DNA of 64,000 nt from contig BRXU01000027.1 of assembly GCA_030267565.1 (NCBI GenBank), positions 1,349,001 through 1,413,000 on the forward strand, in the 5' to 3' direction. The DNA is from Pleodorina starrii. Its lineage: Eukaryota > Chlorophyta > Chlorophyceae > Chlamydomonadales > Volvocaceae. This document shows positions 1-64,000 of this stretch, one piece after another. A model generated the notes under the pieces. That model worked only from the letters and a program-made list of their open reading frames with translations, made no database searches and was not told the origin of the DNA. Each line of letters opens with the position of its first letter. Positions within the stretch are counted from its first letter, which is position 1. The position numbers and the translations under genes were made by a program.

Positions 1-121
1 TCCGGACAGGGCGGGCTCTCTTGCCCGCATACTGTGACGTGTGACCCATCCATGCGTTGTGACTCCCACGTTGCTGTAACCCGCTGCGGTGATTGCCACT
101 GTAACCGTGCGCGCGCCGCAG

Positions 122-251
122 ACGGGCAGGAGCCCCCGACCAAGAAGGCTAAGAAGGCGGCGGAGAAGGCGGCGGCGGCGGCAGCAGCGGCGGCGGCGGC
201 GGCCACTCGACCCGGCGCCGTGCGGGGGGAGCGGATCGAGCACCCGGTGGG

Positions 252-286
<35 letters not shown>

Positions 287-2568
287 TTGGCTGGGTGGGT
301 GGCCGGGTGTGTGGTGTCAGGCGGGCGTTCCGCATGCTGTCCAGGCAACGCCTGCCGCACCGCACCTCCCCCGCTGCCGCGTCCCCGCTTTGCGCTCGCC
401 GCGCTGACACCCTCCCTCCCACGTCGCCTCCTTTCCCCTTCCTCTCATCCTCCTGTCCCGTGCCCCTGTCCCCTGTCCCGTGTCCGTTGTGTCGCCCCCC
501 TGGTGCCCGGTCAGCCGTTCCTTCCCCGCCTGCCGGATGAGTTGGTGGCCGCTGGCCTGCGGGACATCGCCGCCCGCGCCGCCGTCAGCGCCGCCTGCCC
601 GCCCTCGTGTGCCTTCTTCACCTTTGTCAACGCCAAGCAGACGCTCACCTGCTGCGCATTCAATCGCGACGGATCCAGGATCGTGGGTGCGTGCGGGTGT
701 GTGCTGGGCGGGGCGGGGTGTCGGGGGGCCGGGGGAGGGGGGGGGCGGGCCAGGTTGGCAGTGCCGGAAGGACTGGAGATGGGCCGGGTTGTCGCTGGGC
801 TCGGTCATGCCTGTGTGTCACACTGTGATTGCTTGATTGCTTGGCGGTGTTGCGTGGCGGTTCCTGCTGTGGCACGATGGGAGGGGGAGCACACTCGGGA
901 AAGGGTCGCCGCGCCCCGGTGGATGACGTCGGACGATGCACCACCCATCCAAGCCCCCGACTAATCCGGCCTCTCTCCACCTCCCTCCCTCCACCGCGCC
1001 CCCTCCCCTCCTTGCAGCCGGCTTCACGGACTCGTCCGTACGGCTGTACGACATGCCAACCATCTCGGCGCACCACGCGCAGCTGCGCCGCTTCCGACCC
1101 CGATCCGGCGTCGCCGCCGCCAACGGCGGCGCCGCGACGCAAGATGGCGGCGGCGGCGGCGACGACGACGACGAGACCGAGCCGCCGGGCACCTCGCACC
1201 TGTGCGGCCACACGGCTGCCGTACATGCCGTAGACATGAGCGTTGACCAGCGCCTGGTGCTCAGCGGCTCCTCCGACGGCACGGTGCGGCTGTGGGGCGC
1301 GGAGTTTGGGTCCTGTCTGGCGGTGTACCCCGGCCACATGTTCCCCGTGTGGGACGTGGCCTGCTGTCCCGTGGGTCACTGGTTCGCCAGCAGCGGCGCC
1401 GACCGCGTGGCGCGGCTGTGGGTTTCGGAGCGCACGGCCCCGCTGCGGCTGCTGGTGGGTCACGGCGCGGATGTGGACCTGGTGCGGTGGCACCCCAACT
1501 GCAGCCTGCTGGCGACCGGCTCGGCGGACCGCACCGTGCGGCTGTGGGACGTGCGGGAGGGCAAGTGTGTCAGGTGCGGGAGGGAGGGAGGGAGGGACTG
1601 GGGGAGCGGGAGAGAGGGAGGAAATGCTGGTCTCCTCTCGCCGGTCACCTTTTTCCCGGTTGTTGGTTCCTTTGTCAGTTCGGTTTCGGAGCTATCTTGA
1701 GCATGACTAAGGGCGCAAGGAGAGGCCTTGACTGGGTTAGTGGGCTTGCGGGGCGGGGGTGCCGTGCGGCGCACGCAAGGACAGCTGGGGGGCCCAGGGG
1801 CGGCCCGGAAGGATGGATGCGAAAGCACGAATGCAGCAACAGCGATGCGTCGCCGTTGTTCGGCTCGCTGATTCGGATGCCAACCCACCCAGCAGCAGAG
1901 GGATACGGACCCGACCACCCCTTCACCTCCCCCCTCCCACCTCATGATCTGGTCTCGGCCCCCCATCACCCCCGCACAGGTACTTGTCGGGTGGGCTGTA
2001 CGGCAGCCCCACCGCCATGGCCCTCTCCCCCGACGGCCTGCACCTGGCGGCCGGTACCGACGAGGGGCAGGTGGCGGTGTGGGACCTGGGGACCGCGCGC
2101 CGCCTCGCCGCCTCGCCGCCCGCCGCCTCCCACGCCGGCCCTGTCTGGTCGCTGTGCTACAGCCAGGGCGACGGCACGCTGCTGGCGTCTGGCGGTGCGG
2201 ATGAGACCGTACGGCTATGGCGCAACGACTTGGCGGAGGCGGCGGCGGGGCTGGGTGACGGCGGCGCCGGCGGTGGCGGGCCGTCGTCGCCGGCGGCGGC
2301 GGCGGCGAGCAAGCCGGGGTCCGGAGCGGCGACGGGGGAAGGCGCGGCGGGAGGGAAGGGTCAAGGGGAGGCGCAAGGGCAGGGGCAGGGCGGGGAGGGA
2401 GCGGGGAAGGGGCCGGGCGGGCGGGGAGGGAGCGGGGGGCCTTACGGTGTGGTGGGGCGTTACCGGACAAAATCCTCCCCGGTGGTTGCGCTGCAGTTCA
2501 GCGCCCGAAATCTGTTGCTGGCGGCGGGGCCGTTCCACAGGCGCGGGCCGATCACCACGGCCGGGTGA
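122..2568 (+). CDS. TAF5: TAF5, WD40 subunit of TFIID (5' end outside window)
   Basis: This is the C-terminal part of a TFIID subunit (also in SAGA in some lineages), acting in nuclear pre-initiation complex assembly. Visible exons are about 122-246, 515-686, 1018-1573 and 1980-2568, and all joins keep phase. The first carries a Lys-rich then poly-Ala linker (PPTKKAKKAAEK). The others give WD40 blades ending in VRLW, ARLW, VRLWD, VAVWD and VRLW, with the TAF5-like insert before the blade that starts SHLCGHTAAVHAVDMS. The last exon has the family's C-terminal signature, YRTKSSPVVALQFSARNL then LLAAGP, matching the remembered end of animal TAF5. The TGA stop at 2566-2568 overlaps a possible GTGAGT donor, so a short extra 3' exon cannot be excluded. 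The LisH/NTD2 half lies left of the window. Confidence 0.9.
247..310 (+). repeat. GGCTGGCT-type repeat beginning at a 5' splice site (TAF5 intron)
   Basis: The TAF5 intron starts GTGGGTGGCTGGCTGG and continues as about 12 tetranucleotide units of GGCT. The splice donor is part of the repeat. Two other introns in the window start the same way (SMC6 A at 11245, the LRR gene at 30443). Confidence 0.85.
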
Positions 2569-3364
2569 GTGGACGGGGGTGGGGGCGGCCGCGGAGGGAG
2601 AGGGCGACGACGCGACGGTGGGGCTGGAAGGAGTAGGGCGAGGGAGGGGGCCGAGGGGCTGGATCCGGCGGCAGGCTGTGAGCGCTTTTGCTGGGTACGG
2701 AGAGCCTTGGGAGGGGAGTGGAGTGGTGTGTAGCGGGCTGGGAGCACGGCGGTGCGCGGCGCAGTTGTGCGCGAGGGGTCCTTTCCGCTCTCGTGTGTTG
2801 GGTTTGACTGACTGACGGACCCGAGGTAGGGACTGGGGAGAAAGAGGGACAGCGGTTGGGGAGCAGCAGGTTTGGGGAGCAGCAGGGTGCGGGGCGGGGC
2901 GGTGTTTACTGCGAGGGATCGCTTCTTTCCTCGACAGACCAGCCTCCCGGAGCTCGTACCCGCGCCACGGCCGATGGCTCCGATTTCCAGCACACATCGT
3001 CCAACAGAAAGAAACTGCTGCCGCTTCTTGTCCTTGATTCCGCGCCTTACCAACCATCTCGGCAGTGGGCATATAACGTCCTACGTCAGCAAATACGGCA
3101 TGTCGCAGGCTCTGAAACCACAAAGCACCTTCGAATCAACCCAACGAAATCAAACGTGCGGCAGCAGGCTACGACCGCACACGCAATCAACGCGTACGTG
3201 CCTTCTCGGCAGTGCCGCACACGTACCACCACAACAAGATCAACAGCAACAACAAACACACAAGTCCCCAGAAGGCAGCTATCATACAACATTTATGGTA
3301 CAGCCGGCACTGAAGCCGGGCCCCGCAACTCGGGCCCGCTACCTCGCACTCGCATGTCACATCC
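2569..3364. other. Convergent intergenic space between TAF5 and SMC6 A
   Basis: About 0.8 kb without a convincing exon. It should hold the 3' UTRs of the two converging genes. Open frames here have no family motif, and I see no repeat or RNA gene. Confidence 0.6.
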
Positions 3365-6300
3365 CTAGCGCGGGTCCGGCAGCCGCACGATCTTCACATA
3401 GTCCTTGGGCGGGACCGGCAGCCGCTCCTTCTCGCAAGTCCGCACAAGCGACTCGAACGCCTCCGTCAGCGTGGCCGTGTCCTGCGTCAAGATGAAGACG
3501 GGCGAAGCGGGGGGACGGGCAGGGCGGTGATGTGGAAGGCACGTGCCCCCATGGCGCGAACCGGCAAGCTGGACATCTGACAGAATTGACACACGCTAGG
3601 CTGAAACCGCTTGCCAGACCCGCCCTACCTGCCACATGCCACATTCCCACCCTATTCGATCGCTTCGCTTCATGACCTCCTCACACCTGCCCCGCTGCAG
3701 AAGTCGGGACCTGCCCCACCCCAGCCTTGCTCCCCTCACTCACTCGCTACACCTGCCCCCCCCGGCCGTCCTTACCTCTCCCCCCCCACCCCCCATCCCC
3801 TCTCCTCCTCCTCCCCCTCCTCCTCCTCCCGCGCTCGCCTCGCCCTCACCCATCCCGGGCCACACACCCCCCCATCCCCGCCACCCCTCCCCTCAGTGCC
3901 CCACCTGCGGGCTGAGCAGCACCAGCTGGCTGCCCGGGTTGCTCCTCCAGGCGAACTCCAGCAGCGCCATGGTGGCCAGCTTGCGCGCGCTGTTGTCCAT
4001 GTACACGTCGTACTCGTCCATGGCACGGAAGGGCGTATCCAGTACCTCGCCCATTGCCAGCAGGAAGGCGGAGGTGGTGAAGGAGCGCTCGCCGCCTGGA
4101 GGGCGTGGCGGCACGGGGTTGCGGGGTTGCGGTTACGAGTGGGCTTTTATATTACGAGAGGGCTTTTATCGTCCTAAGCGAAATACTGGGGGTTTAGTTA
4201 AGGTTGGTAGAAAAAATAACGGAACTGCAGCGGAATGAACGGTAAGGTGAATGGATGCAGATGAACCGGGCGAATGAATGGAGAAGGTGGGGGTGACCGG
4301 GATGTGGGGTGTGCCGGTTACCGGTACGGCATCGCACGACACCAGTTGCGTTTCCGCACGAGGCGAGTGGTGAGTGGTGACTGGTGACTGGTGCCCCGTC
4401 CGCTTAGCTCCTCACCGCTCAGCTGCATGAGGCTGGTGGCCTGCTCCTCCTCGTGGTTCTTCCGCACAGTCAGGTCCAGCCGCTCCTCCACGTGGTCCAG
4501 CTCCAGGCGGGCGGTGATGTTGCGGCGCTGCATGTAGCGACTGAACTTGGAGTTGGAGACGTGCTCGATCTATTGGAGAAACGCGACCCAAAAAGCGAGA
4601 GAGAGAGAGAGAGGGCAAGCAAGAGAAGATACCGTGTGTGTGGGGGTGGGGTGGGGTGGGAGAGGCGGACGAGGGGGGTTCGTTTCGGAGGGCGACGCAG
4701 GGGAGGATGGGGCAGAGGACATGGCAGGCGGGGCTGGAGCCAAGGGGCCCCAGGGGAGCGCAGCGCGCAGGTCCGAATCAGCAGCCAACCGAGCCCACCC
4801 GCCCACCCAGTCAGCAGCCCAGGAGCCATACACACACACACGCACACACGCACGCAGGGCCTCCCCGCACCTGCTGCCGCAGCCACTTGTACTTGGCCTT
4901 GCGCCGCGCGGCCGCCTCGTGCATGACGCTGGCCTGCTTGGCCACAGCGTCCTGCGCCACGCGGGCGCGCTCCAGGTCGGCCCGCGCCGCCGCCAGCTGC
5001 AGGCTGATCTCGTCCAGGTGGCCCTCCGCCTGCCTCTCCGCCTGCTGGATCCTCCGTTCCGCCTCGGCCGCCCATTGCTGCAGGCCCTGCGACACGGGCG
5101 TGTGGGCGGATGGAGCGGGGCGCGGGACAGGTAGCAGAGGCGCCCGGTGCCGTCCCTTCCAGTTTCTCTGGGGTGGTGCCCTGCCCTGCCCTGCCGTGCC
5201 CTGCCCTGCCCGGCCCGGCCCTGCCTGGCCCTGCCCTGCCCGTCAGGCGGTACAGCCCATGAGCCTCTCCCTCCGCGCGGATGCCCCTCCGGAGTGTCAG
5301 ACCAATTATTACCTACCGCATCCTACCCCCCCCCCGCTGCCCTTCCGCCGACTCGCCACGTGCGCCCTCTCACCCGCGGCGTCAGGGCCTGCGCCAGCAG
5401 CTCGTCTCGCTGCTGCTGGGTCTTGTTGGGGAAGCGCTCCTCTAGAGCCTGGCGCTTGGAATCGCGCAGCCGCTGCAGCGCCTTAACGCCCTCGTCGTAC
5501 GTCCAGTGCTGGGCCAGGGCAAAGGGGAGGGCATAGGGCGAGGGAGCAAACCGCAAGCAGGTCGCGGAGCAAAACCTCAGGGAGGGGAGGGGAGCGGAGG
5601 CGCGCGGATTGCGCTGTAAGGCAACCCCCTCCGGTCCACCAGTGCCTCCGCTGCTTATTTGACACGGGCTGCTTCACACCGCCCGCGCTGCAGTACCCCC
5701 CCTCCCTTCCCTTCCGTGCGCCGTCTGTCTTCCCCGCGTGTGACCCCTCGTCCCATGCCTACCCTGGCCGCCTGGTGGTATGCCTGGTCCGTCCTCCGCT
5801 CGAACTCATCGATCCGGTCCTGCACGCCCCGCCAGCCCTCTTGCTCCGCCTGCAACCGCGCCCGCCAGTCCGCCAGCGCCTCGGCCGCCTCCTGCTTGCG
5901 CTGCGCCAGCTGGCTCAGCTGCTGCATCAGCTCCTCCCGCCGGGCCTTGTACTCCTCCGTCTGCTTGTGCAACTCCTCCAGTCTGAGGGGGAGGAGGGGG
6001 CGGAGGAGGTAGTGAAGGGGGAGGGGGCGGAGGAGGCGGGGGTAGTGAGGCGGGGGTGAGGGCAGCGACGTACCGGGAACGGCTACAGCGGTCGCCCATT
6101 GCGTCCTGGCAAACCGCGGTGAAGGCAACCCAAAGTGACCCGACCCGGATGTTCCGGACGCGCCCCCTTCCCCACGCGGGGCCTCCACCCCACCTCGCAA
6201 CCTCCCTAGCAGCCCGCTACGAAGCACGAAGCGCCAACCATTGAAGCACAGACTACACCACAAACCACAAACCAAAAACAACAACGAAGCGAAATCAATT

Positions 6301-9300
6301 GAGGCGGTCGAACGCGGCGGACGCGGCGGACGGGCAAAGGGGGGTGGGGCCGCAGGGCCGCAGGGCCTCACCAGGCCTCTACCGCTACCGCTAATTCGCC
6401 ACTCAGTACTCACTCTGCCGTCAGCGCCTGCGCCTCCGCCGCCGCGTTGTTTCGCTCCGTCTCCAGTCGGGTCTGGCTGGCTACCGCCTGCGTCAGGTCG
6501 CGCTGCGTGGCTGCCAGCTGGTTGAGCAGGTCGGTGGAGTGCGCCTCGCTCACCGCCGCGGGGGCCGCCTCCAGCAGGCTCTCCAACTGAGACTGGGCCA
6601 GCCGCTGCGGGGCCGAAGGGCGGGAGGGAGGGATCGGAGTGCGTGTGCTTTGCGGGGGTCAGGGAGTGATATGCTCTTGATATAAGAATGAGACACTGCG
6701 GACGTTGTTGATCAAGCTGCTGCGGCCTGACGAAGCTGCTTTTGAGGGCGGGGGGGGAAGGATGAGCGAGAGCGGGGGCGGGGCCACCGTGCGAGCGAGA
6801 GCGCGAGACTGTGCCGGCAGGGAGGCCCGCACCGCAAGCAGCACAGCAGGGAGGAGGCACCCGCTCCCCCGCTCCCCGCTCCCCCGCTCCCCCAGCCAAC
6901 GTCGCCTCCTTTCAACGCTGCGGTTTGTCTTCCCTTCACCCCCCCACCCCTCCCTCCCTCCCTCCCCGAGCCCCACCTTCTGGCGGGCCAGTCCCTGCTG
7001 CCGCCGCTGCAGCTCCTGCAGCTCCCTGCGGGCAGCCGCCACCGCCGCCTGCGCATCCCGGGCCGCTGCCTCCGCCTGCTGCCGCTCCGCCTCCCGCGCC
7101 GCCACCTCCCGCTCGCTCTCCGCCAGCTGGGCCCGGTTGTTGGCAGCCAGGCGGCAGGTGCTGGAGGCGGAGGAGGGGGAGGAGGAGGAGGAGGAGGAGG
7201 GGGAGGAGGAGGAGGTTTGGCAGGAGGGAGGGGAGGCGGGCAAGTGGGAGGACGGAGGTGGCGGCGGTGGCAGCGGCGGAGCCGGGGGCGGAGGTATGGA
7301 AGCAGAGGGATGGGGCAGGGAAGGATGGGCACCTGAATCGCGACAGGAGCTCCCCACGCACACACGCACATCAACTCCTCCTCCTCCTCTTCCCTCTTCT
7401 GTGTCCTCTCGCCTCCCTTGTCCACCCGCCGGCAACCGCCGGAAAAGCCGCGGCCCAGGAGCAGCCCTTCCCAGCCGACCCCGAGGCACCCGCCCGCCTA
7501 CGTCCCTGCCGCACCACCCCACCGCGCTGCCCTCTTACGCACTTGGCTCCTTGCCCGATCCCACCGCTCCTCCCCGCTTCCCCCCTTCCCAGCGGTACCT
7601 TAAAAAGAACCTCCCCCTCCCCTCCTCCCCTTCCCCCCCCCTCCCCTCCCCCCCCTCCCCTCCCCCCCACCTGGGCAAGGTGAAGGTCTCGGTGACCATG
7701 GCCCGGCCCCCCAGGGACGAGTAGCAGGCGCCCTGCGGGTCGTAGGCCTTGCGAATGCGGCGATCGACCAGCCCCCGGTCCAGGCCTCGCCCCACCAGCT
7801 GCCCCTCCTCCTGGCTCCCCACCAACACCACATTGGCGGCGGAGGACTGGTCCAACAGCGCATTGTTGATCAGCGTGGCGCGAAGCTGGGGGGCGGGGAG
7901 GAGGAGGAGGGGGGAGGGGGGACAGGGAGTGATATGCTCCTTTATGTAGAAAATGAGTCACTGCGGACGTTGTTGAGCAAGCTAGGGGGGGAGGAGGGGG
8001 GTGCGGGGTGAGGGGGGTTTGAAGAGTGAATTTGCAGAAGAATGGAACAGGAAGAAGGTCTGAAGGTCTGAAGGGGGAGGGGGGAGGAATGCACTTGTGT
8101 GGGAATCCACATGTGCGGGGGCGGGCGGGAGGGTGCCCACGGCCACATGGGAGGCTGCCCCACCTGCAGCGCAGCTGTGACGGGCCCACACCACAGCCTC
8201 CCCTCCTCCCTCCCTCCCTCCCCTCCTCTCCCTCTCCCTCCCCTTCCCCTTTCCCTCCTCGCCCCCTCCTCCCCCTCACCAGCGGCTCCAGCTCCTCCCG
8301 CGGCTCCACCAGGTCAATCAACCGCCGCCACACCCGCCCGCGCCCGTCCACCACCGGCTGCCACCCGAAGTCGTGCACCCGCTCTCTGAACGGCGACACC
8401 ACCACCTGCGGCGCCGGCCGGCAGCCGACCCGCTCCGCCAGCCGCCGCAGCGCATCCCCGTCCTCGTGCCGGTCCACCAGCCACAGCCCCAGACAGCCTC
8501 GCAGCGCCAGCTCCAACACACGCCCCAGCGACGCGTCGCAGTCGGCGCGGCGGCGCAGGTACAGACCCACGGGTCCCAGCGGCGGCTGGCTGAAGGTGCC
8601 CCGCGGCGCGGCGCGCACCGCCGCCACGAGCGCCATGGGCCCATGGCCCCAGGCGCGCACGTTCACGAGGTGCATCTCCCGCTCGTTGCCGCCTGCGGCC
8701 GCCAGCAGCTCACCGTGCGCGTCGCTTGCTTCCTTGGCGGCGGCGCGCGCGGCCTCGGCCGCGGTGGCGGCCTCGCCGGCCGCCGCCTCCGCGTCCGTGA
8801 GGCGGGCGGAGCGGTCGTTGTGGTCGGCCTCCAGCGCCGAGATGGCGGCCTGCAGAGCCACCAGCTCCCCCTGCTTGGCATCCACCTGGGGGAAGTAAGG
8901 AAGGAAGGAAGGTGAGACCATAAGCCCATAATCCTATCAGAACTGCAACGCGGAATCGGGACTGGTTGCAGCAACCATGGATAGCACCATCCAGACAACC
9001 ATAGATACCGTAGCCGCGAAGTCTCTACGTGAAGTCAGTGAAGTCCCACCTGCTGTTGGTGCTCCCGCACCCGCTGCATCAGCCCCTCGCCCTGCCGCTC
9101 CGCCTCCAGCGCCTCCAGCTCCTCCTCCAGGGAGGTCCGCCGGTCGGTCAGGTCGCGTGCGGCGGCCGCCGCCTCATCCAGCTGCCGGACCAGCTCCTGG
9201 CGGCGGCGCTTGGCGGCCTGGCGGCGGGCGCCCAGCTCCCGCATGCGGGCGGGCAGCTGGTCGGAGCGGGTGTGCTCCATCTCGTCGCGCTGGGGGAGGA

Positions 9301-12300
9301 CGGGGAGGGAGGGCGGGAGGGAGGGAGGGAGAAGTATATGGGAGTCAGAAGAGGCAGGCAGTGGTGATGGTGGTGGTGATGGTGGTGGTAGTGGTGGGGT
9401 GGGAGGTTAAGTGTGAGATGCGTCATTGGACCTGGTCAGGGCGGAGGGGGGGAAAGAAGGAGTGGGCCGGGGATCGGGTGAGGAAGAGGGGGCGGGGGTA
9501 GAGGAGAACGGTATGGGAATCCGAAGAGGCAGGCGGTGGTGGTGGTGACGGTGGTGGGGGTGGTGTAGGAGGGGTTGAAGAGTAAATTTGCATGATGGTG
9601 AGGGGGAGCGGAGGTTAGGCGTGGGATGCATCATTGGACCTGGTCAGGGCTGGGGGGTGGGTGGGAGGAAGGAGTGGGCAGGGGACTCCTCACCGCAACC
9701 CCAACCGCAACCAGAACCCCTATCCCAACACCCGCAGCCCTCTCTCCACACACCCCATCAGACACCCCAAAACCCCAAAACCCAAGCCCTCCCACGCCCC
9801 GCAACCCACCAGCGCGGCCTCCCTGGACTGGAGCTCCTCCGCCGCCGTCTCCGCCGCCCTCACCGCCTCCTCCAGCTCCGCCACCCGCGCGGGGAAGGCG
9901 GCAGCCGCCGCCTTCTGCTCTCTGAGGCCCGCCCGCGCCTCCTCCACGATGGCCCACACCGTCGCCACTTCTAGATTGGCCAGATGCGACTTGAAGCTGC
10001 AGGCACGGGGGTGGGGGTGGGGGTGGGGGTGGGGAAAGGCAAGGTGGGAGGGGAGGGAGGCGGGTGGCGCGTGGGACGGCAATTTGGGAGGAGGTGGAGG
10101 AGGTTGCTGCAACAGTCATCCACGGACGCATTGCACTCTCGGGCCCTGGCCGGCTGGCCCTGCCCCGCAACCCCGCTCCTTTTCTTGTGTGTGAGGTTTT
10201 TAGCGTTTTTGGGGTTTTTAGGGTTTGATTTTAGAGGTTTTGCGATAAGTGAGGGCGAGGGCAGACCTTGAGAAAGCACCGACCCCATGGGCCCCCCGGC
10301 TCCCCGGCTCCCCGCCCCCGCCCCCCAGCTGAGACGCAGCAGCTGCCGCGGCGCTTCCGCGTTCCGCCCAACCCACATCTCCGCGTCCTGCAGCGTCTTG
10401 AGCCGCCTCTCCAGCTCCTTGACCTTGCTCTGCTTGGTCCGCAGCCGCTCGAGGTGCTCCAGCAGGTTCCGATGCGTCCGCGCCACATTGACGTGCGCCG
10501 CCGCCAGCGTGTCGCGAGTCTTGGCGAGGCAGGTGCCCGCCATGTACATCTCGTACTTCTTGCAGCGGGGGCCCTGGGTTGCTGCATTGGAAGGAGGGAC
10601 AGGGAGGGAGGGAGGGGTTATCCAAGTACAGGGGGGGAAGGCGAGGGCCGTAGGATAGGAGGGCGTGCGGGGACGGGGTGCATACGCCCAAGGCACGGGT
10701 CTTCTTTTCCCTTGCATACCTTGCATACAGCGCACTCGCCCCAGCCCGCCGCCCAGCCTTCATATGTCCTCTTCAGCCGGTGTAAACTTTCTGCACAGAC
10801 CCCAGTCTGCGCAAACCCAGCCCAAAAAGGCCCCCAGCAAACACATCCAGCCGGCCGCCCAGCCAGCCAATGTTTTAAGGGCTGACCTGAGCCCCAAACA
10901 CGCGCGCCAGGTTCTGTGTGGGTGGGTGTGTCTCAACCGTCTTTCTCCTGACTCCGCGGGGGGTACCACGTACCGGTACTCCTACGAAGCTCCCACTTCA
11001 CAGCCACACCGAGTCCCACGGCCACCCACCCACCCACCCACCCACCTACCCACCCAGCCACCCAGCCACCCAGCCACCCAGCCACCCAGCCACCCAGCCA
11101 CCCAGCCACCCAGCCACCCAGCCACCCAGCCACCCAGCCACCTACCCACCCAGCCACCTACCCACCCAGCCACCTACCCACCCACCCAGCCACCCAGCCA
11201 CCCAGCCACCCAGCCAGCCACCCACCCACCCAGCCACCCACCTACCCTGGTGGAACCTTGCGGCCATGTCCTGCGTAATCACTATCAACGGGTTGGACGC
11301 GTCGACGTTGAAGTGCTCCGCCAGCACCCCCACCTCCTTGGAGGCCGACTGGCGCATCACGGACGGCTTCACCTCGCTGCCATCCGCCGCAAAGAGCTGG
11401 TAGGAGGAGGCCGTGACGGTGCGGTTGCCGGCCGCGTCCGGCTCGCCGGCGGAGATCTTGCGCACGATGCGGATCATGGAGCCGTAGCTGCAGAGGCGGC
11501 GGAGACAGAGGCGGAGGCGGAGGCGGAGACGGAGGCGGAGAGGCGCATGTGGGCCGCAGTACTGGCATCCCGACAGGCCAACTGACATCACGGGTGGGGA
11601 ACCACCCCGCTCACGGCCCCCAAGAGACTCGCGGCGCGGCCCCGGCCCGGCCCAACAAGAACCCGGTTAACCCCTCACTGCCACAGCCCCCCCATTCGAA
11701 CACGTCCCTCCCCCCATCCGGCAGGCAGCAGCCACGCCGCCCAAACCCCGCCCCTCACGCCCTCCCCTCGCCTCCTCCCCCCTCCCCGCTCGCCGCTGCT
11801 TCCCGCCTCTCCGCCCCTCCGCTGCGCTTATCTTCTTTATCGCCGCCCGCGCCCCCCTCCCCCCTCCCCCCCCGCAATGACTCATTTTTTTGTATAAAGG
11901 AGCGTATCACTCCCTGTCCCCCCTCCCCTTTCCCCCTCCCCCGCCGCGCAGCTCAGCTCACAGCTCGTGCCGGAAGGGCGGCCACTTCTGCATCTCCACC
12001 TCCTCCTCCGTCGTGTTCCACATCTCCAGCGTCACAGTCGCGGTGCGGCGCTCCCTCCTGACCCAATTGCCCAGGCTGCTGCCGCGGCCCGTGTCGCGCG
12101 CGCTGGCGCCCAGACAGGCCTGCAGGCCCTGCAGCAGCGCCGACTTGCCGCTGCCGTTGAGACCCGCAACGAAGGTCACGTGCTTGCTGCGACGCGGGGG
12201 GTAAACAGAGAAAATCGCGGGGGGTAAAAAGGAGAACCCGCAGCGGAGACCGAGACGGCGACGTGGGGGGTGGGGGGTGGGGGCGGTGCGAGGATGGGGA

Positions 12301-14644
12301 AGCGGGGTAGCGGCATGGGCGGGCGGTCGCGAAGGCGGTTAAAAAAGGCTGGGGACGGGGAACGGCGCGCGCGAGGGCAGTGGCGAGCGGAGGTTTTCCG
12401 CCCCTGGCGGAAAGGGATGTGCCTGAAGTGGGGTCTGTGCAGTGGTGTGGGGCACTGGCTTAAAGGGTATGACCTTAACTTAGGCGGCTCCGAGCGACCC
12501 GCCGTCCGAGGATTTGATCCATGCGATCCAAGCCCCCCACGCACCATTCGCCAGTCACGCCAGCCCGCAGGCCGCCCCTCCAGCGGCCCCGTCCCCTTCC
12601 CTTAACCCCCCCTCGCCCCCCCCCGTCGCCTCTCCGTCCCTCCGCTGCGACATCTCCCTTCCCCACCCCTCGCCAGTCCGCAGGCCACTCACTTGAACAA
12701 TACCTCCAAGTTCTCGTGGTTCATAAAGTTGACGAGCTGTATCCGGTGCAGGTGACCGGCGGCGAAGGGCTCCCGGCCGCCCAGCGTGCGCCGCGGCGGC
12801 GCCTTCGCGGCCACCCGCTCGTGCTGCGGCATCTGCTGGGGGGGCGGCTGGGGCGGCGGCTGTGGCTGCGGGTGCGGCTGGGCTCGAGGTGGCGCCTCCT
12901 GAGGGCGGCAGGGGAGCCCATAATTCAGAGGAGCGAGGGCAGCCCGGCCGATGGCTGCTGCGCGTTCCTAAGCCATACATGCACTCCCGGTCCCCTCGCA
13001 CGTGAGGCGATGTCCATGGCTTGCTACGGTACGTAGCTCGGGATCCCTACGCCCAATTCTAGTCCCACCAGACGCCACCGGGCTCTAGCACCCCGCAATC
13101 ACGCACCCCGCCCAAACCCATGCTGTTGATGCCCTCGCCCAGCCGGCCCAGCCTCACGTATGGCTCCAGGTTAAGGCGCCGCCGCGTCGCCGGCCGGCCC
13201 TGCTCGCTATCCGAATCCTCCAGCAGCTCGATACGATCCGGCTCCGGACCATCGGCGCCGGCGGCGTGGTCGGCAGCCTGCACGCACCCGGACAGCGATT
13301 GGCAACAGCGGGGCGTTCGGCAAAGCGGAGCGGAGCGCGGACTTTTCGCCGCTCGGCCAGGCGGTACCGACCATCGGCAGGAGCCGAGAGAGAGAGGGAG
13401 AGGACGAGAAGGGGAGAGGGCAGCTCGACTGCGGCGGCGGTGGTGGTGGATGTGCGGTGCCCGCCGAGAAGGCCGGATGTGAGGGTGCCCTCCCGGCACC
13501 CAGTCATCAACCCCGGCCGTCGCCGTCTGAGGCCCACCCCCCCTGCACGCGTTTCCGCTCCTGGGGTGCGTGCCCCCTGGACGAACCTGGCCGCGGGCGG
13601 GGTGTTGGGAGCCCGGATGCGTGACCTTGCTGCTGGGCGGCGCGACCGCCTTCCGCCTGCGCGGCTGGGAGCTGCCATTGGCTTGGCCACCGGATCCCGG
13701 CTCCAGTCCGTGGCGCTGCTCTCCCCCGGCGTCCGCAGCGCCGTAGCCGCCTCGCCCGCCGTACTGCTGTTGCTGGTGGGCCGGCGTCTGATGCCCCGCT
13801 GCGCCTGACTCATGCGGGCCGCCGGCATGGGGGCCTGGGTTTTGGAAAGAACGCGGGGAGTCGTTAATCCGGCGTCAAGAGCCAGCGACGGGCGGCGTGG
13901 AGATGGGGTGCTGGACGGCGCGGTGTGCGGGATGCATGGTTGCGTGGCGACGCATGTGGTGGTTGTTTACTGTAACAAGGTTCCTTCACGGTGCATGCGG
14001 GACGAACACGAAAGTGTGGGCGTGCGGCCGGGGTGGGCGAGTGGCCGCGAGTGGGGCCTGGGTCGTGCGGGCAGCATGCGGAGCGCACCTGCAGCCCTTT
14101 CAACCACAGCCCACTTCCGAAAGTCCTCCCACCACATCTCCTCTTCGTCGGCATCTGCTTCATACCATACCTGCGTAGCAATTTGCCCAAAAAAGCACGC
14201 TAAAAAACAACCCTGCATACCGTCTGCCGGGGCTCCATCTACATCAGTGTCTGGGCGCGGCTCCGGAACTTTTCTGGGTCCCCCAGGCAAACCGGATCTA
14301 GCCCAGCCGACCGAAATTGGCGTGTTAAGCCCCGTCGTAAGCAAGGAAAGCTTCCGCTGGAAGCCCACGTGCTCAACTATCGTTCCAGTAACACCCGCTG
14401 GACAGGGTATCGTACTCATCGACCAGCTCGTCATTATCGCGTCGGCGTGTCCCAACCCACCAACCTTCATGTATGCAATATTGTCATGGATGTCCACGCT
14501 AACTACAGTGCCTGTGTACCAATCTTGTCCGCCGAAAAGCCTGCAGACCCTTCGCCCCACATACTGACGGGCCTGCTCTGAATGCCCCAGCGACACTGGA
14601 AGCGAAAAATCGGGAGCCATATGCTGCGGGCGTACCGGGTACAT
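3365..14644 (-). CDS. SMC6: SMC6 paralogue A with N-terminal Tudor-like domain
   Basis: ATPase subunit of the SMC5/6 complex, which works in nuclear DNA repair and chromosome segregation. I assemble 20 exons, all phase-consistent, coding about 1404 aa: 14644-14465, 14170-14089, 13834-13587, 13277-13107, 12898-12693, 12186-11962, 11487-11246, 10581-10377, 9996-9810, 9289-9050, 8885-8280, 7885-7671, 7160-6977, 6604-6414, 5982-5763, 5508-5374, 5086-4871, 4569-4416, 4095-3905, 3481-3365. The ATG at 14644 has an in-frame TAA seven codons upstream. Residues 28-80 form a Tudor-like domain (VGRRVCRLFGG, WYTGTVV, then WYEADADEEEMWWEDFRKW), followed by a Gln/Gly-rich linker with RRRK. Walker A is GLNGSGKS at 304-311. 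Coiled coils flank a hinge coded mostly in the 8885-8280 exon. The signature is SGGERSF near 1303 and Walker B AMDEYDVYMD near 1330. The usual SMC6 length is about 1050-1150 aa; the excess is N-terminal. SMC6 identity is firm; the first three exon joins are inferred from phase. Confidence 0.88.
6659..6722 (+). repeat. 62-bp interspersed repeat, copy 1 (SMC6 A intron, antisense)
   Basis: Begins CAGGGAGTGATATGCTC, continues with ATGAGACACTGCGGACG and ends near CAAGCTGCT. It lies in an intron of SMC6 A on the strand opposite to the gene. Related copies are at 7923, 11875 (reverse) and 23421. Confidence 0.85.
7923..7984 (+). repeat. 62-bp interspersed repeat, copy 2 (SMC6 A intron, antisense)
   Basis: Same element as at 6659, with CAGGGAGTGATATGCTCC, a TTTATGTAGAAAATGAG middle and CACTGCGGACGTTGTTG near the end. 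It sits between G-rich low-complexity sequence on both sides, so no target duplication can be judged. Confidence 0.85.
9337..9690. repeat. Imperfect tandem duplication of about 175-208 bp (SMC6 A intron)
   Basis: Two units start near 9337 and 9512 with TATGGGA then GAAGAGGCAGGC and a GGT-rich run. Each later has GGAGGTTA followed by CATTGGACCTGGTCAGGGC (about 9403-9440 and 9611-9650). The units differ by an internal insertion of about 33 bp. All lies between the exons at 9810 and 9289. Confidence 0.75.
11020..11245 (-). repeat. 8-bp satellite (GGTGGCTG) starting at a 5' splice site (SMC6 A intron)
   Basis: On the coding strand the intron starts GTAGGTGGGTGGCTGGGTGG and continues as an 8-bp array of about 225 bp. 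The strand is G-rich. The array occupies the first third of the intron between the exons ending at 11246 and starting at 10581. Confidence 0.9.
11875..11918 (-). repeat. 62-bp interspersed repeat, copy 3 (truncated, sense to SMC6 A)
   Basis: Read on the minus strand it has CAGGGAGTGATACGCTCC, then a longer A run, then ATGAGTCATTGCGG. It stops before the GACGTTGTTGA part. It is the only copy in reverse orientation and is 3' truncated. Confidence 0.8.
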
Positions 14645-15028
14645 ATTCACGTCGCTGCAGGTTTATGGGCCCCCAGAGCAGGGTGGGCCCTTAAAGCTAG
14701 CAGTATGGCGCGTGAGGGTAGCCGGCTGGGTAAGGGTGCGTCATTGCACCTTGCAGTTTCAACAAATTGTAACGCTCGTGAGCAAATAAAATGGACTCAT
14801 GCATGGTCCATGGTGTCACGGCGCCGTACAGCATTTTTGGGTTGTCACGCGCGCCGGGCATTTCACGCCGCGCGTCAGTAAGCTTTCCTGCTGACACTAT
14901 TGAAAGGCTTATCGTTCGTATTGTAATATAGTCTGAAGGGGTCGATCTCCCTTGCCCTGCGACCTGTGCACGACACGGAAACTACCGTAACTCGCTTTAC
15001 GCAACAACGCCGGCCCTGATAACTCTCC
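14645..15028. promoter_or_regulatory. Probable bidirectional promoter of the SMC6 pair
   Basis: The inferred start codons of SMC6 A (14644, minus) and SMC6 B (15029, plus) are separated by 384 bp with no other gene. Both starts have an in-frame stop just upstream, so coding does not extend into the gap. The stretch is less GC-rich than its surroundings and contains a GGGCCC-flanked inverted motif near 14669-14692. No TATA box is convincing. The function is inferred from position only. Confidence 0.55.
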
Positions 15029-18000
15029 ATGTTGGCTGTCAAGCCGCAATATAGGAAAGACGCTAAGGTCTTCTGCGGCCGGAGAGTCCGGAAGTCGTTT
15101 TTTACAGGAGCCGGGAAAAAGAAAAAGGATTACTTCTTCGGCACCGTTGTTGAGTGCCCTATATTCCATGGCGAAGTGTGCTACAGTATACGTAAGTTGT
15201 GACGTTGACTTTGCGGTCTCACGCAGAGGAATGGGGGTCATAGCCAGATGTGTTGTTCGCTTCGCCCGGGTCAAACGCACCGTATCCATCAAATCGTCAG
15301 TGATGTCGCCCGTGGTGTCAAACATGACATGCAAACTGCACTTGCGGCGCTGGTAACCGCCGGCGATGGTCTGACTGCTTTTCCCGCCAATAGAGCCGGG
15401 AAGAACCCTTGGCGCTCCATGTTGCTATGCCAACCTGCAGAATACGACGACGGCGACACAGAAGACATTGCGTGGGAGGAGCTTGTAAAAATAATGCTCC
15501 CTGAGCACCAGCCTTCGACTTCGGGTGAGTCGGACGACTGGACGACGAAGATAGGCATCCTGTTCAGGTTATCGCTCGTGATGAGGAGGTAGGAAAGCCA
15601 ACTAACGGACATTTTGCTGCCTGCTTCCTGCCTAAGGGCTCACCGATGCCACAAATGTCACTGACGCACACGGCAGGCACGGTGGTGAGTCGGGAAGGGG
15701 CAAGCCGACGCCGGCGGATGTGGGGTTAAAATTGGGTTCACCTTCGGGTTGTTACACATTTGACAAGCCCCAACTATTTAACAAGCCCCAACTGGAGTCG
15801 CAAGACGCGGATTTCTGGCCCCCTCAACCCTGCGTCTTATTGTCCAGTGTAGCGCAAAACCCTTCTCCCAACCGGGTCATTTGACCCCCTGCAACGCAGG
15901 TTAGCATCTATCCGCTTTCCAACAGCTAGGTTAGCAGCAACCCTTTGGTATAAGGATGAACCAAGCAATGGCCGTCCCGCGTGCCAACGCCAATGGCGTA
16001 CGGAACATTGCCACGTGCTTCGTTCTAAGCCCTTTCACTTCTAGCATCTGTCCCTCTCATCGTCTCCGCTTTGGCTCAGGGAACGCGGCTTCACGTCAAA
16101 CGTCGCGCAAACAGCCTAACGGGCTGGTGACCCCACCGACCCAGGACGAGGGCGCTGAGCCGTCTGAGGTCGGCACCGCCGGGCAGCAGCCGCGGGTGCA
16201 GCGGCAAGGCCGCACACGCAAACGGGACGTTGCGGAGAGAGACGCCGAGCCGCAGAGCCACCAGGCCGACTGCGCAGCAGGTGGACCGGGCAGCATCCGG
16301 GGCCGCGAGGCGATGCCTGACGGTGCTGAGGTGCAGGGCGCGGACGCGGAGGCGCAGGCAGAAGAGCGCCCAAGGAAGCGCCGGGCTGGAGCGCAAGCTG
16401 CTGCAGAAGCGGAGGAGGCGGCGGCGGCGGAGGCGGCGGAAGATGCGCACCAACAGGTTAGGAGGGCGCATGCGAGGAAAAGCGTGTGCGCGTTGTACCG
16501 GTATCGAATCATGACCTCCTCCAGCAGTGGGGTATGGAACATCAGGTGTTGTGTGTGTGTGTGTGGAGGGGTGGACGACATGCCATCGACCGCCTGCAGG
16601 ATCTAGCACACCTGGGCGCACCTGCTCACTACCGTACATCCTGCGCCTTTCATGTGCCAGGCGGACCAGGTGCCGCTGCCGGTGCCGCCCGAGGGCGAGG
16701 GCGACGACGCGTCCGGCTTCGTTTCCCGCACGAGGGGGCTTGCCGGCCAGGTTGCAAAGATCCACGTGGAGAACTTCATGTGCCACCAACACTTTGAGCT
16801 GGAGTTCGGGTGAGCGAGTTCGGACCGCTGACGGATCACGTATCTTTGCCAGAGGCGCCGTGCAGCGGGAGGCGCACTGCAAGGGCGCGCCGCGCGCGCT
16901 TGCTGTGCGCTGGGCTTCGCGTTGCAGCCACAGGTCCTGCGCTGCGGTGCCCTGTGCTGTCAGACCTGGGCGTTTTCCAGTTTAACCCCAGTTTTCTGCC
17001 AGACGGACGCCGCTTCCCAACAACATGCCCTACTGCCCAACATTCTCGTATTGTGTCCAGGTCGCACGTGACGCTGGTGAGCGGTGCCAACGGCAGCGGC
17101 AAGAGCGCCGTGGTGCAGGCGCTGCAGGTTTGCCTGGGCGTCACCGCGCGCAACACGGGACGCGGAACTGGAATCGCCGACCTGATCCGCTCGGGTTGCC
17201 CCGATTCGAAGGTCCAGGTGACCTTGTGGAACACCGGCGAGGACGCGTTCATGCCATCCGTGTGAGTCCCCGCGTCCCGCACTGCACCCGGCGTCCGTGC
17301 ACTCGAGGGGGGGGGGTAATGCAGGGCGTGGCATCCTGCGCGCCGTCTTTACGATCGACTGCCGGGCGATTGCGCTGGGCTCGAGTAGCACGCCGCCGTA
17401 TGGCTGCACCGAGGGCTGTGTGAAACGCGAGGCCTTTGAGCCGCGAGCAGGCACTGACATCCAGTGCCGTAAACGTTTGGTCGCCGTGTCTACCCGTGGC
17501 TTCGCCTGTACATCGCATTAGCGCGGAGGTACCGTACTCGCCGACAACTGCTGAGGGTACCCTCCTGCCTTGCGTGCCCTTTGCGCCCGCCCTTCACACG
17601 CCACATGCTATGGCTTTAAATTATTATATACAACGGCAGTTTCGGCGACCGCATCACGGTGGAGCGCCACTTGAAGCGTGCTGGCGCTTCCACGTACGCG
17701 CTGCTGGACGCGCGTGGGCGCAAGGCTGCTCTGGACCGGGGTGAGCGGGTCAAGGACGTGCTGGACCGGATGCTGGACCACTTCACTGTGGACGCCAACA
17801 ACCCGCTCACGATCATCACGCAGGACAAGTCGCGGAGCCTGCTGCAGGGTACGCTTGTTGTGTTGGGGGCCTCCTGAACGATGCAGCAGGCCGAGCGCTT
17901 GGGGGCGGCGCGCGAGGAGGTTCAAAGCTGCATGACAGACTTTCTCGTTGTGGGTCGGGGAAGGCGTTCGTTAGCACGCACAGACACACACACATACACA

Positions 18001-21000
18001 TCCCACCAGGTGGGTCTCATCGCCGTCGCGTTTCGTCGCGTCGCACGCATAGTAGTGTGGAGTAAGCGAGCGTGCCGTGGCCAGGGTAGCCAACGCGCAG
18101 CGGATCAGCTCTCGAGACCAAACATACAACTCGGCCGCACTTCGCATCTGTCTCGCCGGGTGCGTGGGTTGGGTATCTGCCGGAGCTTCACCATGCTCCA
18201 TTTCCCCAGGGACTCCCCTTGCTCTTATCCTGTGGCGCCTGGGAACAAGTAACACACACCCCTGCCTCATCAGCACCTACGCATACAATGGCTCGGCAGT
18301 TCAAGGCGCCCGCTAGTCCTCACCCCCATGCTAATCTTGACGACGCATGTGGACATGCTGCGATCTCAGCTGCGTTGTGGGCTGGTCCCCGCTGCGCATT
18401 GTGACTCGCTGCCAACAACAGACAAGTCGAACGCGAAGGACAAGTACGAGATGTTCATGGCCGGCACGCTGCTCGACAGGGTCCAGGCAAGAACACACCG
18501 GGTTCCCTCTGGGCGTGAGCTGTGCCTAGAAGCTGTTTTTTCTTTTTCTTCTTCTTCGGTATCCAACAGTCCAGCAGTCACAGCGGGGACGTGTACGTGT
18601 GCAAATACGCGCGGCAGCCAGGATAAGGGGGGGCGCTCAGCATGGAACGCTCGTGGTTGAGGATGCAGGGGTTCACCTGGGCCCATTGCGCGCGGGTAAT
18701 TGTGGGTCCACCAGCCAGCGGCCCGCACAGGCCGCGCGCTGTGAATGAACCAAAGTCGAAACGGACGCGCTGTGGTCGTTTCCTGTGTTACATGATGTGG
18801 GTTGTTGGACGCGCTGTGGTCGTTGTTGCCCTGTGTCACAGGGGGACCTCAAGGCCGCAAATGCCCAGGTGGCTGCGATGATGAAGAACTTCGAGGAGAC
18901 CAAGACCCGGTTCAACGCCGAGCAGCAGGAGGCCGCTCAGCTCAACAGCAAGGTCCAGAAGCTCCGGGACGCTGACAAGTAGGTTTCAGGTTTCACATCA
19001 GGAGACCCAGCACCGCAATGGCTGTCACGGCGCGGATGGGGGGGCGGGGCGGTCATTCACACTGCGGTACCGCCGCACGTCGTAATTGGTGCGGGGCCAG
19101 CTGCTCACGTTTACGTCACGGGGTTGCGGAAGTGAACACGGCTCTGGGTGGGCCGTTGCCTTAAACTTGAGCCCGCACACGGGTGCGCGTTGCAGGTTCC
19201 TGCAGGACCGGGAGATGCTCGAGCGGGCTATTGCCTGGCGGGCGGTGCAGCAGATGGAGGAGCGCGTGGTGGTTGCCAAGGACGCCGCGGAGACCCGCGG
19301 GCCGGAGCTGCTGGATGTGTACGACCGCCACATCGCGGCGGTTGCGCGCGCCAAGCAGGAGCTGATCGACCGCCAGGAGGAGCTGGTGAGGGAACAGCAG
19401 CCCTGGTTACGTATCCGGGTCACGGGGTAGCATGCGCTGAGCTAGATCGCAGCGCACGTCCGGTTCCTGCGTCTGGTCTTCCGACGTGCTTGTTCGTGGT
19501 TGGCGTTACAGGCGGCGGAGCTGGTGCAGCACGACGCGATCATGGCCAACCAGACCACGCACGCCGAGGCACTGCTCAAGGCGCAGAGGGATGCGCGCGC
19601 CGCCATGGACCGGGCGAAGCGGAGCAAAGCAAGCGCTCAGTCCAACTTGGACACGCTGCGAAACGAGCAGAAGGTGAGGCACGCGCGCCGCGCGAAGGTA
19701 TCCCTGCCGGCCTGCCTTTGCGTTCTGGCGGCCCCCGGGGCGGGCCTGGGCTCGGCAGAACCACTGCGACCTTGGCCCCTCTTGTGGTGGAGTGGCCGAG
19801 CCGGCGGAAGGACGAGGTTTGAAAGCAGCGTTTCCTGGTGCCTTTCGTGACCCTTCGTGAGTGGGGGCCCGCGTCTTCCCCCGAACGCTGCCCCGACGTA
19901 GGCCCTGGATGAGCAGCTGGCCAAGGACAACAACGGGAAGGCCGCTGAGGCGCGCCGCCTGGTGGAGGAGCACCAGCAGCAGGTGGGGCGGGGCGGCAAA
20001 GGCAGCCGCGCTGCAGTGGGAAGTGCGGTGCGGACTGTGCTCTCAAAGGTGGAAGCACGCACACGTTGCGGGTCGGTTACTGGGTTCCGGACTGGACTTT
20101 GCTCGACGCAGGCAGCCGCGCACGCACACTGCCGGCACTGTTGTTTTGCTGTTGCTGACCGCCTCGCGACGCGGCCGTGTGCCCAGGTCACGGCCAAGCG
20201 AGCAGCCCTCAACGAAGCTGTCGAGGCGTTCAACGTCGCCACCCAAGCTCTCGAGTGAGTCGACGGCGGCACGGCCCTGGGCCACCAACACCTTTCGTAC
20301 GTTGAGCTGCCGATAAGGGGGATCGGGTAAACAGAAGAACAGTCCAGACACTGCGTCCGTCCTCGTGCGTCGCGCGTCTTGCACACACAGGGCTGCGCGG
20401 AGCGAGTCGATGGAGCTGCAGAGGCAGGAGACCGCCGAGCGCGAGAGCGTCCAGCACTCAGCTAAACTGGTAAGCTGCCGGATGCCTCTTCTCCTTTTTC
20501 TGCGCCCGCATCGATGGCAGCGCGGTGCGATGCGCGGTGCCTGCGAGCGCGCGATCTGCGCTACGCTTGCGCAGGTAGCGGCAGAGCGTCCCAGGCGTAA
20601 TAAAGGGAGTGGTTTTTTCCGCAATGTCCGCAGGTCGCCGAGTTCCAGAAGCAGCTGCATGAGCTCGATGCGGCCCAGGGCAACCGGCTGGGCATCTTCA
20701 ACGCGGCGGGTCTGGACGACCTGATCAGCCGCAACGCTCACCGCTTCCACCAGCGGCCCATCGGGCCCATTGGCGCGTTGCTCACCGTCAACGAACCCAA
20801 GTGCGCAGGGGAGGGAGGGGACGGCCTAAGGCCAGGAAAGCACCTCGCGTCCGGGTCGCGCACCCGGCCAACCGGCTAACGCCCAGGCCGGCTTGTGAGC
20901 CGCGACCCGTGCGCAAGCATATGACGGCCATGCTGCTACCCCCATCCCTTTTGGGCTTGACAGGTGGCGGCTGGCGACCGAGGTGGCACTGGGCAACGTC

Positions 21001-24000
21001 TTCCGGGATTACCTGGTCAGCTGCACGACGGACGCCAACCTGCTGCGTGAGCTGATGCGGCAGGCGCGCTACCAGCGCGCGTCCGTGGTGACCTCCAACT
21101 TTGCTGCGCCGCTGCACAACATTCCTCCCGCGCGCCGCCCCGCCAACGGCTTCATGGCCCTGATGGACGTCTTGATGGTCCAGGATCCCGCGGCGCACAA
21201 CCCCGTCATGAACTACCTGGTTGACAAGTAAGACCGCAAGGAAGCGTAGCTAGTGTAGCTGGTTTCGTATAACAAACCATTTTGAGTCTGGCTGTTGGAT
21301 CAGGGCGCCGTAGTGAGGTTTGCCGCTGGAAAGGGGAGGGGTGCGGTCAGGACATGTAGGCGACGCGGGTGTGTGCTTGCATAATAGAGTAAGGCTCTCT
21401 GCTGCGCTTGAGTGCCGTCCACGATGCCCTCTGCTGTGCCAGGTTTCGCATCGAGGCCACTGCGCTGGCGGAGAACCAACAGCAGGGGCAGTCGGTCAAC
21501 CACGGACAGGCCGCGGGGGCGCACATCTCCGCCGCCATTGACACGGGCGGGAACTGGTACAGGCGCAACAACGAGCTCAAGTGGACCGACCGAAATGAGC
21601 GAGTGTGAGTGTGCCGCAATTAAAGCAGGCTTGTGGTTGAGGCTGTCTTGCGCACGCGAGGCATGGCGTCTCGCACGAAGCAGCTGGGGAGGCGAGCAGA
21701 TGACGACGTGTCTTGGCGTCTGCGGGTACGCAGGAAGGAGCAGCACTGCCGCCTGATTGCGGACGTGTCGAACTACAAGGCCGCGTTGGAGCGCGACCTG
21801 GAGCAGAGGGAGGCGCAGCTGGGTGCGCAACGCGAGGACCTGGCGGGCCTATCCAGTCGGCTGCGAGAGGCACGCGCGCGCGAGGCCCAGTGCGACCAGG
21901 AGGTCAAGCTAGCCTCCAATCGCAGGGTACGTTGCTGGAATCGTCTTTTTCTTGTGGTCTCCGCTTGTGGTCTCGGCTGATGCAAGTGATCACCCCCCAT
22001 CTCAACCTGTAAGATTTGCTGGCCCTGGGGCTTTCCAACCTGCCCCTGGACGGCATCTTAAGGTTTGCATCCTGGTGAAAAGCGTGATTTCAGTGTTTCT
22101 TGGCCATATGTTTCTTCGTGGCCTGAGGATATAGGCGGCGTGCCAGCAGAGGTGTTGCGCTGTTCATCGGCCGCTGAACTGGGTGCCTTGCCTGTACACC
22201 GCAGATGCGCGCCAAAACCGACCTTAACCGGCTCACGGCGCAAGCGCCGGAGATGCCCAGCTTCGAGGACGACGAGGAGGCGGGAGCTGTGCTCACGCAG
22301 CTCGCTTCCATCCAGAACGAGCTCGCCGGCTCGCAGATCCAGCTGCAGACCGCGGAGGAGGGGCTGGCTCTGGCGGAGCAGGTACATCCAAGGGCCTTGA
22401 TTTGGATCATGCCGAGCGGAGCAATTCCCTTCGGAATGTGGGCCGTGTCTGCAGATGCCGACCTCTTATGTGGGAGAACATCTGATTCAGAAAGCCTCTG
22501 GTGTACGATTAAGCGCCCCCCTGATTCTCCTTGGAAACTTATTTGTTCCCTTCTCCCGCGAAACCCGCAGGCACACCGGCAAGCGGTTCAGCAGGCGAGG
22601 GAGGCGCAGGCGCGCTACGAGGAGCGGGTTGGGGACGGCAATCGGCTGCGGCAGCAGCAGTCGGAAGTCGCGGCGCAGATGGCGGACCTCGACGGGATGC
22701 GCAATGTTGCGATGCAGAACCGGGATACAATCAGGGTGAGCCTTGAGAAGCTGCGCAGCCGCGTGGAGGCGGCCGACGCGCAGCTGCAGCGAGCACTCGC
22801 TGCCGCCGATCAGGTACGTACTGCCGTGCTTGTGGGATGGGTCATGATGCCCGCCCCGCCCTTGTTGCCGGTGGGATCGGCTGGAGGTGCTGCTGCTGAC
22901 CGGTCGCACAGGGACTAGCACTACTGCTCTATTACGGACTTCGGGCAACCAACATCTCCTCACCCCCCTTACAACTAAGGGGTCGGCCAGAAAATTGGGA
23001 CCCGGAACTTTCCGGGGGCTTCAGTCATGCCTTCACTTCTGCCTGCTTGCCTGCCTGCCTTTGCCATACATACATACATGCACACACATACCGCTTACAT
23101 TCATGTTGACCCCTCGCAGCAACTCGGCGGACTTCCACGGCACACGCGCACCGTTGGGGGCACCGTGACGCCCTCTTTCATGCAGCATTCGTCAGGCTGT
23201 CTGGAGGGTACAGAGTCCGTTCCATTCGTGCCGCACGCAGGTCTGCAGCCGTGCCGAGGGCGAGGACGCCATTCGGAAGGCGCGCGTGCTCGTCTCTGCA
23301 GTGGTGAACAAACAGCTGGCCAGGAAGCCGCAGTGGGCGAGCATGGGGAGGGACGAGCAGCTCAAGACGCAGGAGCGCGCGCTGGAGGCGAGCATGGACT
23401 TCGCGGTAAACAGGGGGGTCAGGGAGTGATATGCTCCATTATGTAGCATGAGACACTGCGGGCGTTGTTGGTCAAGCTGCTAAACAGGGGAGTAAACGCG
23501 GGTAAAGGGGGGCAAAGCATGATCATCTCCACCTTGTAATCCAGCCAACATCCAGATGGGTTAGCATTTCTTTGGGGGTATTAACGACGATTCCGCAGCG
23601 GAGGGACGTAGGCGGCCGAGAACCCATTTTACCATTACCCATTTCTGGGGCTGCTGCTTTCGGCCATTGCACCCGCTAACATGCTTGGTCGAACTTCCTG
23701 GCGCACACCCCTCTGCGTTGCGTTCCCTCGCCCCGGGCCGTCTTAATTACCCCTCTGCAGGGCCTTGAGAGACATCTGGTCAACGTGAACAAGGACATCT
23801 CCAAGGCGGAGGCGGAGGCCGGGTGCAGCGACCTGAGGGAACTGGAGATCCGACTCGAGGCGCAGAAGAAGACGGTGGGTCACGCAGAGAAGGCATACGG
23901 TTGGACGGGTGTACAGAGGGCATCGCTCTTACACTTCGATCAATCGCCAGTCGACGCCGGCTCGCACGCCATGGTCACATCCCACGGCCGCGTGCTGCCT

Positions 24001-24917
24001 TTGCGCCGTCTGTGTCATTCCTGTAGGTGGAGACGCGGCGGCGCGCCTGCAACCGCATGTGGGAGATGTTGCAGCGGTTTCAGTCCAGCTACGCCAACCA
24101 GGTGCAGTCGTTCGAGCGGCTGCGCACCAGCCTCATGGACATCACGCAGGCTAAGTTTGCCAAGTACCTGCGCCGCCGCGACCACGACGGCAGGCTGGAG
24201 TTCAACCACGCCGAGCGAACGCTCAAGCTCCTGGTCAAGCCCAAGGGCAAGAACAACCGGGACGCGCAGGCGGTGGAGGACCTCAAGCAGCTGTCTGGTG
24301 CGTTGTGTTTTGTGGTCGTGAGCCATTTGTCCCTCTGTGTGCTCGCTGTGAAACTAGGGCATCTAAGATTTGCGTGGTTCAGAAAGTGCATATCTACCCT
24401 TGGGGTTTGGTCATTTTAGTGGAGCTTTATGTCCCCCGGTTCCTGCGTGCTGGTTGAGCATGTGGGTCTTGCCTTGCCCTAGCCCCGTTATGCATGGCGC
24501 TCGGCCAGCTGGGCCGCAGCCCCTCCTCTCTCTCCTGAAGGTCTGAAGCCCACTGGAACAACTGCCCACTACCCACTGTGCTGCCCGCCGTCCGCGACTT
24601 GCCTAGGTGGTGAGCGGTCCTTCACGACCGTCGCGCTGCTGCTGGCCATTGGCGAGAACACGGAGAGCCCCTTCCGCTGCAACGACGAGTTCGACGTCTT
24701 CATGGATGACGTCAACCGCCGTGTGGCCACGGAGACGCTCCTGGAGTTTGCCATGGAGAACTCGGCCTTCCAATACATCTTCCTGACCCCGCAGGAGATC
24801 ACGACGGTGGAGGACGCGCGGCAGCAGCTGATGAAGCGGCGCCGGGTGCAGCTGCCGCCCACGTTCCTGCGGACGGTCAAGATGCACCCGCCGCGCGAGA
24901 ACGCCAACCACGCATGA
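15029..24917 (+). CDS. SMC6: SMC6 paralogue B with N-terminal Tudor-like domain
   Basis: Second SMC6 ATPase, diverged from A but complete. I assemble 23 exons (about 1343 aa): 15029-15191, 15441-15524, 16080-16456, 16661-16809, 17061-17261, 17640-17848, 18422-18486, 18842-18978, 19196-19385, 19512-19673, 19902-19982, 20187-20254, 20391-20469, 20634-20800, 20964-21227, 21443-21604, 21734-21926, 22205-22381, 22571-22813, 23242-23406, 23761-23874, 24027-24297, 24607-24917. The start follows an in-frame TAA by two codons. Residues 15-72 are Tudor-like (GRRVRKSFF, DYFFGTVV, then YDDGDTEDIAWEEL). A basic, Glu-rich linker with RTRKRD and RPRKRR follows. Walker A is GANGSGKS at about 266-273. The hinge includes RPIGPIGALLTVNEP. 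The signature GGERSFTT is near 1241 and Walker B is NDEFDVFMD near 1265. The intron after 18486 appears to be GC-AG. Identity is firm; the Tudor join is inferred from phase and good splice sites. Confidence 0.88.
23421..23482 (+). mobile_element. 62-bp interspersed repeat, copy 4, with putative target-site duplication
   Basis: Full-length copy in an SMC6 B intron, in sense orientation, starting CAGGGAGTGATATGCTCC. TAAACAGGGG occurs at 23408-23417 and again at 23482-23491, which looks like a target-site duplication of the first bases of the intron. No terminal inverted repeats and no coding capacity, so this would be a very short non-autonomous element. Confidence 0.6.
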
Positions 24918-25859
24918 TCAGGCAACTGGAGGGGGGGTTGGGTGGGGGAGCGGAGTCCGCCTAGGCGCCTGTAGGGCGGTGGGCTGATGACCCACGTGCA
25001 GGGAGGCGTCGGTGCAGGAGGCAGAGGGAGGGACAGTGCCGGGCTGAGCCCGGATGCTGCGAGGTAATTGCCAAATCTAAACCCGCATCGCATTGCCCGG
25101 TTCATACTAGGTGCTAGGTTCATGGGCTGGTGATGTCATCGGGGGCGTGAAGAGCAGGCGTTGTCAGCTTTTGTGGTCGCACAGCACGACTGCCCAGGTA
25201 ATGCTGATGTTACAGTGGGCTCCAATACCCTTCGGCAGGTGGTTCGAGGGTAGAGCCAGCGGACTAGTAGTCCGCGTGTATTGGGATGAGGTAGGGAGAT
25301 GCTTTGTGGAGGTGCTTTAGGGGCCGTGGCTTGGGGTGCCGCAGGTGGACAACCTCGCGCAGGTTCACCTTCAGATGACCAGGGGCATTTGCAAGGCTCG
25401 CATAAACACGTAATAGGTGAATATGATAGGCGTATCGTTCCGCCACCAGGGCAAGGCATCGTGAACTTCGTTTCGTGTCTTCATTCGGCCACCATGCTTG
25501 GGGTAACGTTAGTTAAGGTTAGTTTCGTGGGGTGTCGGCGGGGCCAGCGTGCGGCGTAAGGATTTCGTCACTCTCTACCAAAGCAGACCTGCAGCGTTCG
25601 TCGTTACCCTTCGCGCTGCCTTGGGAGAACTAGGAGCGTGCGCTGTTGCGTTTATTTTCTCATGCATTGCTAATGGAGATGTGGCGATGGACGTTTGCTA
25701 GTTATCACATCGTTACAGTCGCTCTGAAAGGTGCACACTCGGATGGTCGGTATGGGTCGCAGATGAGATATCTGTAGTCAAAAGCACGGCGCCGTAGGCA
25801 TGACCCTTGCTGCGTTGCTGGTAACATCCGACGCTGTAATGGGCCTGCGCTGTCTCCTG
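24918..25859. other. Convergent intergenic space between SMC6 B and EngB
   Basis: Holds the two 3' UTRs. TTACA at 25713-25717 (TGTAA on the minus strand) lies about 145 nt after the EngB stop and fits a chlorophyte poly(A) motif. A short palindrome lies at 25259-25275. No exon is recognised. Confidence 0.55.
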
Positions 25860-28800
25860 TCACAACATGCCCTGTTTAATGGCCGCCAAGCGGCCGCTCT
25901 TTTCGAACGCTATCCGCAGCCCAGCCATGAAGTTGAGCATCTCGCCGCGGCCCAGGCCCTTGGCGGCCGAGGTGAGGATTGAGGGCGGCAGGAAGGCGAG
26001 GTCGCGCAGCAAGGCGCGCTTGAAGGCAGTGACGTGCGAGTCTTTCGCAGACGCTGGGACGCCCTTCCGCCGTTTGTCGGCCTTGGTAAACACCTGAGGC
26101 GGGCACAGGCAGCAAAAGGGCATTGCGCACAATGTCAAGACGAAGGCTCGCAAAACCAATGACAAGACGCATGACTTGACTGCCAGGCAATACACGTGCG
26201 TCCGACCCTTCAGGGAGTCTGAAGCTCACTGTAACCACTCCTTCCTGCTACACACCGATCTGCCGGCATCCTATCAGGGATTACGTGCTCCCGCGCTGCC
26301 GCCAATCCTCACCAACGTGAAGGGCACCTCGTTGTCGGTCAGCCAGTTGGCGTACTCGACGTCGATCTTCTGCGGCGGGATGGACGCGTCCACCAGCATG
26401 AACACCATCGCCAGGTTGGGCCGCGTCTTGAAGTACTCCCGCGTGAAGGCGTCGAACTGCTGCCGGCCCTGCAGCCCCACCTGCGACACAGGCGGACGGT
26501 CCGGTCCGTGCCGTCAGCGCGGGGGGGTGGCGGCGGTGCTGCTGCATCAGGCGCAAGGGGCGGTGCCGTGCCGGTTACCCCGATGACGGTGCCAGGCTGC
26601 CAGCTTGCAACTGCTACCGGTACCTAGCTGGCACACGGCGTACGATGTGGTGACCACACAGCCCATTCCCCGCCTACCAGCTGGTCTCCGGTATCGGGTA
26701 GGGAACAGGCATGCTGGTCATTGTTGCTGGGGGCCCGTTTTCCTGCGGTATCATCTCTATTACCAAAAACCACCCTCCCCACCATGCCAGATGTACCCGG
26801 AAGGAGGAGCGTGCGCCGCGGGCGGGTGTGCTCCTTCCGTGGTATCCCGGCAGCCGCAAGCTCGCACTCATCCCCGAATGCAGAGCGCGAAGAGCAGACA
26901 GAAGGCAACTGTACCCGCAATCCGATGCTCGCCTGCATACGCGCTATGCCGTGGCCGTGCCCCAGCCCTCATCCCCCCCGCCTGGGCTCGCGAACCCCTA
27001 CCGTACCTTCGCGAAGCCGTAGCCCGGTAGGTCCACCAGGTACCACGAGCCGTTGATCAGAAAGTGGTTGATGCACTTGGTCTTGCCTGCGTGTGTGGGT
27101 GCGTGGGTTGTAGCGGGAATCGGGAACGCGTCTTACACAGCGTGTGCAGAGGAGGGCGCGGGCGCAGCGCGGCAAAGGGCGGTGCTGAGCCTCCTCCACA
27201 CCGGAAGCGCACATCAGAACACCCCGGTGGTCGGTCAGAGGCTGTACTGAATCCGAAACCAAGCCGCAAGCAGGGGGTACAGAAAAAAGGTGGCTACAGT
27301 GCGAACCCCTGGTGCGTACGGTAATGCAGTCGGAAGGCCCCCCGCGGAGTGTAACGCAGTCCTAGGGCCAGGGCCATGCGCGGGGCCGCCCCCAGCAGCC
27401 CTCAGTCTGCTGTGGACCCGTGGTGGCTGCCGAGGCTACGTCAGACCGGCCGCTGCCTACCCCGTCCTCCCCTTGACCAGTACTATCACCGTATTTTTCT
27501 CTCAACCCCCCGACAACTCGCTCCTCCGGCAAGGCTCGGCATCCGCATCCAACGAGCGCCTGACCCGCGTTCAGACCATCACAGCCCCGACGCTTCGGCG
27601 ACCCCCTCAATGACAGGACACCACCACCACCACCCAGCTCGATCGACCAACGGGCCGCACGGCAGGTTCCGCCTGGTCCGGTCCGGTCTGGTCTGGTCTG
27701 CCCGTCAAGCGTCCCCAAAGACGTCATTCACAAACACGAGCTCCGTCATTCATTCCGGCTCTGAGCCGACCCTCCGTGTGCGCAACCTCACCCGGCTGCT
27801 TGGACACCAGCGCCAGGTCCTTGCGTCCCGTGAGCATGTTGATGAGCGACGACTTGCCCACGTTGCTGCGCCCGATCACCGCAAACTCCGCGAAGCGTGG
27901 CGGCGGGCAGTCGGCCACGGCCACGGAGCTCTGTGGCGCAGGGAGGCCGGGGAAACGAACGGTAGTCGTCAGGCAGAGCGTTTGGCAACGAAAGGACTGG
28001 CAGACGCATTGTTTTTTTGTAATGGCCTGGCCGACCGACCCGTTAGCTGAATCGAGGGGCGCGGGCGCGGGGCGCGGACCACTGGCCCGGCGGAAGTCGG
28101 CTGCGCGCCCGCCTGCCTTGTCCCCGCGCCCGGGTTGCATCCCCGGGTGCTCTCAGCCCTGTCCTGCCCACGGCGAAGCGCCGAGCACCAGCACCACAAC
28201 GACCTCGCACCTTCAGGTACTCTGCGGTTTTGACTTTGACGTTCGTTGCGTTGGGCAGGCTGAACTGAATCTCCGGGAACGCCTCCTCGTCATCATCATC
28301 ATCCCCTGCGTCTTCGCCGCCGGCCTCGACCCGGCCACCCTCCTCGCTGTCATCGCCGCCATCATCGACGAGGAAGCCATCACCGTCGTCATCGCCACCC
28401 ACGTCATCGTTGTGATCTGGGTCGCGGGCTGCTGGAGTCGCCACGGCGGCCTGGGGCGGGAGCGTAACTTGCGGCGCCGGGCTTCCCTGTGGTGCCGGAT
28501 CGCAGGGGTGGCTGTCGCTGACGGCTGCAGCTCCCAAAGATGCTGCTGATGATGATGTAGCTGCGCTGACGGCCGTCAGCTTGGGCTGGGAGCCGGCTGG
28601 GAGGACCGGCGTGGAGGGGCCCGCGTGGGTGGCTGGCCGGGGCAGCTTTGGGGATGCACCAGCAGACGTCGGTTTACGAGCAGGCTTGACGGTGGCCTGG
28701 CCAGGCTTGCTTGGTCGTTGTGGCTTTGGCGAAGGTGGTGACGCCTTGGCGAGCTGCTTCCCCTTGGTGTTTGATCCTGACTTCTTGCTGCCCTGCCCCG

Positions 28801-28981
28801 GTCGGTCGGTCCGGCCCTTTCCTGACCGTGACGGCACCGATGCAGCCACGACCACGGCGGCGGCACGCTGCTTTGAGGCCGTGCAACGCGACAACTGTAA
28901 TTGCGATACATGCGAGCCCGTAATTGAAGTGCTGCAGCACGCGCTGCGCCCGCTGAGGGCCCGCTCCAGAAGTGCTTGCAT
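25860..28981 (-). CDS. engB: EngB/YihA-family GTPase, probably organelle-targeted
   Basis: TrmE-Era-EngA-EngB-Septin-class GTPase. Bacterial EngB helps assemble the large ribosomal subunit, and plant homologues act in organelles. Exons 28981-28211, 27930-27792, 27086-27007, 26480-26313 and 26093-25860 are all in phase and give about 463 aa. Motifs are G1 GRSNVGKS at 277-284, G2 [11 protein letters not shown]3 DLPGYG at 322-327, G4 TKAD at 389-392 and a G5-like TSAAKGLG. The first 257 residues are an extension absent from bacterial EngB (about 200 aa). It starts [16 protein letters not shown], which is plausible as a transit peptide, then becomes Pro/Ala/Lys-rich and finally very acidic (DDDDDEE). 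It shares a 363-bp divergent promoter with the F-box/LRR gene. Plastid versus mitochondrion cannot be decided from sequence. Confidence 0.92.
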
Positions 28982-29344
28982 AACGAAGTGTAGGATTGAC
29001 CCGTGTCACTTGTTGTCGCCGAGTCTGGCGTAATATTGATTAAATACGTGTGACGCTAGAAGGAAGGAAGGCAAGTTGTAACCTTACTGCACCAAGTACC
29101 AGAAAGACTTTATGATGACAGTTGGGGGCAACGTATCAGGATGAGCATAATATGGCTATAAAATCACTCGAATATGCAACAATAAGGGCTTGTGGGTGGA
29201 TTAGGGATAATTTACGGTTGGCATCATGGCGACCGTTAGAGAAACCGTTAAGCGCACCTAGCGCACTTACCTTGACACTTCCACAGTGCTCCGTCTAGCC
29301 CAAGCACCGCATTCAATACAAGCATCGATGTGCACGTTACAACT
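28982..29344. promoter_or_regulatory. Short divergent intergenic region (EngB / F-box-LRR)
   Basis: Start codons of a minus gene and a plus gene are 363 bp apart. The stretch is AT-rich against the window average and carries no exon, so it probably contains both promoters. No specific site is claimed. Confidence 0.5.
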
Positions 29345-30845
29345 ATGTCGCTTTCTGTAACGGCCCATCAGGTTGCCCTCGCCGTTAACCTACCAGACCT
29401 TCCCGACGCGCTGCTTCAGCGCATCATCGGCCACTTGCTCCACCTGAACGCTGTACGCTCCGTGTGCCTCGTGGCCTGCGTGTGCACGGCCCTGCAGCGC
29501 GCAGCGCACGCCTGCCTGGCCATGAGCAGGCACCTGCGGCCCCCCGCCGCGAACTGCAAGGCTGCGCTGGTCGCCCTCCTCCCCAGACTGCAAAGCCTGA
29601 CCGAACTCGACCTGAGTGGCAGCTTTCGCGACGTGGATGACGACGTGCTGGCTGCGGTGGCGGCGAGCAGCGCCCTCACGTCCCTTTCGCTGCGGTCGTG
29701 CACGCGCATCACCGCCGCCGGGATAGCGGTGAGTCAGGGACGGCTAGCAGAGGAGTGCCGTGCATGAGCGATGTGCGTGCCCTTGGTTTGATCCCTATCT
29801 CTCCGTTTCGTTCTTGCAGGCGCTGGGCGGGGGCGGGCTGCGTAACCTCCAGGTGGGGAGCCAAGCCACAGGAGTGCACCCCAGCGTAGCGACCCCGGCC
29901 CCTACGCGGTCGTCCTAGTGGTAAAACTACACCGTAGCGAACTAGCGATTGCTTGCGGCGTGCACCGCGGCACACTGGCGCTGGTCGGGGTTTGCGTCTT
30001 AATTGGCGCTGATTGAGCCGGGGCAGCTCCCGCGCCTTTCCCAATCTTTTCTCTCTCCCCCTTTTCAATCTGTCGTCGTCGTCGTCGCGGCGGCTGCTAT
30101 TCGGTGCCAACCGGTCTCCAGGTGCTGTCTCTGCACAGCGTGAGGCACATCGATGACCTGGCGGCTCTCGCGGGGCTGCCCTCCCTGCGGGACCTGGACC
30201 TGTCCTGGTGCCTCCACGTGCGAACACATGCGGTGGGTGCGGGGGCAGCGGCGGAGGCGGCGAATACATGGATACAAGGGGCGTCGCACAGCTGCTTAGT
30301 CCGCTTCCCTGTTTGTGAGGCCCCTGATTGTACAACCTGCCCCTTGCCCCGCCACCCATGCTCTCGCAGCTTCCCCCGCTACACCGGCTGCACCGACTGC
30401 TGCTGCGGGGCTGCGAGCTGGTGGATGACAGCCTGTGCGCCGGTGGGTGGCTGGCTGGGTGGGGTAGGTGGCTAGGTGAGCGGGTCGCGGCCTCGGCCTC
30501 TACCCGCCCCTCGTATAACCCTCGCCTCGCGACCTTGGGTTTCTTCCATTCAGCCCCTTCCCCGTCGTGATCCCCTCGCCCCGGGCCGTTCTTATTGCCC
30601 CCCACGCCGCAGGCTTTGACAGCGACGGCTCCGGCCCCCTGCCGGAGCTGGTTGATCTGGACCTGGCTTACACGCGGCTGGGGGACGGGGGCCTGCTGGC
30701 GCTGGCTGCTAGCTGCCCCCGGCTGCGGCGGCTGGCGGTGGCCCAGAGCGAGGCGAACCTCTGGTCAACTGGCATGTGGACGGAGGCGGGGCTGCGAGAA
30801 TTCGCGAGACGGCGGCCGGAGGTGCGGCTAGAGTTGGTGTGCTGA
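29345..30845 (+). CDS. Small F-box / leucine-rich-repeat protein
   Basis: Five exons in phase (29345-29728, 29820-29852, 30122-30232, 30370-30442, 30613-30845) code about 277 aa. The N-terminus has an F-box-like segment, LPDALLQRIIGHLLHLNAV, then RSVCLVACVCTALQRAA, followed by AMN1/FBXL-type leucine-rich repeats: LTELDLSG, LTSLSLRSC, LRDLDLSWC, LHRLLLRGC and LVDLDLAYTRLGD. F-box/LRR proteins usually choose substrates for SCF ubiquitin ligases, but the F-box here is short, and a simple LRR protein is an alternative. The ATG at 29345 is preferred; a GTG 15 nt upstream is in frame but not a credible eukaryotic start. The intron after 30442 begins with a GGTGGCTGGCTGG repeat. Confidence 0.8.
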
Positions 30846-33069
30846 GCCGAGCTGAGCTGGGCTGGGGGCCCGCGCCACGGCACAGCGCGCCACGGCCCGG
30901 TTGCATGTTGGTGGTGGTGGCGGTCCAGGGAGGAGCTTGCTAGTGGCGCCGGGGGCCCTGCGCACATGGGCATAAAGTATTGGTCAGCGATGCGGGGTGT
31001 GCTGCGTGCAGTATGGGTCTCCTGGGTTTTCGGCTGGCATGGGGTCGAGGGGAAGGTACGTTAGGTTCCTCGTGCAAGAGCGTATGATTGGTCTAGTGGC
31101 CTTGTGTTTGCTTTCATCTACCGGTATCGTGGTGGCGGTGTTGACACTCCTGTGGACCCAGACGAACTTGCTCAGGCACATGTAGGGGAGTGACCTTGTT
31201 TTCCTTTGCGGCACACATTGCCGCTGATGAAGCTGCACCAACGCCTCAAGTGCGCCCCCACGGCGCCACCATCAAACATGCCCGAGCACCAAACGAACCC
31301 AAGCAGCGATACTGAACACGTGTGTTTTGAACATACGAGAACGCCATCGCTAGTTGCCACCCCTCGCCGTTGCCCTCCTCCGCTCCTCGTTGTTCCTCTC
31401 TGCCAAAAACATTCCTCAAGGCCAGATCCTGTAGTACATAGTGACGTCTACAAGCCCGAACACTAGGCCTGACAGCCCGACACGCCCAGCCCGTATAGTG
31501 CATGCCGTACAGAAGGCACCGGAACCAAACCAACATCCCCGCTACTTCTCCTGGCGTGACCATGGCATAGCCTGCAGCCGCAGGCCTCGACGAAAGCCGC
31601 ACCAATCCGTCCGGACGAGCTCACCTGGTGCGGCCTCTACTCGGGTCCACATCTAGTCAGACAGCCCAGCCCAGTCGAGCTAAGCTACGTAAAACGTAAT
31701 GCCCGGGGTCCAAAGTTAACCACGCACCCTGCCATCAACCGACGGAACCTGTCCTCCGCGCTACTGCGCCGCTTAACAGAATGGCTTTGTATGATCTAAC
31801 AGCTTGGAAGTAAAGTACCCGCACCTGCAAGCCGGTGGTTGCTAGCAATGGCCTGCAAGCGGAACCGGGCCGTTCGTAACCCGGTGCCTTCACACAGCCC
31901 CGGCTCAAACCCGCTGCATACGTCATCATCATCATCACCATCATCATCATCACATCATGCGGCTCTAACCCTCACCCCTTGGCCCGGCAACCTCTCTAGG
32001 CTCTTCTCAGAGAAGACACCGCGTCACTGCCCCATACTGTCAGAGAGGTCATCAAATAACGCCAAAGCCCCAAATAACACCAAAAGCCTTAAAGCAAAGA
32101 AGAAAGTAGCAGCGCGAGCGACGTGGCCGCAGAGCGTGGTGCGCCCAAAACAGCGCGCGTCATGCAGTTGCAGTCACCGCACCCCACACCCACACGCGGC
32201 GGGCATCTTCCTCCTGTGCCCGGGTCCCTCCGGCCCCGTTCCCGGAGCGGAGTCACCTGGATGATGACTACAAACATAACCGCCAAACGCAAAAGTTACG
32301 ACACATACAGGCGCGCGAGCGCTCCGGCCTCGCCCCAGTCCGAAAGAGCGGCACGAGACCGGCCGTTGCACGCATGTGATTTGCAGTAGGACGAATGACT
32401 CCTGGAACTTGCGGTAGAAAGCATTTCCCTGGAAACGTGAAAAGCATTTCCGCGACCCTCCGCGCAATTGCAACGCGTCCCGCACTCGAACGCGTCGCCG
32501 CCCGCGCGCCGCTGGTCGACCGTAATCAGGATGGGGCCTCGCGGCCGTCCTTGCGTGCAGCGGATTGATGCAGCCAGGCGCATCCATCGCCTGGCGGGCA
32601 AAAGAAGAGACATTCCCTGCCCGCAGCCCAAGCCTGGGCGCCCCCGGCGCTGGCATGGTCGAGAAAATGCACGACAGCAGCAATAGGCTGCTGGGCGATT
32701 GTGCCACCCGCCATGGGAATGCGCTGCTCCACTCTGCAGTGCGGGCTTGTCACGGGTCGATCCCGCAAATGCATTTCCCCCGCGTGTCAAGGCATGTGCC
32801 GCATGTGCGGCCCTGCAGCCAGAAAGCCAAGCCAGGCCAAACCAAATGCGCGAACCCACACTTGCGCGGGGGTCGAAGCAGTGCGGCCGCGCCTCTTCGG
32901 CGCTTCCGGGCCAGCAAGCAAAGCCGCCAAGCCTGGCGGCTTTGCTTGGCGCCAGGCTTGGCGGCGATTTCCACGCCCCCGGCCGCCAGTTCCCAGTTCT
33001 CAAACAGCCCACCCTAACCCTATCCAAGCGCCAAACCACCTACCCCACCAGCCCACTGAACCCCCGTCC
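30846..33069. other. Convergent intergenic region with small repeats
   Basis: About 2.2 kb between the LRR gene and the coiled-coil gene. I see a CAT-type microsatellite at about 31921-31955, an 8-bp stem with a 7-nt loop at 32573-32595 and the long hairpin at 32918-32965. Open frames on both strands show no motif, phase-matched exon or family resemblance. Confidence 0.5.
32918..32965. repeat. Perfect 16-bp inverted repeat with overlapping alternative hairpin
   Basis: GCCGCCAAGCCTGGCG at 32923-32938 is perfectly complementary to 32950-32965, with an 11-nt loop. The same bases also allow GCAAAGCCGCC (32918-32928) to pair with GGCGGCTTTGC (32935-32945). The two foldings exclude each other. Confidence 0.85.
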
Positions 33070-36043
33070 TCAGATGTCCGCGGAACCATCGTCAAACGGC
33101 CCCGCCAGCCCCGTCCCATTGGCGCCGGCCCGCGCTGCCGCCGTCGGCGTGCCCGCCGCCGCCGCGCCCCCGCCGCTCGACGGGGCCGCCGCGGCTGACG
33201 CGCCGGACGGCGCGGCGCGCCCACCGCCGCTCCCCAGTCCCGCCGCAGCCATCATGACGTCCAGGGACGCCGCCCCCGCCACGCCGCTCTTCTTGGGCCC
33301 CATGCGCGTCTGAACGTTGTCGATCTGGCGCAACATCGAGTCCAGGTCGATCTCCGTGAGGCTGGATAGCTGCTCCTGCAGCAGCGCCAACATCTCGTCC
33401 TTGCGCCGCAGCTCCCCGCGCAGCCGTCCGTGCTCGTCCTTGAGCGCCTGGTAGTCGGTCAGCAGCTGGGTGGCTATCGCGGTGTTGGAGTCGGACAGCA
33501 CGCCGTGGGACAGCACCTCGGAGCGAAGCTGCGCGGAGAGAGAAAGGGAGAGGGCAGGGCCAGGGCGGGGCGAGGTAGTAAGGACGACAGCTCAGCGATC
33601 GGACGGGGCGGAAGAGCGAGGAGAGGTTGGGAGGGCAAAAACTGCGGGCCAGGGTGCGGCTCCGGAGCGGGGCTGACCCTCCCTCCCTCCTAGCTCACCG
33701 ACCTCGCTGCTTCCCTCCCTAGCCGCCCCGCCCCCCCGCCCCCGCCCAAGCACCTTGGCCTGCTCCACCTGCAGGTCCGCATTGGCGGTCACCAGCTCCA
33801 CCGCCCGCATCTGCGCCTCCTTGAGCTGCTGCTGCAGCTTATGAAGCTCCGCCTGGGCCTCCTCCTCGCGGCTCCGCAGCGAGGCACGCTCCTGGAAGCG
33901 CGGGAGCGGGAGAACAAGAGGCGCCAGGTCAGGCGCGCTCGGCAGTGCTGGACAGAGCACTTGGCCGCGAGGCGCTGCGCTGAGCCTACAACTCTTCGGG
34001 CTCGGGCCCCGGCTCGCGTTGACAATTTGACACCGGATACCGGCCCGTCACCAAAGATGCTACGCGATGCCAGGCGGCGGCGTTGCAAAGCAGGTCCGTC
34101 CCTGACCTGACGGGGGGCTTCCCAGACGAGTCGCACGCCCACCCAAATCCGCTCGTGCCTCCAGCGCCGGCGCCCCCTGACCGTGCACATCCCCCTCGCC
34201 ATGCCGTCCCCGCACCCACCAGCTCGAGCCCCACGATCTCCTGCCTCAGCGCCTCCACGCTGCTGCGGGCCTCCTCCAGCGCGTACTGCGTGCTTCCCAG
34301 CTGGGCACTCAGCTGGTCCTTCAACGCCTGCGGGAATCGCACAACACGTTCAGCAGGCTACCAAACCGATGCAACTGCTCATTGCTGAGGACAACGGTGG
34401 CGGCCGAGCGACAGACGGCCGAGCCAAGCACAGTGCCGATGCGCAACCGAACCCACACCATCACCACCACTGCAACGAACCACTACTGGACGTCTGGACC
34501 TCGAAGCAAAGCCCTCCCACGTCTGCCGCAGGACCGTATCCCCCTCCGTGCAGAGCGCCGCGGCTTGGCACCAACGTCCACGCAGCCAACCGCCCGACCC
34601 ACTGCCCCCCGCACGGCGCACCTGCGCAATTTCCAGCTCGCTGATCCTGCCCTGGGCCGCTGCGACCTCCTCCGTGAGCTCCTCCAGCTTGGCCTTGAGC
34701 TCCTCGTTCTCCGCCGCAATCGTCTCCTCCTCCTCCGCGTGCCCCACGATGGTCCGCTCCAGCTCCCGGCGCAGGTCCCGCGCCTCCTCCCGCGCCGCCA
34801 CCAGCTGCGCCACCAGCGCCTTAGCACCCAGCGCCTCCAGCCGCGCCGGGTCGTCCTCCCCACCGCCGCCGCCGCCACTGGCGGACCGCGACGCGGCGGC
34901 TACAGCCGCCGCGTCCGCGTCCTGCAGCGGCTCACCGGCGACGCTGCGCGCCGTCGCGTCGCCTGCCGATGCCGCCGCCGCTTCCGCGGCGTCTTCGGGG
35001 GCGGCGGATGACGTCATGGCGGCGGCGGTGACGGCGTCCATCAGGTTGGCCTCCAGCTCCTGCACCTGCGTCTCCAGCCGTGCGCGGTCGGCGGTGAGCT
35101 GCTCCATCTGCTCCGCCAGCATCAGCCGCTCCGCCTCCAGGCTCTGCCGCACCAGGTTGGCGTCCTCCAGCTCCTTCTGACACTCCCCCAGCCGCTCCGA
35201 CAGGTCGCCGCGCAGCTCCTTCACCGACGCCAGCTCCGCCAGCGCCGCCGCGAGCTGCTGCTGCGTATCCTGCTGCTGCCGGCGAAGCGCCGTGGCCTCG
35301 CTGGCCGCCTGTTCCGCGGCCCCCAGCTTGGCCTTCTGGGCCGCGAGCTCAACCTTCAGCGCCTCGAGCTGCTGCCGGTTAGCGGCCGCCGACTTTTCGG
35401 CCATCTCGTTGGCAGCGGCGACCGTCGTTGCGGCCGCCTCCTGCGCCACGGCCGCGGCGCGCTCCTCCGCGTCCGCGATAGCCTTGGACTGCTCCGCGAG
35501 GGCCCTGCTGAGCTGCTCGCGCACGCTAGCGGCCTCCTCGCGCGCGAGGGTGGCCTCATGGGTCGCCGCGACGGCATCCTTGCGCGCGACAGCTAGGTCC
35601 TGGGCAAGCGCTTGGTTGAGCGCTTGGATGTCTTGAAGCTGCTTCTCGTGCTCTGCGCTCCGCGCCTGCGCCTGCGCTGCGGCAGCTGCCGCCTGAGCTT
35701 GGTCAGTTGACCGGGCTACAGCCTGCGCATCCTCCAGCTGTTGCTTAACGCCCGCAGCTTCCGTCAGTGCCGCTTTAAGCTTGTCAGATGCCTCCGCTGC
35801 TTCCTGCTCCTTCGCCTGCAGCGCCCTCGTCAGCTCCTCGACTTGCTGTCGCAGCAAACTTGCGTTGCGCGCCGCATCCTCTGCTCCAGCACTGCGTTGA
35901 ATCTGCTGTGCAGTGGCTTCTGTATTTCGTCTCTTGAGCTCCGCAACTTCCTGCTGTTTGGACGCAAGCTCTGCTTTCACTTGATCAAGGTCATGCTGTA
36001 AATGCTCCTCTGCCGACGAGGGCCCAAAGCATCCAAACGGCAT
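33070..36043 (-). CDS. Long coiled-coil protein, function unknown
   Basis: Four exons in phase (36043-34622, 34327-34220, 33891-33754, 33528-33070) code about 708 aa. The protein starts MPFGCFGPSSAEEHLQHDL and is then nearly continuous Ala/Glu/Gln/Leu-rich heptad sequence from about residue 15 to 600, broken by a Ala/Ser/Gly-rich acidic stretch near 350-400. The last exon has a conserved-looking segment (LLTDYQALKDEHGRL, then LTEIDLDSMLRQIDNVQTR) before an Ala/Gly-rich disordered tail. No ATPase, motor or membrane segment is visible. Structural roles (cytoskeleton, basal body, Golgi tether) are possible, but nothing in the sequence decides. It shares a 416-bp divergent promoter with NOP56. 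Confidence 0.8.
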
Positions 36044-36459
36044 CGTGTGCTCCGCTAAAAGTAGGAGCCTACAAACTATAAAGAAAAAAGCGAAGGCCAA
36101 GCGACGCCCACTTCCGTCATGAATTTGTAATTCAAGGTTAGGAAAAGAAGAACAGTTTTTAAAGTGCGCTCATCAGAGCCTTACCACTACCTTGTCTGTT
36201 GCAGCGTACCCTCATCAGCTTGCTTGCTAAACTGTACGAGATCGTACATGTCGTTACCCGTCGAACTGCTTTTTGTGAAATATGCAACAAAGATGCTCAT
36301 TTGTTTGCGGGCTTTGTGAAGTGACTGAAAGTGGAGGGACTTCATATTTACCGAGTGTCTCACGCCGGAATAGTTTCCGCACTTACTTGCTGCCATTAAA
36401 TTTAGCTGCCTTGTGGACCAAGGCCGGACTTGGAACGCCCTCTAAGTCCAGCCGACACA
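36044..36459. promoter_or_regulatory. Short divergent intergenic region (coiled-coil gene / NOP56)
   Basis: 416 bp between the two start codons, relatively AT-rich and without an exon. It probably holds both promoters and both 5' UTRs. No individual element is claimed. Confidence 0.5.
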
Positions 36460-39400
36460 ATGGTGAGTGCAGCCGCCGGGGTCTTGGCAGGCGGAGCTCT
36501 CTCGGTGGCCAGCTAACGGCGGCGCTCCTTGTTTCACGAAGGCCACGTTCGTGCTATACGAGTCGGCGGTGGGCTATGGCCTGTTTGAGGTCACCGAGTT
36601 CGACGAGATTGGGCAGGCTGTCGACAAGGTGCAGGAGGCGGTCAGGTAAGCCTAAAACATGAATGCCCTTTTCGTTGTGAAGTGGCTTGTAACTGGTGTC
36701 ACTTGATACACTTGTTATGGCTTTCGCAGCGACCTTGCCCGCTTTGGGCGCATCGTCAAGCTCACCGCGTTCAAGCCGTTCCCGTCCGCGGCGGACTCTT
36801 TGGAGCAAATAAATGCCATATCTGAAGCGCAGCTCACTGACGAGCTGAAGAACTTCCTTGAGCTGAACCTGCCGAAGGTGGGAAGTCCCGAAGTCGGCAC
36901 TCTGGCGGCTGGTACTGTGTTTCGGCGGGGCGCTGCGCGAGGACGGCTTAGGGCTGAGCGGTAATTTCGCGTGGTTTTACAGGTAAAGGAGGGCAAGAAG
37001 GCCAAGTACAAGCTCGGTGTTTTCGAGCCCAAGCTCGGCAGCATCATCCAGGAGACGACCAGCATTCCCTGCATCAGCAACGATGTCGTGGGCGAGGTCA
37101 TCCGCGGCATCCGCGCCAATATCGCGCGCTTCGTCTCGGTGTCTGACGCCGACATGAAGCGCGCGCAGCTGGGTCTGGCACACTCGTACTCGCGCGCAAA
37201 GGTCAAGTTCAACGTGAACAAGGTGGATAACATGATCATCCAGGCCATTGCGCTCCTGGACACCCTCGACAAGGACGTTAACACGTTCGTGATGCGCGTG
37301 CGCGAGTGGTACTCCTGGCACTTCCCGGAGCTCGTCAAGATCGTGAACGATAACTACCAGTACGCGCGTCTGGCGCTGGTCATCAAGGACAAGTCCTCTC
37401 TGAGCGAGGAGCAGCTGCCCGCGATGACGGAGATTGTGGGCGAGGAGGCCAAGTCGAAGGAGGTCAGGCGGGCGGGAGCGATTGGGTTTGGGCAGTTGTA
37501 CGACAGCAGCGAGCACTGGCACGTGGGTTGGGCCATGACACGGGTGTGCGGACCGGCCGGAAGGCACGGACGCGCGCATAATGGCTGAATCCCTTTTGAC
37601 GAACGCGGCCTACCAGTGTCGCAGAAGGGTTGTTGCTCAGCGCCGACCCGTGGGCCGTCCACAGGGGTGGCCCACCGAGCCACCGTCGTCGTCATCCGGC
37701 TGTGCTAGGCGGGCAAAAATGCTGATGCACGTGCACCCATTCGACGGCCCTAGCGGCATCCACTCTCTTAACACGTGCTCCTCCACTTCCACTTCCCTTG
37801 TTTCTTCATCAACCCAGATTCTGGACGCGGCCCGGTCGTCCATGGGCCAGGATATCTCGCCCATTGACCTGCTGAACATCGAGGTGTTCGCTGCGCGCGT
37901 CATTAAGCTGGCGGAATACCGCCAGAAGCTGCACACATACCTGATGGACAAGATGCACGCCGTGGCGCCCAACCTGTCGGCGCTGATTGGCGAGGTGGTG
38001 GGCGCGCGCCTCATCAGCCACGCGGGCAGCCTCACGAACCTGGCGAAGTACCCAGCTTCCACGGTCCAGATCTTGGGAGCCGAAAAGGCGCTCTTCAGGT
38101 GGGGACTGGGCAGTGCTTGCAAGACGAGGTTGTGGCACTGGGGAACGCGGGCAGGGAGCGGAGACGCTGGGGAACGTGTGAAAGGGGGGGCCCTTCAGAG
38201 GCCAGTCCAGGCCCCGCCTTGACGTCGGGTGAAGGGGCCGGAGCCTGACGCCAACGGATGGAGCTTTGCCGGGGGAGTTCTGGAGGGACCTTGGTAGACG
38301 GGTGATGCCCTGCTAGCGGAAAGAATCGCGCGGCATGCGGGCGTAGGTGCAAAGGGCGGGATGGGCGCACAGTGTCTGTTTCTCGTCTGCTTTGCACGGA
38401 TGGAATTCCGCTGTCGATGACAGCGGGACTCGCCTCTCGTGCCCACAAGGCGAAATCCATGGGGGACCGCTACTGCATACCGTAATCCTGGCTCGAGGAT
38501 GACATCAATTTCCAACCTATCTGAGGGGACTTTGGTCGGTACCTCTTTCGGATGAATGTTTAATATCATCTTTCGGGGCTGAGAGCCAGGAATAGCATGA
38601 GATTACGGCGGGAATGCAACCAGGCAGGGTGCGACCCCAAAGCGGGCCACCCGGCACGAGTGCCAGGCATTACCTACACCACGCCCTAATTCGCCGGCCA
38701 GGCCCTAAGTCGCCGGCCAGGGGCTTCAGCCCTGATCATTATTTCCACTTATAGTTCTTAAATATACGGAAACCAGCAAAAACTTGAACGCCAAACGGCT
38801 GTGGACGGCGTTGTATCCCCGTTCAGGGCGCTCAAGACCAAGGGTAACACGCCCAAGTACGGCCTCATTTTCCACTCGTCCTTCATCGGCCGCGCCAAGC
38901 AGCGCAACAAGGGCCGCATCTCCCGCTACCTGGCCAACAAGTGCTCGATCGCCTCGCGCATTGACTGCTTCATGGACACGGCCACCAGCGTCTTCGGGGA
39001 GAAGATGCGGGAGCAGGTGGGCAGGGCCAGCGTCGGCCGGCCGGGGGGGATGGCGTGTTGGCGCCGTGTCTGTTCGGGAGAGCTGCAACCACGGCAAGGG
39101 GTCCGGAGCTGTGGGGCGCAGGGGCTGCCCGCGGTCGTGACATGAAACACTTTCGGCATCGATAATGGGCATGGGACTCGATGCGGCTTGATTTTGTGTG
39201 CCTGTGCGCGGCTGGCCTGGCAGGTGGAGGAGCGGCTTCGGTTCTACGAGGAGGGCGTGGCCCCCCGCAAGAACTCGAACGTGATGGGCGAGGCGATGGA
39301 CGCGTTGCAATCGCAGCTGACGACGGAGGACAAGGAGGACGGAGCGGACAAGAAGAAGAAGAAGGACAAGGTAAGAGGGGCAAGATGAAGAAGCGACGCT

Positions 39401-39721
39401 TGTGAAGGGTTTACTCGAGCACCTCTTCACCTCCTCTGCAAACGGTAGCATAGCCCATGGCGGATTCGGCGTGACCCGTAACATTGATATCAACACGCAG
39501 TACATTGCCTTATGCGCGTTTCAACTGACTTGTCTGCTCGCGTTTCCGTGCAGAAGGACAAGCGGAAGCGCGACGAGGCGGCGCCAGAGGCCGAGGAGCC
39601 TGCCGCCGCCGCGGAGGAGGGCGCCAAGAAGGAGAAGAAGAAGAAGGCCAAGGCGGCTGCCGCGGCAGAGCCGGAGGCGGAGGACGGCGGAAAGAAGAAG
39701 AAGAAGAAGGTCAAGGAGTGA
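36460..39721 (+). CDS. NOP56: NOP56, core box C/D snoRNP protein
   Basis: Nucleolar scaffold of box C/D snoRNPs, which guide rRNA 2'-O-methylation with fibrillarin and NOP58. Exons 36460-36462, 36542-36645, 36730-36877, 36983-37462, 37818-38098, 38827-39016, 39224-39370 and 39554-39721 are all in phase and give about 506 aa. The first coding exon is only the ATG. Family motifs include [52 protein letters not shown], the Nop domain [20 protein letters not shown] and [16 protein letters not shown], and a Lys-rich KKKKKKVKE tail. NOP58 is excluded because the sequence follows NOP56 throughout, including [25 protein letters not shown] motifs at 40373 and 40385 may be its poly(A) signals. Intron 5 holds a candidate snoRNA. 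Confidence 0.97.
38487..38590 (+). ncRNA. Candidate box C/D snoRNA inside NOP56 intron 5
   Basis: A 104-nt segment closed by a perfect 8-bp stem, CCTGGCTC (38487-38494) with GAGCCAGG (38583-38590). Just inside are a C-like box GGATGA (38497-38502) and a D box CTGA (38579-38582) directly against the stem. Internal D' CTGA (38521-38524) and C'-like GGATGAA (38550-38556) complete the layout. Both C boxes differ from RTGATGA at one T-to-G position. The bases before box D (ATCATCTTTCGGG) pair with the conserved 25S rRNA sequence CCCGAAAGATGGT that I remember, as 13 pairs with one G-U. By the D+5 rule the target is the G after CCC. Host genes of C/D snoRNAs are often NOP56 in other eukaryotes. Confidence 0.65.
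38683..38720 (+). repeat. Two tandem 19-bp units in NOP56 intron 5
   Basis: GCCCTAATTCGCCGGCCAG is followed at once by the same sequence with one change (A-A-G-T in place of A-A-T-T). It lies downstream of the snoRNA candidate, about 105 bp before exon 6. Confidence 0.85.
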
Positions 39722-40863
39722 TTGGGGTTGCGCTGTCGCGCCTCCGTGTACTTCTTGGTGTACCGCATGACCTGACTTGACATGACCTGACTGCACAAAC
39801 AACACTGACTGCGGCGGGGGTCTTCGCGCCATTGTGTGGGCGCTGTGAACGGATCCCCTACGCGCCGCACGTACGTTTGTACTGGTGTAGCGCGCCTCCG
39901 GACCGTACTCGTTACTTTCCAGTTGTGGATTGACACAAGTTAGAGGGTAGTTGTCCTATGCGCGCCACGTCTCGGCAGGATAGGCGTAACCGGGTGTAGA
40001 GGGTTGAACATGGTTTCGATGGTGATTGCGCGGCTTCCACGCCGTTTTTCAGCGGATTCTGTAGTTCGATTGTGGTCTCGGACTGCAGGCGAGTGCCAAA
40101 GAACTTAGATGCATTTAGGGTGGGGCCGGAAGCGGACGGCGGACCAGATGTGTGCCCATCACGTCTTGGGGTACGGATTTGGAGTATGCGCAGGCAGGCA
40201 GGGCTAAGCCGCTGGAGATAACCGCTTGATTGGGCATGACAGTATGACAAGCTCAGCTTGAATTGGACCGGGAGAGGGTAATGTGCCCGGTAAGGGCGGG
40301 TCTCGAGATGTCGGGCCTTCGTACTGCCCATACATTTTTATATGAGGCGACTAGGTATACCGTACTCGGCGATGTAATGCCCAGTGTAAGCTTCGCTGCG
40401 AAACGACAGCACAGAGGGTTAGGGCCTGAAAGCTAATGTCGTGACCCAAGTCGCGGCACGAGGACCCAAATCGTCTCATGCTGGAGCATGGTACAGTACA
40501 ATGCCCGGCAACCGCGCGTCCTCTCGGATGACCTGGGCAGCGTACCTCACGAAAGGCGCTCGTCGACAACATTCGGCAACGGAGGAAATGAAATCACCCC
40601 ATGCCTCGGCGTGTAAGCTGCACGGCACATCTACTAAAGCCGCTACACAGGCATGCGGGTAGCGAACGGTGCGGGGGAACGCCACGGATCGCCGGTACGG
40701 GCATCGCAGACGTTGCACTTGAACAGGCTTGAACGGATCTTGTGGAACCTAAAACCTTCAACCATACATCACCTCAAGCCAACCCAACAAAGTCGCTTGT
40801 ATAACTATTGACATTTCTGCAGTGTATAGCCATTTAGGTCGCCCAGTTTAATACGGTAATCGT
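39722..40863. other. NOP56 3' flank
   Basis: About 1.1 kb without a supported exon. It includes two TGTAA motifs at 40373-40377 and 40385-40389, which may end the NOP56 transcript. The minus-strand open frame at 39912-40331 has no motif and looks accidental. Confidence 0.5.
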
Positions 40864-41410
40864 ATGGCGTTTTCATGTCCTTTGCGATCGCCTGTCGTGC
40901 GCTCAAACCGAGGCACTACTCGCAAAAACGTTAAGCCTGCCGCAATGCCGGCAGCCATTGTCATAGCTGTGTCGGCAGCAAAGCTGGCCTTCCTCCCGTG
41001 GAATGGATGCGAGGTTCCTGGATCACCCTACTCGACAGGCGTAAAGGGCGTACCCGGCAAGGACTGTCAAGAGGTATATCAACCCGCAGCTGCAGCGGAG
41101 GCAAGGGCTGTGGAAAGGCTGCGGCAGCAACAGGTCAGATACGGCACCTGTTGCACGGTCGAGGCCTCGAAGGCGCTGCTGCTTGCGTTCATAGGATGGC
41201 GAGGGATGACGTCTTCTCACGCGTGTTGCCAACCTCCGTTTGCAGATGCCAGACTTCACGCAGGCGGAGAGGATAGCCCCGCAAAGTCAAGGACAAAGGC
41301 CTGAAGCCCCAGTTGAGCAGGTCAAGCCGGCTCCAGTTGAGGCCTTGAACCAGGCGCAGCGGCAGCAGGGCAAGGCACTGGTTGACAGCCAGGGGGCATT
41401 GCTGGAATAA
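40864..41410 (+). CDS. Small unrecognised protein, possibly plastid-targeted
   Basis: Two exons, 40864-41133 and 41246-41410, join in phase 0 across a GT-AG intron and code 144 aa. An in-frame TAA lies four codons before the ATG. The N-terminus MAFSCPLRSPVVRSNRGTTR resembles a plastid transit peptide. It is followed by a short hydrophobic stretch (AAIVIAVSAAKLAFLPW), a Gly/Pro/Cys segment (PGSPYSTGVKGVPGKDC) and a Gln/Glu/Ala-rich tail ending VDSQGALLE. Amino-acid usage is even and gene-like rather than the skewed composition of chance frames here. I do not recognise the family. It converges on GCP2, whose stop is about 575 bp away. Confidence 0.6.
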
Positions 41411-41985
41411 GCTGTCGTGGAACTGTTCAACCGGGATGGTTGTCACTGTGGAGGTGACGGGCCGAGGTGGTGCGCTGGGGCGCTCAACTCCCGCCGGACT
41501 GCAGGCTTGGGAAGCCCATGACACGCTACATTCAGTACCGTCTCCCTTGGATTGATGCGCGTTTGGGTTTACAGCCTCTCCGCCTATGTGTTCTCTTCTC
41601 GATGTCGTCGCGGTCACGAAGGGTGTTACGAACCCGCGGGTACTGGTGAGAAGGCCGGCCGTGTGTGCATCATGATGACGCAGCGCAGCGGTATCACTGG
41701 TGCCAGACCTTCCAAAGAGCATCCAACCATCCAACACACTATACGAACCGGGCTTTTAGAAAAGACCATATCCCTTGCAAAGAGCCCCATGCCCGCACTG
41801 CCACGGGTACCGACACCAGCCTTGCCATTGTCACCCCGGCCCTGCACAAGCTATGCCGCCCGCGCAAGAACAGAACAGAACCTCGACTGGAAGAAACATC
41901 CTGCGCCGCACACGGCAGCTCCTCGTATGCCCTTTTGCATGCCTATTTGCGTCAATCCACCGCGCGAGCAGAACCTCCCCGAAGC
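41411..41985. other. Convergent intergenic space before GCP2
   Basis: Probably the 3' UTRs of the small gene and GCP2. TTACA at 41569-41573 is TGTAA on the GCP2 strand, about 415 nt after its stop. No exon seen. Confidence 0.5.
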
Positions 41986-44900
41986 TCACTGGCGCCCAAC
42001 GAGCTCGGCCAGCACGGCACCCAGCGTGCCGGCCGCCGGCCGACCAAAGTCCAGCCTGTCCGCGAGGTTCTGCAGCGCCTCCAGGTCCCAGCCGCCCGAT
42101 TCCGTCGACTCCGAAGGCAGTCCGCCGGCCAGGAGGCTGCCGCCGGCGCTAAGGCTGCCCGCCATGGCCGCATTGCCGGTCATGAGCCCCTCATAGTGGT
42201 CCCGCACCGACGCCACCAGCGCCTGGATCTGTGCCGATGCCTCGCCCATGAGGCGCTGCAGGTCGTCAAGCGCGGCCGCCAGCTGCGCGGCGCGCTGCTG
42301 CTCCGCGACGATGTCCGCGGCGGCCACCTGAGCGCAGCGCCAGGCACGAGGGAAAGAGGCGTGAGGATGCGCTCACTTCACATTTGGGAGTGACTCCGAC
42401 AACTCCGGTCGGCCCCCGTTGGCATGTCAGACAGCGGTATCGCTCGGCCCTGGTGGCGAATGCACGCACGCGCATACGTGTATGCTACGGCACGCGCTCA
42501 TACCTGCGTTGCCTTGGATGAGGTCTCCAGGCCCGCCTGCAGGCGGTCCCACAGCGCCGTGATGTGGCGCGCGAAGCCCGCGGCGCTCTGCTGCAGCGTG
42601 GTCATGCAGCGCAGGGCACGCGGCTGGTCCAGCAGCAGGCCGGCGGCGGCGCGGCGCAGGAAGTCGCGGTGCATCTCTATGACCTGGTCCACGTCCGCCG
42701 CGCGCTGCTGCACGCCCTCCTCCAGGCAGTTCCACAGCGGCTCCAGCACGTCCTGCGTACCGTAGCTGCGCAGAGAATGGCAAACAGCAAGACAGCAACC
42801 GCCTTCAGCAAGCGATGCCAAGGCTTGCACAGTGCCCCAAGCAGGTCTGATGGGTAAATCGACCGGCTCCAGGCAACTGCACACCCGCGCAGATGGTATC
42901 GGAAATGCCGGGGTTGTGAAGATCCCATACGGAACGCAAAGGCGTGCAACCCAGGAATTGCGCAAGCCCAACCAGCCACATACCGCAACTACGAAGGCGT
43001 TCCGAATGCATGCTACGGGTCTCACGCAGACATTGCAAGGGAACCTTTCGGATTGCAATTGCAAGCACCTCAGCGCAAAAACCGCACAGGTCCCACGTCC
43101 CTCATCCTTACCGGAGCAGCTCCTGGATTGTGAAGTGCAGTTGGTGGCACAACGCGTGGGCCACGGCCATCTGCTTCCGGCGGCGGCTCGCCGCTTGCGG
43201 CGGAAGCGAGGTGCCTGCAGCGGGTCGGGATTGGCCATGATCAGATGCCGCAACACTTCGAACCCATAAGTAAAACCACATCCCTTACGCTATCGCCATC
43301 GTCCCTCTGACACCGATCGTGGATGCTTGACGACATCACATCATGCGCCCCACCTACGACCTCCCGCCCAATATCCAGCGTTCCGCGACGCACCCATTCT
43401 CTCCAGGCGCTTTGTGCCCTGAAGCAGCAGCCACGTGGCCTCTAGCTGCCGCTCCGCGCGCTTCAGGCCCCACAGGTGCTTGAACAGCAGCTGGTACTGC
43501 AGGAGCTCCTCAGCGCCCACCACCAGCGTGGCCGGCCAGCCCAACTTGAGGGTCGGCAGGAAGAGCTCCCAGCCGGGTAGGTCCTGGTCGCGCGGGCCCA
43601 GCAGGCGGCTGCCGCCCGGGGTCCGCGGCAGCGGCAGTGGCCGCCCGCCAGTGCCTTGTCCCCACGCCCCGGAGTGCGGGCCAGGCGTGCCGAACGGCGA
43701 GTCGGGGCCCTGGCGTGGTCGTCAAAGGGTCAAGCTGATGATTTGATCGTTGATCTACCCCCAATAGGCTACTGCATGAGGGGCTTTTACCACCTTCAGC
43801 ACTTCAAGCAATCACGTGGCTGAGACAGTCCGTAGAGAGTTGTGATATGTGGTTGGACGCGAGGTGCGCTTATGGCACAGCTGTGCAGATTCTCGTCAAC
43901 CCAGACACACGCTGTGCTGTCCCCTGCACACTTACCCCAGAGACTGACGCCGTCCTGCTCATGTCCGATCCCGCAGCCGATCCCACAGCTGCAACGATTG
44001 CGGCCGCCTTGGCCAGGGACTCCAGCGACCGGGGATCCATCTCGAAGCCCAGACTGTCAGCGTGTGGGTCGGACGCCGCCGAAGACATCTTGACCGCTGT
44101 GGATGGCGCATGGCGTTGGGGGATGAGGCAGGCTCATATGCGTCAGGCACGCAACAACTGCACCTCCATTGCCCAACAGGGGAGCGCACACAGCCGGAGC
44201 TGCCTGATTGATTGCCCGAATAACGTACATCCCGCCGGGTCCCTACGCAGCGCCCCGGCCGTGCGGTCGCTCACCCATCTCCAGCAGCGATTGCAGCCGG
44301 GTGCGGCTGATGGCCTTGGCGGGCTTGCACAGCTCCTCGTCCGCCACTTCCATGATGCTAACCAGCACGTCGCCCTGCACCCGAACACACAAACCTGGTT
44401 ACATTGCTGGGGTGTGGGCTATTAGGCTACACGTCAACGTGATATGCGCGTGAACCAACATAAACGTCATCACACACTTTGCACGACACCCACATCCATC
44501 GCCGCGACGGACGTTCGAAGATACGGGCTTCACAGCATGCGCACTGGTGACAAGCGCAACAACGAGCCGGAAAGCCCTGGGTTGCTTTTCCACTTCAATC
44601 CCATCCCCTAGAAGCCCACCTGGTCCAACAGGAAGAAGTGCTTGATGGAGCGCAGCACAGCGAGCAAACCCGCCCCGCCGCCGCGGCCACCCGCGCCGCC
44701 GCCGCGGCCACCCGCGCCGACGCCGCGCAGCAGGAAACCCAGCAGCGCCGAGCTGGCGGCCCCGTGAGCGGCGCGGACGTGCTGTTGTAGGCCACCGGGG
44801 TTGGTCGGGTCGTACGTTAGCGGCGGCAGCGGGGCTGGCGGGGCCCCGACGGCCGCCGCGCTGGTCGATTGCGGAACGACGAGCTGTGCCACGGGCTGGC

Positions 44901-47900
44901 CGCACTCGCGTAGCACGTTTTGGTACTTGCCTGGGGATAGACGACAGGCAGGACACAGCCAAGATGATGTGTCTCATGCGAAGAATAAGGTTGCATGTGC
45001 CAAGTTAGATGGGTGACATTGCGTCGTCCTACAACTGGACAGTTGCGCGGGCGAGCAATGGCCAAGGACGCTTGGAAGCAACGCACATGCGGAACAACGA
45101 CCAGGCGAGCGCATTGCGCTGGGGAGGCCGATGAGGCCCAAAAGAGAGGAAAGTTGCTGACGCTGGTGACGTCAGAAGACAGGGCATTCGGTGCGGAATG
45201 CGCTGCTGCTCGAGCGGACGCATTCAAAGCGCTTTGGGGCTGACCGCAGAGCCAGATCAATAGTCAGATCCAGCGCAATGCTCACAGGCAGCTTTCCTGG
45301 AGCTATACACCGCCAAACAGCATCTGTGTGCGCATCCCTACATTCGCCAAACCCACCAGTTCGTAGAATGAGCTCCTTGAGCGGCAGCATGAAGATGGGC
45401 ACATCCAGCAATGGCGGTACGGAGACAGGGCCCGAAGCGTTGGCCGCCCCTCCGTTGGGACCCGGCGTCGACATGCCCACCTCGGTTTGGGTGCGAGCCT
45501 CCGATGGGGGCAGGTACCGCAGCGTATAGCGCCCCCGCCAGTACGACGAGGCGCGGCTGGCTGCGCCCGAATGGCTAGAGCCCCCCGCCAGCGCGTCGCG
45601 GCGCAGCGCCTGCACGACGGACCGAGCGGACATTCACACTGAGGCTTGACCGACTCGGTTTGGACAAATTAGACAGACAGGCAATACAGCCAACTGTGGT
45701 GGCAGCCGAATGATGCAAGAGCCCCACCAAACCGCAACCCGGAAAAGGAGCCCGACGAGGAGGGGCTGCGCATGCGAGAGCTGCCTCCACGACGCCTAAG
45801 GTCCAGGACCTCAATGCCTCACCGCGTCCTCTTGCACCATGAACTCGTGGTAAGGGTCGTCCAGAATGCCGTGCCGGAGCCAGCGCTCCAAACAGGCGCA
45901 GTAGGGCGCCGCCGCGGCGGTGAGCAGGTGGTGCAGCAGCGAGCGCCCCGGGCCGTTGCCCGCGCAGGCATTGTACCGCGTGTGAAGCAGGTTGAGAAGG
46001 CCTGAATAGGCAGGTGACAGGCCGAAGGGTCTGAGGGTTCGTGTTCTTGCCGACAGCGTGCTTAACGAGGTGCTGAGGGAGCTGAATCGGGGGATCTGTT
46101 ACTGTGGGCCTGCCACCCGCGCCCTTTAGGCACGCCGCGGGGCCATCGCCCGGTCGCCTTCCCCTTCTGTCTGAGTGGAATACAGAAGCCGAGACACCCA
46201 TTATATCCGTCCTCGGTAAACGTCCACTCCATAAAACCGCCACTAGCAGCACTGGCATACCGCTGCTGCAGCGGTACTCGGCAAATCCCAGGCGCAGACT
46301 TGCCCATGTGGGCCGAGCTCTAATGCCATCGCCTCCGCCAAAAGAGACGCAGGGCCGCACGCCGAAGCCGCGTCCGACGCATCGTCGAAACCCGTTGATT
46401 CACCTGCGGACGTCCGTTCCACGTTTGCGGCCTGCGCCGCGACGTCGGCCAGCACCGCGAGCGCCGCGGCGGGCTGCTGGCAGTAGAAGGTCAGCCGCGT
46501 CAGGTCCAGCGCGCCGCGGAGCATCTGGTTCTCCATCATCGCCACCATGACCTGGACAACAGATCAACGGGACACGTAGATGCCGAGAGGCAATGCGACA
46601 TTAAACCACCGTGAAGCAGAAAAGGCGGCCAAGTCATAGCGTAGCTGTTTGTGCCAGAGCAAGGCCGCGTGGCAGCTGTCCTGAGGTGCTTGCCTGCACA
46701 TGGCGCAGTTACTCTATGGCCAGGGACACCCCTGCGGTAACTTCTTTATTACCCCCAGCATTCTCTCCAAATGGGAGCTCAGCAGTTATAGCGCTGCCGC
46801 ACCTGCCAGTCTTCCAGGTAGCTCCGCAAGGCGGCAGCCAATGCGTGGGTGACCGTCCTGCGTGCGCCAGCGTGCGGGCGAAGCCGGCGGCATGGTAACG
46901 GATCAGGGTGGAACAATCTGACTGAGGAAAATCCCGTATCAGAAGCCAAACGAGAAAGCGGCAGCATGTTTCCTGGCTTGACACCCGTCTCCCGGACGGC
47001 ACCTCACCCGTAGCAGTGCGCCGACCGCGTCTCCACGAAGCGCTGCAGCGCCGCCACGTAGTCGCTGCGGGATGGCAACGCAGGGCACACATATTCAAGT
47101 CGCTGGAATTCAGACGCAGCAGCAGAATCCGGGCACTCGCCATACCTGGTACGCTGTGCTCACACCATTTTCCATACAATGCGCGCACGTAGCCCGAACG
47201 ATATGCGCACACGTGGCCCCGACCAGAGTCTGGTCCGCACCCCTGACCCACCAGATGGGCAGCAGCGGCGCCACCCGCTCCCGGAGCGTCTCGTGCACCA
47301 GGTCCTCCCGAACCGCGAATTTGAGGCAGGGGCCCATGGGCGGCGACGCACCCGCGGCCGCAGGTGGCACCAGCCGCGGCCGGATGAGCTGGCTCGTTAG
47401 TCCAAGGAAGGCTTGGAGCAGGTCCGAGACCACTGCAGGGGAGGCATGCCAACATGGTTTCCATTATTGCCTTTTCCGACATGAGCACAACACGCGATTG
47501 CATCGAGAAAGTGGAATGAGGAAAGCCGGTATGGGCATGTGATTCGTGCATTAGCTTCCCTGCCTTCCACGCTTCCTTCGTCGCTTCCCTGCCCCGAACA
47601 AATGCATCCGTGCCTGGATCAAATGCACCAGATGATCTCAGTCCACGATGTCACAATGCGCGCCAGTCTGCGTTGAGTGATCACCTACCAGCGCGTTCCG
47701 AAAGCATCAGCTCCTGCGGTGTCACGTCGGCAGGATCGGGCCCCGCAGCTCCGCCCGGCATCGTCGCACCCCCGGATGCCGCGGCCTGCAGAGCAAGGCG
47801 TACCGTGCCGGACGGCAACGGCGTTACACCACTGCATTTTGATGCGCTGCAGATGGCCGCTACGCACTCCCGAGTTTGCTACCCCCAAGCACTGCGCCAA

Positions 47901-49756
47901 ACGCACCACACGCCTGTACACTTACGGGTTGAGACAACGCTGAAGCATAGACACTGCACTGCACCCATCGCTGTGCGCTCGACGCTCGACCCAACTAGCG
48001 CAGCGGCCCTACACGCACTAGGACCGCGCAACGCAGAATCCAGCGCGCGACCGCGTGCTCTAAAAGAGCGCGCTGAACCCGGATGCTCCCTGGGGTTATG
48101 CGTGCCCCTGAGCAACGTAAAAGCTGGCTACGAATGGGCGCTCTCACGGCGAACGGAGCGAACTCTGCTAACACCCAAGCAGGCCACACGCCTCTCATGC
48201 CGAGCACATCAACGTCCCAGGGCGCCCGCCAAATGTTGCGCACCGTGATGAGGTCCAATCCTGAGAGGCTGGACCGCTGGTACGTCCAAGACGACAGCTC
48301 GCACAGGTAAATCAGCTCGGTCGGCCGCCTAGCCAGCGCCATCGCAACCGCGTTGGGGCTGAACAAGTCCCCGGGCTGCGGAACGGCTGGAACGGGGTGG
48401 TTGTAGCTGCTGCTGGCGGCGGTGCCGAGAGGCGTCCCCGACAGTCTCGGTGGCCCCAAGCCCACGCCGCGCTGCTGGGCTTGCTGTTGCTGCTGCTGGT
48501 GTTTCAGGCGCGCGGCCATGGTATCTGTCATGGCGGGGGTGTATGACTCCTTCTTCGCCAAAGCCAAAGGAGACATGGGCGACATGCTGACGTCCTGCAT
48601 CATTGCAAAGGGTTTGGGGGAGTAGGACCTCATATTGAGGGAATGTTGCAGGGCCGTCAAGATAAGTTGCTGCTGCAATGAGAATGCCACTGCGTTAGCG
48701 TTGGCACACGCAAACACGATTTGCGTACCTGTGTGCCATAAATTGGATTGACAGCGGCCGTCGGGAAGGCAGCGGGCGGCTGCTGGTGCTGCATCCCCAA
48801 CGCCTGCAGCTGTTGCGAGCTGGCCGGCACAGGTGTCTGCATCTGCGATGCATTCCATGGCTGGTTTGCGGGCGCCGGCTGCGACGCCGACGCTGGCCTC
48901 TGCTGCTGTGCCAGCGACTGCGCGCCTTGCGCAGTCCCGGCGCCAGACTGACGCGGTGCTGACGTCGGTCGCGTGGCTCCCGTCACAAGTGTCGACGCCG
49001 GGCCTTGCCCCGCACCGCCAGGCGCCGCAGCATTTGCACGTGGCCCGCCCTGCGAAGCGTTGCCCACTTGCCCGCCGCCCGAGAGCTTCGAAACGATCGA
49101 AGCGTGCCCATCGCGTGCGGCAGGCGGCGCAGCAGCGGCAGCACCGCCGGACTTGGCTAGTATTACGGTCGACGGGGCGCCATTGCTGCCGGGCCCGGTG
49201 TGCCACGGCGCTGCGCCGGGATGAGGCCCCGATGCAGACGGCGCCCCACCCGACGGCGTGCTGCTGGTGCTCACACCGGCACCCCGCGGCGTAGTGCTCG
49301 CTGATGCCGGTAGCGACGATGACTGGCCAGATGTACGAGGGGGGACGAGAATAGAGGGCGGGGCCCGCTGTGCGCTTGCAGGAGGAGCTGAAAAGTTCTG
49401 CGGCACGCCTCCTGTCTTCGCTGCCCCCGACGGCTGCTGGCCAGTGCCCTGGGTCGCGGCCACAGCGGAGCCCAGTGCTCTGCTTGCCAGCCCGGTTGCG
49501 CCCGGCGTTCCCTGGTTCCATAACCGGAGTCCCGCCACGAGCTCCTTGTGCCTACCTCTGCATATCTCCGGGAATACATTAAAAGTTATAATTCTAGAGC
49601 GTTGTAGTTGCAGAGGCAGACTCAAGGCACTCGCACAGAATTCTCGTCACCAACGAAACATTCCCGCGCAACGCACCCTGACTGCGGCCCCGCATCAGAG
49701 CCGGACGCAGGCGCATTTGCGCCTGCGTTAGCATCCTGAGCTAGTTGATCTCGCAT
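41986..49756 (-). CDS. GCP2: Gamma-tubulin complex protein 2 (GCP2)
   Basis: Core subunit of the gamma-tubulin small complex that nucleates microtubules at basal bodies and spindle poles. Seventeen exons in phase code about 1300 aa: 49756-49677, 49557-48729, 48672-48244, 47785-47689, 47432-47252, 47064-47008, 46857-46803, 46551-46404, 46001-45823, 45609-45357, 44930-44620, 44374-44275, 44096-43936, 43709-43394, 43214-43112, 42765-42504, 42327-41986. GCP2 hallmarks are RFVETRSAHCYG, LTRLTFYCQQP, LERWLRHGILDDPYHEFMV then QED, SSYWRGRYTL, GKYQNVLRECGQP, IKHFFLLDQGDVLVSIMEVA then DEEL, and LLQYQLLFKHLWGLKRAERQL. The domain starts near residue 475; before it lies about 470 residues of Ala/Ser/Pro/Gln-rich disorder, unlike the shorter animal and plant proteins. 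The first exon (MRDQLAQDANAG) is inferred from phase. Confidence 0.9.
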
Positions 49757-50248
49757 CTGTTTGGGAGTTTAGCAGCCCGACAGTGCTTTGCGTCAGGTCA
49801 AGTTCAAATTGAAAGCAGCGCAGAGCGACATAACTAACCCACCCTTACAGCGCTGTCTATAACATCCGATTGCATATGACCCAGCTGCTTTGCGGCAGCC
49901 TCTCCTCCCGGCTTTGCGCTGCGATAGTTTGGAGCTGCACCTACACCCAGAAGGTCATCCTTCCCGTCTGGCCGGTGCATGACCACAGGAGTGCCATCTA
50001 CGTCTGTAACCTAGTTCACTGGGAACCTGAGAGATACACAAACGCCAATTCCGATTTACCGGCAGTACGGTAAAACTTCATGCATGCTAAGGAAAAGAGT
50101 CAACGAAAAGAGATTCATGCAGAACAGTCAAGGCATCAGCAGTATCAGCCAAGAATGCGAACCGAGTTCCGCCTGATCCGCCTTAATAATTGTACGGCGA
50201 ACTTTGACCGTCTTTGACTTTGGGCCGTGACGCTGTCGTGAAGACCAC
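49757..50248. promoter_or_regulatory. Short divergent intergenic region (GCP2 / small gene)
   Basis: 492 bp between the inferred starts of GCP2 and the small plus-strand gene. No exon or strong motif; the promoter role is inferred from the divergent arrangement. Confidence 0.4.
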
Positions 50249-51211
50249 ATGGCAAAGAGCTTGCGATCGATGCTTCCCGCCTATCCAGCTGAAGCTACTC
50301 CTGCGCTGGCTTACATGCACAGATGTCACGAAACTCTACGTGCGTGAACCACGTTGCCGGCGCTGCGCAGAGGGGTGCTGCGGGCGCTCCTTGGGTGCTG
50401 CGGTGCATTGCGTCGTGAGGCAGAGATGCGAAGCCAGGGCACAGACTAGTTCATCTCCCAAGGTTAACTCCATGAAACCCTTCGGCAACCGCAAGAACTC
50501 CCCTGAACCCCGCCGAAGTCCCGTGTGTCACATCCGCAGCCCCACGCCATTACACAACTGTACGAGTTAGTTCCTGTCCGTGTGTGTTCATAATATATGG
50601 GCTCCCTGGCACTTCCCGTTTACTCCTATTTCGGCCTGTGGTCTGCCCTTCCGAATTTTTTATGTGCGATTGCAGTCCGCGGCTTGCGATTGCAGTCCGC
50701 GGCTTGCTGCCAGTCCGCGGCTTGCTGCCAGATCCGTTAGTTGGTGCGCCATTTATGTGGGAGGCCAGCTGCCCGCTGCCATTGGGCGCCCCCGTAGCTG
50801 CTTCACCCTGGTCGCAGGCCCTTGTGTTTTTCCGCCACCAGTCGCGCTCATTCCTTTCTGGGTCGTCCGAAAGACAGCGGCCTGCGGCGCTGGTAGGGAT
50901 TTCCGCGCCCTGCTCGCTTCCGGCACCCGGCACAGTGATCCGGACAGTTGGCCACCTGGCTCCATCTGTCAGAAGCTATGCGGCCCCCACACGCCCACTA
51001 CAACTGGCAACCAACTGTTGCAGAGCACATCTCAATGATGATGCTGCAGCAGAGTGTGATGGCCGATGGCCCGGAAGAGCCCGGATGCCAGCTTTATTCC
51101 TGGCTCGGCGAAACCTTGCGTCGAGGCACTCGATTGCTTGCACTGCGTAAAATGAACGACGGAGTTTCACAAGCCCCGCTGACATGCCTACCGCCAGAAT
51201 ACTTGCCGTAA
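50249..51211 (+). CDS. Small unrecognised two-exon protein (92 aa)
   Basis: Exons 50249-50339 and 51024-51211 join in phase 1 across a 684-bp intron. An in-frame TGA seven codons upstream supports the ATG. The protein begins MAKSLRSMLPAYPAEATPAL and continues YMHRCHETLQHISMMML, QQSVMADGPEEPGC and LYSWLGETLRRGTRLLALRK, ending CLPPEYLP. The balanced, amphipathic composition (helical Met/Leu/His/Arg mix) differs from chance frames nearby. I do not recognise the family. An extra exon inside the long intron is possible. Confidence rests on the phase match and composition only. Confidence 0.45.
50667..50724 (+). repeat. Three tandem units of 18-20 bp
   Basis: GCGATTGCAGTCCGCGGCTT occurs twice back to back, followed by a third, diverged unit GCTGCCAGTCCGCGGCTT. 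It lies in the proposed intron of the 92-aa gene. Confidence 0.85.
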
Positions 51212-51727
51212 ATCACTCGGGAGTGCTCCTGGTGGTGCTGCGCAGGGAAGGAAGGAACGAGGCACGGCGGCACGTCCGAGACCGGACATACGGTTACAGC
51301 CGTCCACGACCCCGCCGCCCCTCGATCTGCTCGCCACCACGGCCTAGCCTCGCAGGAATGTAGACGCGAACAGGCGCCGTCTCTTAACTCGTTTGCTTTG
51401 GTACTGTTTCGAGTCCGCTGAACTTTAATTTCTCTCTACCTTCCGCACCCAAACGAACCGTACCAAAGGCCAGCGCCAAGTCCACACCGACGTCGCTTCT
51501 TGGTCCGGCCGTTGGTACGCCAGCTACGCGGCGCCCGCGCATCTACTTGACTTAGTCGTCGGAACTAACCGTTCGCAGCACCCAACACTTCCGCGTTTTC
51601 CGCCGGCGCGTGCACGAGTGCTCGTCTCACAGCGGTAGTCAGCTTTAGTCGCAGCGCAGAGGCCTGGCTGCCTTGCCCCAGCGGCGCTTGCTCCTCAGTA
51701 ACTGAGGCCGCGCAAGCTGCTGCCTCG
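51212..51727. other. Upstream region of the TPR-CS gene
   Basis: 516 bp between two plus-strand genes. Expected to hold the 3' end of the small gene and the promoter of the TPR-CS gene; no specific element recognised. Confidence 0.4.
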
Positions 51728-54700
51728 ATGGCTATCGACCGCGACCCGCCCGCGGCGTCCGAGCTGCCACTGCCGTTCATATCCCCACAGCTGCATTCGG
51801 GCCTCCCCGCCGCGCACTGCCTCCAGTCCACGGAGCTCCGGTAGGCATGGTGCCAGGCGCGGAACCCCGCCCCGGGGTCGTGGGCCCTCCGTCCCCAGGC
51901 TGCATAGCGTCCCTTCGGCGCCAGTCCTGTCCCTGCAAGTTGTTGCATGTATTGTGTTAAACGGCGATCGCTGTTGCTCTCAACATATCCTGCGGGTCGC
52001 GAGCCACTCCTTCTCGCGTACCCGCAGGATCCGTGCGTGCGTGCTCTGTGTGTGTGGATCTGCGTGCATACGTGCGTGCTGTGCGTGCTGTGCGTGCTGT
52101 GCGTGCTGTGCGTGCTGTGCGTGCTGTGCGTGCTGTGCGTGCTGTGCGTGCTGTGCGTGCTGTGCGTGCTGTGCGTGCTGTGCGTGCTGTGCGTGCTGTG
52201 CGTATCTGCGTAAGTCGCCCCGTCGCCGGCCGCACGCTGCCTGCCTAGTGCCTACCTGCCTACCTGCCTGCCCGCCCGGCCGCTCCCGCACAGCCGCCTC
52301 AAGGCCGAGTACCTCAAGCTGCGAGGCGACACCGCCCTCTCGGACGGCAACGCCCGCGATGCGCGCGCCTGGTATGGCGCGGCGCTGCGCGCGGTGCCGC
52401 CGTGCGCCGCCGCGGGCCTGCTGCGCCGGGCGCTGCGCGCCAACCGCTCCCTGGCGGCCATTCGCTCTGGTCGGGCTGCGGAGGCGCTGGCGGACGCTGC
52501 GGTGCTGACTTCGGAGCACCCTGGCTGGGCCAAGGGACACTACAGGGCGGGGCAAGCGCTGCTGGCGCTGCGGCGGCCGGAGGAGGCGGTGGCGGAGCTG
52601 GCGGCGGCGGCGCGCGTCGAGCCAGGTAGTGATATCTCATGGCCGTGTAGAGGTGGTGGTGGATTTATGAATTGATGAAGGGTTGGCGGAGAGGCGCTGG
52701 TATGGTGTGTCGCGCCGGGATGGCACGCGGGGGCGGGGGGCGGCGTGGGGGATGGCCGGCGGGGTTCGAGGGTGTGTGTGTGTGTGGAGAGGGGGTAGGG
52801 GTTGCTGCGTGTGTGCCTGAGGGTAATGCGTGGGGATGGGTGGGGGCCTTTGAGCAAGCCACGGCAGCAGACTGCCGGGGCAACCACGCACGCTGGCCGG
52901 ACCCGCCATTTCTGTCGAGAACTCCACGTATGTATATGTGTTTATGTATGGAGTTCACGACCCACGGGAGATGGAGACCCGTGGCACTTGGTGCTGGACA
53001 CGACCCCGTGTGTGCTTTGGGACCGTCCAGACCGCCTCGCCCTCACTGACCCACCCACCTTCTCGGCCCACCCCCCTTCCCGGCCCACCGGCCCACACAC
53101 TAACCCACGCACTGACCCACGCACCGACACTGACCCGCGCACTGACCCACGCACTGACCCGCGCACTGACCCGCGCACTGACCCGCGCACTGACCCGCGC
53201 ACTGACCCACGCACTGACCCGCCGGCTCCCTCACGTATCGTGTCACTCGCTGCAGGGAACCCGGAGGTCGAGCGGCTGTTGGAAGAGGCCGTTGGCGGTC
53301 TGACGCGGCCGCAGCTGGCGGAGGCGCTGCTCGCGCTGGCGCTGGAGCAGCCCCGGCCGCCGCCGCTGGCGGGATCGGTGCCGCAGCAGGGGCTGCTGGC
53401 GGAGGCGCCGACGCAGCCGCCGACTGCCGCGGTGGCATCTGCGGATGGGAGCTGTGGCGGGGGCGCTGTGCCGGCCGATGTACTGCAGGAGCTGCGAGAA
53501 GCTGCGTTCCTGGTGGTTCGGGACGCGGAGGAGGGCGGCCCGGGCTCCGGGGTGCTGCCGCCGATTGGTGAGCTGCATCTGCCGTACTGCCGTCGTACTG
53601 GTGGCGTGGGCGGGGCACAGTCGCTTGCTGCGTTCGCTGCAAGCCTGGCATGCCCGGCCGCGGCCCCGCCCCGTAGAGTTTTTCTCCTGGCTTGCTGGCC
53701 TGCTTCCAGGAGGCCCCAACGGCCCATCCAGCTAGCTTCCAGTACTGCTGCGGGTGCTGCCAGCCTGACAGTTCGCATATGTGTGCGGTTCCTTGGTAAG
53801 GTGCCCCTGTGTGTGCGTGCGTTGGGGTGGTGGTGTAACGCGGTCACGCACGGACCGACGCCGCCGGGGCGCACCGTATAACGTCGCAAGCGACACCCTA
53901 CACACTACGCTTCCCGCGCCGCGCTTCGCAGCCCGCTTCCGTCCGCGAGCGCTGTATCGGCGCTGGGCCTCACGTCCGGCGGCCCCGGGATCCGCCAACC
54001 CCAAGTCCGGTGGCGGCGATGGCACGCCGTGCACCAGCAGCGGCAGCAGCAGCAGCGGCGGCAGCAGCGAGGGCGGAATGGAGAGACGGGTGGAGGGTTG
54101 GCTGCTGCTGGCGGCGCTGCTGCTGCGGGCGGGGCACTACGGGCCGTCGTTGACGCACGCGGCCGCAGCAGCCGCGGCGTTGCGGCGGGAGCTGTCTCAG
54201 CTGGCGGAGGGAAAGGTGAGACGCCGGGGGCGGGGGCGGGGGTGGGGGCGGGGGCGGGGGCGGGGGCTAGGAATGTATGAAGGCACCTCGCACCGCAGCG
54301 AGGGGAGAGGGAGAGCGGGCAGGCAGGGCATGGCGAAGACGAAGGAAGCGGGCCGCGCCCCCTCTCTAAAGGATCGGGGCGCCGTGCCCGTCGCTCTGGG
54401 GGCTGCGCTCACACCTCGTCTCGTCTCGTTGGCCGCGCGTGCAGGAGCAGCGCGGCGCGAGAGCCGCCCAGGCGGCAGCGGCACCGCAGCAGCGGCAGCA
54501 GCTCGGCGGGGATACGCCGAACCCCGAGGAGGTGTTGGATGCGATGGCCTGGTGCTGCTGCGTCTGCGGCGACGCCCTGCTGGCCAAGCCCCTTCCGCCG
54601 CCGCCGCAGCAGCAGCACCAGCAGCAGCGCAGCAGCGGCGGTGGCTTGCAGGATCTGGCGGCGGCGCTGGCCTGCTTTCAGGGCGCGCAGCGGCTGTGCC

Positions 54701-57700
54701 CCACCAGCCGAACCTACGTGGACCGCGTCAGGTGCGATCAACCCTGCGGACACGCAACGAACCATCTAACACGACCCGCCAGCTGCGCGGGCACGCGGTG
54801 CCGTTACCCGTCCGTCCGACCTCCCGGGCGGCGCGGGCCCGGGCCCGGGCCGGGCCGGGCCGCGGGGGCCCACGGCAGGCTGACGGGGCGGTGTTCGATA
54901 GCCCCATGAGCGCGCGGACGCTCTTTGTACCTAACCGAGGGAATACACGCCGCGCGGCCTCGCATGCGCCCCCCTTGCCGCTGCCGCCGCTCCACCCCCC
55001 CACCTCCGCCTCCGCCCCCACCGCTGCGGATTCACATTTCTTACCCCTTTCCGCCCCCCCTCCGCCGCCGCGCGTGTGATGGTGTGCACACTCAGGTCCG
55101 CATGCGCCCGACTGGATGCCGACGCGTCCGCCCCCCGCCAGCCGGGTCCCCGCAGCCTGGCGGCGCTGCGGGCCCTTGGGCTGCTGCCCGACAGCCCCTC
55201 GGAGCGCCAGGTGGGGGTTGTGGGCGAGGAAACGAGCCGCAGCGGAGGAACCGAGGCGGTGGTGCGGGACGTGGCTTTAGGCAGGCGGGCGGGCGGGTGG
55301 GCGGGTGCCCGGGTGAAGGCACTGCAAGGATGCTGTGGGGAGGCGGTCCGCGGTTCGCGGTGGGCATGTCGGGGGGCCTATTCTATTGCCGGTTGGGCCT
55401 TGGGTGCTTGCTTGCCGGCATCGCTTCCGGGCTGGTGCGCAAAGGGTGCGCTGGCCAATGGACGTGTGGGGGGCATGCAGCTACGGGGTGGGGGATCGGG
55501 AGCCGGTCGAGGGGTTTTCGGCCCCCAGGTGGGAAGGACGAGTGTGGCCTGCGGTGTGCGAGGCGACTTGTTGCGCACATGTGTCCAGGGCCCAGCCCGC
55601 GCGTCTGCACACCAGGCTCCCTCTGTCCATGCCACCGGCGGTACCTCTGCCCACTATATTGACCGGCCATACCGTATGAGAAACACGCCTACGCGCGACA
55701 TGTGAGCAGGTGTCGTACGAGGTAGAAGCGGTTCTGGTCTTCGTCCCCGGCGCCGTCACCTCCACCGCCACTGATGGCTCCCAGCTCCCGGACCACGGCA
55801 CTCTGGCGCCGCCTGCCCCGGCGCCATCAGCAACCCAACCAGCCACCACCCAAATCACCACCGCCACCATCACCGCCACCGCCGCCGCCAACACCGCCGC
55901 CTGCCAACTGACCGGCCCCTCGCGGACGGCCTTCCGTGCGGCGGTGGCCAAGGCGGCGGGGGTGGCCCCGGGCGCAGTCCTGATCGAGCGGGTCCGGGCG
56001 CTCCCGCAACACCAACACCAATATCAACAGCAGCAGCCGCTACTGCAGCAACAGCAGCAACAGCAGCAGCAGCTGCAGCAGCGTCGGGAGGGTGGGCGCT
56101 TAGCAGCGCACCTCGCCGAGGTCGCCTCGGCGGGCGGCGGGCGCGGCGCAGAGGGGGCGTCATGCGGCGGCCTGGAGGTGTGGCTGACGGTGCGCCGGAC
56201 GGCGGCCGCTGGGGTTATGGCGGGGCAGGGCCAGCAGGCGATGGCGAGGGATATGGTGGCTGCAGCGGGCGCCGGAGGCGCCACGTCGGCGGCGGAAGGA
56301 GCGGGAGGAGGGCACGGCGGCGGGGCGGCGGGCGCGGAGGCGGTGGCGCGAATGCTGCAGGTCGGCTGGGGTCACACGTGTGTGTATGTATGTATGCGTG
56401 TGTATGTGTGTTGCATGGTTGGGTATGTGTGTGTTACATGGTACGTTTCTGAACAACTGCGCATAGGTGGGGTTGTATAAAAAGGCCTACAAGCGGGCAC
56501 AGTAGTGCTCGATTTGGTGGGGGTACGGGTCACGAGTAGAGCCTCGTAGAGGCACGACGCAATCAGGCTCTTGCCCTCTCAGATGGCCTCATGCGAATCT
56601 TGGACCCAGTCATGCCGCCTGCACACAACCGCCACGCCAGCCACACGTGGCGATTTCCCGAAATTACCATCTTACCCGGGCTGGTCACCCAGGCTCACAG
56701 TCGAGTCCCTTCACTCGGTGCCTGACACACTCCCGCTTGTTGGTCGGCATTGCTGGGCCTCGTTCGCCCACGTCGCCTCCGTTCCAGCGCTGCGGTACCC
56801 ACCCCTACCCCGGTACCTCCCCACCGCAGGACCCGCAGGGGCCCCTCGTCCAGGAGCTACAGTCCCTGGTGGGGGCCTCCCTGGACGTCCGCCGCAGCGC
56901 CACACGAGTGCGGGCCACCGCCACCCGCACGGGCCCCGCTGGACCCACCGCTGCTGCCGGCGCTGCAGGGGCCGCGGCGCAGGAGGTGGCGACAGCCGGG
57001 GGCCGCGACCGCGCCGACGGAGTGGCCGGACCGGACAGGGACCAGGACCGGGAGGTGTTGGAGCAGCGCGGCGGCGGGATCGCTGTGCTGCCGGTGCGTC
57101 GGACGTCCGTGTGTGCCTGTGTGTGTATGTGTGTTGGTGGTGGGGGGCGCCGGGCTCTGCAGTCTGCGTTGGCTGGACCAGCCCCCAATACCGGATTACC
57201 GGTACCCACAAGCGTCGCACCTTCACCATCGGGGATGCATCGTCATGTTCATCCGGCGTGGATTGCCCCGGACCAACGGCCTCCCCGCAATCCCTGGAGT
57301 GCTCCGACACGCCGCGCCTTGTTAGGTCCATTTTCGCACCACCCCCGCGCGTGCCCGGACGGCACCACCCGACCACGCCCCCCGCGGCCCCCCGCCACCT
57401 CGTCTCACCTCGCCCGCCACTACACCTCCCCCGCAACTGACTCAATGCCGAGTGCACCCGCGCTCCGCACGCTCCGCCGCCGCTCCCGCACATATCAAAA
57501 TCACCGTTCAAGGGCTCCGGCCCACTGCCCATCCTTGCTGCACTCCCCCCGCAGACCGGTAAGTATTGCTGGATTCCGGGTCCGTTCGCTAACGCCGTCT
57601 CCGTCCCTTCGCTGCGGTATCTTTTTTCCCCCGCAGACCGCCCCCGCCGGGCTGCTGGCGCTGCCCTTCCAGCGCTACCGACTGGTCAACGCGTGGGGGC

Positions 57701-58742
57701 GGCCCGTGGAGCGGCGCCGGCGGCATCCCTTCGGCCTCACTCGGGCCCTGTACGACGCTTCGGAGCTGCCGCCCAGCCTGGCGGGCGACAGTGCGGTGTG
57801 GGCGGAGCCTGTGGGCCCCCCCCTGGAGTTGGGTTCCTTCCGGTGGCGACAGAGCGCGGGGGAGGTGCACATTATGGCGACGCGGGTGAGGCTGCGAGGC
57901 GGTGGCTTGTGAGGTCTCTGAGCCCCTCTGCTGCGCGCAGTGGTGCCTGCACGAGGGAGGGCTGAAGGGATGAAGGGGTGGATGGGTGGCAGGGTGGCAG
58001 GGAGAGGTGCGGAAGAGCGTGGCACGCACAGGGCCCCCCGGGGTCCGCTTCGCTGCGCAATCTGAGCTCTCCCATTAGCCCTCCTCACGTTGACGTTAAC
58101 TGTGGAGCAGTACTTTGTTGAAACCTTTCGTAAGCACTGAAAGCAAGCACCCCGACCGAGCGACCGTGCTGCCGCCCACCGCCCCTTCCCCCCCCCCTGC
58201 AGGTCCCCCCCGGCCTGGCCACCCAAGATCTGCTGGTGGAGGTGCGGCCGCGCAGCCTGCGGATCGCGAACCGTTCCTCGGGTGAGGTGTACCTGTACGG
58301 CACCCTCGAGGCCGTCATACTCACGGACCAAACCACGTGGACCCACCACCGGGACGCGCCGCGGCCGCTGCCGTCGCTGCCGCCGGGCTCGGAATCGGGC
58401 TCGGAATCGGGCGGCGGTGGCAGCGGCGGTGGCGGCGGCGGCCCGAGCGGGGAGGAGGGCTGTGTGGCGGCGGTGGTGGTGACGCTGGTCAAGATGCGGC
58501 CTGCAGAGGGTGCGGCCAGTGAGGGATGGTGGTCGCGCTGCCTGGAGGGGGCGCCGGCGGTGGCGTGGGAGGAGGTTTCGGAGCGAGACTACAGCACGCT
58601 GCCGGCGGAGCAGCTGCAGGAGCTGAGGCGGCAGCAGGCGAGGATGGACGCGCAGGCTCGAGAGGGCGCGGCGTCGGAGGCGGAGGCGGAGGCGGGGGCG
58701 GGGGCGGGAGAGGAGGGTTCGGGTGATGAGGAGGAAAGCTGA
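51728..58742 (+). CDS. TPR and CS (p23/NudC-like) domain protein, putative co-chaperone
   Basis: Ten exons in phase code about 1048 aa: 51728-51840, 52294-52625, 53256-53567, 53932-54215, 54445-54731, 55096-55210, 55710-56360, 56830-57093, 57637-57885, 58203-58742. Residues 38-150 hold TPR repeats (LKAEYLKLRGDTALSDGNA, NRSLAAIRSGRAAEALADA, WAKGHYRAGQALLALRRPEE). A second, weaker TPR-like helical region is coded at 53932-54731. The middle is Ala/Gly/Gln-rich with alpha-beta segments (VSYEVEAVLVFVPGA). Residues about 850-985 form a CS domain: SFRWRQSAGEVHIM, DLLVEVRPRSLRIANR, GEVYLYGTLEAVI, VVVTLVKMRP and the NudC-type WWSRCLEG. TPR and CS pairs occur in Hsp90-linked factors such as SGT1 and dynein assembly factors, but this order and length match neither, so the role stays open. 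Mid-gene exon joins are less certain than the ends. Confidence 0.75.
52071..52204 (+). repeat. 9-bp satellite (TGTGCGTGC), TPR-CS intron 1
   Basis: About 14 near-perfect copies of the 9-mer TGTGCGTGC fill the centre of intron 1. The period is a multiple of three, so all frames stay open and give Cys/Val/Leu or Arg/Ala/Val repeats that are not protein. Confidence 0.95.
53101..53222 (+). repeat. 12-bp satellite (ACTGACCCGCGC), TPR-CS intron 2
   Basis: About ten copies of a 12-mer alternating ACTGACCCGCGC and ACTGACCCACGC, ending about 35 bp before the acceptor of exon 3. Confidence 0.9.
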
Positions 58743-60671
58743 GCTGGATGGCGGTGGGGGGGACTGAGTGCGATTTCCGCAGTGTCAGGTGCGATATGCA
58801 CCGTAGCGGGCTTCGGACCTTTCAAAGGCGGTAGAGCCTGCGGGGTAATGTGTGTGTTTGTGTGTGTGTGGGGGGGGGAGGAGATAGTTAGGTGAAGGGC
58901 TACAGATGGGAGAGGTCAGGTCGGCGGCTGTGCGCTCTTCGCGGCATCTTTTGGGGTGCGAGCTGGAGGAGCTCGTGGGCAGCTACTGGGTATGTTGAAG
59001 GGTACTAGGGTATGGTGGGGTTTCTTGGTGGAGATCTTGGGGAGACGGACTTTGCGACAAACACGAAGTCCCAAGCGGCAGCTGGCTTCCTTCCTCGTCG
59101 CGCAAGGAAACGTCCGTCACGACATCCGTGTCCGCGGTGCCCGTTGCGAAGCACTGCTGAGCTGTTCCGACAGGGACGCATGCGCGTGGGTGTGTCGGAG
59201 CGGGACAACAGTGCACGGGTGGACACAGCCGGATGCCTCCTGTTAGGGCAACTGGTATTGTTGTCGTACCGGCTCCACCTGTTTTGTCGTATATTACGGC
59301 ATCCGTTGGGCGTTCGGGAAGGATACGTGTATGCACGCTGAGGGCGGCCAGCGCATCCAGATATGCATTACGGCACACGAGTGTGTGTCCAGGCGCACGG
59401 CAATGAAGTACTTAGCCGTACACGCGTTACCCGAGAAGCGAGCTAATCGTACGCACCTGCGGGCCTCACCCATCGCTCCCAAGCCCCTCCCCTGGAGTTC
59501 GCAGTGTCAGCCTCCCGCGCAATATAAATGAATCGATTTACAGTCGAGCCACAATATCGCCGCAGTATCTATTTATCTACCTATCTATCAAGTATCTACT
59601 TCCCTGACTATCTATTCGAATGCACCCATGCGCGGTATGATCCCCTGTGTGCCTGTGGCCGCCAGTCTCCCCCTTCACGCCCTCCCAGAGCATTATGTAC
59701 TCGGGGGAGCCGTAACACCGCCCCCTTCCCTGCCCGGGTGCGAAAGGCGAAAATGTGGTGGGGGCGATCCAAGGGTGTGGGGGAATGTGGAGGTGGTTTG
59801 CCACACCGGTCGGCGACACCGGCACTCAGACACGACGCGCCTAGGCAAAAGAGCCAGGGAGGGGCAGGGTGAGAGGGTGGGGGTGACAGGCGAGGTGGGG
59901 GGATCAACCAGCTGGGCGAGGCAACCAGCTGGGGGAGGTGCAGTGAACCGGACACCGGAGGAGCGTGCGGCACTGGCCGGCGTGCATGGAAGTGGCCTGG
60001 GTCGCTGGGTGCACGGACCGGTGCGTCGCACAGCGGTCGGTGGGGGGGAGGGTGATGGAGCCTGTAGTGCGTCGAGTGGATGAGCGTTGATCGGGCCTTA
60101 TAACGGGCGTCGGCATTAGCGTTAGCGTCAGCGCGGATGGTGCGCTGCGGTGAGCCGCGGACGACCCCCAGCCCCGAGGCTGTCCCGTGGGAGCGGCCGG
60201 GAGCTATTCACGGAACGGCTACAGCTTCGCAGTGCAAAAGCACGTGCGTCCACGGCCCGCTGTTGCAGTGAGGTATCACACGTGGACTTTCATTTAATAT
60301 AACCATGTCTTATTGCGCTGGAGTGAATTTCTTGCAGCGTTGTTAAGGTAGGACAGCAGTTAGGGCTGTCAGGAACGGGTACGGCGCTGCATTTGCGCCT
60401 GTCCAGTTCTGCTAGCTGAGGACGTCGAACGTTCGCTGCCCGACATGAAGTTCCTTGACAACCTGCGCAACCTATTGATGTTCACCACGCCAAGACTGCA
60501 CACAAACCTCATAACATCGACTACGCCGAAAGCTTACCTAACCACCGTCTTGCACCCTATCGTGGTGCCATGGAACTTGCACAGAGAACCAGATCCACAT
60601 TATACATGTCGACTGCGTAGTCTAAGTAGTATTAATATTCTCCTTGATCGTGGAAGGCGGCTTTGGCCATC
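58743..60671. other. Intergenic region with AT-rich right part
   Basis: About 1.9 kb between the TPR-CS stop and the PH gene start. It contains TATC-type short repeats near 59566-59600 and becomes clearly AT-richer after 60280. An open frame from 60445 (MKFLDNLRNLL) could be 5' leader or an alternative first exon of the PH gene. Confidence 0.45.

Positions 60672-64000
<3,329 letters not shown>

What the first reader, a model, noticed from the sequence alone, without database searches (positions are those of the whole stretch)
13587..16456. Both SMC6 paralogues appear to start with a Tudor-like domain
Assembling first exons by phase gives SMC6 A an N-terminus with VGRRVCRLFGG, WYTGTVV and VWYEADADEEEMWWEDF, and SMC6 B one with GRRVRKSFF, YFFGTVV and YDDGDTEDIAWEEL. 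The spacing from GTVV to the acidic Y(D/E) motif is 14 residues in both. Each block is split by an intron at almost the same place and joins to a basic, disordered linker through a phase-1 intron in both genes. Known SMC6 proteins begin almost directly at the Walker A half. A Tudor reader fused to SMC6 could tie the SMC5/6 complex to methylated histones or another methylated partner. To my knowledge this fusion is undescribed. The domain naming is by pattern, not by search.
Basis: partly seen in the sequence, partly recalled or inferred. Interest (0 to 1): 0.88.

Follow-up and report, generated by a model that had tools for sequence, protein, structure and literature searches.

The report
Algal SMC6 carries a Tudor reader
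In several green algae the chromosome-repair motor protein SMC6 starts with an extra Tudor domain, a module that in plants recognises methylated histones, so this repair machine may find its place on chromosomes by reading histone marks directly.

Summary
The window is Pleodorina starrii: its two head-to-head SMC6 genes encode proteins starting with a PTM/DIR17-type Tudor domain (PF21743), and the deposited proteins of both genes carry it.

It is not local. Models from Volvox, Astrephomene and Chlamydomonas have it, and profile searches extend it to Scenedesmus, Tetradesmus, Tetraselmis and one metagenomic lineage: 12 of 242 proteins held, all N-terminal. The tree suggests a gain early in core chlorophytes, before the volvocine A/B duplication, if some absences are truncated models.

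The closest solved relative by profile is the Arabidopsis RDM15 Tudor, an H3K4me1 reader (7DE9, E 0.0017). Three RDM15 ligand-contact residues are identical in 12 of 12 algal Tudors; a fourth site is Phe in 11.

Four literature searches showed no description. Most likely it is a methyl-lysine reader, best guess H3K4me1, on a 94-212 residue linker, steering SMC5/6 to marked chromatin. Fusion and fold are well supported; binding and function are inferred; no Pleodorina transcript was seen.

The parts
14465..14620 (-). SMC6 A exon 1: first part of Tudor domain (VGRRVCRLFGG...DWYTGTVV...IAYMK)
   Evidence: spliced model; deposited protein P0121 agrees
14089..14170 (-). SMC6 A exon 2: rest of Tudor domain (VWYEADADEEEMWWEDF...)
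   Evidence: Pfam PF21743 31.1 bits on residues 1-81
13107..13834 (-). SMC6 A linker exons 13834-13587 and 13277-13107
   Evidence: linker of the A-type orthologue P0123 modelled at pLDDT under 50 over residues 95-293
3365..12898 (-). SMC6 A: end of linker, head, coiled coils, hinge and C-terminal head (Walker A GLNGSGKS, signature LSGGERS, Walker B DEYDVYMD)
   Evidence: SMC_N 2.5e-15
14621..15028 (.). 408-base space between the two start codons, presumed shared promoter
   Evidence: coordinates of the two models; GC 0.547; promoter role inferred
15029..15191 (+). SMC6 B exon 1: first part of Tudor domain (CGRRVRKSFF...YFFGTVV)
   Evidence: deposited protein P0001
15441..15524 (+). SMC6 B exon 2: rest of Tudor domain (QYDDGDTEDIAWEEL)
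   Evidence: PF21743 E 4.1e-11 in the whole protein
15637..15684 (+).
   Evidence: a related motif stands in the linker of 4 of 4 B-type Tudor proteins
16080..16809 (+). SMC6 B linker exon 16080-16456 and exon 16661-16809 leading into the head
17061..24917 (+). SMC6 B head (Walker A GANGSGKS), coiled coils, hinge, C-terminal head
   Evidence: PDB best match Smc6 9.1e-76, best Smc5 1e-17

Best explanation
Both genes encode SMC6 subunits of the SMC5/6 complex with an N-terminal single Tudor domain of the PTM/DIR17-RDM15 kind, joined by a disordered linker (94-212 residues in the 12 proteins seen) to the ATPase head. The Tudor is an old part of chlorophyte SMC6. It most likely binds a methylated lysine, best guess monomethylated H3K4 at the H3 N-terminus, using an aromatic cage plus an acidic clamp as RDM15 does. 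Because it hangs on the SMC6 head, this would concentrate SMC5/6 on chromatin with that mark and favour loading or holding it there for repair or silencing. Shown: the sequence fusion in deposited models of several genera, the Tudor fold in models of two relatives, conservation of ligand-contact positions. Inferred: translation of the fused protein in Pleodorina, ligand, specificity, recruitment and its purpose.
For: Pfam PF21743 on A and B and, at E up to 0.1, on all 12 collected Tudor segments. Deposited fused proteins in Pleodorina A and B, V. africanus B and A, Astrephomene B, C. schloesseri B and A, C. reinhardtii XP_001697007.1. A profile of 8 finds 4 more SMC6 Tudors at 4e-16 to 7e-5, next hit 0.71; six leave-one-out runs give 8e-19 to 2.4e-6, best reversed decoy E 4. 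The Tudor is more alike than the linker in 8 of 8 protein pairs, e.g. Pleodorina and V. africanus B 68% against 47%. AlphaFold: 10-residue block means of 79-94 across residues 11-90 in C. reinhardtii and 75-90 over the strands in Tetraselmis, then a disordered linker, then the SMC head. Best PDB profile match 7DE9, the RDM15 Tudor, whose W616, Y623, Y641, D643, D645 and E647 contact H3R2-K4me1 (PMC8184781, passages). In the 12 algal Tudors Y641, D643 and E647 are identical in 12 of 12, the W616 site is Phe in 11 of 12, Y623 is aromatic in 11 of 12, D645 is Asp in 9 of 12; rank-sum permutation p 0.00018 over 60 columns.
Against: No binding data. The contact residues are also part of the family signature, so their conservation may partly reflect fold. 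W616 is Phe, not Trp, in 11 of 12; V. africanus A has Arg there and Ser at D645; Tetraselmis has Leu at the Y623 site and Glu at D645; Tetradesmus has Gln at D645. The match to 7DE9 is modest (E 0.0017). No transcript across the Pleodorina junctions was seen. Deposited models without a full Tudor: V. carteri, Gonium, C. incerta, C. reinhardtii SMC6A, C. eustigma, Haematococcus (2), Chlorella, Micractinium (doubtful remnant) and Scenedesmus NREL (cut-off remnant), that is 10 of 21 core chlorophyte rows. Tudor exons have lower GC3 (0.56-0.63) than the SMC body exons (mostly 0.8-0.96). Overall pTM of the two AlphaFold models is low (0.45, 0.39).
Confidence: 0.6

Rival explanations
1. The fusion is real, but the Tudor does not read histones: it binds a methylated non-histone partner, DNA or RNA, or has become a structural part of the complex.
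For: Tudor domains have varied ligands (recalled); a 2026 title states that DNA binding overrides methylation selectivity in the PHF20L1 Tudor (PMC13285377, title and start of abstract in a listing). Cage or clamp positions vary in V. africanus A, Tetraselmis and Tetradesmus.
Against: Four of the six contact sites are among the six best conserved of 60 columns; the best profile match in the PDB is an H3K4me1 reader.
Confidence: 0.28
2. The Tudor is present only in some transcripts: an internal start in the linker also gives Tudor-free SMC6, so reading is optional.
For: The deposited models of V. carteri, C. incerta and C. reinhardtii SMC6A start in or next to the linker; the B linker exon 16080-16456 holds an in-frame ATG (read from the model).
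Against: The V. carteri model begins MDPEQPPTSG, which lines up with the last residues of the Tudor exon of V. africanus and Pleodorina, so it looks truncated; a congener of C. incerta, C. schloesseri, has the Tudor on the same gene.
Confidence: 0.2
3. Artefact: two small Tudor genes lie next to SMC6 and gene finders joined them.
For: Gene finders can over-join; Tudor exons have lower GC3. One TGTAA, the usual poly(A) signal of these algae (recalled), lies at 15484 inside Tudor exon 2 of B.
Against: It would need the same error in both paralogues and in several genera. No TGTAA lies in the gap between Tudor and linker exons of A or B, but this test is weak: only 0.04 and 0.37 were expected there by chance, none was found in 465 bases after the A stop either, and the first after the B stop is at 25835. 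Separate SMC6 promoters would have to lie in those gaps of 254 and 555 bases. The Tetraselmis protein is, as I recall, from a transcriptome assembly.
Confidence: 0.05

Closest known systems
RDM15 Tudor of Arabidopsis, PDB 7DE9 (RDM15 is PDS5C, as I recall)
   Same: Single Tudor; best PDB profile match; Y641, D643 and E647 kept in 12 of 12
   Different: C-terminal on an RdDM factor (PMC8184781, passages) rather than N-terminal on an SMC ATPase; Trp616 there, Phe in 11 of 12 here
Plant MSH6 Tudor
   Same: A reader domain fused to a DNA-repair ATPase in the green lineage, reported to bind H3K4me1 (PMC12292046 and PMC13305816, passages)
   Different: Mismatch repair, not SMC5/6; its sequence was not compared here
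Canonical SMC6 of yeast, animals and land plants
   Same: Head, hinge and tail; best PDB match is Smc6 by sequence for B and by fold for the A-type P0123
   Different: No Tudor found by the profile in the other 230 of 242 proteins held (many of them not green algal, some bacterial SMCs), apart from a cut-off remnant in one Scenedesmus model and a doubtful hit in Micractinium
PF21743 PTM_DIR17_Tudor family
   Same: 12 of 12 segments match at E 0.1 or better
   Different: Family named after plant PTM and DIR17; the host protein here is SMC6

Membership tests
SMC6 | closer to Smc6 than to Smc5 or other SMCs | tested here: met
SMC6 | Walker A, signature and Walker B motifs present | tested here: met
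   read from the models: GANGSGKS/GLNGSGKS, LSGGERS, DEFDVFMD/DEYDVYMD
SMC6 | forms the SMC5/6 complex | not testable with these tools
   no interaction data
PF21743 PTM_DIR17_Tudor | score over the curated cut-off of 27.2 bits | tested here: met
   B 42.9 bits; A 31.1 as N-terminal piece but 25.5 in the whole protein. Relatives as whole proteins: Astrephomene 40.6 and C. schloesseri B 30.0 over it; V. africanus A 16.0, C. schloesseri A 19.8, C. reinhardtii A 24.5, P0014 25.4, Scenedesmus PABB004 18.2 and Tetraselmis 15.7 under it; Tetradesmus not listed at E 0.1, though its cut-out segment matches at E 0.1 or better
PF21743 PTM_DIR17_Tudor | Tudor beta-barrel fold | tested here: met
   strands 36-41, 50-62, 65-72, 77-81 and a helix in P0123, block means 79-94; same order in P0036 with one loop block at 49. 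No fold search was made with the Tudor alone; the whole-model lists were filled by SMC-type heads
H3K4me1 reader (RDM15 type) | aromatic cage and acidic clamp residues | tested here: inconclusive
   3 of 6 contact sites identical in 12 of 12, W616 site Phe in 11 of 12, Y623 aromatic in 11 of 12, D645 Asp in 9 of 12; Phe for Trp could alter specificity
H3K4me1 reader (RDM15 type) | binds H3K4me1 peptide | not testable with these tools
   needs ITC or a peptide array

The most novel reading that the evidence does not exclude
Since early in chlorophyte evolution the SMC6 ATPase has itself been a histone-mark reader, so SMC5/6 is placed on chromatin by H3K4me1 without an adaptor. In volvocines an ancient head-to-head duplication gave two such readers, a slower B and a fast-evolving A. 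If H3K4me1 marks silenced euchromatin in Chlamydomonas, as I recall, this would tie SMC5/6 to gene and transposon silencing.
Probability: 0.38. Interest if true: 0.85.

Novelty: new variant of a known kind. Interest (0 to 1): 0.7.

Why it matters
How SMC5/6 chooses where to act is an open question; known recruitment goes through partner subunits and adaptors (recalled). An SMC ATPase with a built-in histone reader would make the link between a histone mark and SMC5/6 loading directly testable in Chlamydomonas, where genetics is easy. It also parallels the H3K4me1 readers reported on plant MSH6 and PDS5C (passages), hinting that the green lineage has repeatedly attached such readers to genome-maintenance proteins.

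Tried and rejected
A simple splice-site dynamic program first skipped the Tudor exons and made zero-length exons; I fixed the N-terminal exons by hand and kept its body exons, and the deposited proteins later agreed. Single-sequence PDB searches with the B Tudor and the C. reinhardtii Tudor found no Tudor; only the 12-sequence profile did. Whole-model fold searches listed SMC-type heads only; they neither support nor exclude a Tudor match. Micractinium P0125: E 3.9 with the first profile, 0.26-5.1 with the second and its leave-one-out versions, 0.012 among 15 N-termini and 0 of 2000 shuffles as high; left as probable, not counted. The place of the metagenomic P0014 in the tree is unresolved. 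On the tree the label Tudor needs 8 changes if every model is taken at face value, and 24 of 500 shuffles do as well; several absences look like truncated models, so a single early gain is my reading, not a proof. The own-genome search for PF21743 gave 8 matches, one of them SMC6 B exon 2; SMC6 A was not among them, probably because its domain is split by an intron.

Only the best 120 of 128 and of 540 hits were listed and held. The library holds no bioRxiv preprints. Quiroz 2024 and van Dijk 2005 were not held; I know them only through other papers' passages or from recall.

Full report
What is there. Two genes lie head to head with start codons 408 bases apart (14620 minus strand, 15029 plus strand). 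Hand-checked splicing gives a 1396-residue protein A and a 1343-residue protein B. The introns used are GT-AG except one GC donor after 18486. Protein B matches Smc6 in the PDB at 9.1e-76 and Smc5 at 1e-17. Both proteins have the SMC N-terminal domain and, before it, PF21743 PTM_DIR17_Tudor.

Independent models. The protein searches returned P. starrii PLESTB_001481500 (B, 99% identical) and PLESTB_001481400 (A, 99%), so the window is from that species. Both deposited proteins begin with the Tudor. The same architecture stands in deposited proteins of V. africanus (B and A), Astrephomene (B), C. schloesseri (B and A) and C. reinhardtii SMC6B, which groups with the A type. Neighbouring locus tags in Pleodorina, V. 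africanus and C. schloesseri suggest that the pair has stayed together; orientation outside the window was not checked.

How far it reaches. A profile of 8 SMC6 Tudors was run on all 242 proteins held. Outside the seed it found V. africanus A (4e-16), Scenedesmus PABB004 (5e-10), Tetradesmus (7e-7) and Tetraselmis (7e-5); the next hit was at 0.71. Six leave-one-out tests kept each left-out member at 2.4e-6 or better, with relatives of some of them still in the profile, and the best reversed decoy had E 4. Thus 12 of 242 proteins carry it, each at the N-terminus; the 242 include non-green and bacterial SMC proteins. Among the N-termini of 15 other SMC6 proteins, a Scenedesmus model that starts inside the domain matched at 1.8e-5 and Micractinium at 0.012; the other 13 did not match.

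Tree. On 38 SMC6-like proteins (37 trimmed to start at the head; Chara, on a very long branch, was not), 21 core chlorophyte rows form one clade (100/100). Eleven of these have the Tudor: Tetraselmis, two Scenedesmaceae, and volvocine A (4 of 4) and B (4 of 8). The metagenomic P0014 lies outside it with unresolved place. The A and B clades are each fully supported and both carry the Tudor, so it most simply predates their split. Taken at face value the label needs 8 changes, and 24 of 500 shuffled labels do as well, so the tree alone does not prove one gain. Absences in V. carteri, C. incerta and C. reinhardtii SMC6A look like late starts in the models; Gonium, C. eustigma, Haematococcus and Chlorella could be real losses or poor models.

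Reader site. The 12-Tudor profile's best PDB match is 7DE9, the RDM15 Tudor (E 0.0017); SETDB1 follows at 0.03 (7DE9 named as RDM15 in PMC13361950, passage). The RDM15 paper (PMC8184781, passages) names W616, Y623 and Y641 as cage, D643 and D645 as clamp for the monomethylammonium, and E647 and Q654 for H3R2; Q654 lies outside the aligned stretch. By aligning the 7DE9 stretch to the 12, Y641, D643 and E647 are identical in 12 of 12; the W616 site is Phe in 11 of 12; Y623 is aromatic in 11 of 12; D645 is Asp in 9 of 12. These six sites rank 2, 3, 4, 6, 16 and 21 of 60 columns (permutation p 0.00018). In Pleodorina A and B the six sites read F, Y or F, Y, D, D, E. They are also part of the family signature, so this supports but does not show reading.

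Constraint. Between Pleodorina and V. africanus the Tudor is 68% identical in B and 48% in A, the linker 47% and 30%, the head 84% and 74%; in 8 of 8 pairs compared the Tudor is more alike than the linker. The Tudor is therefore kept better than the linker, mostly less well than the head. No codon-level test was made, for lack of DNA of the relatives.

Mechanism. The most likely scheme is a mobile reader on a long leash at the SMC6 head. Binding a histone tail would hold the DNA-gripping head domain of SMC5/6 near marked nucleosomes. H3K4me1 is the best guess because the nearest solved relative reads it and because plant MSH6 and PDS5C are reported to be guided by it (PMC12292046, PMC13305816, PMC13361950; passages). 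The linker is of mixed charge, not basic (net -25 to +5 over the 12). The A-type Tudors are acidic (net -5 to -13), which would suit a basic histone tail; the B-type ones are near neutral (-3 to +1).

Novelty. Searches of the open library found no paper with SMC6, Tudor domain and Chlamydomonas and none with SMC6, Tudor and H3K4me1. Fifteen papers hold SMC6 and Tudor, 13 Chlamydomonas and SMC6 and 3 the longer SMC name, Tudor domain and Chlamydomonas; judged by titles and starts of abstracts, none is about such a fusion. One of the 13 was looked at by passages (PMC2488364) and only lists SMC6 in Chlamydomonas. The deposited proteins with these Pfam domains are public, so the fusion is visible in databases but, as far as I could see, not discussed.

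Noticed in passing
15637-15684: A short linker exon of SMC6 B encodes LTDATN; a related motif ([GA]L[TSA]D[AT]TN) stands in the otherwise variable linker of 4 of 4 B-type Tudor proteins and in 0 of the 8 other Tudor proteins. It may be a short binding motif.
   Followed up: partly
6655-6721, about 7920, 23415-23485: A dispersed repeat of about 67 bases in introns of both SMC6 genes; at least 40 matches in the genome (lower bound); the copy near 7920 was seen by eye.
   Followed up: partly
10955-11278: Minisatellite of 8-base units (CCCAGCCA-like) in an SMC6 A intron.
   Followed up: no
L017:3805-4615 (L011): A frame that reads by eye as a SET domain with post-SET cysteines is followed by a PF21743-like Tudor frame (25.8 bits, under the cut-off): perhaps a histone methyltransferase with the same reader type. 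The SET part was not scanned.
   Followed up: partly
L010: Another PF21743 Tudor (32.1 bits) on a long low-complexity open frame elsewhere in the genome.
   Followed up: no
3365-14620: The A paralogue evolves faster than B (stem branch 1.25 against 0.55 changes per column).
   Followed up: no
1-2570 and 25870-28980: Neighbours read by eye as a WD40 (TAF5-like) gene on the plus strand and an EngB-like GTPase on the minus strand; not tested.
   Followed up: no
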